The position numbers and the translations under genes were made by a program. Shown here in pieces: positions 1 through 64,000 of a stretch of 64,000 bases of DNA. This DNA comes from Blastococcus sp. URHD0036. Its GTDB lineage: Bacteria; Actinomycetota; Actinomycetes; Mycobacteriales; Geodermatophilaceae. The notes under the pieces were generated by a model, which worked only from the letters and a program-made list of their open reading frames with translations, was not told the DNA's origin and did no database searches. The stretch lies in assembly GCF_000701365.1 (NCBI RefSeq), contig NZ_JNIK01000017.1:62001-126000 (forward strand). Direction: 5' to 3'. How positions within the stretch are numbered: the first letter of the stretch is position 1; every line of letters begins with the position of its first letter.

Positions 1-2
1 CG

Positions 3-1007
3 GAGACCCTGCGGGTCGGCCGGCCGGTGCGGCCGATGCTGGCCAGCCCGGGCTCGTCGCTGGACGCCGCGCTCGCCGACCTCAGCACCGACGTCACGGT
101 CGAGCACAAGCTGGACGGCGCACGGATCCAGGTGCACCGCGACGGGGACGACGTCCGCGTCTGGACCCGCACGCTCCGCGAGGTCACCGACGGCGTGCCC
201 GAGCTGGTCGAGCGCATCCGGGCGCTGCCGTGCCGCACCGCCGTCCTCGACGGGGAGACCCTCGCCCTGGACGACGACGGCCGCCCCCGCGCCTTCCAGG
301 ACACGATGAGCCGGTTCGGCAGCGACTCCCCGGATCCGGCCGTCGTCCTCTCGCCGTTCCTCTTCGACGTCCTGCACCTCGACGGCCGGGACCTGCTCGA
401 CGAGCCGCTGGCCGTGCGGCTCGACGCGCTGGCGGAGCTGCTGGCCGCCGAGGAGCACGCGCCGCTGCGGATGCCCGGCGTCCGCTCGCCCACCCCGGAG
501 CAGGCGGCCGGCGTGCTGGACTCCGCGCTCGCGGCCGGGCACGAGGGCGTCGTCGTCAAGGCGCTGGACGCCCCCTACGCCGCCGGCCGGCGCGGGAAGG
601 CGTGGCAGAAGGTCAAGCCGGTGCACACCCTCGACCTCGTGGTGATCGGCGCCGAGTGGGGGTACGGGCGGCGGACCGGGTCCCTGTCGAACATCCACCT
701 GGCCGCGCGCGACCCCGACGGCGGGGAGCCGGTGATGGTCGGCAAGACGTTCAAGGGCATGACCGACGAGCTGCTGGCCTGGCAGACCGCGACCTTCCCG
801 GAGTACGCCGTCGAGCGGCCCGACTGGGGCGTGCGGCTGCGGCCGGAGCTGGTGGTCGAGGTCGCCGTCGACGGGGCGCAGCGCAGCACCCGGTACCGCG
901 GCGGCGTCGCGCTGCGCTTCGCGCGGGTGCTGCGCTACCGCCCGGACAAGACCACCGCCGAGGCCGACACGCTCGACGCCATCAGGGCACTGCTGGCCGG
1001 CGGCTGA
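3..1007 (+). CDS. ligB: ATP-dependent DNA ligase, 5' truncated by the window edge
   Basis: Joins nicked DNA through an enzyme-AMP intermediate. The frame is open from base 3 and reads ETLRVGRPVRPMLA before the first GTG at 27, so the N-terminal DNA-binding domain lies outside the window. The adenylation motif EHKLDGARIQ is visible, with its lysine codon at 108-110. Further nucleotidyltransferase motifs follow (FDVLHLDG, EGVVVK, AWQKVKP), then an OB-fold end (MVGKTFKGMTDELLAWQT) close to mycobacterial LigB. The C-terminus is complete at TGA 1005-1007. It stands apart from the catabolic genes downstream. Family assignment is firm; whether it serves repair or is redundant with a NAD ligase cannot be seen. 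Confidence 0.93.
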   Translation, partial: ETLRVGRPVRPMLASPGSSLDAALADLSTDVTVEHKLDGARIQVHRDGDDVRVWTRTLREVTDGVPELVERIRALPCRTAVLDGETLALDDDGRPRAFQDTMSRFGSDSPDPAVVLSPFLFDVLHLDGRDLLDEPLAVRLDALAELLAAEEHAPLRMPGVRSPTPEQAAGVLDSALAAGHEGVVVKALDAPYAAGRRGKAWQKVKPVHTLDLVVIGAEWGYGRRTGSLSNIHLAARDPDGGEPVMVGKTFKGMTDELLAWQTATFPEYAVERPDWGVRLRPELVVEVAVDGAQRSTRYRGGVALRFARVLRYRPDKTTAEADTLDAIRALLAGG

Positions 1008-1034
1008 CGTCCGCGACGCGGCCGCCCCGCCCGG

Positions 1035-1226
1035 TCAGCGGGCGCTCGGGCTCCGGTCGCCGCCCGTGCGCCGCAACCGCGTGACCCGCCGCCGGACGAC
1101 GGCCGGCCGACGTCGACGGCGGCCCGCCGACTCCCGCTCCCAGCGCGCGGTCGACCTCCGGCCCAGGGCGATCACCACCGCCGTGGCGGCCAGGAAACCG
1201 ATGCTCGTGACGGCCAACCACTCCAC
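1035..1226 (-). CDS. small single-pass membrane protein, hypothetical
   Basis: A 63-residue frame starting at GTG 1226 with a GGGGGAG ribosome site 8 nt upstream. Residues 3-21 (WLAVTSIGFLAATAVVIAL) form one membrane segment, followed by a very basic tail of about 40 residues rich in arginine. The frame stays open far upstream, as often happens at this GC content, so openness alone proves nothing. The support is the ribosome site plus the hydrophobic segment followed by a positive tail, as expected for an N-out/C-in anchor. No family is recognised. It lies downstream of, and on the same strand as, the hydrolase/glycosyltransferase gene. Confidence 0.4.
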   Translation of the reverse strand: MEWLAVTSIGFLAATAVVIALGRRSTARWERESAGRRRRRPAVVRRRVTRLRRTGGDRSPSAR

Positions 1227-1378
1227 GGCGACCACTCCCCCGGTCCGGCTGCGGGGCCCGGCCACGGTGCTCCGCCGCCGGTACCGGAACGGTCCCGGCG
1301 CGACTGTGGGAGCCGCAAGCGGGTGCGGCGCCGCTGCCCGAACCGTTACCGGACACGCCGACGCCGCGCCGTCGGGCG
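1227..1378. other. intergenic stretch without a recognised gene
   Basis: Between the small membrane ORF and the end of the hydrolase/glycosyltransferase gene. It holds a weak dyad next to the upstream gene's stop (CCGACG-N6-CGTCGG, about 1358-1375), which may help end transcription. Nothing else convincing was seen. Confidence 0.4.
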
Positions 1379-3571
1379 CTAGAGCAGCTCGGCGAGCAGC
1401 GCGGCCGCGCGAGCGGCGCCGTCGGTCTCCACCGGGCGGTAGTCGACCTCCCGGCCCAGCTCCGCCACGACCGCCGCCGCCAGCGCGTCGGGTTCGGCGG
1501 CCTGCTCGTAGGGCAGGCAGCGGCCGGCGCCGTACTGCTCCAGCCGGCGGCGGACGTGGAAGGCCTGCTCGAAGTGCCGGCGCAGCGGCACGAAGACGAA
1601 CGGCTTGCGCAGTGCCGTCAGCTCCATGCACGTCGTCAGGCCACCCTGGACGACGGCGACGTCGCACGCGGCCAGGTACCGGTGCAGCTCCGGCAGGTAG
1701 CCCATCACCCGCGCGCCGTCCACCTCCGGTAGCGCGGCCGGGTCGATCCGGGGGCCGGCGACCAGCACGAAGCGGAGCGCGGGGGCCAGGCGCCGGGCCA
1801 GCGGGACGGCGTCCAGGACCCGCCGCAGGAGCGAGCCGCCCACGCCGGACCCACCGACGGTCACCAGGCACAGCCGTTCACCGGCCCGGACCCCCAGCTC
1901 CCGGCGCAGCTCCTCGGTGCCGCGCAGCCGTGCCGGGTCGAAGCCGGTGACGTACCCGGCGAAGTCATAGTTCTCCGCGGTCCAGTCGCGGATGCTCGGC
2001 AGGCCGGGTCCGAAGTCGCCGTCCACGACGTCGTCGGGGTTGCCGACGAACACCGACCGGTCGCGGACCCGCCGGAAGCGGGCCCGCTGCTCGATCATCT
2101 CGGCGTTGAGGTCCGCGGTCAGCGCCGCCTCCCGGCCGCCGCCCTCGGGCATGGGCAGCCAGCCGACGAAGTCGGTCATCCAGGCGAACGCGAACCGCTT
2201 CAGCTCCGGGTTCTCGTGCAGGAAGTGGTCGACGTCCCAGGCCTCGTCGGCGACGACCAGGTCGTAGCGCTGCTCGGCCACGACGTCGGTGAACACGGTG
2301 AAGTTCGCGACGAGGATCTCGTCCATCTGGCGGATCGCCTGGAACGCGTGCAGGTCGTGCTCCCCGGACTCTGCCTCGATGTGCCCGGACTCGTTCGCCA
2401 GCGCCGCCGACGCGGGGTGCACCGTCTCCCCGGCGTCGGCCAGTACCCGGGTGACCGGGTCCTGGGCCAGCCAGTCGATGGCGAGGTCGGGGTGCCGCAA
2501 CCGCAGCTCCTGCGCGATGGCGACGTCCCGCCGGGCGTGCCCCAGCCCGATCGGCGAGGAGAGGTACAGGGCCCGCGGACCGCGCCGGGCGGCCCGCGTC
2601 CACGTCGTCCGCCGGGCCGGCGGGGGGACGACGCGGTCGACGAACTCCTCGATCAGCCGGTTGACCCGCACCGGGTCCCGCGCGGGCGGCCCGTGGCCGG
2701 ACCCCTCCAGCAGCACCAGCGAGCCACCGGTCAGCGCGGCCAGCCGCTCCCCGATCTGCCAGGGGCGGACCCGGTCGTCGGTGCCGTGCAGCACCGTGAC
2801 CGGGCAGCGCACCCGGGCGCAGAGCGGCTCCAGGGGCTCGGCGACCGCGCCGTCGAGACCGAGCCGGCCCGCGACGGTGTCGGCCAGGGTCTGCGGGGAC
2901 ACCTCGTGCCCCCATCCGACGCAGTCCTCGATCTGCTTCGTGGAGTGCGGCTCGGGGAACATCCGCCCGAAGAAGAAGTCGAGGAAGTCGGCGTAGCCGC
3001 CGTCGAGCCAGGCGTGCCGGTTGTAGGCCGCCCAGCCCTCGCGGGTGTCGTACCGGCCGTCGAACGCGTACCGCTCGCGGTCGGGCGCGGCGACCGACAG
3101 CCCGCACGAGGGCGAGATCGCCACCACGCCCTGGACCCGGTCCGGGTGCCCGGCGGCGACGTGCACCGACCAGGCGGCGCCGCAGGAGAAGCCCACCAGG
3201 ACCGCGCGGTCGGTGCCCGTCGCGTCCAGGACGGCGACGGCGTCGGCGGCGTACTCGGCATCGGTGTAGGCCGCCGCCCCCTCCGGCCGCCCCGAGGCGC
3301 CGCTCCCCCGGCCGTCGAACGTGACGACCCGGAAGCGGCGGGCCAGGGGCGCGACCTGCGCCTTCCAGAACCGGGACGGGACGATGGACCAGGTGGGCAG
3401 CAGCAGCACCGTCGTCGCGTGCCCCTCCCCGACGACCTCGTAGGCCAGCGGGACACCGTCGCGCTCGACGACACCGGTGCGGTCGGCGTCGACCGCCCTG
3501 CCGGGGTGGTGGACCACCCCGGCAGTCTGCTCGTGCGGCGCCGTCCCGCGGGTGTCGTCGAGCGCCGTCAC
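1379..3571 (-). CDS. alpha/beta-hydrolase fused to a GT-B glycosyltransferase
   Basis: A 730-residue two-domain protein. Residues about 30-320 are an alpha/beta-hydrolase with nucleophile elbow GFSCG (Ser129), an acidic residue in HGTDDRV (about 265) and a late histidine in GSGHG (293). Residues about 333-730 resemble MurG/UGT-like GT-B transferases: an N-terminal GLGHARRD loop, LVTVGGSGVGG before the nucleotide half, and a donor-site region VVQGGLTTCMELTALRKP. GTG 3571 is chosen because it overlaps the stop of the upstream methyltransferase by 4 nt (GTGA); the open frame upstream of it is shadow. Coupling to a methyltransferase suggests tailoring of a small hydrophobic molecule. Substrate is unknown. 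Confidence 0.85.
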   Translation of the reverse strand: MTALDDTRGTAPHEQTAGVVHHPGRAVDADRTGVVERDGVPLAYEVVGEGHATTVLLLPTWSIVPSRFWKAQVAPLARRFRVVTFDGRGSGASGRPEGAAAYTDAEYAADAVAVLDATGTDRAVLVGFSCGAAWSVHVAAGHPDRVQGVVAISPSCGLSVAAPDRERYAFDGRYDTREGWAAYNRHAWLDGGYADFLDFFFGRMFPEPHSTKQIEDCVGWGHEVSPQTLADTVAGRLGLDGAVAEPLEPLCARVRCPVTVLHGTDDRVRPWQIGERLAALTGGSLVLLEGSGHGPPARDPVRVNRLIEEFVDRVVPPPARRTTWTRAARRGPRALYLSSPIGLGHARRDVAIAQELRLRHPDLAIDWLAQDPVTRVLADAGETVHPASAALANESGHIEAESGEHDLHAFQAIRQMDEILVANFTVFTDVVAEQRYDLVVADEAWDVDHFLHENPELKRFAFAWMTDFVGWLPMPEGGGREAALTADLNAEMIEQRARFRRVRDRSVFVGNPDDVVDGDFGPGLPSIRDWTAENYDFAGYVTGFDPARLRGTEELRRELGVRAGERLCLVTVGGSGVGGSLLRRVLDAVPLARRLAPALRFVLVAGPRIDPAALPEVDGARVMGYLPELHRYLAACDVAVVQGGLTTCMELTALRKPFVFVPLRRHFEQAFHVRRRLEQYGAGRCLPYEQAAEPDALAAAVVAELGREVDYRPVETDGAARAAALLAELL

Positions 3572-4653
3572 GGCCGGATCTCGAAGACGTTGTTGAACGG
3601 CGTCTGCGCGGCGGTGCGGAACCGGGTGAACCCCGCCGTGGTGGCGACGTCGCGGATCCGCGCCGGCCCGGCCTGCGTGCCCAGTGCCAGGCCGACGTCC
3701 TGCGACAGCGAGGCCGGGGTGCACAGCAGCGTCGAGAACCCGTAGTAGGCGCGGCCCACGGGGTTGAGGTTGTCCTCCACCCGGTCACCGGCCTGCGGCT
3801 CCACGACCAGCCAGGTGCCGTCGTCGGCCAGCGCCGCGCGGACCTGCCGCGCCGCCCCGACCGGGTCGCCCAGGTCGTGCAGGCAGTCGAACATGGTGAT
3901 CAGGTCGTGGTCCCGGCCGGGGAAGCCGGTGGCCGGGGCGACCTCGAAGGTGACCCGGTCGCCGACGCCGGCCTCGGCCGCCCGGGCACGCGCGATCTCG
4001 ATCGAGCCCGCGTGGTAGTCCGAGCCCACGAAGGTCGAGCGCGGGAAGGCCTGGGCCATGAGGACCGTGGAGGCGCCGTGGCCGCAGCCGACGTCGGCCA
4101 CCCGCGCTCCTCGCTCCAGCTTCGCCGCCACGCCCTCGAGGGCCGGCAGCCACTCGCCGATCAGGTGGGCGTTGTACATCGTGCGGAAGAACCGCTCGCA
4201 GCCGTCGTGGACGTCGGCGTTGTGGGTGTGCCAGCCGCGGCCGTCGCCGCTCCGGGCCGCGGCGAGCACCTCGTGCGCGTCACGGGTCGTGCCGTGGGCG
4301 ATCTGGAAGAAGCCGGGCAGGTAGGCGGGGCTGGCCGGGTCGGTGAGGGCGGCGGCCTGCTCGGCGGGCAGCGTGTAGCGGCCGGTCGCCGGGTCGTACG
4401 TCACGTACTCGCCGGCGGCCTGGGCGGCCAGCCACTCCCGCGTGTAGTGCTCGTCGGTGCCGGTGCGCTCGGCCAGCTCGGCGGGCGTCGTGGGCGTCCC
4501 GTCGGCCATCGCCCGGTAGTAGCCGAGCTGGTCGCCCATGACGACGAGCGCGGTGTTGAGCGTCGCGCCGACCTCGCCGACGGCCTTGAACACGAAGCCC
4601 ATCAGCTTGTCGGGGTCGATGGCGCGGGCGGTGGGGATCTCGGTGGCGGTCAT
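3568..4653 (-). CDS. SAM-dependent class I methyltransferase
   Basis: A 361-residue protein with an N-terminal winged-helix-like dimerisation part (residues about 15-100, containing TPAELAERTGTDEHYTREWL) and a Rossmann methyltransferase domain with SAM motif VADVGCGHGAS, acidic loop VGSDYH and TMFDCLHDLGD as post-motif. The layout matches small-molecule O/N-methyltransferases rather than DNA or RNA enzymes. ATG 4653 has GGAAGG about 9 nt upstream; the longer open frame has no ribosome site. First gene of a two-gene operon with the hydrolase/glycosyltransferase, joined by a GTGA overlap. It may act on the same compound. Confidence 0.88.
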   Translation of the reverse strand: MTATEIPTARAIDPDKLMGFVFKAVGEVGATLNTALVVMGDQLGYYRAMADGTPTTPAELAERTGTDEHYTREWLAAQAAGEYVTYDPATGRYTLPAEQAAALTDPASPAYLPGFFQIAHGTTRDAHEVLAAARSGDGRGWHTHNADVHDGCERFFRTMYNAHLIGEWLPALEGVAAKLERGARVADVGCGHGASTVLMAQAFPRSTFVGSDYHAGSIEIARARAAEAGVGDRVTFEVAPATGFPGRDHDLITMFDCLHDLGDPVGAARQVRAALADDGTWLVVEPQAGDRVEDNLNPVGRAYYGFSTLLCTPASLSQDVGLALGTQAGPARIRDVATTAGFTRFRTAAQTPFNNVFEIRP

Positions 4654-4759
4654 GCGACGGGCCTTCCGGTGAGGTGGTCTGGGAACGGCGACGACGCTCG
4701 TCCCCGGCACCGCGTCGTCGCATCCGGGCACCCCCCTGGGCTCTCCCTAGACTCGGCGG

Positions 4760-7537
4760 ATGCTGGTCGGCCGCGACCGCGAGCGCGCCCTGCTGGGTGG
4801 GCTGCTGGCGGCCGCCCGCGTCGGCCAGGGCGGGGCGCTGGTGCTCGTCGGCGAGGCCGGGATCGGGAAGTCCACCCTGCTCGAGGACGCCGTCGCAGCC
4901 GCCCGCAGCGTCGAGCGACCGATGCGCGTGCTGCGCGCGGCCGGCACGGAGTCGGAGTCCGGGATCCCGTTCGGCGCGCTCCTGCAGCTGCTCCGGCCGG
5001 TGCTGGACCACCTGGACCGGATACCGGCACCGCAGGCAGACGTTCTGGCCGCGGCGCTCGCCCTGCGGCCCGGGCCGGCCGGGGACCGCTTCGCCGTGGG
5101 CGCGGCGACGCTGAGCCTGCTCAGCCGGGCGGCGGAGGACGCGCCGCTGGCCGTGGTCCTCGACGACGCGCACCTGCTGGACCAGCCGTCGGCGCAGGCG
5201 CTGGCGTTCGCGGCCCGGCGGCTCGCGGCCGATCCCGTGGCGCTCCTGGCCGCCGTCCGCCCCGACGAGCCGTGCGCCCTGACCGCCGCCGCACTGCCGC
5301 TGCTGCCGGTCGGCGGGCTCCCGCTGGAGGCGGTGGCGGCGCTGCTCGGCCCCGCCGGCTCCCGGCTGGACGGCGGGGTGGCCGAGCACCTGCACGCGGC
5401 CACCGGCGGCAACCCCCTGGCGCTGACGGAGCTGGCCGCCGGCGGGCTGGGCCTGCCGGCACTGCTGCCCGCCGCCCCGGTCCCCGTGCCCGCCTCACTG
5501 GCCCGGGTCTTCGCGCTGCGGGCCGACCGACTCCCCGCCGCGACGCGCACCGCGCTCCTGGTGGCCGCGACCGCCGGCGACGACGTGGACGCGGTCGACC
5601 GCGCGTGCCGGGCGCTGGGTACGTCGGCGGCCGCGCTCGAGGAGGCCGAGGCGGCCGGGCTGCTGACGATGTCCGCGGGGCGGCTGGCCTTCCGCCACAG
5701 CCTGGTGCGGTCCGCCGTGTACTCGGAGGCGACCCCGGGCGAGCGGCGCGCGGTGCACCGGGCGCTGGCGGACGCGCTCGACGCGGGCGACGCGGACCGG
5801 CGGGCCTGGCACCTGGCCGAGGCCGCACTCGGCCCGGACGAGCCGACGGCCGCCGCGCTGGCCGCCGCGGCGGGGCGGGCCCGCGACCGGAGCGCCTACG
5901 CCGTCGCCGCGGCCGCCGCCGAGCGGGCGGCCCGGCTCAGCCCGGACCCGGCCGACCGGGCCGAGCGGCTCGTCGCCGCCGCGGAGTCCGCGGAGCAGTC
6001 CGGAGCCGCCGGGGCTGCAGCAGCGCTGCTCGCCGAGGCCGACCGGCTGCCCCGCTCCCCCGCGCTGCGGATCCGGGTCGCCGCGCTGCGCGGCGCGGTC
6101 GCGACCCGCACCGGCGCGGTCGAGGAGGCCCGCGACGTCCTCCTGGCCGCGGGCGCGGAGGCGGAGGGGACCGATCCGGACGCGGCCGTGCTGCTGCTGG
6201 CCGACGCCGTCCTGGCCTGCTTCCTGCTGGGGGACGCGGCCGCGCTGGGCCCCACGGCGGACGCGCTGGACCGCCTGCTCGACGGCGGCGTCGGCCCGGC
6301 CGCGGCGTGGGTGGCCACCATGGCCAGCGGGGTCGCCGGGGTCCTGACCGGCCGGGGCGGCGCCGACCGGATCCGGACGGCGACCCTGGCCGCGACCGCG
6401 GACGGTGCGATCGCGCGGGACCCCCGGCTCGCGCCGCTGCTGGTGACCGGCCCGCTGTTCCTGCGCGAGCGGACGACCGGCCGGGACCTGGTGTCGGCCG
6501 TCGTCGAGGAGCTGCGCCGCCGGACCGACATCGGGCGCCTGCCGCTGCTGCTCTTCCTCGTGGCCCGCGACCGGGCCACCACCGACGCGTGGGACGAGGC
6601 CGAGGTCTCCTACAGCGAGGGCATCGCCCTGGCGCGCGAGGCGGGGCTGACGGCGGACCTGGCGATCTGCCTCGCCGGGCTGGCCTGGCTGGAGGCACGG
6701 CAGGGCCGCGACGCCGCCTGCCGGGCGCACGCGGAGGAGGCCCGGGTCCTCTGCGGGGAGCAGCACCTCGGCGTCTTCACCGCCTGGTCGCTGTGGGCCC
6801 TCGGCGAGCTCGACCTGGGCGCCGGCCGCACCGCTGCCGCGATCGACCGGCTGGAGGAGCTGGTCGCGCTGCTCGCCGAGCGGGGCGTCGACGACGTCGA
6901 CCTCTCCCCCGTGCCGGAGCTGGTCGAGGCCCTGGTCGCGGCCGGCCGGCCGGATCGGGCGGCCGGGCTCGTCCCCGCGTACACGGCCCGCGCCGGGCGG
7001 AAGGGGCAGCCCTGGGCCATGGCCCGGGCCGCGCGGGCGGCGGGACTCACCTGTCCCGACGCCGAGATCGACGCCCGCTTCGCCGAGGCGCTGGCCCTGC
7101 ACGTCCGGACCCCGGACGTCTTCGAGACCGCCCGCACGCGCCTCGCGCACGGCACCCGGTTGCGGCGCGCGCGGCGGCGGGCCGACGCCCGCGGGCCGCT
7201 GCGCGCCGCGCTGGCCGGCTTCGAGTCGCTGGGCGCCGGGCCGTGGGCCGACCGCGCCGCGGCCGAGCTGCGGGCCACCGGCGTGACCGCCGCCCGCCGG
7301 GCCGCCGGCCCGCTGCAGTCCCTCACCCCGCAGGAGCAGCAGATCGCCCGGCTGCTCGCCGCGGGGAGCACCACCCGGGAGGCCGCCGCGGCCCTCTTCC
7401 TCAGCCCGAAGACGATCGAGTACCACCTGCGGCACGTCTACACGAAGCTGGACGTCGGCTCCCGCGCCGAGCTCGCCGCTCGTCTCGCGCCCGAGGGGGG
7501 TGACCACGTGGTCAGCGCGCAGCGGCGGCGCCCATGA
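4760..7537 (+). CDS. LAL-type LuxR family regulator with N-terminal AAA ATPase
   Basis: A large ATP-binding LuxR-family activator of 925 residues. Walker A GEAGIGKST (Lys37) is near the N-terminus and Walker B VVLDDAH near residue 135. A long alanine-rich helical (TPR-like) middle follows, and the C-terminus (about 855-910) is a LuxR helix-turn-helix: LTPQEQQIARLL, then SPKTIEYHLRHVYTKL. Such proteins sense an inducer through the ATPase/TPR part and activate neighbouring operons. Its last 26 bases overlap the 3' end of the convergent FAD monooxygenase, a likely though unproven target. Start ATG 4760 lacks a strong ribosome site. Confidence 0.92.
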   Translation: MLVGRDRERALLGGLLAAARVGQGGALVLVGEAGIGKSTLLEDAVAAARSVERPMRVLRAAGTESESGIPFGALLQLLRPVLDHLDRIPAPQADVLAAALALRPGPAGDRFAVGAATLSLLSRAAEDAPLAVVLDDAHLLDQPSAQALAFAARRLAADPVALLAAVRPDEPCALTAAALPLLPVGGLPLEAVAALLGPAGSRLDGGVAEHLHAATGGNPLALTELAAGGLGLPALLPAAPVPVPASLARVFALRADRLPAATRTALLVAATAGDDVDAVDRACRALGTSAAALEEAEAAGLLTMSAGRLAFRHSLVRSAVYSEATPGERRAVHRALADALDAGDADRRAWHLAEAALGPDEPTAAALAAAAGRARDRSAYAVAAAAAERAARLSPDPADRAERLVAAAESAEQSGAAGAAAALLAEADRLPRSPALRIRVAALRGAVATRTGAVEEARDVLLAAGAEAEGTDPDAAVLLLADAVLACFLLGDAAALGPTADALDRLLDGGVGPAAAWVATMASGVAGVLTGRGGADRIRTATLAATADGAIARDPRLAPLLVTGPLFLRERTTGRDLVSAVVEELRRRTDIGRLPLLLFLVARDRATTDAWDEAEVSYSEGIALAREAGLTADLAICLAGLAWLEARQGRDAACRAHAEEARVLCGEQHLGVFTAWSLWALGELDLGAGRTAAAIDRLEELVALLAERGVDDVDLSPVPELVEALVAAGRPDRAAGLVPAYTARAGRKGQPWAMARAARAAGLTCPDAEIDARFAEALALHVRTPDVFETARTRLAHGTRLRRARRRADARGPLRAALAGFESLGAGPWADRAAAELRATGVTAARRAAGPLQSLTPQEQQIARLLAAGSTTREAAAALFLSPKTIEYHLRHVYTKLDVGSRAELAARLAPEGGDHVVSAQRRRP

Positions 7538-8738
7538 TGGCCCCGATGTTCTCGGGTGCGAAGAAGTCCACCGGGGACACGGTCCCGGCGGTCACGCCCG
7601 CGAAGTCGTCCATCGCCCCCTGGTCCCGCGAGACCGCGGCCAGCAGCTGGGCCACCTCCGCCGCGGGCGGCTCCAGCGTCGCGAGCTGCGCGGTGAACTC
7701 GTAGATCGGCATCGCCCGGACGTCGCGCGCCAGCTGGTAGGCGGCCATCGCCTCGGCGAACGGCTGCACGCCCCGCAGGCTCTCGTCCACGGCGGCGGCA
7801 CACAGCTCCGCGTCCCGGAAGGCGTCGCTGATGCCCTGGGCGGTGATCGGGTCCTTCGTGTACCCGGCGTCGCCGACGAGGCCCCAGCCCGGGCCGAAGG
7901 GCTTCCGGAAGGCGTTCGGCACGGCCGCGCCGAAGAACCGGTCCTCCCGGGTGGCACCGCGCACCCGCTCGGCGAACCCGGGGACCAGGTCCAGCGTGGC
8001 CAGGTAGTTCGCCTCGACGTCGGCCTTGTAGGCCGCGGCCTCGGCGACCGGCCAGCCGACGCCGACGAGGGTGAGCCCGTCGCTGGTGGGGATCGCGGCC
8101 CACCCGCGGCCCGGCCGGGACACCGTGCCGAAGTCCTCGACGGGCAGCCCGCTCCAGAAGGTATAGGCGGCCCACATGCCGGTGGGCCGGGTGAGGTACT
8201 CCTCCGCGCCGACCTCCCGGGCCACCCGCGAGTGACCGCCGTCGGCCCCGACCACGACCCGCGCCCGCTCGTGCAGCGGGCTACCTCCCGGCCCGTGCCC
8301 GCGGATGCCCACGACCGCGCCGTCGTCGTCCCGGAGGAGCTCGTCGACCGAGAACCGGTCCCGCACCTCCGCACCGGCCGCAGCGGCCGCCTCGGCCAGC
8401 ACCCGGTCCAGGTGGGTGCGCCGGGGCGCGTAGGCGGTGGAGCCGCCCTCGTACGGCCGGGGGGTGCCGGCGATCGTGAACGGGCCGAAGTCGAAGGAGT
8501 AGGTGTCGATCGGCGGGCACCCGCCCGCGGTCACCGCATCCAGCAGTCCCCACCGCCGCAGCGCGGCGACCCCGGGCGCGTGGATCACCAGGGTGGACAC
8601 GGTGTCGCTGCCCACGGCCGCCCGGTCCACCAGCAGCACTCGGTGCCCGGCCTGCGCCAGCAGCATCGCCGTCGGGGCGCCCGCGCACCGCGCCCCCACC
8701 ACGATCACGTCGTACGGGTCGGTCCTGTCGGTGGCCAT
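7512..8738 (-). CDS. FAD-dependent oxidoreductase (PHBH/geranylgeranyl-reductase type)
   Basis: A 408-residue flavoprotein. The FAD dinucleotide site is VIVVGARCAGAPTA near residues 10-23, a variant GxGxxG. The DG motif is VVGADGGHSRVAREVG and the second FAD-phosphate motif is GLVGDAGYTKDPITAQGISDAF. These are the three fingerprints of class A flavin monooxygenases and related reductases. ATG 8738 has GAGGAGG just upstream. It lies between two LuxR-type regulators and overlaps the LAL gene end by 26 nt on the opposite strand. Whether it hydroxylates or reduces, and what, cannot be told. Confidence 0.88.
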   Translation of the reverse strand: MATDRTDPYDVIVVGARCAGAPTAMLLAQAGHRVLLVDRAAVGSDTVSTLVIHAPGVAALRRWGLLDAVTAGGCPPIDTYSFDFGPFTIAGTPRPYEGGSTAYAPRRTHLDRVLAEAAAAAGAEVRDRFSVDELLRDDDGAVVGIRGHGPGGSPLHERARVVVGADGGHSRVAREVGAEEYLTRPTGMWAAYTFWSGLPVEDFGTVSRPGRGWAAIPTSDGLTLVGVGWPVAEAAAYKADVEANYLATLDLVPGFAERVRGATREDRFFGAAVPNAFRKPFGPGWGLVGDAGYTKDPITAQGISDAFRDAELCAAAVDESLRGVQPFAEAMAAYQLARDVRAMPIYEFTAQLATLEPPAAEVAQLLAAVSRDQGAMDDFAGVTAGTVSPVDFFAPENIGAIMGAAAAR

Positions 8739-8809
8739 GTCGTCCTCCTCGCTCCGGTGGTGGGGACGACGGTGGCCCGCCGGGCGGGGGCCGGGATCGG
8801 TGAACTCGC

Positions 8810-10462
8810 CTATCTGTGCCCCGGGACCGTGCGCAGGGCGTGACCGGCGGCTTCCGCCCGGTTCCGCAGACCCAGCTTGGCGAGCACGGCGGCGACGTGG
8901 TGCTCGACGGTGCGCCGGCTGATGAACAGTCGCGCGGCGATCTCGGGGTTGGTCAGGCCGTGGCCGAGCATCTCCAACACCTCCTCCTCGCGCCTGGTCA
9001 GCCGGCCGTCGGCCCGTGCCGGCGTGGCGGGCCGGACCCCGAGCGAGCGCAGCAGGGCCGCGGCGGCCGCCGCGTCCCGCGACGCCTCCAGCAGGGAGAA
9101 GGCCGCCAGCGCCGCCCGGGCCTCGGCCAGCGCCACCGCCGGCCGGTCGGTCCGCAGGCTGCCGGCGAGCACCAGCCGGCACCGGGCCAGCTCCATCGGC
9201 ATCTGCGCGCGGGAGAAGCCGGCCAGCGCCGCCCGCAGGCATGCCTGCGGGTCCCCGGTCCCCGCCGCGAGGCAGACCTGTGCCCTCGCCAGCGCCGCCG
9301 CGGCGCACAGGTGCGGGCTGCTGCCCGGTGGTGCGCACGCCGCCGCCCGCTCGGCCGCGGCAGCGGCCTCGGTCGGCCGGCCGGCGGCGAGGTGGACCTC
9401 GGCGAGCAGCGCCCACAGCAGGGTCGCCGAGGTGTGGGTGGGGTCGTCGGCCAGCGCTCGCTCGAGCACATCCGCCGCCAGCTCGGTCTCCCCCCGCGCC
9501 AGGTGCACCTCGGCGAGGGGACGCGCGGCGGCGGCGTCGACGCCCGGGTCGACCTCGGCGAGCAGTTCGGCGGCGTCGTCGATCCTGCCTTGCCGGACCC
9601 GCAGCTCGGCCAGCCGGACGAGGGCGCCGGTCCGCAGCCACGACCGTCGGCCGAGGCCCCAGAGGCGCACCGCCGCCGTCAGCGCGGCGTCGGCCTCCGG
9701 CCACCGGCCCGCCGCCGTGAGCACGCCGCCGTAGTGGGTCCGGCAGAAGGCGGAGACGGCGGGCAGCCGGCGCTGCTGGGCGATCTGCTCGCCGAGGCGT
9801 ATCCACTCGTCGGCCCGGGCGACGTCGCCGGCGTACTCGCAGGCCGAGAAGAGCTGGCAGAAGACCTCCTCGACGACGAAGAAGTCGTCGACGTCGCGGC
9901 CGAGGACCGCGGCGAGCGCCTCGTCGAGCAGCGCCATGCCCGCACTCGTCCGGTCCGCGTGGACCTGCGAGGCGCCGAGGTAGGCGAGGGTCACCACCTC
10001 CAGGTCAGTGTCCTTCGTACGCCGGGCGATCGCGAGCGCCTCCCGGTAGCGGTCCTCTTTCCGGGTGCGGTCGCTCTCGAACATGCCCACGTCGAGGGCG
10101 ACCCATCCGGCCTCGCGCGACCCCGGGGTGCCGGCCAGCAGGGTCTGCGCTCGGGCCAGCCAGCCGGCCGCGACCGACCGGTCCCCGAGCACCATGAAGT
10201 GCAGGCAGGACAGCGTCCGGGCCACCCGCACGGCGCCGACCGGGTCAGGGTCGCGCCGGTGCGCCGCGTACGCCCGCTCCCAGACCTCGACGGCGCGGGG
10301 GAAGTCGAGCTCGAGGTACGCGGCCCGCGCCAGGCCTTCGACGACGTCGCCGGAAGCGTCCTCGCCGTCGAACGGCTCCAGCGCCCGCCGCGCCCGCGCG
10401 GCGTCGCCGAGCCGCAGGGCGACCCGGCCCTCGGCGAGTGCGGCGGCTCCCGCGGTGGTCAC
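8810..10462 (-). CDS. LuxR-type regulator with TPR-like N-terminus
   Basis: A protein of about 550 residues with many alanine-rich helical repeats and a C-terminal LuxR helix-turn-helix (RLTRREEEVLEMLGHGLTN, then ISRRTVEHHVAAVLAKL). Unlike the LAL protein at 4760 it lacks an N-terminal Walker A motif, so ATP control is unlikely. GTG 10462 is the first start after which the frame looks protein-like (VTTAGAAALAEGRVALRLGD); upstream codons are arginine-rich shadow. The ribosome site is weak, so the start is uncertain. It lies upstream of the FAD oxidoreductase on the same strand, 71 nt away. Confidence 0.82.
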   Translation of the reverse strand: MTTAGAAALAEGRVALRLGDAARARRALEPFDGEDASGDVVEGLARAAYLELDFPRAVEVWERAYAAHRRDPDPVGAVRVARTLSCLHFMVLGDRSVAAGWLARAQTLLAGTPGSREAGWVALDVGMFESDRTRKEDRYREALAIARRTKDTDLEVVTLAYLGASQVHADRTSAGMALLDEALAAVLGRDVDDFFVVEEVFCQLFSACEYAGDVARADEWIRLGEQIAQQRRLPAVSAFCRTHYGGVLTAAGRWPEADAALTAAVRLWGLGRRSWLRTGALVRLAELRVRQGRIDDAAELLAEVDPGVDAAAARPLAEVHLARGETELAADVLERALADDPTHTSATLLWALLAEVHLAAGRPTEAAAAAERAAACAPPGSSPHLCAAAALARAQVCLAAGTGDPQACLRAALAGFSRAQMPMELARCRLVLAGSLRTDRPAVALAEARAALAAFSLLEASRDAAAAAALLRSLGVRPATPARADGRLTRREEEVLEMLGHGLTNPEIAARLFISRRTVEHHVAAVLAKLGLRNRAEAAGHALRTVPGHR

Positions 10463-10608
10463 CTCTGGGAGGGTCCTCGTCCGGTGCCGGGCTGCCCAGG
10501 GGCCGTCGTCCCTCCGCCGCTCCCGATGCCCGCGGCCCCGCGCGCGCCGACGCCTCCCGGGCGGCCTCGTCGTGTGCTGTGCTCGTGCCCTCCGGAGAGG
10601 AGCAGCCC

Positions 10609-10983
10609 ATGCCCGTCCAGTTGAACCACACGATCGTCGGCGCCCGCGACAGGTGGGCCTCGGCGACCACCCTCGCCGAGCTGCTGGGGCGCCCGGCGCC
10701 CACCGCATTCGGGCCGTTCGCGGTCGTGGACCTCGACAACGGCGTCTCGCTCGACTTCCAGGACACCGAGAGCGTCCAGCCCCGCCACTACGCGTTCCTG
10801 GTGAGCGAGGAGGAGTTCGACCAGATCCTCGGCCGGATCCAGGAGCGCGGTCTGCAGTACTGGGCGGACCCCTTCCAGCACCGGCCGGGCGAGATCAACA
10901 CGAACGACGGCGGCCGCGGCGTCTACTGGTGCGACCCCGACGGGCACTTCCTCGAGATCATCACCCGCCCGTACGGCGGCTGA
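10609..10983 (+). CDS. VOC family (glyoxalase/dioxygenase fold) protein
   Basis: A 124-residue single VOC protein with beta-alpha-beta-beta-beta modules. The opening LNHTIVGARD gives a metal-binding histidine and the end GVYWCDPDGHFLEIITRP gives the C-terminal glutamate. The usual members are metal-dependent isomerases, dioxygenases or resistance proteins. The start is clear: ATG 10609 preceded by GGAGAGGAG. It is a single gene, divergent from the LuxR regulator across 146 nt and convergent with the HNH gene. No specific reaction can be assigned. Confidence 0.85.
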   Translation: MPVQLNHTIVGARDRWASATTLAELLGRPAPTAFGPFAVVDLDNGVSLDFQDTESVQPRHYAFLVSEEEFDQILGRIQERGLQYWADPFQHRPGEINTNDGGRGVYWCDPDGHFLEIITRPYGG

Positions 10984-11013
10984 CTCCGCCGCGGGCGCGC
11001 GGACGCGACGCGG

Positions 11014-12594
11014 TCAGAAGGGCGGCGGGTCCTGCGCCCAGGGGCTGGGACTACCGGGCGGTCTCGGGCGCCATCGCCGGATCAGATCCAGGGTGCCCAG
11101 CCGCGGCCCGGGCCTCTCCGCCCCCTCGTCGGCGCCGGGCGGTTCGGGTGGCGCCTCGGGTTGGTCGGGTTCTGGTGGTGGTCGCATCCCGGGTGGTCGG
11201 GTGGTGCGGGTGACCCCGGACGGTGTGGTCACGGTGAGCACTCCGTCGTCGCTCATCTCGAAGCGCCAGCCGGGGGCGAAGGTCTTCAGCCGGTGGTGGC
11301 TGCGGCACAGGCAACAGAGGTTGCTGCAGTCGGTCGCCCCACCGCAGCCGTGCGGGATGACGTGGTCGGCGTCGGCCCACCCGACGCGCTGGCCGCAGTT
11401 GGGGAACCGGCAGGTGCGGTCACGCGTGTGCACGAACCGCTGCTGCGGCCGGCTCGGGCCGTAGGACTCGACCGCCGCCGGCCGGTCCAGCACCGCACAC
11501 CCACAGTCCTCCTCGGGATGCGAGGGGCAGCCGCGCCGCGCCAGCTGCCGCAGCTGATCGAGCGTGCAGGTACCCAGCAGGACGCCGTCGTCGTCGGTGA
11601 GACCCAGCGTCACCGACCCGCCCCCCGGTGGCTGGACACCGAGGGCGTCCAGGCGGCGCAGCAGTTCGCGGAGGTGGCCGGCGGTGATCGCCAGCCCGCT
11701 CACCTCACCGGCCTCGGACGACGTGCCGGCGAGAGAGTTCAAGGACGCCATGACCTGCAGCTGCGCCGTCACCGGCGGCCGGGAGACGTCCCACGGCCGC
11801 AGCACCAGATCGGCGAACACCCGGGTCCGCAGCAGACCGATCGGCCGCACGTCACCATCGGACTTCTGCATCCCGGCATACCGGGTCAACGCGTCATGCA
11901 CCGCCGCCGCCTCGTCCGCGGGCAACTCGACCGCGACCATCGCCATCCCCTGCCGCGTCGAGGGATAGATCCGCACATCCGCGGCCTTCTGCGTCTCCGC
12001 CCGCCGCTCATCGACCCCATCGGGATCGACCCCGGCCAGCAACGCCTCCGCCCGCTTCCGCAGCTTCCCCACCGACAACTCCACCGCCTGCGGCAACAGC
12101 TGCGCCTCCACCCGCCGCGCCACCTCCGGCGCCGCCTGCTCCAACACCTCGGCCAGGACCTTCGCCCGCGGCTCATCCAGCACCCCCGCGGCCAGCGCCG
12201 CGAACGTGCCCGGCAGCCCCTCGCGCCACGTGTGCGCCCGCACCGCCAGCTTCGCCGCCGTACCGCGACCGCAGTTCAGCACCATCGACAGCTCGGCAGG
12301 GAAGAACTCCGACACCCCCGGCAACCGCGTCTCCGCACCCCACGACGACCGCGCGCCCCGCGTGCCCGGTGGTGGATCGTCGTGCTCCGGGGACGCGTCG
12401 GCGAGGCTCAGGACCAGCTCCGCCTCGTACGCCGCGAGCATCGCCCGCTGGGACACGACCCGCTGCAACTCCGCCGCCGTCTGCACCCGGTCGAGAAGCT
12501 CCACCGGCAACCGCGGCAAGCTCACCGGCTTGCTGATCGACCAGTCGATCAGCGCTCCCTCAGCGAGGGAGGCGGTACCGGTCATCCGCGACAT
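11014..12594 (-). CDS. DUF222/13E12-family HNH endonuclease-like protein
   Basis: A 526-residue protein with the helical DUF222 domain (residues about 25-330) and a C-terminal HNH nuclease module: CRFPNCGQRVGWADADHVIPH, a glycine-rich turn, SNLCCLCRSHHRLKT. Cysteine pairs and DH/HH residues match the zinc-supported HNH fold. A proline-rich tail follows. The family is abundant in actinobacteria (REP13E12 in mycobacteria). A perfect LexA box overlaps its promoter. A -10-like TATGTT ends 6 nt before ATG 12594, so a leaderless SOS-induced transcript is plausible; ATG 12585 is an alternative start. No inverted repeats or target duplications were seen around it. Confidence 0.92.
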   Translation of the reverse strand: MSRMTGTASLAEGALIDWSISKPVSLPRLPVELLDRVQTAAELQRVVSQRAMLAAYEAELVLSLADASPEHDDPPPGTRGARSSWGAETRLPGVSEFFPAELSMVLNCGRGTAAKLAVRAHTWREGLPGTFAALAAGVLDEPRAKVLAEVLEQAAPEVARRVEAQLLPQAVELSVGKLRKRAEALLAGVDPDGVDERRAETQKAADVRIYPSTRQGMAMVAVELPADEAAAVHDALTRYAGMQKSDGDVRPIGLLRTRVFADLVLRPWDVSRPPVTAQLQVMASLNSLAGTSSEAGEVSGLAITAGHLRELLRRLDALGVQPPGGGSVTLGLTDDDGVLLGTCTLDQLRQLARRGCPSHPEEDCGCAVLDRPAAVESYGPSRPQQRFVHTRDRTCRFPNCGQRVGWADADHVIPHGCGGATDCSNLCCLCRSHHRLKTFAPGWRFEMSDDGVLTVTTPSGVTRTTRPPGMRPPPEPDQPEAPPEPPGADEGAERPGPRLGTLDLIRRWRPRPPGSPSPWAQDPPPF

Positions 12595-12598
12595 GGAC

Positions 12599-12612
12599 CG
12601 AACATACGTTCG
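12599..12612. promoter_or_regulatory. LexA (SOS) box upstream of the HNH gene
   Basis: CGAACATACGTTCG is a perfect CGAAC-N4-GTTCG dyad, the Gram-positive/mycobacterial LexA consensus. It covers the -10-like TATGTT (minus strand) and ends 5 nt before the start codon, an ideal repression position. LexA control of 13E12-family genes is known in Mycobacterium tuberculosis. Confidence 0.85.
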
Positions 12613-12695
12613 AGGTCTGACAGTTCTGCGGCCCGACGGGGAAGAACGTCAGGCGTTCGCGCCGCCGTCCACAACGGCCCGCCCCTCGAGACCGG

Positions 12696-13478
12696 TCACG
12701 GCGCGGCCCGGCGGGCGAACAGCCGCGCCGTCTGCTCGGCGGTCCCGACCAGCCGGCCGTCGGACCACATCGACACCCGGCCCACCCCCAGCCGCTCGTC
12801 CACCGCCACCAGCGACACCTCGAGCAGCACCCACTCCCCCAGCGGCACACCCGCCGACCGAAGCGTCGCCGCGACGGTCGCCACCCCGGCGACCTCCGGG
12901 AGCGCGCGCCGCAGCAGGTACGGCACGTGATCGCTCACCACCGCGAGCCGCACCTCGTCGGCGACCGGGCAGCGCAGGCTCGCCCACAGCAGCGCGCGGC
13001 CGCCGGCGCGCACGTCCAGCTGCTCGGCCGCCAGCCGGACGTCGAGCAGCACCGACGTCCCGGTGCCGGGCCCGGTCAGCCACGTCCGGGGCGGGCACTC
13101 CGCCGGCGGCGGGACCGACGGCGCGACGAGGCCCTCAGGAGTGGCAGCGACCGGCCCGGTGACCGCCGTGGCCACCAGCGCCGGGGAGCCGCCGGTCAGC
13201 GCCTCGATCCGCACCGACGCGAGCGATCCCGCCGGGCCCAGCACCTCGGCCCGCACGGTGAGGTCGCTCCCGGCCGGGGCGGGCCGCAGGTAGGTGAGCG
13301 AGAGGTCGCGCAGCCGGCGGCCGGTGACCTGCTGCGCCACCTCGGTGACCAGCCCGAGGCACCAGCCGCCGAACAGCGCGCCGCGCGAGTTCGACACCTC
13401 GGGGCCGATCCGGACCGTGACCGCGCCGTCCACGACGGCCGGCAGCGGGGACAACGGCCACGCTGCGGGCTCAGCCAC
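12696..13478 (-). CDS. acyl-CoA thioesterase, double hot-dog (TesB-like)
   Basis: A 260-residue protein made of two hot-dog halves. The first holds VSNSRGALFGGWCLGLVTEVAQQVTGR, then LSLTYLRPAPAGSDLTVRAEV, typical of thioesterase superfamily beta-strands; the second ends GVGRVSMWSDGRLVGTAEQTA. Expected role: hydrolysis of acyl-CoA to free CoA, relieving or finishing the neighbouring CoA pathway. GTG 13478 overlaps the ligase stop by 8 nt (GTGGCTGA). Third gene of the run enoyl-CoA hydratase, ligase, thioesterase. Assignment to the fold is good; substrate chain type is unknown. Confidence 0.82.
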   Translation of the reverse strand: MAEPAAWPLSPLPAVVDGAVTVRIGPEVSNSRGALFGGWCLGLVTEVAQQVTGRRLRDLSLTYLRPAPAGSDLTVRAEVLGPAGSLASVRIEALTGGSPALVATAVTGPVAATPEGLVAPSVPPPAECPPRTWLTGPGTGTSVLLDVRLAAEQLDVRAGGRALLWASLRCPVADEVRLAVVSDHVPYLLRRALPEVAGVATVAATLRSAGVPLGEWVLLEVSLVAVDERLGVGRVSMWSDGRLVGTAEQTARLFARRAAP

Positions 13479-15102
13479 CGAAGGCGGAGCGCAGCTCGCG
13501 CTTGAGCACCTTGCCGCTGGCGTTGCGCGGCAGGTCGTCGGCGAACTCGACCGACCTCGGCACCTTGAAGTTAGCCAGCCGCTCCTTGGCCCAGGCGATC
13601 AGCTCCTCGGCGGTGCCCTCGGCGCCGCGGCGGCGCACCACGTAGGCCTTCGGAACCTCTCCCAGCCGCTCGTCGGGGACGCCGACCACGGCCACCTCCG
13701 ACACCAGCGGGTGGCGGGCCAGCACCTGCTCCACCTCGGCCGGGGAGACGTTGAACCCGCCGACGATGAACATGTCCTTGAGCCGGTCGGTGATCTTGAG
13801 GTTGCCGGCGGCGTCGAGGTGGCCGATGTCGCCGGAGTGCAACCAGCCGTCGGGGTCGATGGCGGCGGCCGTCGCGGCCGGGTCCTCCCAGTAGCCGGGG
13901 GTCACGTTGGCGCCGCGGATGAGAACCTCGCCGGACTCCCCCGGCGGCAGGTCCTGGCCGCCGGCGTCGACCACGCGCAGCTCGACACCGGGCACGGCGC
14001 GGCCGTTGGTGTTGGCGATGACGTCGTCGCCGTCGCCGTCCCGGCACATGGTCGCCGTCCCGATGCACTCGGTCATGCCGTACGCGGTGACGAGCCGCTC
14101 GAAGGGCAGGTCCACCCGCGACCGCTCGATGAGCGCGACCGGCACTACGGCCGCGCCGGTGGCCGCCCGCCGCAGCGACGACAGATCCGTCGACTCACGC
14201 TTCGGACTCTCCAGCAGCGCGTAGTAGATCGTCGGCGAGCCGTTCATGATCGACACCCGCTCGGTCTCGATCAGCCGCAGCGCCTCGTCGGCGTCGAACA
14301 CCGCCATGGGGACGACGGTGAGCCCGTGCTGCAGGCTGACGATCATCCCGGCCTTGTTGCCACCGGTGTGGAAGAACGGCAGGACGACGAGGTACCGGTC
14401 GCCCTCCCGCAGGCCCCAGACCTGCGCGTACGTGGCGTAGAGGTCCAGCGCGGGGCCGTGCTGGATCAGCACGCCCTTGGGCCGGCCGGTCGTCCCCGAG
14501 GTGAAGATGATCTCGCTCGTGTCGTCGGGCTGCACCGCCTCCGCGGCGGCCCGGATGCGGTCCTCCGGAACCGTCGCGGCGCGCTCCCGCAGGTCCTCCC
14601 GGCCGAGCACCCGCCGGCCGGCGTCCCCGCGGTCGGCCGCCAGGTCGACGACGGTGAGGTCGGCGAGCACGTCGCCGGTCTCGTCCCCGTCGAGTGCCTC
14701 CAGCGCGGCGGTCGCGTAGTCGTAGCCCAGGAACCCCGACTGGACGACGACGAAGCGGGCGCGGACCCGGGCGAGGATCTCCCGCGCCTCCGACCCCCGG
14801 TAGCGGGTGTTCAGCGGCACGACGGTGGCGCCGGCCAGGTGCAGCCCGAGCGAGGCGACCATCCAGCGGTGCGTGTTGGGCGCCCACAGCCCGACCCGGT
14901 CGCCCCGCCGGACGCCCAGCGCGAGCGCGCCCCGGCCGAACTCCAGCGCCTGGTCGCGCAGCTGCGCGTAGGTCAGCCGGACGTCGCCGTCGGCCACCGC
15001 CACGGAGTCGGCGTACCGCTCCGCGCTGGCGAAGAGCATCGCCGGGATGGTCCGCTCCGTCGCCGTCAGCGCTTCCATGTCCGCCCTCTCAGCAGTGGTC
15101 AT
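13471..15102 (-). CDS. FadD3-family acyl-CoA ligase (AMP-forming)
   Basis: A 543-residue ANL enzyme that adenylates a carboxylic acid and then forms the CoA thioester. P-loop TSGTTGRPKG, A5 motif TAYGMTECIG, A7/A8 HSGDIGHLDAAGNLKITDRLKD and catalytic lysine PRNASGKVLKREL are all present. Phrases such as PNTHRWMVASLGLHLAGA and TDRLKDMFIVGGFNV closely follow mycobacterial FadD3, the ligase for the steroid-derived HIP propionate, so a bulky alicyclic acid substrate is plausible but not shown. ATG 15102 overlaps the hydratase stop (ATGA). Confidence 0.92.
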   Translation of the reverse strand: MTTAERADMEALTATERTIPAMLFASAERYADSVAVADGDVRLTYAQLRDQALEFGRGALALGVRRGDRVGLWAPNTHRWMVASLGLHLAGATVVPLNTRYRGSEAREILARVRARFVVVQSGFLGYDYATAALEALDGDETGDVLADLTVVDLAADRGDAGRRVLGREDLRERAATVPEDRIRAAAEAVQPDDTSEIIFTSGTTGRPKGVLIQHGPALDLYATYAQVWGLREGDRYLVVLPFFHTGGNKAGMIVSLQHGLTVVPMAVFDADEALRLIETERVSIMNGSPTIYYALLESPKRESTDLSSLRRAATGAAVVPVALIERSRVDLPFERLVTAYGMTECIGTATMCRDGDGDDVIANTNGRAVPGVELRVVDAGGQDLPPGESGEVLIRGANVTPGYWEDPAATAAAIDPDGWLHSGDIGHLDAAGNLKITDRLKDMFIVGGFNVSPAEVEQVLARHPLVSEVAVVGVPDERLGEVPKAYVVRRRGAEGTAEELIAWAKERLANFKVPRSVEFADDLPRNASGKVLKRELRSAFGG

Positions 15103-15899
15103 CGGCCGGTGAACTCCGGCGGGCGCTTGCCGACGAACGCGGCGAGGCCCTCCTTGAAGTCGGGGCTGCGCGAGGAGAGCTCCAGCGAGAAGCCCTCGGC
15201 CGCCAGCTGCGCGGCCAGCGTGGAGTCGGCGGCGGAGTTGATCAGGGCCTTGGTGAGCCCGAGCGCCACCGTCGGCCCGGCGGCGAGCTCGGCAGCCAGC
15301 GCCATGCCCCGGTCGACCGCCTCACCGGCCGGCACCGCCTCGTGCACGATCCCCCACTCGGCGGCGGTGCCGGCGTCCAGCCGGCGACCGAGCAGCAGCA
15401 GCTGGCGGGCCCGCAGCGGGCCGACGGCGCGCGTGGTGAGCCAGGTGGCGCCGGCGTCCGGCGTCATCCCCCGGCTGATGAACGGCTGCCAGAACGTGGC
15501 GGTCGCGTCGGCGACGACGAAGTCGCTGGCCAGCGCGAGCTGCATGCCGAGCCCCACCGCGTAGCCCGAGACCGCGCTGACCACGGGCACCTGCAGCGCA
15601 CACAGCTGCGGGATCAGCCGGTGCGCCTGCGAGGGCAGCCGGCGCTGGATGGCACCCACCCGCGGCCGCTCACCGCCTCCGGAGTTCCGGCCGACGATGT
15701 CGAAGCCGCTGCAGAAGTCGCCGCCCTCGCCGCTGAGCAGCACCGCGCCGACCGACTCGTCGTTCTGCGTCGCCTCCAGCAGCTCGACGAGCCCCCGCAT
15801 CGAGGTGTCGGTGAGCGCGTTGCGGCGCTTCGGGTTGCTCAGCTGCGCGTGCAGCACCCGGCCGTCGCGGGACACCACCAGGCCTTCGACGTCGGTCAC
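15099..15899 (-). CDS. enoyl-CoA hydratase/isomerase family protein
   Basis: Crotonase fold, about 266 residues. The CoA/oxyanion motif is GDFCSGFDIVG and the second oxyanion element is VSGYAVGLGMQLALASDFVVAD. NPKRRNALTD near the N-terminus is the usual crotonase opening. Likely adds water to, or isomerises, an enoyl-CoA made with the ligase downstream. GTG 15899 is the longest reasonable start. An operator-like dyad begins 2 nt upstream, so GTG codons near 15875-15878 are possible alternatives. First gene of the operon with the ligase and thioesterase. Confidence 0.88.
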   Translation of the reverse strand: MTDVEGLVVSRDGRVLHAQLSNPKRRNALTDTSMRGLVELLEATQNDESVGAVLLSGEGGDFCSGFDIVGRNSGGGERPRVGAIQRRLPSQAHRLIPQLCALQVPVVSAVSGYAVGLGMQLALASDFVVADATATFWQPFISRGMTPDAGATWLTTRAVGPLRARQLLLLGRRLDAGTAAEWGIVHEAVPAGEAVDRGMALAAELAAGPTVALGLTKALINSAADSTLAAQLAAEGFSLELSSRSPDFKEGLAAFVGKRPPEFTGR

Positions 15900-15900
15900 G

Positions 15901-15916
15901 CAACGTATTAAAGATG
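15901..15916. promoter_or_regulatory. operator-like 16-bp dyad, site 3 of the CATC-N8-GATG set
   Basis: Read on the minus strand it is CATCTTTAATACGTTG, within a 41-nt gap upstream of the hydratase operon. Its 12-base core ATCTTTAATACG is identical to the site at 30039. The AT content contrasts strongly with the surroundings. It also holds a TACGTT/TTTAAT -10-like element. Confidence 0.6.
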
Positions 15917-15940
15917 AACGGATTACAGGAAGCCAGCGGC

Positions 15941-16702
15941 TCAGGTCATGTACGCGCCGCCGTTGAGGTGCAGCACCTGGCCGGTGATCCACGAGGCGCG
16001 GTCGGAGGCCAGGAAGCCGACCGCCCAGCCGACGTCCTCGGGCGTCCCGAGGCGGCCGACCGGGATCGCGGCGGCGTGCTCGGGCGGTGCCGGCTCCCCG
16101 CGCAGGTGCGACATCGTGCCCAGGGCGACCGCGTTCACCGTGACCCCGTGCGGCGCCGACTCCAGCGCGACGTGCCGGGTGAACGACTCGAGCCCCGCCT
16201 TGGCCGCGCCGTAGACCGCGAGCCCGTTGCGGCTGGCCGCCCGCGACGCGTACGAGGAGATCGAGAGCACCCGGCCCCACCCCCGCTCCCGCATGCCGGG
16301 CAGCACCGCGTGCGCCGTCTGCATCGGCGCGTAGAGGTTGAGGTCCACCCAGGCGTCCCAGTCGCCGCGGGCGGACTCCACGAACTGCGCCCCGTCGACG
16401 CCGACCGGGATGCCCGCGGCGTTGACGAGGACGTCGACCGGGCCGAGCCGCTCCGCCACCCCGGCCACCATCGCCCGGACGGCGGCGTCGTCGGTGACGT
16501 CCGCCGGCGCCGCGACCGCCTCGCCACCGGAACTGCCGATCCCCTCCGCGACCGCCTCGGCGGAGGCACCGTCGAGGTCGTTGACCGCCACCCGCGCACC
16601 GAGGCCGGCCAGGACCTCCGCGATCCCCCGCCCGACGGTCCGCCCGCCGCCGGTCACCAGCGCCACCCGCCCGGACAGGTCCAGGTTGTTCGTCGTCGCC
16701 AC
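15941..16702 (-). CDS. SDR family NAD(P)-dependent oxidoreductase
   Basis: A 253-residue short-chain dehydrogenase. Cofactor loop TGGGRTVGRGIA, NAAGI motif, catalytic serine in ISSYASR and YGAAK dyad are present; the end GQVLHLNGGAYMT is typical. GTG 16702 has GGGAGG upstream, whereas the longer ATG at 16729 lies inside the AT-rich promoter motif. Probably oxidises a hydroxyacyl-CoA or alicyclic alcohol made by the downstream hydratase. Divergent from the NTF2-like gene at 16749. Confidence 0.9.
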   Translation of the reverse strand: MATTNNLDLSGRVALVTGGGRTVGRGIAEVLAGLGARVAVNDLDGASAEAVAEGIGSSGGEAVAAPADVTDDAAVRAMVAGVAERLGPVDVLVNAAGIPVGVDGAQFVESARGDWDAWVDLNLYAPMQTAHAVLPGMRERGWGRVLSISSYASRAASRNGLAVYGAAKAGLESFTRHVALESAPHGVTVNAVALGTMSHLRGEPAPPEHAAAIPVGRLGTPEDVGWAVGFLASDRASWITGQVLHLNGGAYMT

Positions 16703-16723
16703 TCCGTGCCTCCCTTGACCGTC

Positions 16724-16739
16724 AATCATTAGGAGGATA
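16724..16739. promoter_or_regulatory. operator-like 16-bp dyad, site 6 of the CATC-N8-GATG set
   Basis: AATCATTAGGAGGATA lies between the divergent SDR and NTF2-like genes. It matches the site at 30039 at 12 of 16 positions and shares CGTCAATCATT (16720-16730) with the region at 36888. Its right half includes the AGGAGG ribosome site of the gene at 16749, which may inflate the match. Confidence 0.45.
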
Positions 16740-16748
16740 GGCAGGGGT

Positions 16749-17204
16749 GTGCGCTCTTCCCGCGATGCCGAGCTCGACGCCCTGAGCCGGCGCTACGCCG
16801 CTGCCGCCGACGACGGGGACGCCGCGGCCTTCGCCGGGGTCTTCACCGCCGACGGCCGGCTGGCCGTGCACTACCCCGCCGACGGCGACCGGCCGTCGAC
16901 CGACCTGCGGGGCGCCGAGGCGCTGGCCGCGGTGCCCGGGCGGCTCGCCGAGCGGTTCGACCGCACGTTCCACCTGCTCGGCCAGGTGGGTACCGAGCCG
17001 GACGGCGAGGAGGCGACCGGCCTCGTCTACTGCCTCGCCCACCACCTCTCGCGGGCCGACGGCACCGACACCGTCATGTTCCTGCGCTACCGGGACCGCT
17101 ACCGCCGGGACGACGACGGGACCTGGCGGATCGCCGAGCGGATCGGCCGGGTCGAGTGGACCGAGACCCGCCCGGTCGACGCGCTCCCGGGCGGTGCCGC
17201 GTGA
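16749..17204 (+). CDS. NTF2-like (SnoaL-type) protein
   Basis: A 151-residue alpha+beta-barrel protein. The first helix SSRDAELDALSRRYAAAADDGD and the strand pattern FAGVFTADGRLAVHYP, then FLRYRDRYRRDDDGTWRIAER, are typical of SnoaL_4/ketosteroid-isomerase-like folds. Members include isomerases, dehydratases and ring-hydroxylating dioxygenase small subunits; no catalytic Asp pair could be assigned. GTG 16749 has AGGAGG 12 nt upstream. First gene of a plus-strand operon with an SDR (GTGA overlap) and an LLM oxidoreductase. Confidence 0.8.
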   Translation: MRSSRDAELDALSRRYAAAADDGDAAAFAGVFTADGRLAVHYPADGDRPSTDLRGAEALAAVPGRLAERFDRTFHLLGQVGTEPDGEEATGLVYCLAHHLSRADGTDTVMFLRYRDRYRRDDDGTWRIAERIGRVEWTETRPVDALPGGAA

Positions 17205-18025
17205 CCGGCCCGCTGGACGGCCGGCGGGCGATCGTCGTCGGCGGAGGCAGCGGCCTCGGCCTGGCGAGCGCCCGGCTGCTCGCCCGCGACGGCGCGACCG
17301 TCACCCTCGCCGGCCGCACCGGGACGAAGCTCGAGGCCGCCCGCGAGGAGTTCGCCGCCGAGGGGCTGACCGTCTCCACCGCCGTCTGCGACGCCCTGGA
17401 CGCCGGCTCGGTCCGGGACGCGGTCGCCGCGGCGGCCGACGACGAGGGCCGGCTGCACATCGCCGTCGTCGTCCCCGGGACGGCGCGGATGTCCTCGGTG
17501 CTCCTCTACGGCGACGATGACTTCAGCGCCGACGTCGACGGCAACGTGCGCCCGGTCTTCCTGCTGCTGAAGTACGCCGGCCAGGCGATGCTGCGCGCCG
17601 GCTCCGGGTCGTTCGTGGCCATCTCGTCGACCGCCGCCGCCTTCTCCGCGCGCTACCTGGCCGGGTACAGCGCCGGCAAGGCCGCCGTCGACCAGCTGGT
17701 GCGGGTCGCCGCCGACGAGCTGGGCCGGTACGGGATCCGGGTCAACTCGGTGCGGCCGGGGATGACGCGGACGCCGTCCACCGGACGGTCGTTCGCGAAC
17801 GAGCCGCTGATGGCGGCGTTCCTGGAGGAGCAGCCGATCGCCCGGCACGGCGAGCCGGACGACGTCGCCGCCGCGGTCCGGTACTTCGCCGGCCCCGAGT
17901 CGTCGTGGACCACCGGCCAGCTGCTGGCCGTCGACGGCGGCAACACGCTGCGGTCGTTCGTCGACTACGAGGGGCTGATCCCGCTGGCCGATCCGCGCGT
18001 GGACATCCTGGGAGAGGCACCGTGA
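17201..18025 (+). CDS. SDR family oxidoreductase
   Basis: A 274-residue short-chain dehydrogenase. Cofactor site VVGGGSGLGLAS, catalytic serine in AISSTAAAF and active site YSAGK are visible; the usual NNAG is replaced by VPGTA, a variant seen in divergent SDRs. The C-terminal extension of about 25 residues after LLAVDGGNTLR is longer than usual. GTG 17201 overlaps the NTF2-like stop (GTGA), and its own stop overlaps the next start the same way, so translation is coupled through three genes. Confidence 0.88.
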   Translation: MTGPLDGRRAIVVGGGSGLGLASARLLARDGATVTLAGRTGTKLEAAREEFAAEGLTVSTAVCDALDAGSVRDAVAAAADDEGRLHIAVVVPGTARMSSVLLYGDDDFSADVDGNVRPVFLLLKYAGQAMLRAGSGSFVAISSTAAAFSARYLAGYSAGKAAVDQLVRVAADELGRYGIRVNSVRPGMTRTPSTGRSFANEPLMAAFLEEQPIARHGEPDDVAAAVRYFAGPESSWTTGQLLAVDGGNTLRSFVDYEGLIPLADPRVDILGEAP

Positions 18026-18954
18026 CCGCCCAGCTCAGCCTGAACCTCCCCTCGTTCGCCGCCGAGCCGCCCGGCGACTGGGAGCACCTGTTCGACGTCG
18101 CCCGCGCGGCCGACGTCACCGGCGTCGACCGGGTGGTGCTGTCCGACCACGTCGTCTTCGGGGAGCACCTCGACGAGTACGGCCGCCCGGAGATCGGCGG
18201 TGCCGCGGGCGGGAAGCAGCCGACCGGGCCGGACGGGCTGTGGCTGGAGCCGCTGACCACGCTGTCGGTGGTCGCCGGGATGACGAGTCGCGTCCGGCTG
18301 GGCACGAACATCATCGTCGCGGCGCTGCGCCGGCCCGTGGTGCTGGCCAAGTCGACGTCGACGCTGGACGTGCTCTCCCGCGGCCGGCTGGACCTCGGGG
18401 TCGGGGCGGGCTGGCAGCGCGAGGAGTACGAGGCCGCCGGGCTGCCGTTCGAGGGCCGCGGGAAGCTGCTCGACTCCACCCTCGACGTCGTGCAGACCCT
18501 CTGGCGGGAGCAGCGGGCCTCGTACTCGTCGGAGTTCCTGTCGTTCGAGGGCATCCACCAGATGCCCAAGCCGGTCCAGGCCGGCGGCGTGCCGATCTGG
18601 GTCAGCGGCACCCTGCACGGCGCCGTGCTCCGCCGGATCGCCCGCTTCGGGTCCGGCTGGATCCCGTGGGGTCCGGACGCGGCCGACCCCGCCGCGATCG
18701 GCCGCATGCGGGAGGGGGTCGCCGCGCTCGGCCGCGACCCGTCCGGCCTGCAGGTGGTCGGTACGCTGCCCACCGTGACGACGCCCGACGGGCGGGTGGA
18801 CGTCGCGGCCACCGTCGACGCGATCGGCCCGCTGGTCGAGGCCGGGTACACCGACCTGCGCGGCAAGGTGCCGTTCCCCACCGCCGGCCAGTCGGCGATC
18901 GAGGACGTCCTCGGCCCGCTGGTCACGGCGTTCCGGCAGGCGGTCGGCCGGTGA
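18022..18954 (+). CDS. LLM class F420-dependent oxidoreductase
   Basis: A 310-residue luciferase-like monooxygenase. The TIM-barrel pattern is VVLSDHVVFGE, VRLGTNIIVAALRRPVVLAKSTSTLDVLSRGRLDLGVGAGWQREEY and PVQAGGVPIWVSG. The RLGTNI and GRLDLGVGAGW motifs are characteristic of actinobacterial F420-dependent members. It probably transfers hydride to or from a ketone, alcohol or enoyl intermediate using F420. Third gene of the NTF2-SDR-LLM operon; ends 2 nt from the convergent TetR gene. Confidence 0.9.
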   Translation: MTAQLSLNLPSFAAEPPGDWEHLFDVARAADVTGVDRVVLSDHVVFGEHLDEYGRPEIGGAAGGKQPTGPDGLWLEPLTTLSVVAGMTSRVRLGTNIIVAALRRPVVLAKSTSTLDVLSRGRLDLGVGAGWQREEYEAAGLPFEGRGKLLDSTLDVVQTLWREQRASYSSEFLSFEGIHQMPKPVQAGGVPIWVSGTLHGAVLRRIARFGSGWIPWGPDAADPAAIGRMREGVAALGRDPSGLQVVGTLPTVTTPDGRVDVAATVDAIGPLVEAGYTDLRGKVPFPTAGQSAIEDVLGPLVTAFRQAVGR

Positions 18955-18956
18955 CG

Positions 18957-19544
18957 TCAGCCGGTCGGGTCGTCGATCAGGGCCTGCAGGGCGCGGGCGT
19001 AGACCGCGAGGACCTCGGCCGTCGGTCGGCCGGCCAGCCCGGTGTCGGGCCGGCCGCGCAGGTCGAACAGCAGGCCGTTGACCTGCGTCGCGACGAGCCG
19101 CGCCCGCAGTTCCCGGTCGGGACCGGTCAGCCGCTCGGCCAGCGGTGCGACGACGTGCCGGTCGGCCGACGCCTCCAGGTAGCTGCGCACCTCCGGGCGG
19201 TCGATCGCCCCGATCAGCGCGGCGTAGGTGGAGATCGCAGCACCTCCGCGGACGGTGAGCAGCCGCTCGAGGATCAGCCGGCCGAGGTCCTCCAGCGGTC
19301 CCTCGGCCAGGCCGCGGAAGGCCTCGTCGACCGTCATGGTCTGCAGGAAGAGGGCCTCCTTGGAGCCGAAGTGCCGGATCACCAGGGAGGGGTCCACGCC
19401 GGCCGCCGCCGCGACCTCGCGCACCGACACGGCGTCGTAGCTCTTGGCCCCGAAGAGCCGCGCGGCGGCCGTCCGGATCGCCTCCTGGACGTGCGTGGAG
19501 GGCGGGCGTCCACGCCCGCGACGCACCACACCGGAATCGGTCAC
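18957..19544 (-). CDS. TetR family regulator divergent from P450
   Basis: A 195-residue repressor-like protein. The N-terminal helix-turn-helix (residues about 20-65) reads AIRTAAARLFGAKSYDAVSVREVAAAAGVDPSLVIRHFGSKEALF. The ligand domain ends in a TetR_C-like QVNGLLFDL segment. GTG 19544 has no obvious ribosome site. It is divergent from the P450 across 65 nt that contain a strong dyad, so it most likely represses the P450-ferredoxin-ligase operon and itself until a substrate binds. Confidence 0.88.
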   Translation of the reverse strand: MTDSGVVRRGRGRPPSTHVQEAIRTAAARLFGAKSYDAVSVREVAAAAGVDPSLVIRHFGSKEALFLQTMTVDEAFRGLAEGPLEDLGRLILERLLTVRGGAAISTYAALIGAIDRPEVRSYLEASADRHVVAPLAERLTGPDRELRARLVATQVNGLLFDLRGRPDTGLAGRPTAEVLAVYARALQALIDDPTG

Positions 19545-19563
19545 GGGGACGAGTATGCATTTC

Positions 19564-19580
19564 TGCCAACAGCGTTGACA
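19564..19580. promoter_or_regulatory. probable TetR operator between TetR and P450 genes
   Basis: TGCCAACAGCGTTGACA is a 17-bp pseudopalindrome (TGYCAAC-AGC-GTTGRCA, one mismatched pair). Its right end TTGACA is a good -35 for the P450 gene; a weak -10 (GAGGAT) follows 17 nt later and would give a nearly leaderless transcript. The position suits repression of both divergent genes. Confidence 0.65.
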
Positions 19581-19609
19581 GTTGTGTCCCCCGTCACGAG
19601 GATGAGCGC

Positions 19610-20878
19610 ATGACCGCGACGATGGCCGGCACCGACCGGGTCGAGATCGACTTCTCCGTCTACAACCCGTTCACGCCGGAGTTCTCCGCCGACCCGTGGC
19701 CCACCCTCGACCGGCTGCTGCGCGAGTACCCGGTCGCCTACCACCGCGACATGGGCATGTGGTTCGTGACGCAGCACGACCTGGCCCAGGAGGTGCTGCG
19801 CAGCCCGCGGTTCAGCACCCGGATGTCGGACTGGAACAACGCCCCGGCGTCCAAGCCGGAGTCGGAGTGGACGCTGTACGAGGAGGTGCAGCAGTTCTCG
19901 ATGCTCAACGTCGACCCGGGCGAGCACCAGCGGCTGCGCCGGCTCACCGCGCCGGCGTTCTCCCGCCGGGTGATGGACCAGATCGAGGCGCGCATCCGCG
20001 ACAACATCTCCGAGGTCTTCGACGAGCTGCCCAGCCAGACGGAGTTCGACGCCTCCACCGGCATCGCGGACAAGATCCCGATCCGGGCCATCGCCCGCAT
20101 GGTCGGCGTCCCCGCCGAGGCGGAGTCCCTGTTCGTGCACGGCCTGGGCTGGAACGCCGTCCGTGCCACCAACCCCATGTACGCCGCCGAGCGGGACACC
20201 TACATCCAGGGCACCCTCCCCGGGCTGGAGTACCTCTTCGAGAGCGTCGCCGAGCACCGCGCCGCCGCCGAGGCGGGCCGGGGCAGCGACGACTTCATCG
20301 GCACCCTGGTCGCCACCGAGGTCGACGGTCAGCGGCTGTCCGACGCGGAGATCGTGTCCGTGGTCATCGCCGTGGTGGTCGCCGGCGCCGACACCGCGGT
20401 CGACCTGCACACGCTGGCCCTGCAGGCCTTCCTGCAGCACCCCGACCAGTGGGCCCTGCTCGGTGAGCGCCCCGAGCTCATGGAGGACGCGATCCTCGAG
20501 ATCCTGCGCTGGGGCGCGCACGGCAAGTTCGGCGGCATCCCGCGCTTCCCGTACGAGGACATCGAGATGGGCGGCCAGGTGTTCGAGAAGGGCTCCTTCG
20601 TGATGCCGCTGTTCGCCACCGCCTTCATCGACGAGAAGAAGTGGGCCGAGCCGCGCCGCTTCGACATCACCCGCAGCCACGCCGGCAACCTCGTGTTCGG
20701 CGCCGGGCCGCACCTGTGCATCGGCCTCAACCTGGTCAAGGTGCAGGGCAAGCTCATGCTCGAGGAGTTCCGCCGCCGCTTCGGCGACACCGCCCGCATC
20801 GACGGCGAGATCGAGTACGACGCCGGGCACTGGAACGCGCGGCGCATCACGAAGCTGCCGATCCGCACCGGCGCCTGA
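19610..20878 (+). CDS. cytochrome P450
   Basis: A soluble bacterial P450 of 422 residues. Heme-binding loop FGAGPHLCIG (Cys370), I-helix oxygen-activation motif VVAGADTAVD, K-helix EILR and the meander are present. The N-terminus (FSVYNPFTPEFSADPWP) lacks a membrane anchor, as usual in bacteria. It hydroxylates a lipophilic substrate using electrons from the 3Fe-4S ferredoxin encoded 34 nt downstream; no reductase gene is nearby. ATG 19610 follows GAGGATGAG. Subfamily was not assigned. Confidence 0.95.
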   Translation: MTATMAGTDRVEIDFSVYNPFTPEFSADPWPTLDRLLREYPVAYHRDMGMWFVTQHDLAQEVLRSPRFSTRMSDWNNAPASKPESEWTLYEEVQQFSMLNVDPGEHQRLRRLTAPAFSRRVMDQIEARIRDNISEVFDELPSQTEFDASTGIADKIPIRAIARMVGVPAEAESLFVHGLGWNAVRATNPMYAAERDTYIQGTLPGLEYLFESVAEHRAAAEAGRGSDDFIGTLVATEVDGQRLSDAEIVSVVIAVVVAGADTAVDLHTLALQAFLQHPDQWALLGERPELMEDAILEILRWGAHGKFGGIPRFPYEDIEMGGQVFEKGSFVMPLFATAFIDEKKWAEPRRFDITRSHAGNLVFGAGPHLCIGLNLVKVQGKLMLEEFRRRFGDTARIDGEIEYDAGHWNARRITKLPIRTGA

Positions 20879-20911
20879 CGGCACCGGCGACAACAGCAGA
20901 GGGAGGGCCAG

Positions 20912-21100
20912 ATGCGGGTCGAGGTGCACCGTGACCGGTGCCTGGCGACGGCGGCGTGCGTCTACACCGCCCCGGGCGTCTTCGACGTCGGGGACGACGC
21001 GGTCGTCGTGGTGATCGGCGATCCGGAGAGCGACCCGGAGGCGGTCCGCAACGCCGTCCTCGAGTGCCCGGTGGCGGCGCTGGAGCTGATCGAGGACTGA
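20912..21100 (+). CDS. [3Fe-4S] ferredoxin partner of P450
   Basis: A 62-residue single-cluster ferredoxin. Cluster residues are Cys10 and Cys16 (CLATAAC, with Ala where a fourth cysteine would be) and Cys52 in ECPVAAL, followed by the conserved APGVFDVGDD loop near residue 20. Three cysteines mean a 3Fe-4S cluster, the usual redox partner of actinobacterial P450s. ATG 20912 follows GGGAGGG. Its stop TGA overlaps a CTG that appears to start the next gene. Confidence 0.93.
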   Translation: MRVEVHRDRCLATAACVYTAPGVFDVGDDAVVVVIGDPESDPEAVRNAVLECPVAALELIED

Positions 21101-22902
21101 GCGCCGCCGACCCCTCCGACGCCGTCCGGGAGCTGCTCATCCGGCTGGCCACGATCGGCGACCACGGCGATCCCGCCGACTACCGCGACGTCTACACGGA
21201 CGACGTGGAGTGGCGGTGGGGCGCCGACGTGCAGCGCGGCGTCGACGCCGTCGTCGCGGCCGCCACGCAGCGGCGGGCCGAGGGCTCCAGCGGCCCGGGC
21301 AGCGGCACCCGGCACGAGGTCGCGCCGCGCGTCGTCCGGGTCGACGGCGACACGGCGACGGCGGCGTCGTCCTTCCGGTTCGTGCGGGCGGACGGCGAGG
21401 TGCTGGTGGCCGGCAGCTACGCCGACGACCTGGTGCGCACCCCCGCCGGCTGGCGGATCCGCCGGCGCGAGGTCCGGGTGCCGGCCCGCTCGGTGGCCGG
21501 ACTGCTCGCCGCCGCGGCCGAGGACGCCCCCGATGTCATCGCACTCGTCGCGGGCGACCGGCGGCTCACCTACCGCGAGCTGGACACCGCGGTGCGCGAC
21601 CGGGCGGCCGGGTGGTCGGCGGCCGGGCTGCGGAGGGCCGACCGGGTGGCCGTGCTGGCGGTCCCGACACTCGACCGCGCGGTGGAGATGCTCGCCGTCG
21701 TCGCGGCCGGCGGGGTGCTGGTGCCGCTCAACCCGCGGTACACCGATGCCGAGGTCCGCGGGATCCTCCAGCCGGCCCGCTGCCGCTTCCTGCTCGCGCC
21801 GCCGTCGGGAGCCGGGCACGACCTGCTCACCGACGTCGAGCACGCCGACGCCGGTCTCGCCGCGATCCAGTTCACCTCCGGCAGCACCGGCCGGCCCAAG
21901 GGCGCGATGCTCCGCGAGGAGCCGATGCTCCTCAGCGCCGCGGGCTGGGCCGCCACCGTCGGACTGCGCCGCGGCGACGTCTTCCCGGTCACCTATCCCC
22001 TGGCGCACGTCGGCGGGTTCAAGACCGCCCTGCTCTCGCCGTTCACCGCCCGCGCCACCGTCGTCCTGCTGCCCGAGGTCTCCCGGACCTCGCTGGTGGG
22101 GATGGCGCGCGAGCTCCCGATGAGCGTGCTGAGCGCGCCGCCGGCCGCACTGGGCTACCTGCTGGAGGCCGTCCGGTCCGGCGAGCTGCCCCGCCCGGCC
22201 GCGCTGCGGACCGTCGTCACCGGGTCCGCCGTGGTCTCCCCCGAGCTGGTGCGGGCGGTGGTCGACGAGCTGGGCGCGGCCGACGTCGTCGTCGCCTACG
22301 GGCTCACCGAGGCCACCGGCGTCGTCACGATGACCCGGCCCGGCGACCCGGTCGAGCTGGTCTGCGAGACGATCGGCGCCCCGGTGGAGGACGTCGCGGT
22401 GCGGGTCCGGCCCGACGGCCCGCCCGGCACGGTCGGCGACCTCGAGGTGCGCGGCCCGACCGTGATGGCCGGCTACCTGGACGACGCCGCGGCCACCGCT
22501 GCCGCCGTGGACGCCGACGGCTGGCTGCGCACCGGCGACCTCGCCCGGATCGGCGACGACGGCTACGTGCGGATCGTCGGCCGGTCCGCCGACACGGTCA
22601 TCGTCGGGGGCTTCAACGTCCACCCGGCCGAGGTGGAGCGGGTGCTCGCGGCGCACCCGGCGGTACGCGAGGCCGCCGTCGTGGGCGCGCCCGACGAGCG
22701 GGTCGGCGAGGTGCCGGTCGCCTTCGTCGTCCTCCGCCCCGGGACCGCGGCGACCGGGGCGGAGCTGGGCGCCTGGTGCGCCGGCTCGCTGGCCGACTTC
22801 AAGGTGCCCCGCCGGCTGCGGCTGCTCGAGGACCTCCCCCGCACCGCCGGCGGCAAGGTCGCCCGCGAGGAACTGCGCCGGCTCGCGCCCGACGTCGGCT
22901 GA
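21097..22902 (+). CDS. NTF2-like domain fused to AMP-forming acyl-CoA ligase, probable CTG start
   Basis: A fusion of about 601 residues. Residues 1-125 are an NTF2/SnoaL-like domain (VRELLIRLATIGDHGDPADYRDVYTDDVEWRW, RTPAGWRIRRREVRV). Residues about 135-600 are an ANL ligase with P-loop FTSGSTGRPKGAM, A5 YGLTEATGV, A7 RTGDLARIGDDGYVRIVGRSAD and catalytic lysine RTAGGKVAREEL. There is no ATG or GTG just before the NTF2 domain. CTG 21097 overlaps the ferredoxin stop as CTGA, with GAGGA upstream, copying the many GTGA/ATGA junctions here. GTG 21064 inside the ferredoxin is the alternative. Expected to activate the acid formed after P450 oxidation. Confidence 0.85.
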   Translation: MSAADPSDAVRELLIRLATIGDHGDPADYRDVYTDDVEWRWGADVQRGVDAVVAAATQRRAEGSSGPGSGTRHEVAPRVVRVDGDTATAASSFRFVRADGEVLVAGSYADDLVRTPAGWRIRRREVRVPARSVAGLLAAAAEDAPDVIALVAGDRRLTYRELDTAVRDRAAGWSAAGLRRADRVAVLAVPTLDRAVEMLAVVAAGGVLVPLNPRYTDAEVRGILQPARCRFLLAPPSGAGHDLLTDVEHADAGLAAIQFTSGSTGRPKGAMLREEPMLLSAAGWAATVGLRRGDVFPVTYPLAHVGGFKTALLSPFTARATVVLLPEVSRTSLVGMARELPMSVLSAPPAALGYLLEAVRSGELPRPAALRTVVTGSAVVSPELVRAVVDELGAADVVVAYGLTEATGVVTMTRPGDPVELVCETIGAPVEDVAVRVRPDGPPGTVGDLEVRGPTVMAGYLDDAAATAAAVDADGWLRTGDLARIGDDGYVRIVGRSADTVIVGGFNVHPAEVERVLAAHPAVREAAVVGAPDERVGEVPVAFVVLRPGTAATGAELGAWCAGSLADFKVPRRLRLLEDLPRTAGGKVAREELRRLAPDVG

Positions 22903-22903
22903 C

Positions 22904-23671
22904 CTACCGGGCCCGCCGCACGACCCGCGGGCCGATGAGCTGCGCGGCCCGGTCGGTGAACTCCCGGACGAGCCGGCCGGTGGACTGCGCCGTCGTCCCG
23001 GAGGCCCGGTGCAGCGGATAGGTGACGCCCATCCCGACCAGCACGCCGCCCGGCAGCCCGGCCACGGCCGCGACCCCGCCGACGTCCAGGTGCGTCTCCT
23101 CGCGGACCTCGGCCCACCCGCGCTCGCGGACCAGCTCGACGTCGCGCCGGAGCAGCTCCGGATCGGTGAGCGTCCGCGGCGTCACCGCCGGCAGCGGGCC
23201 CGCCAGCAGCGCGGGCAGCGCGTCGGGGCGTGCGGCCAGGACGGCCCGGCCGATCGCGGTCGCGTGCAGGGGCGTCGAGCCGAGCTGGTCCTGCTCCACG
23301 GCGCGCACCGCGTGGCCACTCTCGGCCAGGTCGAGCAGCACGACGTCCAGCGACTCGACGAGGAAGCACCGGACCGTCTCCTGCGTCGCGTCCCGGAGCT
23401 CCAGCACGAGCGGGCGCACCACCTCGGTCAGCGTCGTCCGCTCCATCACCCGCTGGCCGACGACGGCGCAGCGCAGCGTCAGTCCCCACCGGGCGTCGGC
23501 GTCCCGGCGCACCCAGCCGGCGGCCTCCAGGGTGGCCAGCGTCCGCTGGACCGTCGACTTCGGCAGACCGAGCTGCCGGGCGAGTGCGCTGACACCCACG
23601 CCGTCGCTCAGGCTGAGCTCCTCCAGCACGGTCAGCGCGGTGACCGCGCTGCGGTTCCCCTCGTCCGCCAC
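22904..23671 (-). CDS. IclR family transcriptional regulator
   Basis: A 255-residue regulator. The winged helix-turn-helix (residues about 8-65) reads AVTALTVLEELSLSDGVGVSALARQLGLPKSTVQRTLATLE. The effector domain contains LHATAIGRAVLA and the closing GVLVGMGVTYPL region. IclR proteins repress or activate catabolic operons in response to small acids and usually control their own operon. GTG 23671 lies 3 nt after the upstream SDR stop, so it is the last gene of the operon starting at 27999. That operon's promoter carries the most symmetrical copy of the shared 16-bp dyad, making this the best candidate regulator for that set. Confidence 0.92.
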   Translation of the reverse strand: MADEGNRSAVTALTVLEELSLSDGVGVSALARQLGLPKSTVQRTLATLEAAGWVRRDADARWGLTLRCAVVGQRVMERTTLTEVVRPLVLELRDATQETVRCFLVESLDVVLLDLAESGHAVRAVEQDQLGSTPLHATAIGRAVLAARPDALPALLAGPLPAVTPRTLTDPELLRRDVELVRERGWAEVREETHLDVGGVAAVAGLPGGVLVGMGVTYPLHRASGTTAQSTGRLVREFTDRAAQLIGPRVVRRAR

Positions 23672-23674
23672 CGC

Positions 23675-24568
23675 TCAGCCCGCCGCGGGGTCAGGCAGGC
23701 CGGCGGCCCGGGCGGGCACGGTGGCGCCGGTCAGGTCGCGGACGGCGGCGATGCTCCCCGCGAGGCGGTCGGCGGTGAGCTCGGCGTCGAAGACCCCCGC
23801 GTTCCGGACCATCGCGTACCGGGCCACCCGGCCGCCACCGGCGGAGAAGATCTCGCCCGTCGCCTCGTTCTCCCGGCTGCAGAGGTAGACCACGGCCTCG
23901 GCCGCCAGCCGCGGCGGGTAGAGCCGCTTCAGGCGGTCGGCCACCTCCGGCGGGCCGCCCTTGGCCAGCCGCGAGTACGCGACCGGGCAGAGGCCGTTGA
24001 CCCCGATCCCGTGCGCCGCACCGGTCAGCGCGGCGTCGGCGTCCAGGCCGATCAGGCCCGCCTTGCCCGCGGCGTAGGGCGCGTTGTGGCCCATGCCGAG
24101 CATGGCGCCGGACATGACGTTGACGATCCGGCCGTACCCCTGCGCCCGCATGTGCGGCCAGACCCGGCGCATGAGCATGTACGGCCCGATGAGGTTGGTC
24201 CGCAGCACGCCTTCGACCTGCTCGTCCTCGAAGGCGTCCAGCTCGCCGAGGATCGAGCCCCCGGCGTTGTTGACCAGGACGTCGATCCGGCCGAAGGCCT
24301 CCAGCGCGCGGTCCACGATGGCGCGCGCGGCCTCGCCGGTCCCCACCGTCGTGGCGTCGGCCACCGCCGTGCCGCCCTCGGCGACGATGCCGTCGGCCAC
24401 GGAACGGGCGATGTCAGCCGACCCGGGCTCCAGCGTCGACGCCGCACCGCCGTAGTCGTTCACCACCACACTGGCGCCGCGGCGGGCGAGCAGCTGCGCG
24501 ATGTCGCGCCCCATCCCACGGCCGGCGCCGGTGACGATCGCGACCTGGCCGTCGAAGCGGATGCTCAC
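23675..24568 (-). CDS. SDR family oxidoreductase (HSD17B4/hydroxyacyl-CoA dehydrogenase-like)
   Basis: A 297-residue SDR. TGAGRGMGRDIA, VVVNDYGGAAS (the acidic loop of NAD-type multifunctional-enzyme dehydrogenases), LVNNAGGS, catalytic serine in VMSGAM and YAAGK are present. The C-terminal extension with GEIFSAGGGRVARYAMVRNAG is shared with peroxisomal MFE-2-like enzymes that oxidise 3-hydroxyacyl-CoA. GTG 24568 overlaps the DUF1214 stop (GTGA). It fits a beta-oxidation step. Confidence 0.88.
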   Translation of the reverse strand: MSIRFDGQVAIVTGAGRGMGRDIAQLLARRGASVVVNDYGGAASTLEPGSADIARSVADGIVAEGGTAVADATTVGTGEAARAIVDRALEAFGRIDVLVNNAGGSILGELDAFEDEQVEGVLRTNLIGPYMLMRRVWPHMRAQGYGRIVNVMSGAMLGMGHNAPYAAGKAGLIGLDADAALTGAAHGIGVNGLCPVAYSRLAKGGPPEVADRLKRLYPPRLAAEAVVYLCSRENEATGEIFSAGGGRVARYAMVRNAGVFDAELTADRLAGSIAAVRDLTGATVPARAAGLPDPAAG

Positions 24569-25809
24569 GCCGCGAACCTGCGCCGCACGGAGTCGCGCCG
24601 GCGGGCGATCTGCGCCGCCCGCTCGGCCGGGGACACCACCCCGGTCCCCGGCGAGAGGGAGTTCCGGATCCGGTCGTGCGGCACCACCGTGCACCGCGGC
24701 TCGGGCCCCCGGTCGGCGACGACCCAGCGCAGGACCATCGCCCCGGAGGGATGGCCCATCGTGTCCAGCCAGTTGGGGACGCCCGGGTCGCGGTGCGCCA
24801 CCACGGCCCGGAAGACCCCGTCGTCGTCGACGGTGGCCTGGCTGTCGTTGATGCTCGTGTGGCCGACGGCGTAGTCCAGCGACTCCCGCCACGGGTTGGT
24901 GAGGGCCACGCTCCAGTAGCGGGCGGGAACGGGCTCCACCTCGATCACCAGCGCCTCGTCCGGCGCCAGGTCGAAGTGCCCGTGGCTCATGATGTTCTCC
25001 TGCGCGCCGGTGTCCTCGGTCCGGGTGCGCGCCGGCGCGAAGGCGTTGCGCCAGAGCTCCCGGTCGGTGGTCTCCCGGTCGAGGTAGTAGTCCGTGATCG
25101 TCTCGAACCAGGAGCCGACCGCGCCGACCAGCGCCGCGACCCGCTCCGGCCGCCCGGGGTGCGCCGCCGTCGGGGCGGGCCCGTCGACCGCCTCGATCGT
25201 GACGGTGGCCGCCCGCTCTCTCTCCCAGTCGGAGAAGAACTGGCGCACGAACAGCGAGTCGGTGTCGTCGGTGGTCGGCAGCCAGTTCCCCTCGCGCGGC
25301 TCCGGCCCGAGCCAGAGCTCGAAGCTGCCGTCGGGTCCGACGGACATCTGGTCGGCGCGCAGGTTGCCGACCGTCCCGTTGCGCCCCTCCGTCTGGAAGC
25401 CCAGGTACCGGACCGAACCGGTCGAGCCCCGGACGCGGTAGGTGGTGCCGCCCCGGATTCGCGCGCTGCGGTACAGGGCGTCGGGGCAGTCGTGGCCGTA
25501 CTTGTAGACGTCGGTCCGCCAGGGGCTCAGCGCCGGGGAGGCGGGGTCGCACGCGGCCAGGGCCTGGTTCACCCCCACCTGCAGCATCGCCAGCAGGTGG
25601 CGGTATCCGGTGGACCGGTCGAGGTCGGTGTCCGGCAGGCCCGCGCCCCGGATCCGCTCCCCGGCCGCGCGCAGGGAGTCGCAGAAGCGGGCCCAGGCCT
25701 CCCCGTCGACGAGCTCGGCCACCGCCGCCGGGTCGGCGTCGGGGGCCTCGCTGATCGTGGCCGGCCGCCAGGTCAGGCCGGGCGCCGAGCCGCCAGGGCG
25801 GTCAGCCAC
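24565..25809 (-). CDS. DUF1214 domain-containing protein
   Basis: A 414-residue protein. The C-terminal half carries the DUF1214 signature (ARYWSVALTNPWRESLDYAVGHTSIN, then VVAHRDPGVPNWLDTMGH). The N-terminal half (YRHLLAMLQVGVNQALAACDPASP, KYGHDCPDALYRSARIRGGTTYRVRG) is common to catabolic-cluster members. No function is established for the family; it often sits next to sulfotransferases, SDRs or oxidoreductases in actinobacterial catabolic loci. GTG 25809 overlaps the sulfotransferase stop by 8 nt (GTGGCTGA). No signal peptide or membrane segment is visible. Confidence 0.85.
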   Translation of the reverse strand: MADRPGGSAPGLTWRPATISEAPDADPAAVAELVDGEAWARFCDSLRAAGERIRGAGLPDTDLDRSTGYRHLLAMLQVGVNQALAACDPASPALSPWRTDVYKYGHDCPDALYRSARIRGGTTYRVRGSTGSVRYLGFQTEGRNGTVGNLRADQMSVGPDGSFELWLGPEPREGNWLPTTDDTDSLFVRQFFSDWERERAATVTIEAVDGPAPTAAHPGRPERVAALVGAVGSWFETITDYYLDRETTDRELWRNAFAPARTRTEDTGAQENIMSHGHFDLAPDEALVIEVEPVPARYWSVALTNPWRESLDYAVGHTSINDSQATVDDDGVFRAVVAHRDPGVPNWLDTMGHPSGAMVLRWVVADRGPEPRCTVVPHDRIRNSLSPGTGVVSPAERAAQIARRRDSVRRRFAA

Positions 25810-26962
25810 GGGAGGTCCGGGTGAACGCGGGGAACCGCTCGGAGTAGAAGGCGAAGCGCCGCCGCAGGTCGTCCGCGGTCACGCCGTAGGTCTCCGGCTC
25901 GTGCCGGCGGGCCCCCTGCCGGTCGCGGGAGTTCGCGTCCCACCACGCCGTCATCCGCTCGGCGGCGACGTCCGACAGGTCCTCCCCCAGCCACGCGTAC
26001 AGCGCGCGCACCTGGCCCATCGGGTCGGCCTGCATGTCGGCGAAGCCGATGTCGAAGAAGCGGTCCGCGTTGCCCGCGTCGCGGAAGGCCAGCAGCCGGC
26101 GCAGGCACTCGACCCGGACGTCGGCCAGGTGCCGGCCGAGGTAGGGCAGATCGGGCTCGGTGGTCAGCGGCGTCAGCAGCGAGGAGAACAGGGCCGCCTC
26201 CGACGGGATCATCGCCTCGACCGCCCGGTGGGTCTGGACGAAGCGGGCGTCGGGGTACACCGCGTCGAGCGCGGTCATGGCGTGCAGGTGCGGAGGGCTG
26301 CGCACGAACCAGTTCTTCGGCCCGCAGCGCCACTGCAGCATCTGCAGGACCCGGCGGTGGTAGCGGTAGGCCGGCGTCATGTCGCAGCCGAACAGCCACG
26401 CGCCGTAGGAGGGGATCCGGCCCCAGGACTCGAAGAGCTGGGAGCGGAAGTCGAAGGCGAGCAGGTAGACGCACTCGTTCGGGCCCTCGGCGTCGAGCGG
26501 GACCATCTCCCGGTAGCCGGGGAAGTCCCGCCACATCGCCTCGACGCGTTCCCGGGTGCGCGCGATGCGGGGGTCGGAGTGCTCGGTCGCCTTCTCCGGC
26601 GGCGGGCTGGGGAACCACGCCTCCCACGTGCGCAGCACCCGCCGGCCGGGGTCCTGGGCGAGGACGAACCCGAGTGCGGTCGAGCCCGTGCGGCCGAGGC
26701 CGAGCCCGACCAGCGGGGCGACGATCTGCTCGTCGGCGATCTCCGGGTGCTCGGCCCAGCTGCGCTCGAACTCCAGCCGTGCCGCGAGCTGGTCGACGAT
26801 CTGCCCGGCGTGGAACGCCTCGCCCTGCGCGGTCAGCGCCGCCTCGGAGTTCAGCGAGTCGACCAGCGCGGTGAGCCCCTCCTGCCAGGTGTCGGGCCCG
26901 AGGTCGTCGAGGCCGGTGCGGCGCCGGGCCTCGGCCACCAGGGCGCCGACGTCGAGGGTCAT
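25802..26962 (-). CDS. sulfotransferase family protein
   Basis: A 386-residue PAPS-dependent sulfotransferase-like protein. The 5'-phosphosulfate loop is GLGLGRTGSTAL (residues 86-97). PKNWFVRSPPHLHAMTALDAVYPDARFVQTHRAVEAMIPS resembles the 3'-phosphate binding and dimer region of the Sulfotransfer_3 class. ATG 26962 overlaps the epimerase stop (ATGA). A sulfotransferase inside an apparently catabolic operon is unusual; it could modify an alcohol to aid elimination or solubility, or the family may be misapplied in this group. Adjacent: epimerase upstream, DUF1214 downstream. Confidence 0.86.
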   Translation of the reverse strand: MTLDVGALVAEARRRTGLDDLGPDTWQEGLTALVDSLNSEAALTAQGEAFHAGQIVDQLAARLEFERSWAEHPEIADEQIVAPLVGLGLGRTGSTALGFVLAQDPGRRVLRTWEAWFPSPPPEKATEHSDPRIARTRERVEAMWRDFPGYREMVPLDAEGPNECVYLLAFDFRSQLFESWGRIPSYGAWLFGCDMTPAYRYHRRVLQMLQWRCGPKNWFVRSPPHLHAMTALDAVYPDARFVQTHRAVEAMIPSEAALFSSLLTPLTTEPDLPYLGRHLADVRVECLRRLLAFRDAGNADRFFDIGFADMQADPMGQVRALYAWLGEDLSDVAAERMTAWWDANSRDRQGARRHEPETYGVTADDLRRRFAFYSERFPAFTRTSRG

Positions 26963-27999
26963 CGGGCCGCTCCGTCGAAGACCCCGGGGTGGTAGTGCTC
27001 GATCGCCCGTCTCATGCCGTCCTGCCAGCGGTGCCGGCAGTCCCCGATGAGGCCCCGGCGCTTGGCCGGATCCCCGATCCGCGAGTCCCAGGTGACCTCG
27101 CGCTCCTCGAAGCGCACCTCCAGGCCCGCCAGGTCGGCGAAGTACTGGCAGTACTGGCGCTGGGAGACGGCGTCGTCGCCGTTCCAGTTCACGATGGTGG
27201 CCGGCACCGAGGCGATGTCGAACAGCGGCCCGCTCGCCTGCTCGGCGATGTCCCGCTCGTCGATCGGCGAGCACCAGTCGTCGTGCCCGATCGGGACCGC
27301 GATCGGCTCGCCGCGGAGCATCATGCCGAACTGCTCGACGGCGATCCCGCCCTTGCGGGAGGTGCCGTAGGCGGTGTTCATCCGCGCGATGGTGGTCGGC
27401 ACGCCGAGGATCTGCGCCGCCGACTGGACCGCCGCCTCGGCCGCCAGCTTGCTCACCGTGTAGCTGGGCAGGGGGACGTAGGTGCCGCCGAGGGGGTCGG
27501 TCTCCACGTGCCAGTGGTCGGGCTCGAGGTGCGCGTAGACCGCGCTGGTGGAGACGTGGACGAACGCCTCGGCCGTGCGGCAGTGGGCCATCAGCATGGC
27601 GGCGCCCACGGCGTTGGTCTGCACGGCGACGTCGTGCCGCGGGTCGAAGTCCACCGCCGCGTGGAGGACGTGGGTGAAGTCGGTGGGCAGGCCGGGCATC
27701 TCCGGGTCGCCGAGCGTCCAGCGGACGGTGCGCAGGCCCTGCTGCTCCAGCTCCGCCCGGACCGCGGGACCGTCGTACTGCTTGGTGTCACCGCCGGCGG
27801 GACCGGTCGCCGGCGCGGCCACCGACGGATCGGAGAAGCGCGCGGCGCACCAGACCTCGTTGTCGGACGCCAGGGCCAGCGCGATCGACCGGGCGACGTT
27901 GCCCGTCGCCCCGGTGATGAGGACCTTCTTGTCCGTGAGCATCCAGCCGCCGTCCCCTCGAGCCACCGCCGTGCCGCTGTGCGGCACGACGTTCTCCAT
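26959..27999 (-). CDS. NAD(P)-dependent epimerase/dehydratase (extended SDR)
   Basis: A 346-residue extended SDR. Cofactor loop VLITGATGNVARSIA, HAAVDFDP, catalytic VSTSAVYAH and YTVSK are present. The C-terminal substrate half holds WCSPIDERDIAEQASGP. ATG 27999 is the longest start; ATG 27942 (MLTDKKVLITGATG) would place the cofactor motif at the usual distance and may be the true start. First gene of an operon running through sulfotransferase, DUF1214, SDR and IclR. Divergent from the LLM gene at 28059 across a shared operator. Confidence 0.85.
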   Translation of the reverse strand: MENVVPHSGTAVARGDGGWMLTDKKVLITGATGNVARSIALALASDNEVWCAARFSDPSVAAPATGPAGGDTKQYDGPAVRAELEQQGLRTVRWTLGDPEMPGLPTDFTHVLHAAVDFDPRHDVAVQTNAVGAAMLMAHCRTAEAFVHVSTSAVYAHLEPDHWHVETDPLGGTYVPLPSYTVSKLAAEAAVQSAAQILGVPTTIARMNTAYGTSRKGGIAVEQFGMMLRGEPIAVPIGHDDWCSPIDERDIAEQASGPLFDIASVPATIVNWNGDDAVSQRQYCQYFADLAGLEVRFEEREVTWDSRIGDPAKRRGLIGDCRHRWQDGMRRAIEHYHPGVFDGAAR

Positions 28000-28037
28000 T
28001 TCGGAACGCTAGGGGTGATGCAGGCCACTCACAAGGC

Positions 28038-28053
28038 CATCTTCTATAAGATG
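28038..28053. promoter_or_regulatory. operator-like perfect dyad CATCTT-N4-AAGATG, site 1 of the shared set
   Basis: CATCTTCTATAAGATG is a perfect 6-bp inverted repeat with a 4-nt spacer. It covers a -10-like TAAGAT (28047-28052) that ends 6 nt before ATG 28059, implying a leaderless, repressible LLM transcript. It also lies about 40 nt upstream of the divergent epimerase operon, which ends with the IclR gene. Confidence 0.7.
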
Positions 28054-28058
28054 AGCGG

Positions 28059-28967
28059 ATGGACGTCGTCTACGGCACCCCGTACCACGGCACCCCGGTG
28101 CCGCCGTGGCTCTACGACGGAACGGCGATCGGCCGGCTGGCCGCGGTCGCCGAGGCCGCGGGCTTCAGCGGCTTCACGATGACCGACCACCCGGCGCCGT
28201 CCCAGGCCTGGCGGGAGAACGGCGGCCACGACACCGTCGACCCGTTCCTGGGCCTGGCGTTCGCCGCGGCGGCGACGTCCCGGATCCGGCTGATCACCTA
28301 CCTCGTCGTCCTCCCCTACCGGAACCCGTTCCACCTGGCGAAGGTGACGGCGTCGCTGGACGCGTTGTCCGGCGGCCGGCTCGACCTCGGCGTCGGGGCC
28401 GGCTACCTCAAGGCGGAGTTCCACGCCCTCGGCGTCGACTGGGACGAGCGCAACGCGCTGTTCGACGAGGCGGTCACGGTGCTCCGGCAGGCGTGGACGG
28501 GCGAGCCGGTCACCCACTCCGGCCGGCACTTCTCCGCCCGCGGCACGGTCACCATGCCGCCGTCCCCGCAGCCCGGCGGGCCGCCGCTGTGGATCGGCGG
28601 CAACAGCAGGTTGAGCCTGCGCCGGGTGGTGGACCTCGGCGCCGGCTGGCTGCCGGTGCCCAACCCGACCGGGACCTCGGCGATGCTGCGCACCCGCTCG
28701 CTGGACGGCCTCGACGACTTCGCCGACTACGTGGGCCAGCTGCGCACGTACGCGGCCGAGCAGGGCCGGCCGGCGCCGGACCGGATCATGTACTCGATGC
28801 CGGGGGCCGGGACGGACGACGAGATGGGCGCGCACGTGCCGCTGGCCGCCGAGCTGGCCGAGCGAGGCGCGACCCAGCTGGTCGTCAACGCCCCGACGAC
28901 GGCGACCCTCGACGGCGCCGAGGAGTGGATCGCCCGCTACGCCGAGCGGGTGCTCGCGCGGGTCTGA
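28059..28967 (+). CDS. LLM class F420-dependent oxidoreductase
   Basis: A 302-residue luciferase-like enzyme, distinct from that at 18022. Barrel motifs are FTMTDHPAPS, IRLITYLVVLPYRNPFHLAKVTASLDALSGGRLDLGVGAGYLKAEF and PPLWIGGNSR. It uses reduced or oxidised F420 on an unknown carbonyl or alcohol. ATG 28059 has no clear ribosome site but a well-placed -10, so leaderless translation is likely. Its last 31 bases overlap the convergent DapB-like gene. Confidence 0.9.
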   Translation: MDVVYGTPYHGTPVPPWLYDGTAIGRLAAVAEAAGFSGFTMTDHPAPSQAWRENGGHDTVDPFLGLAFAAAATSRIRLITYLVVLPYRNPFHLAKVTASLDALSGGRLDLGVGAGYLKAEFHALGVDWDERNALFDEAVTVLRQAWTGEPVTHSGRHFSARGTVTMPPSPQPGGPPLWIGGNSRLSLRRVVDLGAGWLPVPNPTGTSAMLRTRSLDGLDDFADYVGQLRTYAAEQGRPAPDRIMYSMPGAGTDDEMGAHVPLAAELAERGATQLVVNAPTTATLDGAEEWIARYAERVLARV

Positions 28968-29980
28968 GCGACCAGCCCCCGGGCGGTGACCAGCGGCAGC
29001 CGGTCGGTGGTGACCAGCCCCGGCGCGGCCGCGACCACCGCGGGCACGGCGTTCACGGCCGGGTCGGCGGTGCTCGCCCCGTAGTCGGCCAGCTCGGCGC
29101 TCTCCGCCGACACCCGCAGGTGCACGTCCGGGACGCCGTCGACGTCGATCACGTAGCCGCGCTCGACCGGCCAGTCCGGCTCCATGGAGTAGCCCAGCCG
29201 CCAGAGCAGCCCGAGCTCGATGACCGGCCGCCCGGCGGCGATCCCCGACCAGCGGCCCTTCAGCCCGCAGACGGTGCCCTGCGGGAACTGCATCCAGCCG
29301 AGGTCGACGTCCTCGGTCGCGGTGGCGAACTCGACGTCGAAGCGCACGTCCTCGAGCTCGACGTCCAGGGCGCCGGCCATCATCTCCACGGCGTCGAGGA
29401 AGACGAGCATCCGCGCCTTGACCTTGTCGACCAGGCCGGGGGCGTCCGGCGGCCCGCCGAAGCCGAGGGAGACCCAGGTGTCCTTCGAGGCGTAGTTGGT
29501 GGCGTCGACGGACTCCAGCACCGAGATCCGGTCGACCCGGCGGCAGAACGCCGCGGCGGCCAGGCCGAGGGTGTTGGCCATGCCGGGGTTGGCACCGGTG
29601 CCGTGCAGCGACACCCCGCCGCGCCGGGCGGCAGCGTCGAGGCGGGCCATCTCCTCGTCGCCGTAGGACCGGCCGGTGATGAAGTTGGCCGTCGAGACGA
29701 CGTTGATGCCGGCCTCCAGCAGCCGCACCATGTGGTCGGTCTCCCACTGCAGCGGCATGTAGAGGACGCAGTCCGGCCGCAGGGCGATCAGCGCATCGAC
29801 GTCGTCGGTCGCGGTCACGCCGATCGGGTCGATGCCGGCGAGCACACCGACGTCCTGCCCGGACTTGTCGGCGCTCCAGGCGTAGGCGCCGACCAGCTCC
29901 ATGTCGGGGTGGTCCAGCACCGCCTTGACCGCGTTGCGGCCGACGAGGCCCGTGGTCCACTGCACGATCCGGAGCGTCAC
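28937..29980 (-). CDS. DapB-like NAD(P)-dependent dehydrogenase (amine-dehydrogenase family)
   Basis: A 347-residue Rossmann oxidoreductase. The N-terminus IVQWTTGLVGRNAVKAVLDHPDMELVGAY and ECH-like substrate loop VSTANFITG, then GTGANPGMANTLGL, match the dihydrodipicolinate-reductase-related family that includes 2,4-diaminopentanoate dehydrogenase. Actinobacterial members are frequent in lipid or steroid loci, but their reactions are mostly unknown. GTG 29980 lacks a strong ribosome site. Divergent from the acyl-CoA dehydrogenase pair over about 100 nt holding one of the shared operators. Confidence 0.84.
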   Translation of the reverse strand: MTLRIVQWTTGLVGRNAVKAVLDHPDMELVGAYAWSADKSGQDVGVLAGIDPIGVTATDDVDALIALRPDCVLYMPLQWETDHMVRLLEAGINVVSTANFITGRSYGDEEMARLDAAARRGGVSLHGTGANPGMANTLGLAAAAFCRRVDRISVLESVDATNYASKDTWVSLGFGGPPDAPGLVDKVKARMLVFLDAVEMMAGALDVELEDVRFDVEFATATEDVDLGWMQFPQGTVCGLKGRWSGIAAGRPVIELGLLWRLGYSMEPDWPVERGYVIDVDGVPDVHLRVSAESAELADYGASTADPAVNAVPAVVAAAPGLVTTDRLPLVTARGLVAQTRASTRSA

Positions 29981-30038
29981 GTGATGGGTGTCCGTCCTGT
30001 CCGGGCGTGGGCAGCCGGAGCGACTCCCGCGCGTAGGT

Positions 30039-30054
30039 AATCTTTAATACGATA
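30039..30054. promoter_or_regulatory. operator-like 16-bp dyad, site 2 of the shared set
   Basis: AATCTTTAATACGATA lies between the divergent DapB-like and acyl-CoA dehydrogenase genes. It includes a -10-like TACGAT (30048-30053) for the dehydrogenase operon, whose first gene has a 30-nt leader and a GGAGGAAG ribosome site. Its core is identical over 12 bases to site 3 at 15901. Confidence 0.6.
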
Positions 30055-30082
30055 GTCGGCACGACCCCGGTGGAGGAAGCGC

Positions 30083-31108
30083 ATGCAGATCGGCCTGGAC
30101 GCGGAACAGCGCGCGTTCGCGCAGTCCTCCGGCGCGCTCGCCGCGGACCTGGCCGCCGGCTGGGACCGGGGCCGCGGTCCGCACGACGTCGCGTCGCCCG
30201 AGCCGTCAGAGAAGGACTGGGCCCGCATCGTGGACGCCGGGTGGACGGCGCTGCGGCTGCGCGAGGAGAACGGCGGCCTCGGCGCCGGCACGGTCGACGT
30301 CGCCGTCCTCGTCGAGCAGCTGGGCCGGCACTCGGTGGCCGCGCCCGTCCTCGGCACGCTCGTCGCCGCGGAGCAGCTGCAGGCCCTCGGCGCGCCGGTC
30401 GCCACCCTCGAGGCGGTCGCGGCGGGCGAGCTCCGGGTGGCACCGCTGCTCGACGCCCGCCTCCTCGGCTTCGCCCCGTCCGCCGACGACGCACTCGCCT
30501 GGGACTCGGCCGGGGCCACGCTGGCCTACGCCCCCGACGGGTCGGCGCACGCGCTCGGCGAGCCGCTGCCCGCCACCGACGTCACGCGGTCCGTGCGGCG
30601 CCCGGCCGGGCGGGTGGGCGACGCCTCCCTGGAGCTGCGACCCCCCACCGACGACGACCGCGACCGGCTGCACGCGTTCACGCTCACCCTGCTCGTGGCC
30701 GACCTGCTCGGCACGATGGCGGCGGCGCTGGACGCCGCGGTCGAGCACGCGCGGTCGCGCACCCAGTTCGGCAAGCCGATCGGCTCGTTCCAGGCGGTGC
30801 AGCAGATCGCCGCCGAGGACCTGGTGTCGGTGGAGGCCACCCGCAGCGCCCTGTACTTCTCCGCGTGGGCGGTCGACGCGCTGCCCGCCACCGAGGCGCT
30901 GCGCGCGGCCCGGACCGCCAAGGCCTTCGCCTCCCGGGCGGGGGTCGCGGTGTGCCAGGACGTCGTCCAGCTCTTCGGCGGCATCGGCATGACCTGGGAG
31001 TCGCCGGTGCACGTGTGGCTGCGGCGGGCGCAGACCGACCGCACCTCCTTCGGCGACGAGCACGCCCACCAGGCCGTCCTGGCCGACCTCGACCTGACGG
31101 AGCGCTGA
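30083..31108 (+). CDS. acyl-CoA dehydrogenase, small partner subunit type
   Basis: A 341-residue ACAD-fold protein. The C-terminal helical domain shows SRTQFGKPIGSFQAVQQIAAEDL and FGGIGMTWESPVHVWLRRA; the N-terminal REENGGLGAG pattern also fits. The central beta domain is short, and the usual FAD-side TEP/EPGAGSD motif is absent. This is the pattern of one subunit of heterotetrameric alpha2beta2 acyl-CoA dehydrogenases such as mycobacterial FadE28-FadE29. One base separates its stop from the partner gene. ATG 30083 follows GGAGGAAG. Confidence 0.88.
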   Translation: MQIGLDAEQRAFAQSSGALAADLAAGWDRGRGPHDVASPEPSEKDWARIVDAGWTALRLREENGGLGAGTVDVAVLVEQLGRHSVAAPVLGTLVAAEQLQALGAPVATLEAVAAGELRVAPLLDARLLGFAPSADDALAWDSAGATLAYAPDGSAHALGEPLPATDVTRSVRRPAGRVGDASLELRPPTDDDRDRLHAFTLTLLVADLLGTMAAALDAAVEHARSRTQFGKPIGSFQAVQQIAAEDLVSVEATRSALYFSAWAVDALPATEALRAARTAKAFASRAGVAVCQDVVQLFGGIGMTWESPVHVWLRRAQTDRTSFGDEHAHQAVLADLDLTER

Positions 31109-31109
31109 C

Positions 31110-32240
31110 GTGGACTTCTCCGACTCCCCCGAGGTCGCGCGGTTCCGGGCCGGCCTGCGCGCCTGGCTGGCCGAGCACCTCGCCGAGTACGCCGACGGCG
31201 TCTCCTACGACAGCGCCGAGGGGGTCGAGGCGACCCACCGCTGGCACCGGGCGCTCGCCGCGGCGGGCTACGTCGCCGTGTCGCTGGACCCCGAGTACGG
31301 CGGGCGCGGGCTGTCGGACCTGTACGAGGCGGTCATCAACGAGGAACTCGCCGCCGCGGCCGCCCCTCCCCCGCCGCCGATCGGCCACATCGCGCACGCG
31401 GTCGCCGACTTCGCCTCCGCCGACCTCAAGGGCCGGGTGCTGCCGGGTCTGCTCGGCTGCACGGAGAGCTGGTGCCAGGGCTTCAGCGAGCCCGGCGCGG
31501 GCTCGGACCTCGCCGGCCTCTCCACCTCGGCGACCGCGACGGACGACGGCTTCGTGGTGAACGGGCAGAAGATCTGGACGAGCTGGGCCATGTGGGCCGA
31601 CCGCTGCCTGCTGCTGTGCCGGACCGAGCCCGACCAGCCGCGCCACCGCGGGCTGTCGATGCTCGTCGTCGACATGGACACCCCGGGCATCACCCGCCGG
31701 GAGATCACGCTGGCCAACGGCAGCCGCGAGTTCGCCGAGGTCTTCTTCGACGACGTGCGGGTGCCCGCGGCGAACCTCGTCGGCGAGCGCGGGCAGGGCT
31801 GGAAGATCGCCCAGCACATGCTCACCTACGAGCGCGGCCCGGCCGACATGGGCTGGACGGGGAGGCTGGGGAACGTCCTCGCCGCGGCGCAGGAGGCCGT
31901 GCGCTCCGGGCACCTCCCGGCCGACGACGTGCTGCGCCGCCGACTGGCCGCCGTCGCCGTCGACGCCCAGGTGCTGTCGTGGCACGTGGCCCGCTCGCTG
32001 GTCGACCGCTCGTCGGCCGACCCCGGCTCCAGCGGCTCGGTCGACAAGCTGCTGACCACGCGGGTGGAGCAGGAGCTGTACTCGGTGGTCGACGACCTCA
32101 CCGGAGCCGCGGTCGTCGTCGGCGACCAGCGGCCGTTCAACGAGTACCTGTGGTCGCGGGCGCAGTCGATCTACGGCGGCACCCAGCAGATCCAGCGGCA
32201 GATCGTCGCCCAGCGGCTGCTCGGCCTCCCCCGCGGCTGA
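31110..32240 (+). CDS. acyl-CoA dehydrogenase, FAD-motif subunit
   Basis: A 376-residue ACAD. FAD and substrate motifs CQGFSEPGAGSDLAGL and VNGQKIWTSWA are intact, with VFFDDVRVPAANLVGERGQGW following. A glutamate in the TYERGP segment could be the catalytic base, since the MCAD-type site is changed (YGGTQQIQRQI instead of YEGT). Together with the gene at 30083 it probably forms a heterotetramer that desaturates a bulky acyl-CoA. GTG 31110 is 1 nt after the partner stop. Followed by a long hairpin terminator. Confidence 0.92.
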   Translation: MDFSDSPEVARFRAGLRAWLAEHLAEYADGVSYDSAEGVEATHRWHRALAAAGYVAVSLDPEYGGRGLSDLYEAVINEELAAAAAPPPPPIGHIAHAVADFASADLKGRVLPGLLGCTESWCQGFSEPGAGSDLAGLSTSATATDDGFVVNGQKIWTSWAMWADRCLLLCRTEPDQPRHRGLSMLVVDMDTPGITRREITLANGSREFAEVFFDDVRVPAANLVGERGQGWKIAQHMLTYERGPADMGWTGRLGNVLAAAQEAVRSGHLPADDVLRRRLAAVAVDAQVLSWHVARSLVDRSSADPGSSGSVDKLLTTRVEQELYSVVDDLTGAAVVVGDQRPFNEYLWSRAQSIYGGTQQIQRQIVAQRLLGLPRG

Positions 32241-32248
32241 CCCGCTCC

Positions 32249-32297
32249 CCGCGCAGAATGGCGCTTCTGCACGGGGCAGAAGCGCCATTCTGCGCGG
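32249..32297. terminator. bidirectional hairpin terminator, 22-bp perfect stem
   Basis: Arms 32249-32270 and 32276-32297 are perfectly complementary over 22 bp with the 5-nt loop ACGGG. It fills the gap between the convergent acyl-CoA dehydrogenase and SDR genes and touches the SDR stop codon. No T-run follows on either strand, as usual for high-GC actinobacteria. Confidence 0.85.
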
Positions 32298-33035
32298 TCA
32301 GCGGGTGGTGAAGCCGCCGTCGGCGACGAACTCCGAGCCGGTGCAGTACGAGGACTCCGCCGAGGCGAGGAACAGCACCAGGTCGGCGATCTCGTCCGGC
32401 CGGCCCAGGCGGGCGATCGGCTGGGTGCGCACCTGCGCCGCGGACGGGGTGTCCGCCGGCGTCATCTCCGTCTCGATGAGACCGGGGTGCACCGAGTTGA
32501 CCCGGATGCCGTCGGCGGCGAGTTCCTGGGCCGCCGCCTTGGTCATCCCACGCACCGCCCACTTCGCCGCGACGTAGCCCAGCACGTTCGGGAACGACAC
32601 GATGCCGCCGATCGACGAGACGTTGACGATCGACCCGCCGCCGGCCCGCCGCATCGGGGGGACGACGGCGCGCATGCCGAGGAACACCCCGACCTGGTTG
32701 ACGTCGACCACCCGCCGGTAGTCGTCCTCCGAGAGCTCCGCCAGCGGCCCGCCGTGCACGATCCCGGCGTTGTTCACCAGCACCGACACCGGCCCGAACC
32801 GCTCCTCGGCGAAAGCCAGGCACGCCGTCCACGCGTCGGCATCGGTGACGTCGAGCTCGACGAACGCGGCCCGCTCCCCGAGCCCGGAGGCCACCGCCCG
32901 ACCCTGGTCGGTGCGGACGTCGGCCACGACGACCGCCGCCCCCTCGGCGTGCAGCCGCCGTGACGTGGCGGCGCCGATCCCTCCGGCGCCGCCCGTCACG
33001 ACCGCGACGAGCCCCGCGACCCGCCCCTCAGACAG
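32298..33035 (-). CDS. SDR family oxidoreductase, probable CTG start
   Basis: A short-chain dehydrogenase of about 245 residues: VVTGGAGGIGAATS, LVNNAGI, VSSIGG, YVAAK and the end GSEFVADGGFTTR. GTG 32999 would start inside the cofactor loop and delete the first beta strand. The frame continues in register to CTG 33035, giving a normal N-terminus (LSEGRVAGLVAVVTGG), with GGGACAG just upstream. That CTG overlaps the stop of the molybdenum hydroxylase gene by 8 nt (CTGTCTGA), matching the spacing of two GTGGCTGA junctions in this window. Last gene of the M-S-L-SDR operon. Confidence 0.85.
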   Translation of the reverse strand: MSEGRVAGLVAVVTGGAGGIGAATSRRLHAEGAAVVVADVRTDQGRAVASGLGERAAFVELDVTDADAWTACLAFAEERFGPVSVLVNNAGIVHGGPLAELSEDDYRRVVDVNQVGVFLGMRAVVPPMRRAGGGSIVNVSSIGGIVSFPNVLGYVAAKWAVRGMTKAAAQELAADGIRVNSVHPGLIETEMTPADTPSAAQVRTQPIARLGRPDEIADLVLFLASAESSYCTGSEFVADGGFTTR

Positions 33036-35411
33036 CCGCTGTCCCGTCGATGACGTCCAGCACGACCTCCGGGGTCAGCGGCTGCACGTTCGGCAACCCG
33101 CCGAAGGGCGCGAGCGCGTCCCGGACGGCGTTGATGAGCGCCGGCGGCGAGCAGATCGCCCCGCCCTCGCCCATCGGCTTGAACCCGCCGGGCGTGTTGG
33201 ACGGCGTGACGACGTGCCCGATCTCGATGTCCGGGACGTCGGCCGCGGTGGGCAGCAGGTAGTCCAGGAACGTCGTCGTCAGCGGGTTGCCGTCGCCGTC
33301 GTAGACGAAGTGCTCGTAGAACACCCCGCCGATGCCCTGGACGACGCCGCCGGTGATCTGCCCCTCGACCACCATCGGGTTGATCATGTTCCCGCAGTCC
33401 TCGCTGACCACGTACCGCTTGATGTCCACCGCGCCGGTGTCCCGGTCGATCTCCACGATCGCGGCGTGGCAGGCGTTGGAGAACATCAGCGGGGGGTTCC
33501 GGATCCGGTGCTTGGCCTCCAGGCCCGGCTCCATCTCCGGCGGGAGCATCGTGTGCCCGGCGTAGGCCATGGCCGCGACCTGCTCGATGGTCACGGCCGC
33601 GCCCGGGGTGCCCTTGACCGACACCACGCCGTCGGAGACCTCCAGGTCGTCCGGGGACGCCTCGAGCGCCACCGCAGCGACGGCGAGGATCTTCTCCTTG
33701 AGCTTCTGCCCGGCGATGCGGGCGGCCCCGCCGAACGTGGTCGCCGTCCGGCTGCCCGCGGTGCCGGTTCCGTAGGGCGCCGACGTCGTGTCGCCCTGGA
33801 TGATCCGGACGTCGTCGATGTCGATGCCGAGCTCCTCGGCGACGACCTGCGCCATCGTCGTCTCGACGCTCTGCCCGTGGCTGCCGCTGCCCATGAACAC
33901 CAGCGCCTTGCCGGCCATGTCCATGCGGACGGTGACCTGCTCGGCCCCGGCCGCACCGAAGGCCGGGGAGCCCTCGATGTAGGAGGCGAACCCGATGCCG
34001 AGGATCCGGCCCTCCTCGCGAGCCGCGGCCTGCTCGCGGCGGAAGTCCTCGTAGCCGATGATCTCGGCCGCCTGGTCGAGGGTCTCGATCGGCGTGATCG
34101 TCTCCAGGACCAGCCCGGTGGGCGTGCTGAACGGCAGCTGCTCGGGCGTGATCATGTTCCGCCGGCGGAACTCCAGCGGGTCGATGCCCAGCTTCGCGGC
34201 GGCGATGTCGACCAGCTGCTCGCGGGCGACGGTCTCCATGAGGAACGGCCCCCGGTAGGGCGTCATCCCGCAGGTGTTGGAGAAGACCGCCTCGGCCGAG
34301 TAGAAGTACTGCCCGACGTCGTAGGGCCCGGGCAGCATCATCATCGCCAGGCCGGCGTTGCCGCCCACGCCGTAGGTCGGATAGGCGCCGACGTCCTCCA
34401 CGTGGTGGCCCTTGATGCCGAGGATCTTCCCGTCGGCGTCGGTCGCCATGGTGACGGTCAGGTCCTCGGTGCGAGAGTGTCCGCCGGCCACGAGGTTCTC
34501 GTTGCGGTCCTCGATCCAGGCGACCGCGCACTGCTGGGAGTAGGCGGCCGCGGCGACGGCCAGCTCCTCCTTGTCGACGAAGCACTTGAGCCCGAACGCG
34601 CCGCCGACGTCCTCGGCGCGGGCCTGCACCTGCAGGTCGCTGAGCCCCAGCAGGCGGGCGACCATCGACCGGACCTCGTGCACGTTCTGCGTCGAGGAGA
34701 CGATCTCCAGCATGTCGCGGGCCGGGTCCCAGCGGGCCTGCAGGCCCCGGGTCTCCATGGGCACGCAGATGTAGCGGTGCTGGTGGAACCGCTCCTCGAA
34801 CACGTGCGCCGCCGAGGAGAGCACCTCCTCCAGCGCCGGGTTCTCCGTCGGCATCCCGGGATAGGGCAGCGTCGAGGCGACGTTCGACCCGTACTCGGGG
34901 TGCACCAGCTCCTCGTCCTTGGCCGCGCCCCACACCCCGCGGTGGTCGGAGACGACCGCCGGCTGCGCGTCGATGTCGAGGTCGATCAGCTCCAGGGCGT
35001 CCTCGGCGAGGTACCGGGAGTCGGCCAGCACCATCGCGATCGGCTCGCCGGCATAGCGGACGTCGTCGGCGGCCAGCAGCCGGCGCGGCGGCTGGGGCGA
35101 GTCCTTGCCCATGGCCGTCTGCCAGAACGACTTGGCCAGCGGGTTCAGCTCGGCGCCGGTCAGCACCGCACGGACGCCCGGGAGGGCCGCCGCCGCCGAC
35201 ACGTCCAGCGTGGTGATCCGGCCCCGGGCCACGGGGCTGCGGAGGAAGGCGACGTGCGCGGCGTCGGGCCACAGCACGTCCTCGAGGTAGCGGCCGTGCC
35301 CGGTGACGAGCCGGGCGTCCTCCCGGCGCTTGACCGACTGGCCGAGGAATCGGCCGACCCCGGAGTGGCTGCCCGACTGCGTGCCGGCGGCGGGGCCGGA
35401 CTCGACGGCGG

Positions 35412-35415
<4 letters not shown>
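33028..35415 (-). CDS. molybdopterin hydroxylase large subunit (xanthine dehydrogenase/CoxL family)
   Basis: The 795-residue catalytic subunit. Substrate and cofactor motifs include QDVGGAFGLK-type EDVGGAFGLKCF, GSGSHGQSVETTMAQ, GTGTAGSRTA and the catalytic-glutamate loop PMGEGGA near the C-terminus. The active-site loop reads TPYRGPF around residue 385, not the AYRSFR of form I CO dehydrogenase, so CO oxidation is unlikely; aldehyde, purine or aromatic-ring hydroxylation is more plausible. GTG 35415 overlaps the small-subunit stop (GTGA). The substrate is unknown. Confidence 0.92.
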
Positions 35416-35998
<583 letters not shown>

Positions 35999-36002
<4 letters not shown>

Positions 36003-36865
36003 CGGTTCGCCTCCTGCAGAGCGGACTCCAGCGCGCGGGCCACGAGCCGGGAGGCCACGCGGGTGCGGTAGCGGCCCGACGCGTGGACGTCGGACGGCGG
36101 GTCGACGTCGGCGACGGCCGCCGCGCCGACCTCGGTCAGGTCGAGGCCGGACGCGTCCGCCCCGACCAGGTGCGCCTCGGCGGCGCGGGCACGCAGCGGC
36201 ACCGGGCCCATGCCGAACAGCGAGATCGCCGCCCGGCTGATCTTCCCGTCGGCGACGGTGACGCCGACGACGGTGCCGGCGGTGGCGAAGTCGCCCTCGC
36301 GGCGGGCCATCTCCCGGACGGCGAACCCGCTGCCGGGCCCCCAGACCGGGAAGGAGACCGCGGCGAGGATCTCGTCGTCGGACAGCGTCGAGGTCATCGG
36401 CCCGTCGTAGAGGTCGGTCGCCGCGATCTGCCGCTGCCCGCCCGGCCCGGCCACGGTCACGGTGGCGTCGAGCGCGGTGACGACGGCGGGGTACTCGGCC
36501 GCCGGGTCGCCGTGCGCGATCGAGCCGCCGAGGGTGCCGCGGTTGCGGATCTGGAAGTGGCCGATCAGGCGGGTGGCCTCGGCGAGCACCGGGACCGACC
36601 GGGCGACCAGCGGGTCGGCCTCGACGGTGGCCTGCCGGGTCATGGCGCCGATGACGACCGCGCCGTCGTCCTCGCGGACGTAGGCCAGCTCGTCGACCCG
36701 GTTGAGGTCCACGAGGGCCTCGAACCGGGCGAGCCGCAGCGCGAGGACGGGCACGAGGCTCTGGCCGCCGGCGAGGACCTTGGCCTCGTCCCCGTAGCGG
36801 CCGAGCACGTCGACGGCCTCAGCGAGGGTCGTCGGCGCCTCGTAGGTGAACGGAGCAGGCTTCAC
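35999..36865 (-). CDS. FAD-binding medium subunit of molybdopterin hydroxylase
   Basis: A 288-residue CoxM-like flavoprotein. FAD motifs VLAGGQSLVPVLALRLA and IRNRGTLGGSIAHGDPAAEYP are intact. It accepts electrons from the 2Fe-2S subunit and hands them to a downstream carrier. GTG 36865 has GGAGAG upstream. First gene of the M-S-L-SDR operon; an AT-rich dyad of the shared set lies 14-29 nt upstream of the start. Confidence 0.94.
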
Positions 36866-36878
36866 TGACTCTCCAGTC

Positions 36879-36894
36879 CATCAAGTAAATGATT
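36879..36894. promoter_or_regulatory. operator-like 16-bp dyad, site 5 of the shared set
   Basis: CATCAAGTAAATGATT on the plus strand (minus: AATCATTTACTTGATG) lies upstream of the molybdenum hydroxylase operon. Its CATC-N8-GATT form matches the other sites with one arm mismatch. It is followed by TTGACGTCAT, which contains a perfect TGACGTCA. Confidence 0.55.
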
Positions 36895-36979
36895 GACGTC
36901 ATCCTGCGGCGGACGGGCAGCGGCGGCAAGACCCCGCGGCGGATCGGTGCGGATCCGCGCCCCGGCCCCCGGAGACGCA

Positions 36980-37009
36980 GCACGGCCCCGTGCGGACACG
37001 GGGCCGTGC
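36980..37009 (-). terminator. hairpin terminator downstream of the VOC gene
   Basis: Thirteen-bp perfect stem (arms 36980-36992 and 36997-37009) with loop CGGA, 73 nt beyond the VOC stop. It also separates the VOC gene from the molybdenum hydroxylase promoter. The rest of the 36866-37082 gap shows no gene. Confidence 0.75.
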
Positions 37010-37082
37010 GACGTGACGTGAGGGAACGGCCCCCTCCAGGGCACCGCCCCGAGCGTGCGAGGGATGGGGAGGAGGGGGTCCT

Positions 37083-37529
37083 TCAGGCGGTGGCCTCGAC
37101 CTTGCTCGAGGCGGTCTCCGTGGTGCCGGTGCCCGGCCAGAAGTGGTCGGAGATGTCGAAGGCGACCGTGCCGTCGGGGGTCTTCATCTTGACCTCCCAC
37201 GTGGCGCCGGCGAGTGCGGCCTCCTCGCGGGTCATGTTGCCCATCATGCTGACCGCACCGAGGGACTCCGCCCGCGCGACCGCCGCGTCGACGTCCTCCA
37301 CGACGAAGCCGATGTGGTTGATGCCCTCGGGCTTGGCGTTCGGGAAGTCGGCGTGCACCTTGATCAGCGCGACGTTGACGACGCCGTCGCTGAGGTACAC
37401 CGCACCCTGGCTGTCGTCGCCGGGCGGGCCGACCCGCGAGACGAAGTCCATCTCGAACAGCTCCGAGTAGAACTTCGCGCCCCAGTCGAGGTCGTCACAC
37501 CTGATCGCCACGTGGCGCAGCTTGGCCAT
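37083..37529 (-). CDS. VOC family protein
   Basis: A 148-residue VOC protein. The module pattern is LRHVAIRCDDLDWGAKFYSELFEMD, GINHIGFVVEDVDAAVARAESLG and TWEVKMKTPDGTVAFDISDHFW. The histidines in RHVAI and NHIGF fit metal ligands. Dioxygenase, epimerase and isomerase roles are all possible. ATG 37529 follows GGGGAG. It has its own promoter (-35 TTGAGC, -10 TAGCCT) with a TetR-type operator just downstream, so it is probably controlled by the adjacent TetR protein. Confidence 0.88.
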   Translation of the reverse strand: MAKLRHVAIRCDDLDWGAKFYSELFEMDFVSRVGPPGDDSQGAVYLSDGVVNVALIKVHADFPNAKPEGINHIGFVVEDVDAAVARAESLGAVSMMGNMTREEAALAGATWEVKMKTPDGTVAFDISDHFWPGTGTTETASSKVEATA

Positions 37530-37570
37530 CGCACTCCCCTTACTCGCATCGACCGCACGGCCGGATCGCA

Positions 37571-37585
37571 CTGAACGGCGCTCAG
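37571..37585. promoter_or_regulatory. TetR-type operator, copy A
   Basis: CTGAACGGCGCTCAG differs at only one base from the copy at 38360 and is nearly palindromic. It begins 4 nt downstream of the VOC promoter -10 and so covers the expected transcription start. Confidence 0.75.
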
Positions 37586-37589
37586 TCGC

Positions 37590-37618
37590 AGGCTATCAGT
37601 GCGAGGAGAGACGCTCAA
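37590..37618 (-). promoter_or_regulatory. promoter of the VOC gene
   Basis: Minus strand: -35 TTGAGC (37613-37618), 17-nt spacer, -10 TAGCCT (37590-37595, TANNNT type). Transcription would start near 37583, inside operator copy A, about 55 nt before ATG 37529. Confidence 0.6.
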
Positions 37619-37645
37619 CACATCTGCAACGGGGTTTCTCGGAGG

Positions 37646-38296
37646 TCACCCCGCGTCGGCGAGACCGGGCACCATCCGGCGCAGGACGTCCAGCGCGGCG
37701 TCGACCACGACGTCGGCCTCGGCGCGGGTCGTGCAGGCGGCCACCGCGCGGCAGGCCCCGCCCATCGCCGCCGACGCCATCTCGACCAGCACCTGCGTGG
37801 CGGTGCCCGCCGGCAGGTCCAGCAACTGCTCGGCGTGCAGACGCAGCCACGAGCGGCTCAGCGCCCGGTCCTCGGCGGAGAAACCCGGCGGGAGGTCGCC
37901 GTTGAGCGCCATGTGCACGATGTCGCGGGCGTCCCAGCAGTGCGAGAGGTACGCCCGGGCCCCGACGAGGAACAGCGCCCGGCCGTCGTCCTGGCCCGAC
38001 TCCCGCGCGCTCTCGAGCGCCTGGCGGGTGTCCTGCCACTGCCGCTGCTGGTAGTCGCTCCAGACGGCCCGGTACAGGCCCTCCTTGTTCGTGAAGTGGT
38101 AGTAGAGGAGCCCGACGCTGACGCCGGCCTCCTCGGCGATCCGCGCCACGCTGGCCTTGTGGAACCCCAGGCCCGCGAAGGTCGTGCGGGCCACCTGCAG
38201 GATCGTGCGGGCGGTGCCGTCGAGGACCGGCGGCGCCTCCGCGGGGTCTCCGGGAGCGGCGACGCCGGGCGTCTCGTCGTTCCGGACTCGTGTCAC
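37646..38296 (-). CDS. TetR/AcrR family regulator
   Basis: A 216-residue regulator. After an extended N-terminal arm of about 28 residues, the helix-turn-helix reads ILQVARTTFAGLGFHKASVARIAEEAGVSVGLLYYHFTNKEGLY. The C-terminal ligand domain is alanine-rich. GTG 38296 is the start. Two near-identical 15-bp dyads flank the gene: one upstream of its promoter facing the MBL/Rieske gene, the other over the VOC promoter. It therefore probably controls itself, the VOC gene and the gene at 38398. Confidence 0.9.
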   Translation of the reverse strand: MTRVRNDETPGVAAPGDPAEAPPVLDGTARTILQVARTTFAGLGFHKASVARIAEEAGVSVGLLYYHFTNKEGLYRAVWSDYQQRQWQDTRQALESARESGQDDGRALFLVGARAYLSHCWDARDIVHMALNGDLPPGFSAEDRALSRSWLRLHAEQLLDLPAGTATQVLVEMASAAMGGACRAVAACTTRAEADVVVDAALDVLRRMVPGLADAG

Positions 38297-38327
38297 GCGG
38301 GCCGTCCTCGCTCGTTCGGGAGCGCCC

Positions 38328-38355
38328 AGACTAGGCGGCGCGTCCGGGCTGTCAC
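38328..38355 (-). promoter_or_regulatory. possible promoter of the TetR gene
   Basis: Minus strand: -35 GTGACA (38350-38355), 16-nt spacer, -10 TAGTCT (38328-38333). Operator copy B lies 4 nt upstream of the -35. Confidence 0.45.
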
Positions 38356-38359
38356 ACTC

Positions 38360-38374
38360 CTGAACGACGCTCAG
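38360..38374. promoter_or_regulatory. TetR-type operator, copy B
   Basis: CTGAACGACGCTCAG lies between the TetR gene and the divergent MBL/Rieske gene, 23 nt before ATG 38398. It is identical to copy A except for the central base. Confidence 0.75.
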
Positions 38375-38397
38375 CCGATCGAGGAGGACCCCCGCCC

Positions 38398-39849
38398 ATG
38401 CGCATCACCGGGCTCGGGCACGCCGGCCTGCGCATCGACACCGCGGCGGCGAGCGTGCTCGTCGACCCGTGGACGACGCCGGCGTACCTGGGCGCGTGGA
38501 CGCCGTTCCCGGACAACGCCCACCTCGACTGGGCGGCGCTGGCCGACGTCGACCTCCTCGTCGTCTCCTCCGTCGCCCCGGACCACCTCGACCTCGACCT
38601 GCTCGCCCGGTACGTGCGCCGCGACGTCCCCGTCCTGCTGCCCGACCTCCCGCTCCCCGAGCTCCGCGACCGGCTGGCCGGGATCGGCTTCACCCGCTTC
38701 GTGGAGACCCGCTCCGGCGAGGTCACGGAGGTCGGCGGGCTGCGGGTCGCCGTCCCGACGCTGACCCGGCCCATGGACGGCCCGTCGGGGACGGCGATGC
38801 TCTGGCTCTCCGACGGCGAGGCGACCGTGCTCGTGCAGGGCGACGCGCAGCCGCGCGACCTGGCGCTGGTGACCGCGCTCGGACCGGTCGACGTCCACCT
38901 GCTGCAGGTCGTGCCGGCCGGCTGGTCGCCGACGGCCTACGAGCTGCCCGAGGCCGCCAAGCAGGCGATCGCGGCGGACCAGCGCGCGCACGCCTTCCGC
39001 TCCGCTCGCCGCCACGTCAGCGAGGTCGGCGCGGCGCACGTCGTGCCCATCGGCGGTCCGCCCGCCGTCCGCGGCGAGGCGCCGGCGCACCCCGACCCGG
39101 CCGCCTTCCGCGACTGGATGGCCGAGCGCGGCTACGAGCACGTGCGCCTGCTGCCGCCCGGCTCGGTCGTCGACCCGCGGGAGCCGGGCATGCCGGTCCG
39201 GTCCGGCGGGGACGCCGGGACGGCGGCGCGGCCCCGCGCGGCCTGGACTCCCCCGCCGGCCCGTGACCTCGACCTGCTCGCCGAGCTGCGCGGCTGGGTG
39301 GAACCCCTGCTGGCCCGGGCCCCGGGCGTGGCCGACGGCGTGGCGGTGGCCGTCCGGCTGACCGGGACCGACCCGGTGCGCGGCGACGTCGACCTGCTGC
39401 TGGACTTCCCCGGCCGGTCGGTGCGCGCCTACGCCGGCGAGAAGGTCCGCTACGAGCTGAGAGTCGACCGGGCGGTGCTGGAGCACCTGGTCGCCGTCCG
39501 CGAGACCGACTGGGTGCACAGCCTGTTCCTGTCCGGCCGGTTCTCCGCCCGCCGAATCGGCCGGGAGAACGAGCTGGTGTTCCTCTTCCTGGGCAGCCTC
39601 GACCCCGCCCGGCTCGACCGGCTCGAGGCCTGGGTGACGCTCCGGCTGGCCGGTGGCGAGGACGTCACCGTGGACGGCTGGACCTTCCAGCGGCTCTGCC
39701 CGCACCAGCAGGCGGACCTGACCGCGGTGGGCAGCGTCGAGGACGGCGTCCTGACGTGCGGCGTGCACGGGTGGGAGTGGCGGCTGTCCGACGGGGTCTG
39801 CCTCACCGTCCGCGGGATGGACATCCGCAGCGCCCCGGCTACGACCTGA
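38398..39849 (+). CDS. MBL-fold protein with SCP2-like middle and C-terminal Rieske centre
   Basis: An unusual 483-residue protein. Residues 1-265 follow the UlaG-like metallo-beta-lactamase fold, but the HxHxDH metal motif is degenerate: VSSVAPDHLD keeps only Asp62-His63. Residues about 290-410 (VAVAVRLTG, VDLLLDFPGRSVRAYAG, DWVHSLFLSGRFSARRIG) look SCP2-like. The C-terminus has a Rieske pair, Cys434-x-His436 and Cys454-x2-His457, in LCPHQQ and CGVHGWEW. CMP-Neu5Ac-hydroxylase-like proteins also join an MBL fold to a Rieske centre, so an oxygenase-like role is possible. ATG 38398 follows GAGGAGG. Confidence 0.82.
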   Translation: MRITGLGHAGLRIDTAAASVLVDPWTTPAYLGAWTPFPDNAHLDWAALADVDLLVVSSVAPDHLDLDLLARYVRRDVPVLLPDLPLPELRDRLAGIGFTRFVETRSGEVTEVGGLRVAVPTLTRPMDGPSGTAMLWLSDGEATVLVQGDAQPRDLALVTALGPVDVHLLQVVPAGWSPTAYELPEAAKQAIAADQRAHAFRSARRHVSEVGAAHVVPIGGPPAVRGEAPAHPDPAAFRDWMAERGYEHVRLLPPGSVVDPREPGMPVRSGGDAGTAARPRAAWTPPPARDLDLLAELRGWVEPLLARAPGVADGVAVAVRLTGTDPVRGDVDLLLDFPGRSVRAYAGEKVRYELRVDRAVLEHLVAVRETDWVHSLFLSGRFSARRIGRENELVFLFLGSLDPARLDRLEAWVTLRLAGGEDVTVDGWTFQRLCPHQQADLTAVGSVEDGVLTCGVHGWEWRLSDGVCLTVRGMDIRSAPATT

Positions 39850-40340
39850 CCGGCCCGCGGGGGGTCAGCCGGCAGACCACCCCGACGTCCGCGTCGTGGA
39901 ACTCCACCCGGATCCCACCGGCTTCCTCCGGGTGGACGGCGAGCTCGGACGCCCGGACCGGCTCCCCCGCGGCAACCACCGCGTCCAGCCGGTCGCGCCG
40001 CCACATGAGGTTGAGCTGACGGGTCGGACCGGCCACCGGCTCGCCGACCAGGCTCCGCTCCCCCGCGAAGCGGCGGGTGTCGCCGCCCCGCTCCAGCGTC
40101 ACGACCTCGCCGTCGTCGAACCGCAGCCGCAGCCCGCCCCTCCAGCAGCACGAGGTGGCGGTCGACACCCGCGAAGGCCGAGAAGGGTGCCGGGCGGTCG
40201 CTCTCGGCGATCGAGAGCCGCCACTCCCACGGGCCGGTCGCGGGCGACCGGGCGAGCTCGGTGGTCCAGCCCCGACCGTTGCGCCACCGCTCCCGGCGCC
40301 GGTCGGCGGCCGCGACCACGAGGACGTCAGACGGTGGCAT
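39839..40340 (-). pseudogene. HutD/Ves-family protein gene, frameshifted
   Basis: The N-terminal part reads normally from ATG 40340: ERWRNGRGWTTELARSP, WEWRLSIAESDRPAPFSAF and GVDRHLVLLEG. It then loses register at a G4 run on the minus strand (40137-40140). Removing one G restores a perfect continuation: GGLRLRFDDGEVVTLERGGD, then RQLNLMWRRD, ending at TAG 39839. HutD is a cupin-like protein associated with histidine/urocanate and other nitrogen catabolism. The start overlaps the XRE-cupin stop by 14 nt, so it is the last gene of the amine operon. It may be a true pseudogene, a sequencing error or a site of slippage. Confidence 0.82.
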
Positions 40341-40974
40341 CGGGGAAGGCGATGATCGACAGGAAGCGGATCGGCAGCTGCACGAGGCCGACCGGACCGT
40401 GCGCTCCCTCGCCGTCCATCTGCAGCGAGTCGCCGGCCTCCAGCCGGTACACCGCGCGGCTGTGCCCGTAGTCCATGGCGCCCTCGAGCACGTAGATGAA
40501 CTCGGTGCCGGGGTGCTGGAAGAGCGGATAGGCCTCGCTCTCGTCGTTCAGCGTGACGAGGAGGCACTCCAGGCGCTTGTGCTCGCCGCGCAGCCCACCC
40601 AGGAGGTTGTACTCGTGCCCGGCCTGGGTGCCGTTGCGGACGATGGGGGTGCCCTGCCCGGCCTTGACGAAGGAGGCCGGCCGCTCGACGTCCGCCCCGC
40701 GGAACAGCGAGGTGACGGGCACGTCCAGGCCCTTGGACAGCGCGGCGAGGGTGGCCAGGCTGCACGAGGTGAGGGCGTTCTCGATCTTGGAGAGCATCGC
40801 CTTGGAGATCCCGGTGCGGCCGGCGAGGTCGGCGATCGACCAGCCGTGCCGGACCCGGAGCTCGCGCACGTTGCGGCCGATCGCCGCCTCCAGCTCGAGC
40901 TCCTCGATCGGCTCGTCCGGCGCCCGGTCGCGGGCGGTGCCCGAGGCGTTGCGGAGCAGCGAGGGGTCGGTCAT
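40327..40974 (-). CDS. XRE family regulator with C-terminal cupin domain
   Basis: A 215-residue protein. The helix-turn-helix (about residues 33-88) reads NVRELRVRHGWSIADLAGRTGISKAMLSKIENALTSCSLATLAALSKGL. The cupin (about 130-210) includes YPLFQHPGTEFIYVLEGAMDYGHSRAVYRLEAGDSLQMDG. This HTH-cupin pattern is common in regulators of amine, polyamine and amino-acid catabolism (PuuR-like). ATG 40974 overlaps the M20 hydrolase stop (ATGA), so the regulator is co-transcribed with the genes it probably controls. Confidence 0.92.
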   Translation of the reverse strand: MTDPSLLRNASGTARDRAPDEPIEELELEAAIGRNVRELRVRHGWSIADLAGRTGISKAMLSKIENALTSCSLATLAALSKGLDVPVTSLFRGADVERPASFVKAGQGTPIVRNGTQAGHEYNLLGGLRGEHKRLECLLVTLNDESEAYPLFQHPGTEFIYVLEGAMDYGHSRAVYRLEAGDSLQMDGEGAHGPVGLVQLPIRFLSIIAFPDATV

Positions 40975-42188
40975 CGGCGCGCCTCCCCGGCCAGGGAGCG
41001 CAGGACGGTCGCCAGCGCGCCGACCCCGGCCTCGCAGTCGTCGTCGCCGGCGTGCTCGGCCGGCGAGTGCGAGACCCCGGTCGGGTTCCGCACGAACAGC
41101 ATCGCCGAGCGGATGCCGGCCGTGGAGAGGATCCCGGCGTCGTGCCCGGCGCCGGTGCCGATGACCGGCACGCCACCGAGGAGCCCGGCCAGGCCCGCGG
41201 CGAGGTCGGCGTCGAACCGGGTGTCGGCGGTGAACGACTCGGTCACCGCCGGGTGTCCCAGCGCGGCCTCGACGGCCGGGACCAGCCGCCGGACCGCCGC
41301 CTCGTCCGGGCCCCGGGCGTCCAGCCAGCCGCTGACCGCCGACGGGATGGCGTTCACGCCGTTGGGCAGCACCCGGACCTTGCCGACGGTGGCGACGCAG
41401 CCGAGCTCCTCGGCGGAGCGGCGCGCCTGCTGGATCAGTGCGGCCAGGTCGAGCATCGGGTCCCGCCGGTCGGCCAGCCGGGTCGTGCCGGCGTGGTTGG
41501 CCTCGCCGGCGAAGTCGAAGCGCCAGCGGCCGTGCGGCCAGATGGCCGAGCCCACCGCCACCGGCCACGGGGTGTCGCCGAGGTGGCGCCCCTGCTCGAT
41601 GTGCAGCTCGACGAAGGTGCCGATCCGGGCGAGCGTCTCGTCGTCGCGGCCGACGGCCGCCGGATCCCGGCCGGCCGAGCGCAGTGCCTCGGCCATCGTC
41701 GTGCCCTCGGCGTCGGTCAGCCCCAGCGCGTGGTCGGCGGTCATGGCGCCGGTCAGCACGCGCGACCCCGCGCAGGCGACGCCGAAGCGCGCACCCTCCT
41801 CGTCGACGAAGTTGGCCACCCCCAGGGCCCGGCCGGGGACGAAGCCCTCGGCCTTCAGCGCCGCGACGGCGGCCAGCGAGGAGGCGACCCCGAGCGGCCC
41901 GTCGAAGGCGCCGCCGTCGGGCACCGAGTCCAGGTGCGAACCCGTCACCACGCCGGGCCGGCCCGCGGCCCGGCTCGCGTCCGGGTCCCCCCACCACGCC
42001 CACTGGTTGCCGACGCGGTCCTCGGTCACGTCCAGGCCCAGCGCCGTGGCCTGCCCGGCGAACCACTCCCGGAGGTCGGCGTCGGCCCGGGTCCACGCGA
42101 ACCGGCGGTAGCCGCCGGAGTCCGCCGCCCGGCCGATCGCCGCGATCTCGGCGAGCAGGCCGACCGCGGTCGGCTGCGTGCGGGTCAC
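40971..42188 (-). CDS. M20 family amidohydrolase (allantoate/N-carbamoyl-amino-acid hydrolase type)
   Basis: A 405-residue dizinc amidohydrolase. Metal and catalytic motifs are VVTGSHLDSVPDGGAFDGPLGV, NFVDEEGARFG and ELHIEQG; substrate-side NHAGTTRLADRRD and the closing GAGHDAGIL with the last metal histidine are present. The family cleaves N-carbamoyl, allantoate or related amide bonds. In this operon of glutamine-synthetase-like and amine-oxidase-like genes it may release an amino acid from an N-substituted amide. GTG 42188 overlaps the flavoprotein stop (GTGA). Confidence 0.9.
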   Translation of the reverse strand: MTRTQPTAVGLLAEIAAIGRAADSGGYRRFAWTRADADLREWFAGQATALGLDVTEDRVGNQWAWWGDPDASRAAGRPGVVTGSHLDSVPDGGAFDGPLGVASSLAAVAALKAEGFVPGRALGVANFVDEEGARFGVACAGSRVLTGAMTADHALGLTDAEGTTMAEALRSAGRDPAAVGRDDETLARIGTFVELHIEQGRHLGDTPWPVAVGSAIWPHGRWRFDFAGEANHAGTTRLADRRDPMLDLAALIQQARRSAEELGCVATVGKVRVLPNGVNAIPSAVSGWLDARGPDEAAVRRLVPAVEAALGHPAVTESFTADTRFDADLAAGLAGLLGGVPVIGTGAGHDAGILSTAGIRSAMLFVRNPTGVSHSPAEHAGDDDCEAGVGALATVLRSLAGEARR

Positions 42189-43357
42189 CGCATCTCCCCG
42201 GCCCCGACGTACGGGTGCGCGCTGACCAGCGGCCGGCCCTCGGCGAACCGCTCCAGCCGGAAGTCCGCGGCGGGGACGTCGGGATCGGTGCTGTCGCCCT
42301 CCAGGACGAGGTCGGCCACGAGGTCGCCCACCGCGGGACTGATCTTGAAGCCGTGACCGGCGAACCCGGCGGCGAGCACCAGGCCCTCGACGCCGGCGAC
42401 CGGCGCGATGACCGGGTTCCAGTCCGGCGGCACGTCGTACACGCCGGCGTAGGTGTGGGTGACCGACGGGTCGGGGAAGCCCGGGAAGCGGTGCAGCACC
42501 TTCTCCGCGTACTTCTCGACGCTGGCCGGGGCCGCGATGTTCGAGTAGTCGTCGGGGTCGACGAGCCCCTCCCGGAAGTCGGCGTGGTCGCTGTTGCCGA
42601 CGAGGAACTGGCCGGCCCCCTCGACCCGGCAGTACTGCAGGCTCACCAGGTCGCTGATCACCGGCAGGTCCGGCAGCGGCTCCCCGGCGTCCACGACCAG
42701 CAGTTCGGAGCGGTAGGCCTCGACCGGGAAGTCGATCCCGAGGTCGGCCAGCAGCGTCGCCGACCACCAGCCGGAGGCGACCACGACGACGTCGGCCTCG
42801 ACGACCTCCCCGCCCTCGAGCTCGACGCCGGTGACCCGCTCCCCCGTGGTGACGACGCGGGCGACCGGGGTGTTCTGCCGGATCCGCGCGCCGCCGTCGC
42901 GGGCGACCCGGCCGAAGTGCAGCGCGAGCTGGGTGGCGTCGGCGAACCCGCCGCGGGCCTCGTAGGAGGCGAGCGCGACGTCGTCGACGTTCAGCATCGG
43001 CCACATCGCCTGGAGCTCGGCGGGGTCGATGAGGTCGACCTCGATGCCCAGCGACTGGTGCATCGCCGTGTTGGCCTTGAGGGGCTCGGCGTTCTCGTCC
43101 CCCACGAGGACGGCGTAGCCCACCTGGCGGAACCCGACCTCCGCCCCGAGCTCCTCGAACACGGGGAGGCTGCGCAGCGCCATGGCGGCGATCGAGGGGA
43201 CGCCGTAGTGCGCCCGCACGATGCCGCTGGACTTGCCGGTGCCCCCGCTGACGAGCGAGGAGCGCTCCAGCACGAGCACCTCACCGACGCCGCGGGCGGT
43301 GAGCGCGCGGGCGATGGACAGGCCGATCAGCCCGCCGCCGACGACGACGACCCTCAC
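42185..43357 (-). CDS. FAD-dependent amine oxidoreductase, sarcosine oxidase beta-like (DAO family)
   Basis: A 390-residue DAO-fold flavoprotein. VVVVGGGLIGLSIARAL is at the N-terminus, followed by RSSLVSGGTGKSSGIVRAHYG, where covalent or close FAD contacts usually lie. The C-terminal FAD motif is GVYDVPPDWNPVIAPVAGVEGLVLAAGFAGHGFKISPAVG. It should oxidise a secondary amine or N-methylamino acid such as sarcosine or N-methylglutamate. No alpha, gamma or delta partner subunits are nearby. GTG 43357 overlaps the stop of the GlxD-like gene (GTGA). Confidence 0.92.
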   Translation of the reverse strand: MRVVVVGGGLIGLSIARALTARGVGEVLVLERSSLVSGGTGKSSGIVRAHYGVPSIAAMALRSLPVFEELGAEVGFRQVGYAVLVGDENAEPLKANTAMHQSLGIEVDLIDPAELQAMWPMLNVDDVALASYEARGGFADATQLALHFGRVARDGGARIRQNTPVARVVTTGERVTGVELEGGEVVEADVVVVASGWWSATLLADLGIDFPVEAYRSELLVVDAGEPLPDLPVISDLVSLQYCRVEGAGQFLVGNSDHADFREGLVDPDDYSNIAAPASVEKYAEKVLHRFPGFPDPSVTHTYAGVYDVPPDWNPVIAPVAGVEGLVLAAGFAGHGFKISPAVGDLVADLVLEGDSTDPDVPAADFRLERFAEGRPLVSAHPYVGAGEMR

Positions 43358-44700
43358 CAGGTCCCCTGACCGGGGATCCAGCCGGTGCCGGCGAGCGGGA
43401 CGCGGGCCATGGCGGCGGCCTCGATGGAGAGCGCGACCAGGTCCTCGGGCTCGAGGTGGGTGACGTGCGCCTTGCCGCAGGCCCGGGCCACCGTCTGCGC
43501 CTCCATGGTCAGGACGCGGAGGAAGTTGGCGACCCGCCGCCCGCCGGCCACCGGGTCCAGGGCCTTCTGCAGCTCGGGGTCCTGGGTGGTGATGCCGGCC
43601 GGGTCCTGGCCCGCCTGGTACTGGTCGTAGAAGCCGGGTGCGGAGCCCAGCGCCTCGTACGCGGCCGCGTACTTCGGGTCGTTGTCCCCCAGCGCGATCA
43701 GCGCCGCGGTGCCGATCGCGACGGCGTCGGCCCCGAGCGCCAGGCACTTGGCGACGTCGGCCCCGTTGCGGATGCCGCCGGAGACGATCAACTGCACGCC
43801 GCCGGGCTGCTTGTGCACCCCGAGCTCCTGCAGCGCCTGCACCGCCTGCGGGATCGCCGCGATCGTCGGGATGCCGACGTGCTCGATGAAGACCTCCTGC
43901 GTGGCGGCGGTGCCGCCCTGCATCCCGTCGACCACCACGACGTCGGCGCCGGCGTGCACCGCCAGCTTCACGTCGTAGTAGGTCCGGCTGGCGCCGACCT
44001 TGACGTAGACCGGCTTCTCCCAGTCGGTGATCTCCCGGAGCTCGGCGATCTTGATGGTGAGGTCGTCGGGGCCGGTCCAGTCGGGATGGCGGGAGGCCGA
44101 GCGCTGGTCGATGCCCTGCGGCAGGTCGCGCATGCCGGCCACCCGCTCGGACACCTTCTGGCCCAGCAGCATCCCGCCGCCGCCGGGCTTGGCGCCCTGG
44201 CCGAGGACGATCTCGATGGCGTCGGCCCGGCGGAGGTCGTCGGGGTTCATGCCGTACCGGTTGGGGAGGTACTGGTAGACGAGGTGCTTGGAGTGCCCGC
44301 GCTCCTCCGGCGTCATCCCGCCGTCGCCGGTCGTGGTCGACGTGCCGGTCTCCGACGCGCCGCGGCCCAGCGCCTCCTTGGCCCGGCCCGACAGCGCCCC
44401 GAAGGACATCCCGGCGATGGTGACCGGGATGTCCAGGTGCAGCGGGAACCTGGCGTTCCGCGCACCGAGGACGACGTCCGTGCCGCACTTCTCCCGGTAG
44501 CCCTCCAGCGGGTAGCGGCTCATGCTCGCGCCGAGGAAGAGCAGGTCGTCGAAGTGCGGCAGCGCCCGCTTGGCGCCCCAGCCGCGGATGTCGTAGATCC
44601 CGGTCTCGGCGGCCCGCTGGATCGCGGCGATGGTGGTGCGGTCGAAGGTCGCGGACTCGCGCAGACCCCGCCGGGCCCGGTCCTCAGGAGTGGCGGTCAT
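43354..44700 (-). CDS. FMN-binding glutamate synthase-like protein (GlxD/MgsC type)
   Basis: A 448-residue protein equal to the FMN domain of glutamate synthase. ITIAGMSFGALSGRAKEALGRGA, TGDGGMTPEER, KPGGGGMLLGQKV, DVVVVDGMQGGTAA and SGGIRNGADVAKCLALGADAVAIGTAAL are all present. As a stand-alone protein it matches rhizobial GlxD and MgsC of N-methylglutamate synthase. ATG 44700 lies 11 nt after the GlxC-like stop with GAGGA upstream. It would form the FMN-carrying subunit with the GlxB- and GlxC-like products. Confidence 0.93.
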   Translation of the reverse strand: MTATPEDRARRGLRESATFDRTTIAAIQRAAETGIYDIRGWGAKRALPHFDDLLFLGASMSRYPLEGYREKCGTDVVLGARNARFPLHLDIPVTIAGMSFGALSGRAKEALGRGASETGTSTTTGDGGMTPEERGHSKHLVYQYLPNRYGMNPDDLRRADAIEIVLGQGAKPGGGGMLLGQKVSERVAGMRDLPQGIDQRSASRHPDWTGPDDLTIKIAELREITDWEKPVYVKVGASRTYYDVKLAVHAGADVVVVDGMQGGTAATQEVFIEHVGIPTIAAIPQAVQALQELGVHKQPGGVQLIVSGGIRNGADVAKCLALGADAVAIGTAALIALGDNDPKYAAAYEALGSAPGFYDQYQAGQDPAGITTQDPELQKALDPVAGGRRVANFLRVLTMEAQTVARACGKAHVTHLEPEDLVALSIEAAAMARVPLAGTGWIPGQGTW

Positions 44701-44711
44701 CGTCGTCGTCC

Positions 44712-45386
44712 TCAGTAGGTGTTGTCCGAGTGGAAGTGGTAGAGCGTCCGGGCCGACCCGTAGCGGGTGTAGTCCGCCGGGTCGTCGTCCTCGTAGCAGG
44801 CGGCCTTCAGCAGGCCGGCCAGCTCCTCGCGGTGCTCGGGGCGCATCTCCTTGGCCACGCAGTCCGCGCCGAGGCTCCGCACGCTGCCGCGCACGTAGAG
44901 GCGGGCCTCGTAGATCGAGTCGCCGAGCGCGTCACCGGCGTCCCCGCGGACGACGAGCCGGCCGCGCTGGGCCATGAAGGCGCTCATGTGGCCGATGGAG
45001 CCGCCCACCACGATGTCCAGGCCCTTGAGCGAGATGCCGCAGCGGGCCGCGGCGTCGCCGTCCACGACGAGCAGCCCACCGCGCCCGGTGGCGCCGGCCG
45101 ACTGGGACGCGTTGCCGGTGACGTGCACCGTGCCGCTCATCATGTTCTCGGCGACCCCGGTGCCGGCGTTGCCCTCGATCGTCACGTCGGCCCGCTGGTT
45201 CATGCCCGCGGCGTAGTAGCCGACGTGGCCTCGGATCGTCACGGTCACCGGGGCGTCGAGGCCGACGGCGACGTTGTGCGCACCGCGCGGGTTCTCGACG
45301 ACGTACTCCCCGGCGAGACCCTCGACGTGCAGCGCGGCGTTGACCTCGCGCAGCGGCGTGGTGGCCAGGTCGAAGGTGGTGCTCAC
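44712..45386 (-). CDS. GlxC-like glutamate synthase C-terminal (beta-helix) subunit
   Basis: A 224-residue protein equal to the right-handed beta-helix domain of glutamate synthase (GXGXG repeats): VTVTIRGHVGYYAAGMNQ, VTIEGNAGTGVAENMMSG, TVHVTGNASQSAGATGRG, IVVGGSIGHMSAFMAQRG and LVVRGDAGDALGDSIYEA. It corresponds to MgsB/GlxC. GTG 45386 overlaps the GlxB-like stop (GTGA). The role is structural, shaping the ammonia channel between the amidotransferase and FMN subunits. Confidence 0.9.
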   Translation of the reverse strand: MSTTFDLATTPLREVNAALHVEGLAGEYVVENPRGAHNVAVGLDAPVTVTIRGHVGYYAAGMNQRADVTIEGNAGTGVAENMMSGTVHVTGNASQSAGATGRGGLLVVDGDAAARCGISLKGLDIVVGGSIGHMSAFMAQRGRLVVRGDAGDALGDSIYEARLYVRGSVRSLGADCVAKEMRPEHREELAGLLKAACYEDDDPADYTRYGSARTLYHFHSDNTY

Positions 45387-46306
45387 GCGGCCACCTCCGC
45401 GGCCTGCGGCGACCGGGTCCAGGCGTAGACGACCTCGGGCTCGGGCTCCCAGATCCGGGCCCGCTCGACCCCCGGCAGGGAGGCCAGCGCCCGGTACTCG
45501 CTGGCCATCGCCACCCAGTCGTCGGTCTCGGCGATGACGGCGGGCTTGCAGGCGATGGCGTCGCGGACGACGGCGAAGGAGTCCCGGTTGGAGACCAGCA
45601 GCGTGTAGAAGCCGTCGAAGGTCGTGGTGAGGTCGGTGAGCGCGGTCGCGACATCCGCGCCGGCGGCCAGGGCGCGGGCCACGAAGCGGGCGCCGACCTC
45701 GGTGTCGTTCTCGGAGTCGAACTCGATGCCGGCCGCGCGCAGGTCGCGGCGGATCGTCGCGTGGTTGGCGAAGGACCCGTTGTGCACCAGGCACTGGTCG
45801 GGCCCGACCGCGTACGGGTGCGCGCCGGACGACGTCACGGCCGACTCGGTGGCCATGCGGGTGTGGCCCACCCCCTGCCACCCGGTGGCCTCGGCCAGAC
45901 CCCACTGCTGCGCGAGCGCCCGCGGGGAGCCGACGCCCTTGAGGACGGCGACGTCGTTGCCGAACCCGCCGACGAGGACGTGCGGGTAGCAGGCCCGGGC
46001 GGCGGCCAGCAGGGCCTCGGGGGTTCCCGCGGCGCTGGCCAGCAGCACGTCGCCGACCGCGCGCGCCGACACCTCGGTGTGCAGCGCGGCGCCCAGGGCC
46101 GCGGCCACCTCGGCAGCCGGCGCCGCGAGGTCGACGAGGGAGATCGTGGCCAGGCCGGCCGGCGACCACCCGTCGTCGCCGTACACGGCGATGCCCGCGG
46201 AGTCGGCCCCGCGGTCCTCCATCTCGCAGAGCATCCCGGTGAGCAGCTCGCCCAGCCGGGCGTGGAGCTCGGGGTTGCGCAGGTGCAACCCGACGATCCC
46301 GCACAT
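45383..46306 (-). CDS. class II glutamine amidotransferase (GlxB/MgsA type)
   Basis: A 307-residue Ntn glutaminase domain. Met1-Cys2-Gly3 exposes the nucleophile Cys2 after methionine removal. DRGADSAGIAVYG, GHTRMATESAVTSSGAHPYAVGP and CLVHNGSFANHATIRRDL are the class II motifs. It corresponds to the glutaminase domain of glutamate synthase as a separate subunit. ATG 46306 follows GGGAGG. Its place after a glutamine-synthetase-like gene suggests it handles glutamine or gamma-glutamylamides made by that enzyme. Confidence 0.93.
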   Translation of the reverse strand: MCGIVGLHLRNPELHARLGELLTGMLCEMEDRGADSAGIAVYGDDGWSPAGLATISLVDLAAPAAEVAAALGAALHTEVSARAVGDVLLASAAGTPEALLAAARACYPHVLVGGFGNDVAVLKGVGSPRALAQQWGLAEATGWQGVGHTRMATESAVTSSGAHPYAVGPDQCLVHNGSFANHATIRRDLRAAGIEFDSENDTEVGARFVARALAAGADVATALTDLTTTFDGFYTLLVSNRDSFAVVRDAIACKPAVIAETDDWVAMASEYRALASLPGVERARIWEPEPEVVYAWTRSPQAAEVAA

Positions 46307-46320
46307 GTGGTGGTCCTCCC

Positions 46321-47646
46321 TCAGATCGCCGTCAGGTAGCGGTCGTGCTCCCAGGTGGAGACGGCCGAGTGGTAGGCGAAGAACTCGTCCTTCTTCAGCC
46401 CGGCGAAGTAGTCGGCGACGCCGGGGCCGACCGCGTCGAGGACGCCCTTGACGACGTCGTCGGCGTCGAACGCGTCGACCGCGTGCAGCAGGGTCGCGGG
46501 GAACGGCGTGCCGGGGCCGGTGCCCACGTCGCCGAGCGCGAGGCCGAGCGCGACGCCGTCCAGCCCGGCGCCGACCGCGGCCGCGATGGCCAGGTAGGGG
46601 TTGGCCGACCCGTCACCGCCGCGCAGCTCGATCCGCTGGTCGTCGGGGATGCGCACGTAGTGGGTGCGGTCGTTCCCGCCATAGGTCGGCAGGGTGGGCG
46701 CCCAGGTCGCCCCGCTGGCGCTCGAGGCCGACGACCCGGTGCGCTTGTAGGAGTTGACCGTCGGCGCGATCACCGCCTGCAGCGCGCAGGCGTGCTCGAG
46801 GAGGCCGGCGACGAAGCTGTACGCCGTCTTGGACAGGCCGAGCCCGATCGGGTCGGCGTCCTCCCCCGCCGGGAAGACGGCCGTCCCCGTGGCCGCGTCG
46901 CGCAGCGAGAGGTGCAGGTGCAGCCCCGAACCCGTCCGGTCGGCGAACGGCTTCGGCATGAAGGTCGCGATCATCCCGCGCTCGGCGGCCATCACGTTGA
47001 GCAGGTAGCGCAGGGTGACGACCCGGTCGGCCGTGGTCAGGGCGTCGGCGTACTCGAAGTTCTGCTCGAACTGCCCGTTGCCGTCCTCGTGGTCGTTGGC
47101 GTAGTTGCCCCAGCCGAGGCTGTTCATGGCGGTGCTGATGCCGGTGAGGTGGTCGTACATCCGGGTCACGCCGCGGGCGTCGTAGCAGGGCCGGTCGGCG
47201 GTGTCCTGCGCGTCGGCGGGCACGAGGGCGCCACTGCTGTCCCGGCGGAGCAGGAAGTACTCGACCTCGGCTCCGGCGAACGGCACGTAGCCGGCCGCGG
47301 CCGCCGCCGCGACGGCCGCCTTCAGGATGACCCGGGGCGCGTAGGGCCAGGGCTTCCCCTCGACGTGCGGGTCGCAGTGCACGAGCGCGAGCCCCTCCTT
47401 CACGAAGGGGATCGGGGTGAAGGAGGCGACGTCGGGGATCGCCATGAGGTCCGGGTCCCGGGGCTGCTGCCCGATCGCGCCGACGGCGTACCCGGCGAAG
47501 CCCACGCCCTCGGTCGCCAGCTGCTCGACTGCCTCGACCGGCACCAGCTTGGCGCACGGCTTGCCGGTGAGGTCGACGAACAGGGCCAGGATGAACTTCG
47601 TCCCGGCCTCCTCGGCCCGGACGGCCAACTCGCTCGGTCCAGCCAT
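46321..47646 (-). CDS. glutamine synthetase-like enzyme (GlnT/gamma-glutamylmethylamide synthetase type)
   Basis: A 441-residue GS-fold ligase. Metal/ATP motifs are GAEVEYFLL, DHEDGNGQFEQNFEY, GSGLHLHLSL and NSYKRTG; the glutamate/ATP site is RIELRGGDGSANPYLAIAAA. The length and divergent N-terminus differ from housekeeping GlnA and match the GlnT/GmaS branch, which links glutamate to ammonia, methylamine or other amines. ATG 47646 has GAGGAG upstream; the longer frame is not needed. First gene of the amine operon, 14 nt before the GlxB-like gene. Confidence 0.9.
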   Translation of the reverse strand: MAGPSELAVRAEEAGTKFILALFVDLTGKPCAKLVPVEAVEQLATEGVGFAGYAVGAIGQQPRDPDLMAIPDVASFTPIPFVKEGLALVHCDPHVEGKPWPYAPRVILKAAVAAAAAAGYVPFAGAEVEYFLLRRDSSGALVPADAQDTADRPCYDARGVTRMYDHLTGISTAMNSLGWGNYANDHEDGNGQFEQNFEYADALTTADRVVTLRYLLNVMAAERGMIATFMPKPFADRTGSGLHLHLSLRDAATGTAVFPAGEDADPIGLGLSKTAYSFVAGLLEHACALQAVIAPTVNSYKRTGSSASSASGATWAPTLPTYGGNDRTHYVRIPDDQRIELRGGDGSANPYLAIAAAVGAGLDGVALGLALGDVGTGPGTPFPATLLHAVDAFDADDVVKGVLDAVGPGVADYFAGLKKDEFFAYHSAVSTWEHDRYLTAI

Positions 47647-47677
47647 GCGGCACTCCTCGGTGATCACTGCTGGGAAT

Positions 47678-47695
47678 CACTGTGTCACGACAGTG
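47678..47695. promoter_or_regulatory. inverted repeat upstream of the amine operon
   Basis: CACTGT-GTCACG-ACAGTG is a perfect 6-bp dyad with a 6-nt spacer, 31 nt before the GS-like start. An overlapping direct repeat (ATCACTG at 47674 and 47682 region) is also visible. It is a candidate operator for the XRE-cupin regulator or a nitrogen regulator; no clear GlnR box was found. Confidence 0.5.
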
Positions 47696-47841
47696 GACCG
47701 CAGCCGTGTTACGCACACCGCCGTGCCGCGTTTCGCGGAGGTAACCGGTGACCGTCGCGCTCCGGCTCTGTCCTGGCTATGTTTGTACTGATGGCGGGCC
47801 GCTGGTCGGCCCCGCGGGGACCTCGTCCGAGGAGACAGCGC

Positions 47842-48762
47842 ATGACCCGATCCCTGGACCCCGAGTTGGCGCCGTTCGTGCCGCTGCTCCCCGACCTGGA
47901 CGTCACCGACGCCGCCGCGGCGCGGGCGACGCTGGCGGCGATGCAGTCCGGCCGGCCGCCCTTCGCCCCGCCGCCCGGGGTGACCGTGGAGCGCCGGACC
48001 GTGCCGGGCACCGAGGTCCCCGTCGTGGTGTTCCGGCCGGACGCGGCCGGCCCGGCCCCGGCGCTGCTCTACGCGCACGGCGGCGGCTACGTGATGCACA
48101 GCGCGGAGACCGACCTCGCCTCGCCCGCGGGGCTCTGCGCGGAGGTCGGCGCGGTGGTGGCGTCGGTGGACTACCGGCTGGCGCCCGAGCACCGGTTCCC
48201 CGCGGCGTTCGACGACTGCTGGGCGGCCCTGTGCTGGCTGGCCGGGTCCGCAGCCGAGCTGGGCGTGGACCCGGCGCGGGTGGCCGTCGGCGGGGTCAGC
48301 GCGGGAGCCGGGCTGGCCGCGGCGCTCGCCCTGGCCGCGCGGGACCGCGGCGGACCGGCCGTGGCCTTCCAGCTGCTGGACATCCCGATGCTCGACGACC
48401 GGCTGGCGACGCCGTCCGTGCAGGCCTTCACCGACACCCCGCTGTGGGACCTGTCGAACGCCCGCACCGCCTGGCGGCACTACCTCGGGGACGGCTCGGC
48501 CACCCCCTACGCGGCGCCCGCCCGGTCCGACGACCTGGCCGGCCTGCCGCCGGCCTACCTCGCGGTGGCCGAGTTCGACCCGCTGCGCGACGAGGGCATC
48601 GAGTACGCCCAGCGGCTGATGGCGGCCGGGGTCCCGGTGGAGCTGCACGCCTTCCCCGGCACCTTCCACGGGTCGGCCGGGGCGTTCCCGCAGGCCGCGG
48701 TGTCCCGCCGCATGCGCGGCGAGCTGGTCGACGCGCTGCGCCGCGGGCTGGGTGTCGCGTGA
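47842..48762 (+). CDS. alpha/beta-hydrolase, HSL-family esterase
   Basis: A 306-residue hormone-sensitive-lipase-type esterase. Oxyanion HGGG is at residues 79-82, nucleophile elbow GVSAG has Ser153, the acid lies in AEFDPLRDEG and the histidine in FPGTFHGS. ATG 47842 follows GAGGAGA; upstream codons are shadow. Its stop overlaps the start of the Baeyer-Villiger monooxygenase by one base (TGATG), so it probably hydrolyses the ester or lactone that enzyme makes. Confidence 0.92.
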   Translation: MTRSLDPELAPFVPLLPDLDVTDAAAARATLAAMQSGRPPFAPPPGVTVERRTVPGTEVPVVVFRPDAAGPAPALLYAHGGGYVMHSAETDLASPAGLCAEVGAVVASVDYRLAPEHRFPAAFDDCWAALCWLAGSAAELGVDPARVAVGGVSAGAGLAAALALAARDRGGPAVAFQLLDIPMLDDRLATPSVQAFTDTPLWDLSNARTAWRHYLGDGSATPYAAPARSDDLAGLPPAYLAVAEFDPLRDEGIEYAQRLMAAGVPVELHAFPGTFHGSAGAFPQAAVSRRMRGELVDALRRGLGVA

Positions 48763-50381
48763 TGAGTACGGACGTCGACGTCGTCGTGATCGGCGCAGGC
48801 TTCGGTGGCATCTACGCGATCCACCGGCTGCGGGAGGCCGGGTTCGCGGTGCGTGCCTTCGAGGCAGGCAGCGACGTCGGCGGGGTGTGGTTCTGGAACC
48901 GCTACCCCGGCGCCCGCTGCGACGTGCCGAGCCTCAGCTACCAGTACTCCTTCTCCCCCGAGCTGGACCGCGACTGGAACTGGAGCGAGCGGTTCGCCAC
49001 CCAACCGGAGATCCAGCGCTATGCCCGCTTCGTCGCCGAGCGGCTCGACGTCGTGGGTGCGATCACCTTCGACACCCGGGTGACCGCGGCGGCGTGGGAC
49101 GAGGGGCTGACCGGCTGGCGGGTGACCACCTCCGCCGGCGAGACGGTGACCTGCCGCTTCCTGGTCTCGGCGGTCGGTGCCCTGTCCGCGGCGCAGACCC
49201 CGCCGTTCCCGGGCCTGGACTCGTTCGCCGGCCGGGCGCTGCACACCTCGCAGTGGCCGGACGAGGGCGTGGACCTGACCGGCAAGCGGGTCGCCGTCAT
49301 CGGCACCGGATCCTCCGGCATCCAGGCCGTGCCCGAGATCGCCCGGTCGGCGGCGCACGTGACCGTCTTCCAGCGGACGGCGAACTTCAGCCTGCCCGCC
49401 CAGAACCGGCCGCTGTCGGACGACGAGCTGGCGCGGGCCAAGGCGGGGTACCCGGACCGGCGGGCGGCGACGTTCACCACCCGGGCCGGGCACGTCATCC
49501 CGACCACCGGCAAGCGGATCCTCGAGGTCTCCCCCGAGGAGCGCCGGGCCGAACTCGAGAAGGCCTGGGAGTTCGGCGGCAACGAGTTCCTCGCGACGTT
49601 CATCGACACCAGCAAGGACCTCGAGGCCAACGCGCTGCTGGCCGACTTCGTCCGCGACAAGATCCGCTCGATCGTCACGGATCCGGAGACCGCCGAGAAG
49701 CTCAGCCCGCGCGGGCACCCGATCGGCTCGAAGCGGATCTGCGTGGACACCGCCTACTACGAGACGTTCAACTCCCCGCACGTCGAGCTGGTCGACCTGC
49801 GCGACGAGACCATCGAGACGTTCACCCCGACCGGGCTGCGCACCACCGCCGGCGAGTACGCGTTTGACACCGTCGTCTTCGCCACCGGGTTCGACGCGCT
49901 CACCGGCGCGCTGACCCGGATCGACGTCCGCGGGGTCGGCGGCCGGTCACTCGCCGAGGAGTGGGCGCCGGGCGCGCAGACCTACCTCGGGCTCGCCGTC
50001 CCGGGCTTCCCGAACCTCTTCACGCTCACCGGGCCGGGCAGCCCGTCGGTGCTGGTCACGGTGGTGATCGCCATCGAGCAGCACGTCGACTGGGTGACCG
50101 ACCACCTGGTGCACCTGTGCTCGGCCGGGCTGACGCGGACCGAGGCGGAGCCGGCCGCCCGCGACCAGTGGACCGAGGAGGTCCAGGCCGCGACGCAGCT
50201 GACGCTGCACCGGCACGCCCCGAGCTCCTGGTACCTCGGCACGAACGTGCCGGGCAAGCCGCGGCTGTTCCTGCCCTACGCCGGCGGGCTGGACGCCTAC
50301 CGGCGGATCTGCGACGAGGTGGCCACCGACGGCTACCGCGGCTTCACCATGACCGGAGTGCGGGAAGAGGTGGCCTCGTGA
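48762..50381 (+). CDS. Baeyer-Villiger flavin monooxygenase
   Basis: A 539-residue class B flavoprotein. FAD site VIGAGFGGIYAIHRL, NADPH site VIGTGSSGIQAVPEI and the BVMO fingerprint FAGRALHTSQWP (residues 155-166) are all present, as is the substrate-side NRYPGARCDVPSLSYQYSF typical of cyclohexanone monooxygenases. It converts a ketone into an ester or lactone with NADPH and O2. It sits between an esterase and an SDR, forming a complete alcohol-to-ketone-to-ester-to-acid module. Ketone identity is unknown. Confidence 0.94.
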   Translation: MSTDVDVVVIGAGFGGIYAIHRLREAGFAVRAFEAGSDVGGVWFWNRYPGARCDVPSLSYQYSFSPELDRDWNWSERFATQPEIQRYARFVAERLDVVGAITFDTRVTAAAWDEGLTGWRVTTSAGETVTCRFLVSAVGALSAAQTPPFPGLDSFAGRALHTSQWPDEGVDLTGKRVAVIGTGSSGIQAVPEIARSAAHVTVFQRTANFSLPAQNRPLSDDELARAKAGYPDRRAATFTTRAGHVIPTTGKRILEVSPEERRAELEKAWEFGGNEFLATFIDTSKDLEANALLADFVRDKIRSIVTDPETAEKLSPRGHPIGSKRICVDTAYYETFNSPHVELVDLRDETIETFTPTGLRTTAGEYAFDTVVFATGFDALTGALTRIDVRGVGGRSLAEEWAPGAQTYLGLAVPGFPNLFTLTGPGSPSVLVTVVIAIEQHVDWVTDHLVHLCSAGLTRTEAEPAARDQWTEEVQAATQLTLHRHAPSSWYLGTNVPGKPRLFLPYAGGLDAYRRICDEVATDGYRGFTMTGVREEVAS

Positions 50382-51109
50382 GGCTGGACGGACGGCGGGT
50401 GCTGGTCACCGGGGCGGCCTCGGGCATGGGTGCGGCGATCGCGCGCCTGTTCGCCACCGAGGGCGCCCGGGTCGCGGTGCTCGACCGCGACGCCGACGGG
50501 GCGGCCCGGATCGCGGCAGAGGTCGGTGGCAGCGCGCACGCCGTCGACGTCTCCGACCCTGCGGCCGTCGGCCCGGCGGTGGCGGCCGCCGCCGCGGCGA
50601 TGGGCGGCGTCGACGGCGTGGTGAACGCCGCCGGGATCCTGCTCGACCGCCCGGCCGCGGAGACGACACCGGCCGACGTCGCCCAGCTGGTCGGGGTGAA
50701 CCTGGCCGGCCCGCTCTACGTCTGCCAGGCCGCGCTGCCCCATCTCCAGGCGGCCAGGCGCGCGACGATCGTGAACGTGGCCTCGATGGCGGCGCTGCGC
50801 CCCGTGGTGGGGATGGCCGTCTACTCCGCGACCAAGGCCGGGCTGCTGGCGATGAGCCACTCGCTGGCCTACGAGTGGGGGCCCGACATCCGGGTGAACA
50901 CCGTCTGCCCGGGGATCATCCGCACGCCGATGACCGAGTACCTGTTCGACCCGGCGCACCCGGCCTACGAGACGATCCCCGGCCGGCACGCCCTCGGCCG
51001 GGCCGGCGAGCCCGAGGAGGTCGCGGCGGGGGTCCTGTTCCTCACCAGCGACGAGTCCTCGTTCATCTCCCGCACCGAGCTGGCGATCAACGGCGGCACC
51101 TACCGCTGA
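50378..51109 (+). CDS. SDR family oxidoreductase
   Basis: A 243-residue short-chain dehydrogenase. VLVTGAASGMGAAIA, VVNAAGI, VASMAAL, YSATK and SRTELAINGGTYR are visible. GTG 50378 overlaps the monooxygenase stop (GTGA). It likely oxidises the alcohol that becomes the monooxygenase substrate. Last gene of the operon, followed by a strong hairpin terminator. Confidence 0.9.
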   Translation: MRLDGRRVLVTGAASGMGAAIARLFATEGARVAVLDRDADGAARIAAEVGGSAHAVDVSDPAAVGPAVAAAAAAMGGVDGVVNAAGILLDRPAAETTPADVAQLVGVNLAGPLYVCQAALPHLQAARRATIVNVASMAALRPVVGMAVYSATKAGLLAMSHSLAYEWGPDIRVNTVCPGIIRTPMTEYLFDPAHPAYETIPGRHALGRAGEPEEVAAGVLFLTSDESSFISRTELAINGGTYR

Positions 51110-51158
51110 CCCCACCGCGCCGCCGTCCCCATGCCGCGAGCCGGCACTGCCGTGGTGT

Positions 51159-51196
51159 GGACCCGACTGCCGCGCCACAGCGCGGCAGTCGGGTCC
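51159..51196. terminator. hairpin terminator between convergent operons, 16-bp stem
   Basis: Arms 51159-51174 and 51181-51196 pair perfectly over 16 bp with loop CCACAG. It lies 49 nt after the SDR stop and 31 nt before the end of the convergent RraA-like gene, so it may act in both directions. Confidence 0.82.
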
Positions 51197-51227
51197 CTTC
51201 GGCGGCACCGCCGCGGGAGTCGGCGAC

Positions 51228-51917
51228 CTATGGACGCCAGGCGGCGGCGATCTCGGCGGCGGAGGCCCCGCTGCGGGCGACCGCCATGACCCGCTGCTCG
51301 ACCGCCTCGTGCGCGCGGATCGCCTCGGGCAGCCCGGCCGCCAGCTCCAGCGGGATCCGCGCCACGCCGTGCACGTCGGCGTGCAGCAGGTCGCCGTCAG
51401 CAACGCGCACCCCGCCGATCTCCACCGGCTCACCCACCGCGACGAGCTCGACGTGACCGCCCCCGACGTCGGCACCGGCGGCCCAGGTGGCGAACCCGGC
51501 AGCGGCCATCTCCGGCACGTCGCGGACCGGCCCGTTGGTGACGCCCGCGACCACGCCGGCGGCCAGGTTGATCGCCGCCCCGACGTCGCCCCAGATGCAC
51601 ACCGGCCCCTCCCACTCGCCGACGTTCTGCGCGACGAGGAAGCGCGGGGCCGGCAGGCCGGCCAGCTGGGCCTCCCCCGCCGCGGTCAGCGCCGCGGTCC
51701 GCGACGGGTCGGCCGGCGGGCCGCCGCGGCGGGTGCTGACCGTGCGGGTGGCCGCGAAGCCGACCCGGACGCCGAGCTCGGGCGAGGTGCAGCGGACGGC
51801 GGAGCGGCTCATCGTCTGCAGGTCGGCCGGGTCGACGCCCAGTCGCTTGAGCCCGTTGAGCGCCGCCGGCGTGCTGAACGTGGCGAGCTCGGCCAGCAGG
51901 GTGGCATCGACCGTCAC
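51228..51917 (-). CDS. RraA-like protein (possible aldolase)
   Basis: A 229-residue RraA/demethylmenaquinone-methyltransferase-like fold. STPAALNGLKRLGV, then NVGEWEGPVCIWGDVGAAINLAAGVVAGVTNGPVRDV, with the GD-rich end IGGVRVADGDLLHADVHGVARIP. The usual G-x3-R-D-x20-D metal motif of 4-hydroxy-4-methyl-2-oxoglutarate aldolases is approximated by TNGPVRDV and the later ADGD. Next to a class II aldolase and an ACMSD-like amidohydrolase it may cleave or decarboxylate a ring-fission product. GTG 51917 overlaps the aldolase stop (GTGA). Confidence 0.82.
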   Translation of the reverse strand: MTVDATLLAELATFSTPAALNGLKRLGVDPADLQTMSRSAVRCTSPELGVRVGFAATRTVSTRRGGPPADPSRTAALTAAGEAQLAGLPAPRFLVAQNVGEWEGPVCIWGDVGAAINLAAGVVAGVTNGPVRDVPEMAAAGFATWAAGADVGGGHVELVAVGEPVEIGGVRVADGDLLHADVHGVARIPLELAAGLPEAIRAHEAVEQRVMAVARSGASAAEIAAAWRP

Positions 51918-52648
51918 GAGAGGAGGGTTGGTTCCCGGACGAGCTCGGCCCGGACGCTGGCCTCCCAGAAGCCCTTGAAGCGGTTGCCGTCGGCCTGGGC
52001 ACTGCGCTCGAGGTACCAGTCCGGCAGGCGGGTGCCGGCGGTGCTGCCGCTGGCGCGGACCATCCAGGCGGTCCTGCAGCGCTGCTCGAGCGCGACCGCG
52101 CGCTGGTGCACAGCGCGGATGGTCGAGCCGAGGACGAAGACGCCGTGCCCGGCCAGCAGCGCGAGCTCGGCCTCGCCCATCGCCGCGACGGCCTTGGCTG
52201 CGGCCTGCGAGTTGTCGACCCCGCCGTCGTACTCGTCGACGAGGACCAGGTCCCCGCCACCGAGCGACGAGCTCTGGTCGTAGACCGGCGGGACCTCGCC
52301 CATGTCGGCCCAGACGGTGCCGAACTGGGAGTGGTTGTGCAGCGCGACCTGCACGCCGGGGCGGGCGCGGTGCAGCTCCAGGTGCAGCGGGATGCCCAGC
52401 GGCACCGGCCAGTCGCCCTCGACGAGGTTGCCCTCGAGATCGATCCGGATGACGTCCTGGGGTCGGAACTCCGCCCAGGTCAGCAGCCACGGATTGCACA
52501 GCAGGGTGCCGTCGCCGAGGTTGTAGGTGATGTGCCCGGCGAGGTGGTCGTTGTAGCCCTCGCGCCACAGGGTGCGGGCCAGCACCACGATCTCCTGCGC
52601 GGGCGTGAGCTCCGGGATCAGCTTGTCGGCGGTGGGGACGAACGACAT
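51914..52648 (-). CDS. class II aldolase/adducin family protein
   Basis: A 244-residue class II aldolase fold. Zinc-binding HNHSQFG and GHGVF, with GHITYNLGDGTLLCNPWLL near the N-terminus, are conserved. Family members are fuculose-phosphate aldolases, hydroxy-acid decarboxylases or dehydratases. ATG 52648 follows GAGGAGAG; the longer frame is shadow. Middle gene of the operon amidohydrolase, aldolase, RraA-like. The reaction is unknown. Confidence 0.88.
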   Translation of the reverse strand: MSFVPTADKLIPELTPAQEIVVLARTLWREGYNDHLAGHITYNLGDGTLLCNPWLLTWAEFRPQDVIRIDLEGNLVEGDWPVPLGIPLHLELHRARPGVQVALHNHSQFGTVWADMGEVPPVYDQSSSLGGGDLVLVDEYDGGVDNSQAAAKAVAAMGEAELALLAGHGVFVLGSTIRAVHQRAVALEQRCRTAWMVRASGSTAGTRLPDWYLERSAQADGNRFKGFWEASVRAELVREPTLLS

Positions 52649-52683
52649 CGGTCTCTCCTCGGTCGGCGCCGTCGGGGTGGGGG

Positions 52684-53880
52684 TCAGTCGAGCGGGAGGA
52701 CGACGTCGGGCAGCGGGTGCCGGTAGAGGGCGGCCGCGTTCTGGCTGCACATCTTCCGCATCTCGGCGGCGGGGATGCCGGCCCAGGCCTTCTCGATCAC
52801 GTCCTGCGTGTGCGGCCACGTGCCGTCACCGTGCGGGTAGTCGGTCTCCAGCATGATGTGGTCGACGCCGATGACGTCGCGCAGCGCGATCGTCGAGGGG
52901 TCGTCGATGGTGCAGAACCAGAAGTTGCGGCGCAGCACGTCGGCCGGTCGCTCGGCCCAGCCGCGGCCGTAGCCGGAGCGGTCGACGATGTTGTCCAGCC
53001 GGTCGACCAGCATCGGCACCCAGCCGATGCCGCCCTCGCTCATCGCGATCTTCAGGGTCGGGTAGTCGCGCGGGAAGCCCGACCAGAGCCACTCGCAGCA
53101 GGCACCCAGCGACATCTGGCCGAACAGGGTGGCGCCGAGCTCCAGGATCGGGGCGCCGGGCGGGAACGGGTGCATGCCGGAGCTGCCGACGTGCAGCGAG
53201 ATCACCGTGTCGGTCTCCACGCACGCCCGGATGATCGGGTCCCAGTGGTCGCGGTCCCAGAGCGACGGCAGCCCGATCGCGTGCGGCCGCTCGGGGAAGG
53301 TCACCGAGGTGAAGCCGCGGGCGGCGTTGCGCTCGATCTCGCGCACGGCCTCGACCGGGTCGGCGAGGTAGGTGATGCCGCCGGGGATGATCCGCTCCGG
53401 GTAGGAGAGGTACCACTCGTTGTAGAGCCAGTCGTTCCACGCCCGGACGCAGGCGAGCCCGACCTCGGTGTCCTTGGCGGTGAAGAAGACGCGGCCGCTG
53501 AAGCCGGTGATCTGCGACGGGAAGTTCAGCATCGCCCAGATGCCGCCGGTGTCCATGTCCCGCACCCGGGCGTGCACGTCGTAGCAGCCGGCCCGCATCT
53601 GGTCGAGCCGGAAGGGCTCCATCGCGACCGTCTCGGGACGGCGTCCGGCGACGGCGTTCATGCCGACCTGCTTGAAGACCTTGCCCTCGAACTCCCAGAC
53701 CAGGGCGCCGGTCTCGGTCTCCACCATCTGCGGGCCGCGGTCGACCAGGCCGGCCGGCAGCCAGGTCGAGAACAGGTGCGGCGGCTCGACGACGTGGTCG
53801 TCGACCGAGATCACCGTGTAGCGCACCTGCGCCGGCTCGGGCTCGGGGAGGAAGAGCTCGGGGTCCAGGGCGATCGTCAT
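52684..53880 (-). CDS. ACMSD-like amidohydrolase family protein
   Basis: A 398-residue amidohydrolase_2 TIM barrel. The first metal motif is changed to VISVDDHVVEPP (usually DxHxH), as in many actinobacterial members. Later residues are SLHVGSSGMH (metal His), MSEGGIGWVPMLVDRLD and the aspartate in LETDYPHGDGTWPHT. These enzymes perform decarboxylation or hydrolysis of aromatic or ring-fission acids. ATG 53880 follows GGAG, with a plausible promoter upstream. First gene of a three-gene operon. Confidence 0.9.
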   Translation of the reverse strand: MTIALDPELFLPEPEPAQVRYTVISVDDHVVEPPHLFSTWLPAGLVDRGPQMVETETGALVWEFEGKVFKQVGMNAVAGRRPETVAMEPFRLDQMRAGCYDVHARVRDMDTGGIWAMLNFPSQITGFSGRVFFTAKDTEVGLACVRAWNDWLYNEWYLSYPERIIPGGITYLADPVEAVREIERNAARGFTSVTFPERPHAIGLPSLWDRDHWDPIIRACVETDTVISLHVGSSGMHPFPPGAPILELGATLFGQMSLGACCEWLWSGFPRDYPTLKIAMSEGGIGWVPMLVDRLDNIVDRSGYGRGWAERPADVLRRNFWFCTIDDPSTIALRDVIGVDHIMLETDYPHGDGTWPHTQDVIEKAWAGIPAAEMRKMCSQNAAALYRHPLPDVVLPLD

Positions 53881-53937
53881 GAGGTGGTCTCCAAGGGGTG
53901 GAACGACCCCGCTGTGAGGCAGGGCACAGGCAGACTG

Positions 53938-53967
53938 AGGCTAGTTCAGTGCCGGACAGCAGGTCAA
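53938..53967 (-). promoter_or_regulatory. promoter of the amidohydrolase operon
   Basis: Minus strand: -35 TTGACC (53962-53967), 18-nt spacer, -10 TAGCCT (53938-53943, TANNNT). The start of transcription would be near 53931, about 50 nt before ATG 53880. The -10 is identical to that of the VOC promoter at 37590. Confidence 0.55.
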
Positions 53968-53987
53968 CGCCGGATTGGAACGACGTT

Positions 53988-55445
53988 TCAGCTGGGCAGG
54001 AGGGCCGCGATCTCGGGACGGCGCAGCTTGCCCACCCCGGTCCGGGGCAGCGACGGCACGTGGTGGAACGCCACCGGGACCTTGTAGGGCACCAGGTGCT
54101 GGCGGCACAGCGCGACCAGCTCGTCGTCCGCCGCCGGGGGCACGCCCGGCGCGTCGACGACGAAGGCGACCGGGACCTCGCCCAGCCGCTCGTCGGGCGC
54201 GCCGACGACCGCGGCCTCGGCCACCGCCGGCGAGAGCTCCAGGACCTCCTCGACCTGCTCGGGGAAGACCTTGTTCCCGCCGCGGTTGATGAGGATCCCG
54301 GCGCGGCCCTCGATCCAGACGAAGCCGTCGTCGTCGACCCGGCCGAGGTCGCCGGTGTCCAGGTAGCCGTCGGCGTCGATCCGGGCCGAGAGCTGCTCGC
54401 CCGTCGCGTAGCCGGCCGCCATCCGCGCGCTCTTCACCCGCAGCGAGCCCACCTCGCCGGCCGGCAGCTCGCGGCCGTCGGGCCCGACGATCCGGATGGA
54501 GATCCCGGCGTGCGGCCGCCCCGCCGCGCCGACCTTCTCGGGGTGCTCCTTGGCGTCCGCGGCGGTCCAGCCGACGACCTCGCCGACCTCGGCCTGGCCG
54601 TAGCTGTTCAGCACGAAGACGCCGAACCGCTCGCGGAACAGGCGCGCCTGGGTGGGCGACAGCGGCGCGGTGATGCTGCGGACGTAGCGCAGCGGCGCCA
54701 GGCTCTCGACGTCGGAGGCGTTGAGCATCGCGATCGCGGCCGGCGGCAGGACGACGGAGCGGACGCCGAAGCGGGTGACCAGCTCGGCGAACCGGTCCGG
54801 GCGGAACCGCTCCATGATCACCAGCGGCGCACCGGCGCGGAGGCCGAAGAGCGAGTTGTAGATGCCGGAGTTCAGCGACAGCGAGACCGGGATGAGGTTC
54901 GGCGAGGGCTGCCGGGTCGGATCGGAGCCGCCGCCCCGCAGCGGGCCGAGGACCCGGTCGAGGAGCTCCAGGTAGCCGCTGTGGGTGTGCAGGATCGCCT
55001 TCGGCGGCCCGGTCGTGCCCGACGTCCAGGTGATGAAGGCCGTGCCGTCGTCGTAGCGGCGGTGCTCGCCGTCCAGGGTCCGGATGCGCACCGAGGCGCT
55101 GTCGGCTCCGGGGTCGATGATCGCGGCGGGGAGCGTCGCGGCGAGCGCGTGCTCGATCTCGGCCGGCGGCGAGGCCGGGTTGAGCGGCACGAACACCGCG
55201 TCGGCGGCCCAGATCGCCATCATCGCCAGGACACCCTCGGGCGCGTTGTCCAGCCGGACGGCGACGGCGTCCCCGGAGACCACGCCCAGCGCCCGCAGCT
55301 CCGCCGCCCACGCCCGGCAGGTCGCCCGGGCCTCACCGGCGGTGAGCGACCGGGAGGCGGTGAGCAGCAGCGGCTGGTCGTCGGCGGCCGGATGTCCCAG
55401 CAGGAGGGTGGCGAGGGAGCCCTCGGCCAGTCCGGCGGCCGTCAC
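53988..55445 (-). CDS. AMP-forming acyl-CoA ligase/synthetase
   Basis: A 485-residue ANL enzyme. P-loop TWTSGTTGPPKAIL, A5 NSYGQAEVGEV, A7 DTGDLGRVDDDGFVWIEGRAG and catalytic lysine RTGVGKLRRPEI are present. The glutamine in YGQAE and the GTTGPPKA loop differ from the other ligases here, suggesting a separate substrate class. GTG 55445 (VTAAGLAEGSLATLLL) is chosen because codons upstream are arginine-rich shadow; its ribosome site is weak. It is followed within 107 nt by the amidohydrolase operon on the same strand. Confidence 0.88.
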   Translation of the reverse strand: MTAAGLAEGSLATLLLGHPAADDQPLLLTASRSLTAGEARATCRAWAAELRALGVVSGDAVAVRLDNAPEGVLAMMAIWAADAVFVPLNPASPPAEIEHALAATLPAAIIDPGADSASVRIRTLDGEHRRYDDGTAFITWTSGTTGPPKAILHTHSGYLELLDRVLGPLRGGGSDPTRQPSPNLIPVSLSLNSGIYNSLFGLRAGAPLVIMERFRPDRFAELVTRFGVRSVVLPPAAIAMLNASDVESLAPLRYVRSITAPLSPTQARLFRERFGVFVLNSYGQAEVGEVVGWTAADAKEHPEKVGAAGRPHAGISIRIVGPDGRELPAGEVGSLRVKSARMAAGYATGEQLSARIDADGYLDTGDLGRVDDDGFVWIEGRAGILINRGGNKVFPEQVEEVLELSPAVAEAAVVGAPDERLGEVPVAFVVDAPGVPPAADDELVALCRQHLVPYKVPVAFHHVPSLPRTGVGKLRRPEIAALLPS

Positions 55446-55543
55446 CGGCGCCCGCTCGGGTCGTCCCCGCGGACCGCCAACCGTCCCCGCATGCGGCGCT
55501 CTCCTGTCGGCGGTTGGCGACCTCAACGCGTCGCCGTCATCAC

Positions 55544-55559
55544 TATCATTACAACTATA
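55544..55559. promoter_or_regulatory. AT-rich promoter patch, degenerate match to the shared dyad
   Basis: TATCATTACAACTATA matches the site at 16724 at 11 of 16 positions and lies about 100 nt upstream of the ligase start. The adjacent ATCACTATC (55539-55547) is also found in the palindrome at 59639. It is a weak candidate only. The wider gap 55446-55682 holds this patch and a terminator but no gene. Confidence 0.3.
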
Positions 55560-55597
55560 GCGCCCGCGTCGTCCGGGCGGAACCACGACGAACGACG

Positions 55598-55634
55598 GCG
55601 GGGCCGGTCACGGTCCGACCGTGACCGGCCCCGC
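55598..55634 (-). terminator. hairpin terminator downstream of the NTF2-like gene, 17-bp stem
   Basis: Arms 55598-55614 and 55618-55634 pair perfectly over 17 bp around a 3-nt loop CCG, 48 nt past the NTF2-like stop. It insulates that gene from the ligase downstream. Confidence 0.8.
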
Positions 55635-55682
55635 GGTCTGGAGGCTGGTGCAGCTGGCGCCCGGCCGGCGGCCGGGCCCGGC

Positions 55683-56228
55683 TCACTGGGGCATGGAGGC
55701 GAAGTACTCCGCGGCGGTCTGCAGGCTGTCCAGCGGGACGGTGTAGCCCTGCTCGAGGCCGATGCGGGTGATCCGCCAGCCCTCGGGGGTGCGGCGGTAG
55801 GTGTTGCTGTACCGGGACATGCTGAAGGCCGCGTTCCCGTTGTTGTAGCCGGTCAGGATGATCAGGTTCGACTCCTGGACGGCGGTGTCGCCGGTGACCG
55901 TGACGCCGTAGTCCACGCCGGTCTGGAAGACGCGGGGCAGCAGCCCCTCGGTGCCGTGGTAGGGCTTGAAGTAGGCCAGCAGCGCCTCGCGGCCGGTGGG
56001 GCCCTCGCCCGGCTGGTGCAGGCCCTGGACCTCGATCGTCGCGTCGTCGGTGAGCAGGTCGATGCCCTCGAGCGTGCGGTGGGTCGGGATGCCGTTGAAG
56101 CCACCGGTGCAGGCGCGGTGCCAGCGGCGGAACACGTCGTTGATCTCGCGGACGTCCTCCAGCTCGCGGACCCGGCCCTCGAGGGCCTCCAGTCGCGCGA
56201 TGAGGTCGGTGCTGGCGGGGGCGGTCAT
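55683..56228 (-). CDS. NTF2-like (SnoaL-type) protein
   Basis: A 181-residue protein. A heptad-like N-terminal helix (LIARLEALEGRVRELEDVREINDVFRRW) precedes the cone-shaped barrel strands LLTDDATIEVQG, TGVDYGVTVTGDTAVQESNLIILTGYN and SNTYRRTPEGWRITRIGLEQGY. It could be an isomerase, dehydratase or dioxygenase beta-subunit-like protein, and no large-subunit partner is nearby. ATG 56228 follows GGAGGAG. Divergent from the ligase at 56365 across a shared-set operator; a terminator follows it. Confidence 0.82.
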   Translation of the reverse strand: MTAPASTDLIARLEALEGRVRELEDVREINDVFRRWHRACTGGFNGIPTHRTLEGIDLLTDDATIEVQGLHQPGEGPTGREALLAYFKPYHGTEGLLPRVFQTGVDYGVTVTGDTAVQESNLIILTGYNNGNAAFSMSRYSNTYRRTPEGWRITRIGLEQGYTVPLDSLQTAAEYFASMPQ

Positions 56229-56296
56229 CGGTACTCCTCCACTACTGGGCCGCGTCCGCGGCGGTGCGAGCGGACGCTAACACCCGCCCAGGACCC

Positions 56297-56312
56297 CATC
56301 AATACAAAGATG
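56297..56312. promoter_or_regulatory. operator-like dyad CATC-N8-GATG, site 4 of the shared set
   Basis: CATCAATACAAAGATG (minus: CATCTTTGTATTGATG) is a perfect CATC/GATG dyad in the 136-nt divergent region between the NTF2-like gene and the acyl-CoA ligase operon. With a flanking C and G it extends to CCATC-N8-GATGG. Confidence 0.6.
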
Positions 56313-56364
56313 GAGGTCCGACCGGGTGTCATGATGGGCGTCCACGACGTCGGGGAGGGCACCG

Positions 56365-57909
56365 GTGGCCGAGCACCCGTCCGGTCTGGCCGAGGTCGCC
56401 CGGCGGCACCCCGACCGCCCCGCCGTGGTCCGCGCCGACGGCGGGGTGCTGCGCTTCGCGGCCCTCGCGGCGCGGGTGAACGCGATCTCCCGCCACCTGC
56501 GCGCGCTGGGTCTCCGGACGGGGGACGCCGTCGCCGCGGTCGTGCCCAACGGCCCGGAGTACCTCGAGCTCGTGCTGGCCACGTCCCAGGTCGGGATGTA
56601 CTTCGTGCCGGTCAACCGGCACCTGTCCGCACCCGAGGTGGCCTTCGTCGTCGGCGACAGCGGGGCGCGGGTACTGGTCGCCGGCGCCGGATCGGCGGCC
56701 GCCCTGCCCGCCGACGTCCTGCCGACGCACCGGTTCACGGTCGGCGGCACGGCCGCGGGCTGGCGGCCCTACGCGGAGCTCGGTGCCGGGCACCCCTCCG
56801 CCGAGCCGGAGGACCGCACCGCCGGGCAGGTCATGGCCTACACGTCGGGGACCACCGGCCGGCCCAAGGGCGTGCGCCGCGCGCTCCCCGGCGTACCGCC
56901 GGAAGCCGCCCTGACCCGTGGTCAGGCGCTCATCCGGCACTACGGCGCCCGGCCGGGCGAGGGCGTGCACCTCGTGTGCTCACCGCTGTACCACTCCGCG
57001 CCCGGGAGCCACGCCGTCGGGTTCCTCCAGCTCGGGCACACGGTGGTGCTCGAGGACTCCTTCGACGCGGAGACGTTCCTCCGCGACGTCGAGGAGCACC
57101 GGGTGTCGAGCACGCACATGGTCCCGACGCACTTCCACCGGCTGCTCGCGCTCCCGGAGGAGACCCGCCGCCGGTCCGACACCTCGAGCCTGCGGATCGT
57201 CGCCCACGCCGGCGCACCCTGCCCGGTCGAGGTCAAGCGCCGCATGCTCGCCTGGTGGGGACCGGTCCTGTGGGAGTACCTGGGGTCGACCGAGGGCGTG
57301 GCCACGCTGGTGTCGCCGCAGGAGTGGGCGGCGCGGCCCGGCACGGTGGGGCGGCCGCTGCCCGGGACCGTGGTGCGGGTCGTCCGGGACGACGGCACGG
57401 AGGCCGCGCCCGGCGAGCCCGGCACGATCTACTCCGGCGTCGAGGGGACGCCGCCGTCCTTCGAGTACCACGGCGACCCGGAGAAGACGGCGCGCAGCCG
57501 CCGCGGGGACCTCGTGACGGCCGGCGACTCCGGCTACGTGGACGACGACGGCTACGTCTTCGTGCTCGACCGCCGGACCGACCTGGTCATCACCGGCGGG
57601 GTCAACGTCTACCCCGCCGAGGTGGAGCAGCACCTGCTCACGCACCCGGCAGTGCGCGACGTCGCCGTGATCGGACTGCCCGATCCGGAGTGGGGGCAGT
57701 CGGTGGTGGCCGTCGTCCAGCCCGCGCCGGGGAGCGAGGGGGACGACGGCCTGCGCGCGGAGCTCGACTCCCACTGCCGCACCGGGCTCGCGGCGTTCAA
57801 GCGGCCGCGGCGGATCGAGTTCCTGGCCGACTTCCCGCGCACGGAGTCGGGCAAGCTGCAGCGGCGACGGATCCGCGATCTGTTCGACGGCGACGCCGCT
57901 CCCCGGTGA
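56365..57909 (+). CDS. AMP-forming acyl-CoA ligase
   Basis: A 514-residue ANL enzyme. P-loop YTSGTTGRPKGV, A5 LWEYLGSTEG, A7 TAGDSGYVDDDGYVFVLDRRTD and catalytic lysine RTESGKLQRRRI are present. The YLGSTEG motif and the PLYHSAPGSHAVGFLQLG loop resemble FadD4/bile-acid-ligase-like enzymes acting on bulky acids. GTG 56365 follows GGGGAGGG. It is 37 nt upstream of an SDR on the same strand. Divergent from the NTF2-like gene, and probably co-regulated with it. Confidence 0.9.
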   Translation: MAEHPSGLAEVARRHPDRPAVVRADGGVLRFAALAARVNAISRHLRALGLRTGDAVAAVVPNGPEYLELVLATSQVGMYFVPVNRHLSAPEVAFVVGDSGARVLVAGAGSAAALPADVLPTHRFTVGGTAAGWRPYAELGAGHPSAEPEDRTAGQVMAYTSGTTGRPKGVRRALPGVPPEAALTRGQALIRHYGARPGEGVHLVCSPLYHSAPGSHAVGFLQLGHTVVLEDSFDAETFLRDVEEHRVSSTHMVPTHFHRLLALPEETRRRSDTSSLRIVAHAGAPCPVEVKRRMLAWWGPVLWEYLGSTEGVATLVSPQEWAARPGTVGRPLPGTVVRVVRDDGTEAAPGEPGTIYSGVEGTPPSFEYHGDPEKTARSRRGDLVTAGDSGYVDDDGYVFVLDRRTDLVITGGVNVYPAEVEQHLLTHPAVRDVAVIGLPDPEWGQSVVAVVQPAPGSEGDDGLRAELDSHCRTGLAAFKRPRRIEFLADFPRTESGKLQRRRIRDLFDGDAAPR

Positions 57910-57946
57910 GCCGCCGGTGGCACGGCACACGACCAGGAGGACGGCA

Positions 57947-58858
57947 GTGGATCGGATCTGCGAGGGCCGCGTGGCCGTCGTCACCGGAGCAGGGCGCGGC
58001 CTCGGCCGCTCGCACGCCCTCGAGCTGGCCCGGCGCGGCGCCCGCGTCGTGGTCAACGACCTGGGCGGGGAGCCCGACGGCACCGGCAGCGACCCCGCGG
58101 TGGCCGAGGCCGTCGCCGAGGAGATCCGCGCGGCCGGTGGGGAGGCCGTCGCCAGCGGGCACGACGTGTCCGACTCCGAGGCCGCCCGGGAACGGGTCCA
58201 GCTGGCGGTCGACACCTTCGGCGGCCTCGACGTCCTGGTGGCCAACGCCGGGATCCTGCGCGACCGCACCCTGGCCGGGATGACCGACGAGGACTGGGAC
58301 ACCGTGGTGCGGGTGCACCTGCGCGGCACCTTCGCGCCGTCGCGCGCGGCGGCCGCCTACTGGCGGGACCGCGCCAAAGCCACCGGCGCCGGCGTCGACG
58401 GCCGGCTCATCTGCACGACCTCGCCGGTCGGGCTCTACGGCAACTTCGGCCAGACCAACTACATCGCGGCGAAGGGCGGGATCGCCTCGTTCACCCTCGG
58501 CGCCGCCCAGGAGCTCGCCCGCTACGGCGTCACGGCCAACACGATCGCGCCGACGGCGGCCACCCGGCTGGTCCTGGCGCTGATGACCGACGAACCGCCC
58601 CAGGAGTTCCTCGAGAAGTTCGACCCCGGCTTCGTCTCCCCCGTCGTCGCCTGGCTGGCCAGCCCGCAGAGCTCGGCGGTGACCGGGCGGGTGTTCGACG
58701 TCCGCGGCAACCGGGTCGCGCTGGTCGAGTCGTGGCGGGTCGGCGCCGAGATCCTGCGCGACGAGCCCTGGGACGCCGCGGACCTGGGCGACGTCGTCGC
58801 GGACCTCGTCGCGAAGGCGGCCCCCAACCCCGACATCAGCGGCTACGTGCACGACTGA
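57947..58858 (+). CDS. SDR family oxidoreductase (HSD17B4/hydroxyacyl-CoA dehydrogenase-like)
   Basis: A 303-residue SDR. VVTGAGRGLGRSHA, VVNDLGGEPDGTGS (NAD-type loop as in MFE-2), LVANAGI, catalytic TSPVG and YIAAK are visible. The C-terminal extension after VTGRVFDVRGNRVALVE matches peroxisomal-type 3-hydroxyacyl-CoA dehydrogenases. GTG 57947 has AGGAGG 6 nt upstream and is preferred over GTG 57917. It follows the ligase, supporting beta-oxidation of the activated acid. A hairpin terminator follows. Confidence 0.9.
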   Translation: MDRICEGRVAVVTGAGRGLGRSHALELARRGARVVVNDLGGEPDGTGSDPAVAEAVAEEIRAAGGEAVASGHDVSDSEAARERVQLAVDTFGGLDVLVANAGILRDRTLAGMTDEDWDTVVRVHLRGTFAPSRAAAAYWRDRAKATGAGVDGRLICTTSPVGLYGNFGQTNYIAAKGGIASFTLGAAQELARYGVTANTIAPTAATRLVLALMTDEPPQEFLEKFDPGFVSPVVAWLASPQSSAVTGRVFDVRGNRVALVESWRVGAEILRDEPWDAADLGDVVADLVAKAAPNPDISGYVHD

Positions 58859-58864
58859 CCCCCC

Positions 58865-58903
58865 GGAGGAGATCCGTCGGCGTCACGCCGACGGATCTCC
58901 TCC
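58865..58903. terminator. hairpin terminator with the convergent gene's stop codon in its loop
   Basis: Arms 58865-58882 and 58886-58903 form a perfect 18-bp stem. The 3-nt loop TCA (58883-58885) is the TGA stop of the convergent enoyl-CoA hydratase, so one arm is coding sequence. It starts 7 nt after the SDR stop. Confidence 0.82.
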
Positions 58904-59617
58904 ACGCTCGGTCAGCGCCCGGAACTCCCGGGTCTCCGCGGCGTGCGCGTCGGCGAGCGAGCCGCGCATGGTCTCCGCCACCACCCGCTTGACCGCGGCG
59001 ACCGCCCGCGGGTCGTTGGCCGCGATCTGCCCGGCGACCTCCAGCGCCCGCGCCAGCGCCGTCCCGTCGGGGACCACCTCGCTGACGAAGCCGCGGTCCC
59101 GCATCTCCACGGCCGAGAAGCGGGCGCCGGTCAGCAGCACCTGCATCGCCGCGGCGTACCCGATCTGCCGGGGCAGCCGGGCGACCGAGCCGCCACCGGC
59201 GATGAAGCCGTGCGTCACCTCCGGCAGCGCGAACACCGCCGACTCCCCCGCGATCCGGACGTCGGTGGCGCCGACCAGCTCCATCCCGGCCCCCATGCAG
59301 AAGCCCTCGACGGCGGCCACCACCGGGACGGCGAGGTCGGTGTCCCGGAGGACCGCCGCGTGCACCGCCGCCCACACCTCCCGGCCACCCTCCCGGCCCG
59401 CGGCCGCCCGGAGGTCGTCGGCGAAGCTCGCGAGGTCCGCGCCGGAGGAGAAGTCGGCCCCGCCGGTGACCACGCAGACCCGCGCCCCGCTGCCGGCGAC
59501 CTCGTGCCAGGCGGCGGCCAGCTCGCGGAAGCCGGCGACCGTGAGGGCGTTGCGCCGCTCCGGCCGGTGCAGGGTCACCTGGATGACGCCGGGCAGCGGC
59601 CGGCTCGTCTCGATCAC
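58883..59617 (-). CDS. enoyl-CoA hydratase/isomerase family protein
   Basis: A 244-residue crotonase. Opening LHRPERRNALTV, oxyanion GGADFSSGADLASF and GFCMGAGMELVGATDVRIAG with a glutamate at PEVTHGF are conserved. It is likely to hydrate or isomerise an enoyl-CoA. GTG 59617 has no good ribosome site. It is divergent from the SDR/molybdenum hydroxylase operon across a perfect 18-bp palindrome. Its 3' end forms an arm of the terminator of the convergent operon. Confidence 0.9.
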   Translation of the reverse strand: MIETSRPLPGVIQVTLHRPERRNALTVAGFRELAAAWHEVAGSGARVCVVTGGADFSSGADLASFADDLRAAAGREGGREVWAAVHAAVLRDTDLAVPVVAAVEGFCMGAGMELVGATDVRIAGESAVFALPEVTHGFIAGGGSVARLPRQIGYAAAMQVLLTGARFSAVEMRDRGFVSEVVPDGTALARALEVAGQIAANDPRAVAAVKRVVAETMRGSLADAHAAETREFRALTERGGDPSA

Positions 59618-59638
59618 CCGCAGATGAGATCACCGAAG

Positions 59639-59656
59639 GGATAGTGATCACTATCC
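59639..59656. promoter_or_regulatory. perfect 18-bp palindrome in a divergent promoter region
   Basis: GGATAGTGATCACTATCC is fully self-complementary with no spacer. It sits 22 nt upstream of the hydratase start and 68 nt upstream of the SDR/molybdenum hydroxylase operon. It is a strong candidate operator; no regulator gene lies adjacent within the window. Confidence 0.65.
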
Positions 59657-59723
59657 ATCCTCGCTAAGTTTGTCAGGACAGCGTCGTCGTGCCGCATGAG
59701 CGGCTGAGCAAGAGGAGACCTCG

Positions 59724-60566
59724 GTGGACGAGTTCAGCGGGAGGACCGCCGTCGTCACGGGCGGCGCCGCCGGGATCGGGCGGGCCGTCGGCCGGCGCCT
59801 GGCCCGCGAGGGCATGAAGGTGGTGCTCGCCGACCGCGACGCCGAGGCGCTCGAGGCCACCGTCGGCGAGCTCCGCGCCGAGGGCGCTGAGGTCACCGGG
59901 GTGCCGACCGACGTGTCGAAGCCCGAGGAGAACCAGCGGCTGGCCGACGCGGCGTTCGACGCCTACGGCGCCGTGCACCTGCTGCACCTGAACGCCGGCA
60001 TCGGCGGCACGGTGCCGCTGCTGGACCCCGACCCGGCGGTCTGGCAGCGCGTCGTCGGCGTGAACCTGCTGGGCGTCGTCTACGGGATCAAGGCGTTCGG
60101 GGCGCGGATGGTCGAGTCCGGCGAGGAGGGCGTGATCATCGCGACCAGCTCCGGCGCCGGGGCCGAGGGCACCTCGTACCAGTCCGGCCCCTACGCCGCG
60201 ACGAAGAACGCCGTCGTGTCGGTGGTCGAGAGCCTGTACGGCGAGCTCCGCGACCGGAAGGCGAACGTCCGCGCGGCGCTGCTCTTCCCGCCGCTGACCG
60301 AGAGCAGCATGGGCAACCCCCGGGTCGAGCAGTGGTTGCGCGACAACGGCGTCCCGACCACGCTCATGCAGCCCGAGGACGTCGCCGAGCTGCTGCTCGA
60401 CGGGGTGAAGCGCGGGCGCTTCTACATCCGCATCAACGAGACGGAGAACGACACGTTGTTCGACGGTCGGCTCGACCAGGCGTTCTTCGAGTGGAACGAA
60501 CGCGTCACCCGCGGCCGCGCCGAGGCGCAGATCGCCGACACCGCCCCGGACGGCCACCTGTGGTGA
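59724..60566 (+). CDS. SDR family oxidoreductase
   Basis: A 280-residue short-chain dehydrogenase. AVVTGGAAGIGRAVG, LNAGIGG (NAG variant), ATSSGAGAEG and YAATK are visible. The C-terminal part ending in GRFYIRINETENDTLFDGRLDQAFFEWNE is typical of long-tailed actinobacterial SDRs. GTG 59724 follows AGAGGAGA. It leads the operon containing the second molybdenum hydroxylase; 7 nt separate it from the FAD subunit. Confidence 0.9.
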   Translation: MDEFSGRTAVVTGGAAGIGRAVGRRLAREGMKVVLADRDAEALEATVGELRAEGAEVTGVPTDVSKPEENQRLADAAFDAYGAVHLLHLNAGIGGTVPLLDPDPAVWQRVVGVNLLGVVYGIKAFGARMVESGEEGVIIATSSGAGAEGTSYQSGPYAATKNAVVSVVESLYGELRDRKANVRAALLFPPLTESSMGNPRVEQWLRDNGVPTTLMQPEDVAELLLDGVKRGRFYIRINETENDTLFDGRLDQAFFEWNERVTRGRAEAQIADTAPDGHLW

Positions 60567-60573
60567 CCCGCCG

Positions 60574-61449
60574 GTGAAGCCCGCTGCGTTCGAGCACCAC
60601 GCCGCCGGCTCGGTCGAGGAGGCGGTCTCCCTCCTCGCCGAGCTCGCCGACGAGGACGTCAAGGTGCTCGCCGGCGGCCAGAGCCTGGTGCCGCTGCTGG
60701 CCCTGCGGCTGGCCAGCGTCGGGCACCTGGTCGACGTCAACGGCGTCGCCGAGCTCACCTCGATCTCCAACGGCGACGGCCTGCGCTTCGGTGCCGTCGT
60801 CCGCCACCGGCAGGTGGAGCGCTCGCCCGAGGTGGCGGCCGCCAACCCGCTGCTGGCCGCCGCGGTGCGGCGGATCGGGCACACCGCGATCCGCAACCGC
60901 GGCACGATCGGCGGCACGGTGGCGCACGCGGACCCGGCCGCGGAGATCCCCGCGGTGCTCGCCCTGCTCGACGGGTCGGTGGAGGTCCGCGGGGTCGACG
61001 GCACGCGCAGCATCGCCGCGGCGGAGCTGTTCGACGGCTACTTCACGACCACGCTGGAGCCGGAGGAGCTGCTGACGTCGGTGCACGTGCCGGCGCTGCC
61101 GGCCGGCACCGGCTGGTCGGTGCAGCAGTTCAGCCGGCGCAGCGGCGACTACGGGATCGTCACGGTCCTCGCGACGCTGGCACGGGACGGCGACGGTCGG
61201 ATCTCCGCGGCCCGGGTCGCCTACGCCGGCGTCGACGCGGTGCCGCTGCGCTCGTCGGTCGCCGAGACCGCACTGGTCGGGCAGACCGCGTCGCCGGAGC
61301 TGTGGACGGCGGTCGGGCACGACGCCGCCGCCGTCCTCGAGCCGTCCAGCGACCTCAACGGCTCGGCGGAGTACCGGCGGCACCTCGCCGCCACGCTCAC
61401 CGCCCGGGCCCTGCAGCAGGCATCCGAGCGAGCGGGGGGACGGGCATGA
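60574..61449 (+). CDS. FAD-binding medium subunit of second molybdopterin hydroxylase
   Basis: A 291-residue CoxM-like flavoprotein. VLAGGQSLVPLLALRLA and IRNRGTIGGTVAHADPAAEIP match the two FAD loops and are very close to those of the protein at 35999, showing paralogy. GTG 60574 is the start. Its stop overlaps the small-subunit ATG (ATGA). Confidence 0.94.
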   Translation: MKPAAFEHHAAGSVEEAVSLLAELADEDVKVLAGGQSLVPLLALRLASVGHLVDVNGVAELTSISNGDGLRFGAVVRHRQVERSPEVAAANPLLAAAVRRIGHTAIRNRGTIGGTVAHADPAAEIPAVLALLDGSVEVRGVDGTRSIAAAELFDGYFTTTLEPEELLTSVHVPALPAGTGWSVQQFSRRSGDYGIVTVLATLARDGDGRISAARVAYAGVDAVPLRSSVAETALVGQTASPELWTAVGHDAAAVLEPSSDLNGSAEYRRHLAATLTARALQQASERAGGRA

Positions 61450-61982
61450 GCGAGCGGACCGTGCAGGTGACGGTGAACGGGGTGCCGCACGAGGCGAGCG
61501 TCGAGGCGCGGCGCACCCTCACCGACTTCATCCGCGAGGACCTGAGGCTCACCGGCACCCACGTGGGCTGCGAGCACGGCGTCTGCGGCGCGTGCACCGT
61601 GCTGCTGGACGGCGAGGCGGTGCGCGCCTGCCTGCTGCTGGCGGTGCAGGTCGACGGGCGGGAGATCCGCACCATCGAGGGTCTGGCCACCGGCGAGCAG
61701 CTGCACCCCCTGCAGGAGGCGCTGCGCGACTGCCACAGCTTCCAGTGCGGGTTCTGCACGCCGGGGTTCGTGATGACGGCGGTGGCGCTGCTCGAGGAGG
61801 GGGCGACGCCGAACGAGGAGGAGCTCCGCGAGGAGCTGTCGGGGAACCTGTGCCGCTGCACCGGCTACCAGTCGATCGTGGCCGGCGTGGCCGAGGCGGT
61901 CCAGCGCGTGAACGGCTCCGGCGGCACCGCCGGCAGCAGTGTCGGCAGTGATGCCCAGCGGGTCGAGGAGATCTCCCGATGA
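61446..61982 (+). CDS. [2Fe-2S] small subunit of second molybdopterin hydroxylase
   Basis: A 178-residue iron-sulfur subunit. The first cluster is Cys42, Cys47, Cys50 and Cys62; the second is in CGFCTPGF and CRCTGY. The segment LTGTHVGCEHGVCGACTVLL is nearly identical to the paralogue at 35412. ATG 61446 overlaps the FAD-subunit stop, and its own stop overlaps the large-subunit ATG 61979 (both ATGA). Confidence 0.95.
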   Translation: MSERTVQVTVNGVPHEASVEARRTLTDFIREDLRLTGTHVGCEHGVCGACTVLLDGEAVRACLLLAVQVDGREIRTIEGLATGEQLHPLQEALRDCHSFQCGFCTPGFVMTAVALLEEGATPNEEELREELSGNLCRCTGYQSIVAGVAEAVQRVNGSGGTAGSSVGSDAQRVEEISR

Positions 61983-64000
61983 GGATGGTCGGAGCCAAGG
62001 TCCGCCGCGTGGAGGACCGCCGGATCCTGACCGGCAACGGCCACTACGTGGACGACCTGCAGCTGCCCCGGATGGTGCACGCGGCGTTCCTGCGCAGCCC
62101 GATCGCGCACGGCCGGATCACCCACCTGGACGTCGCCGACGCCCTGGCGCTGCCCGGCGTGCACGCGGTCTACACCGGCGCGGACATGCAGGAGCTGTGC
62201 AAGCCGATCCGCAGCCCGCTGGCCCAGGGCGCGGTCCCCGAGGTGTTCCCCCTGGTCACCGACACGGTCCGCTTCGTGGGCGACCTGGTCGCGATGGTCG
62301 TCGCCGACTCGCGGTACCTGGCCGAGGACGCCGTCGGGATGATCGACGTCGAGTACGACCAGCTGCCGGTGGTCATCGACTACGAGACGGCGCTGGACCC
62401 GTCGGTGCCGCCGCTGTTCGCCGATCTGGAGAGCAACGTCATCCACACGGCGACCAAGGAGGCCGGCGACGTCGACGCCGCGTTCGCCGAGGCCGACCGG
62501 GTGATCGAGGTGGAGTTCAGCCAGCACCGGATCGCGAACGTGCCGATCGAGACCCGGGGCCTGGTGGCCGACTACGACCGGGGCTCCGGCGAGCTGACCG
62601 TGCACGCCGCGACCCAGTCGCCGCAGGGCCTGCGGCTGCAGCTGGCCCAGACGCTGGACCAGCCCATGGACCGGCTCCGGGTACTGACCCAGGACGTCGG
62701 CGGCGCCTTCGGGCTCAAGGGCAACATCTTCCGCGAGGACTTCTGCGTGCCGATCGCCAGCCGGCAGCTCGGCCGGCCGGTGAAGTGGATCGAGGACCGC
62801 AACGAGCACCTCATGGCCTCCGGCCATGCCCGCGAGGAGCGGATCACCGCGCAGGTGGCGGTCACCGAGGCCGGCGACATCCTCGGGCTGAAGGCGGCCC
62901 TGGACATGGACGCCGGCGCCTACCCCGGTCTGCCGTTCTCCGCGGTGGCGTTCACCGGGGTCATCTCGCTGCTGATGCCCGGCCCGTACAAGATCAAGGG
63001 CTACCGCTGCGACAGCCGCGTCGTCGCCACCAACAAGGCGACCTACGTGGCCTACCGCGGCCCGTGGGCCATGGAGACCTGGACCCGCGAGCGGCTGATC
63101 GACATGGTCGCCACCGAGCTCGGGCTGGACCCGGCCGAGGTGCGCCGGCGCAACCTGTTCGAGGGTGCTCCCGAGGACCGGCTGATCACCGGCCCGACGC
63201 TGGCCGGCATCACCACCCGCGAGTGCCTGGACAAGGCCCTCGAGCGGATCGACTACGCCGGTTTCCGCAAGGAGCAGGAGGCGGCCCGCGCCGAGGGCCG
63301 CTACCTCGGCATCGGGATGGCCGCGTTCATCGAGAACGCGCCCGGCCCCAAGGAGATGCGCCCGGGCGGCGGCTTCACCGGCGGCGAGACGGCGAAGGTG
63401 CGGCTGGAGATGGACGGCCGGCTGACCGTCATCACCGCGCAGTCGCCGCACGGGCAGGGGCACGAGACGACGCTGGCCCAGCTCGCCGCCGACGAGATGG
63501 GCGTGCCCTTCGACTCCGTCCGGGTCGTGCACGGCGACACCCGGCTCACCCCGTTCAACATCATCGGCACCGGCGGCAGCCGCGCCGCGACGTGGGGCAG
63601 CGGCGCGACGATGGTCGCGACCAGGAAGCTGCGCGAGAAGGTGCTGGCGATCGCCGCGGGGCAGCTGGAGATCGACCCGGCCGACCTGCAGATCGTCGAC
63701 GGCGTGGTGAGCCCCAAGGGCGTGCCCGGCAAGGACATCCCGCTGGCCCGGCTCGCCGGGCAGATGACGCTCATGCCGCAGACCGCCCCTCCCGGCACCG
63801 ACCCGAACCTGATGGCCGAGGAGCGGTTCACCGGCGAGGAGACCACCGGCAGCGGCTGGTCCGGCGGCGTGCACGCCTGCATCGTCGAGGTCGACCTCGG
63901 CACCGGCGGGGTGCGGATCAACCGCTGGGTCGTCGTCGAGGACTGCGGCCGGATCATCAACCCGGCGATCGTCGACGGGCAGATCCGGGGCGGCGTCGCG
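61979..64000 (+). CDS. molybdopterin hydroxylase large subunit, 3' truncated by the window edge
   Basis: The frame from ATG 61979 stays open to the last base (674 codons); a full subunit is usually about 780-800 residues. QDVGGAFGLKGN, QSPHGQGHETTLAQ, GTGGSRAATWGSG and EDCGRIINPAIVDGQIRGG are visible. The active-site loop is VAYRGPWAMET near residue 358, not the CO dehydrogenase AYRSFR. The C-terminal catalytic glutamate loop falls outside the window. Aldehyde or aromatic hydroxylation is plausible, and the substrate is unknown. Confidence 0.93.
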   Translation, partial: MRMVGAKVRRVEDRRILTGNGHYVDDLQLPRMVHAAFLRSPIAHGRITHLDVADALALPGVHAVYTGADMQELCKPIRSPLAQGAVPEVFPLVTDTVRFVGDLVAMVVADSRYLAEDAVGMIDVEYDQLPVVIDYETALDPSVPPLFADLESNVIHTATKEAGDVDAAFAEADRVIEVEFSQHRIANVPIETRGLVADYDRGSGELTVHAATQSPQGLRLQLAQTLDQPMDRLRVLTQDVGGAFGLKGNIFREDFCVPIASRQLGRPVKWIEDRNEHLMASGHAREERITAQVAVTEAGDILGLKAALDMDAGAYPGLPFSAVAFTGVISLLMPGPYKIKGYRCDSRVVATNKATYVAYRGPWAMETWTRERLIDMVATELGLDPAEVRRRNLFEGAPEDRLITGPTLAGITTRECLDKALERIDYAGFRKEQEAARAEGRYLGIGMAAFIENAPGPKEMRPGGGFTGGETAKVRLEMDGRLTVITAQSPHGQGHETTLAQLAADEMGVPFDSVRVVHGDTRLTPFNIIGTGGSRAATWGSGATMVATRKLREKVLAIAAGQLEIDPADLQIVDGVVSPKGVPGKDIPLARLAGQMTLMPQTAPPGTDPNLMAEERFTGEETTGSGWSGGVHACIVEVDLGTGGVRINRWVVVEDCGRIINPAIVDGQIRGGVA

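Follow-up and report, generated by a model that had tools for sequence, protein, structure and literature searches.

We analysed a window of 64,000 nucleotides on contig C16 of a 5.18-Mb genome from the Geodermatophilaceae (Trujillonella/Blastococcus-like). It carries a series of catabolic genes, and 16-bp dyads lie in front of several of them (Table 1). Reading of the window sequence confirmed all six dyads of the original prediction, each at its coordinates and on its strand. The formula given for them, (C/A)ATC-N8-GAT(G/A), held for five; the dyad at 15901 on the minus strand reads CATC-N8-GTTG, one letter off, and its GTTG end is also present in both same-genus relatives. The dyads do sit in AT-rich islands, with a GC content of 0.45 to 0.60 in the 40-mers around them as against 72 to 79% GC in the DNA at large, and the -10-like TANNNT described for two of them is present as TAAGAT at 28038 and as TACGAT at 30039.

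Table 1. Dyads, catabolic genes and regulators. Positions are those of the window unless contig C3 is named.
Feature	Position	Strand	Context
Dyad CATCTTTAATACGTTG	15901..15916	-	5' of ECH-FadD3 genes (15899 down to 13471); 19.45 bits; identical in G001 and G002
Dyad AATCATTAGGAGGATA	16724..16739	+	between divergent SDR 16702(-) and SnoaL 16749(+); 20.41 bits
Dyad CATCTTCTATAAGATG	28038..28053	+	between divergent epimerase 27999(-) and LLM 28059(+); 26.31 bits
Dyad AATCTTTAATACGATA	30039..30054	+	between divergent DapB-like 29980(-) and acyl-CoA dehydrogenase 30083(+); 23.69 bits
Dyad AATCATTTACTTGATG	36879..36894	-	5' of Mo-hydroxylase FAD subunit 36865(-); 25.48 bits
Dyad CATCTTTGTATTGATG	56297..56312	-	between SnoaL 56228(-) and ligase 56365(+); 23.94 bits
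Weak dyad-like site TATAGTTGTAATGATA	55544..55559	-	5' of AMP-ligase 55445(-); 14.98 bits
C3 dyad	C3:180078		aldehyde DH/SnoaL promoter
C3 dyad	C3:182139		P450 promoter
C3 dyads, overlapping pair	C3:197949 and C3:197958		ligase/PadR promoter
C3 dyad, weaker	C3:207659		GMC oxidoreductase; poorly kept in relatives
C3 dyad	C3:213996		ECH/213856
FadD3-family acyl-CoA ligase	13471..15078	-	behind dyad 15901; NF005801, 675.3 bits (cutoff 657)
Two acyl-CoA dehydrogenase genes	30083..32240	+	behind dyad 30039; PF00441, PF02770, PF02771
Molybdenum hydroxylase genes (FAD, Fe-S, Mo subunits)	32996..36865	-	behind dyad 36879; PF00941, PF01799, PF20256 and others
TetR1 regulator	18957..19529	-	PF00440; own palindrome 19565-19579
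IclR-family regulator	22904..23671	-	PF01614, PF09339; candidate of the original prediction
TetR2 regulator	37646..38296	-	PF00440; palindrome CTGARYNNNRYTCAG in its promoter

Among the neighbours are acyl-CoA dehydrogenases with IpdE2 as their best NCBIfam match, far under its cutoff. Other neighbouring genes encode a thiolase adjoining a ChsH2-type OB-fold protein, P450s, a GMC oxidoreductase and a solute-binding ABC transporter. Together with the FadD3-family ligase these neighbours hint, weakly, at steroid- or terpenoid-like carboxylates, and the substrate is perhaps of that kind.

For comparison we used two same-genus genomes, G001 and G002, each 99% complete, and Blastococcus endophyticus (L037), which has a partial copy of the cluster. 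Several features of the window stood out in their own right. One reading frame (21064-22902) fuses a SnoaL-like domain to an AMP-binding ligase, and a single gene (38398-39849) joins metallo-beta-lactamase-like, Rv3818-type SCP2 and Rieske domains. An inserted gene group at 40327-47667 (HTH-cupin, M20 peptidase, FAD oxidase, glutamate synthase-like, GATase and glutamine synthetase-like genes) is present in G001 and not in the fetched stretch of G002. A DUF222 gene occupies 11014-12594, where the cluster runs on in both G001 and G002 and not in this assembly. Because contig C3 ends in a gene similar to the DUF222 stretch of the same relatives, a rearrangement or a contig break caused by a repeat is likely here.

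We asked how rare the dyad is. The bare formula, searched as MATCN8GATR, hit 10 places of the window in 17 rows, where 1.7 rows would be expected; 0 of 100 shuffles reached 17. Five of these places have GC-rich sequences and fall within called genes, so the bare formula is loose. The AT-rich form MATCWWWNNNWNGATR occurred at seven places (8 rows) in the entire genome, with 0 for its reversed control; five places are in the window and the others are C14:281091 and C14:284759. Since this form was drawn from window sites, the C14 pair alone counts as independent. Another form, HATCWTNNNNANGATD, had nine places in the genome, five of them in the regulon, again with 0 for the reversed control; the remaining ones were C16:151720 and C16:217053, both inside genes, as well as C5:447 and C18:347829. 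A one-mismatch pattern search returned 170 rows versus 30 with the reversed control, and the places among the matches listed reach contig C13.

We then scored DNA with a symmetric weight matrix built from 15 sites of G001, G002 and Blastococcus endophyticus. Its top matches in the window were exactly the six dyads, at 19.45 to 26.31 bits and none in a called gene; the ranking is not fully independent, since two of the 15 sites used in training are orthologs of window sites with exactly the same letters. The window, with 3.0 kb of intergenic DNA, contained six matches of at least 19 bits and nine of at least 14, compared with 0 and four, respectively, in 400 kb of other DNA from the same genome (20 stretches of 20 kb, 47.5 kb intergenic). 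Equal frequency in unrelated DNA, the outcome that the original prediction had named as speaking against a regulon, was thus not what the relatives' matrix found at the level of the six sites. Among 100 random first-order sequences of 64 kb, matches of at least 14 bits averaged 0.17, and the single highest scored 19.59, as against 19.45 for the weakest of the six. Another matrix, trained on the six dyads themselves as had been proposed, recovered the C14 pair (22.8 and 22.6) and four intergenic sites in C3:178-214.5k (17.1 to 23.0); like the window, these two loci encode CoA-type catabolism. In the 400-kb control it gave one match of at least 16, at an intergenic, AT-rich site of 19.6.

Conservation at orthologous loci, which had been named as support, was seen for all six dyads in at least one relative: four are kept at the orthologous promoters of both G001 and G002, and the other two occur in one or two other genomes. 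The dyads at the promoters of ECH 15899 (15901), SnoaL 16749/SDR 16702 (16724) and SnoaL 56228/ligase 56365 (56297) were present in 3 of 3 genomes, the last as the same 16-mer at G001:C28:40271 and G002:C6:40699. At the ACAD 30083/DapB-like 29980 promoter the dyad at 30039 was present in 4 of 4 genomes, with a changed spacer. The dyad at Mo-hydroxylase 36865 was kept in three of four (this genome, G002 and B. endophyticus) and lost in G001. The 28038 dyad at LLM 28059 was found in two of four, this genome and B. endophyticus, the two that have the epimerase-IclR genes; it was absent from G001 and G002, whose clusters are without those genes. Sites 16724 and 36879 had been called the weakest of the set, yet both are conserved to the extent given above. 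A Shine-Dalgarno reading of 16724 was rejected because the dyad is conserved in G001 and G002 and AGGAGG is not.

The weak site at 55544 has orthologs that score 17.03 in G001 and 15.98 in G002 with the relatives' matrix. Across 32 other genomes of the family, the form MATCWWWNNNWNGATR gave 10 rows in total, versus 8 in this genome, 6 in G001 and 8 in G002. One pattern place in G001 (C17:53417) lies outside the regulon, with no gene called around it. In distant homologs of the cluster from proteobacterial MAGs (L040-L044), the best scores were 13.1 to 15.7 in three of five, and the other two had no site of at least 13. A search of the L040, L041 and L042 genomes for the PadR-family protein discussed below returned no match, a blank that does not count as absence.

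The regulon proved larger than first thought, as the dyad recurs on C14 and in C3:180-214k, and in the relatives too. These stretches were picked for scanning because the pattern searches pointed there. Both C14 places are intergenic and adjoin SDR, enoyl-CoA hydratase, thioesterase and AMP-ligase (FadD) genes. The C3 stretch had eight matches of at least 14 bits with the relatives' matrix, seven intergenic and one coding, and C3:178-232.9k is syntenic with a stretch of G001 and G002 that in those genomes shares a contig with the main cluster and adjoins it. In total there are about 13 site places in three loci: the window on C16, C3:180-214k and C14:281-285k. Rarity, conservation and recurrence together support the central claim that the dyads behave as one operator of a set of catabolic operons. 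Very probably a single transcription factor has the dyad as its operator, and that the dyad serves one regulon is, taken alone, a conclusion we hold with great confidence. About a dozen degradation operons are probably switched together, here and in close relatives, and it is plausible that they share one substrate.

From 26 distinct sites we derived the consensus HATCWT-N4-ANGATD. Not counted among them are the GMC-promoter site of G002, the L037 sites, those of the 55544 type, the second of the overlapping pair at the PadR promoter and two weak sites near the SBP gene, one in this genome (14.62) and one in G001 (14.40). T6 and G13 are invariant (26/26); T3, C4 and T15 are each found in 25 of 26 sites, A2 in 24, A14 in 22 and A11 in 20. 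No covariation of the half-sites beyond the make-up of the columns was detected in these 26 sites.

Which protein reads this operator? The odds, as judged from sequence comparisons, lean somewhat toward a PadR-family protein encoded at C3:198020-198688, on a different contig from the window. It is 88-89% identical in G001 and G002, compared with at most 40% in other genomes of the family. Its gene is divergent from an AMP ligase gene, and the two overlapping dyads between them form a conserved block in 3 of 3 genomes; if it reads the dyads, the PadR-family protein would also control its own gene. It matched PF10400 at 27.9 bits (cutoff 22.4), PF03551 (PadR) at 17.1, under the cutoff of 27, and the PadR structure 5x11 in the PDB (E 4.8e-7, residues 11-180); there was no NCBIfam match at 1e-12. 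No strong dyad was found beside PadR homologs of 38-43% identity at three loci, where the best scores were 1.1 to 6.9. At a further 11 homolog loci the best scores were 2.7 to 9.9, apart from a single 15.4 at a site 3' of the gene.

As a rule, a PadR-family protein governs just one or two operons, unlike the regulon described here with its many site places in three loci. The family's repressors have sites in the regulator's own promoter, and the dyad pair likewise stands before the PadR gene. The motif given for the family is ATGT/ACAT, with a linker of 8 nt (PMC5050560). The operator ATGT-N8-ACAT is, like the dyad, a 16-bp inverted repeat in a 4-8-4 layout, but the half-site letters as given there differ from MATC/HATCWT in our 26 distinct sites.

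The same operator and regulon might instead be read by a TetR protein, namely TetR3 (C3:195747-196394), TetR4 (C3:189163-189777) or TetR1, which we consider rather unlikely. TetR operators are often palindromes of 15-20 bp. The TetR3 gene lies 36 bases behind a dyad-preceded ligase, probably in the same operon, and is 84-87% conserved, yet the gap behind its gene is without a dyad apart from a conserved half-site. Of 112 family genomes searched, the three that have the clustered sites are the only ones with a TetR1 ortholog (E<=1e-40), and the promoter that TetR1 shares with the P450 gene holds a dyad in G001 and G002 and a weaker one in B. endophyticus. However, that promoter has no full dyad in the window, and TetR1 of G002 is only 64% identical, yet the dyads there are unchanged. 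A different palindrome, GYCAACNNNGTTGRC, occurs once in each of four clusters, in the TetR1 promoter only, and is a probable TetR1 operator on sequence grounds; in the window it reads GCCAACAGCGTTGAC and stands between TetR1 and the P450 gene. The promoters of TetR1 and TetR2 hold palindromes of their own, so each protein probably has another operator, and both were set back as readers of the dyad. The region of the PadR gene also conserves TetR3, TetR4 and two GntR/FCD regulators, none of them with an operator of its own assigned, and these are possible readers.

The TetR2 palindrome CTGARYNNNRYTCAG lies at 37571-37585 (glyoxalase promoter) and at 38360-38374 (TetR2/SCP2-Rieske promoter); it is also found in the relatives and at C3:180177 beside aldehyde DH/SnoaL, and is a probable TetR2 operator. 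A further perfect palindrome, GATAGTGATCACTATC at 59640-59655, lies in the promoter region between the divergently transcribed ECH 59617(-) and SDR 59724(+). It recurs in G001 and G002, with one end letter different in G001, and is probably the operator of another regulator. Two more regulators of the window were rejected as dyad readers: at an identity above 55%, the HTH-cupin protein (40327-40974) was without a match in the stretch fetched from G002, and the LuxR-type gene (8810-10462) was without one in the stretches fetched from G001 and G002.

The dyad could also be a special -10 or sigma-factor promoter element and not a repressor site, a reading that we regard as improbable. As a raw count, 11 of the 22 pairs of site and gene, and no more, do have a TANNNT inside the dyad. 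Against such an element, both half-sites are conserved, a single site serves divergent genes, the motif is restricted to few loci, and the distance to the gene start varies from 1 to 139 nt across the 22 pairs, measured to the starts called in this analysis. Since several dyads overlap a -10-like hexamer or sit near a gene start, the factor that reads them is more likely a repressor than an activator. A repressor that hides the promoter also fits the P450 promoter of G001, where we saw by eye a TTGACT that precedes the CATGAT in the right half of the dyad by 17 bases.

The IclR protein put forward in the original prediction as reader is not supported. Its gene closes the run that begins next to the most symmetric site (28038), and IclR proteins commonly control catabolic operons. 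But its best matches are only 35% identical in G001 and 31% in G002, nothing in the cluster stretches fetched from these genomes matches genes 22904-27999 at more than 55% identity, and the dyads persist there at other promoters, which makes this candidate very improbable. Least probable of all is a chance likeness of AT-rich promoter DNA: the loose formula with half of its window places within genes, the AT-rich control site and the one high-scoring random sequence favour it, but the concentration of sites in catabolic loci and the 400-kb control speak against it, and the footprints with an altered spacer contradict it.

The proposal that we prefer, with a probability of about 0.55 as a whole, is that a dimeric PadR-family factor (C3:198020-198688) binds the consensus dyad and co-regulates the catabolic regulon. 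The repressor would cover the promoter, and a pathway intermediate, an acyl-CoA or the free acid, would release it. More tentatively, this protein might be the master switch of some 13 promoter regions, acting through the new half-site HATCWT, set in the 4-8-4 layout of its family, on the breakdown of steroid- or terpenoid-like carboxylates.

That the operons of a catabolic regulon share an operator is ordinary, whereas this particular operator and regulon appear to be new. A literature search confined to papers outside subscription recognised no description of the dyad motif or the regulon. In the KstR and KstR2 steroid regulons of actinobacteria, many CoA-type catabolic operons likewise stand under one repressor, and a FadD3-family ligase is present here too; KstR and KstR2, however, are TetR proteins with other operators. 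The Acin motifs are predicted operators in Nocardioides simplex, a steroid-responsive actinobacterium, and the PadR-family gene KR76_26400 lies there in an operon with a predicted Acin3 site (PMC7807495). The likeness to the dyad considered here is one of setting (predicted operators and a PadR-family gene).

Through these results, a set of uncharacterised catabolic operons in Blastococcus-like actinobacteria becomes a defined regulon whose operator can be tested and for which a candidate regulator is named. Membership of the regulon joins unlinked genes of the window, C3 and C14, perhaps as parts of a single pathway, and so helps in the search for its substrate; regulator and operator might be paired in a biosensor for that compound.
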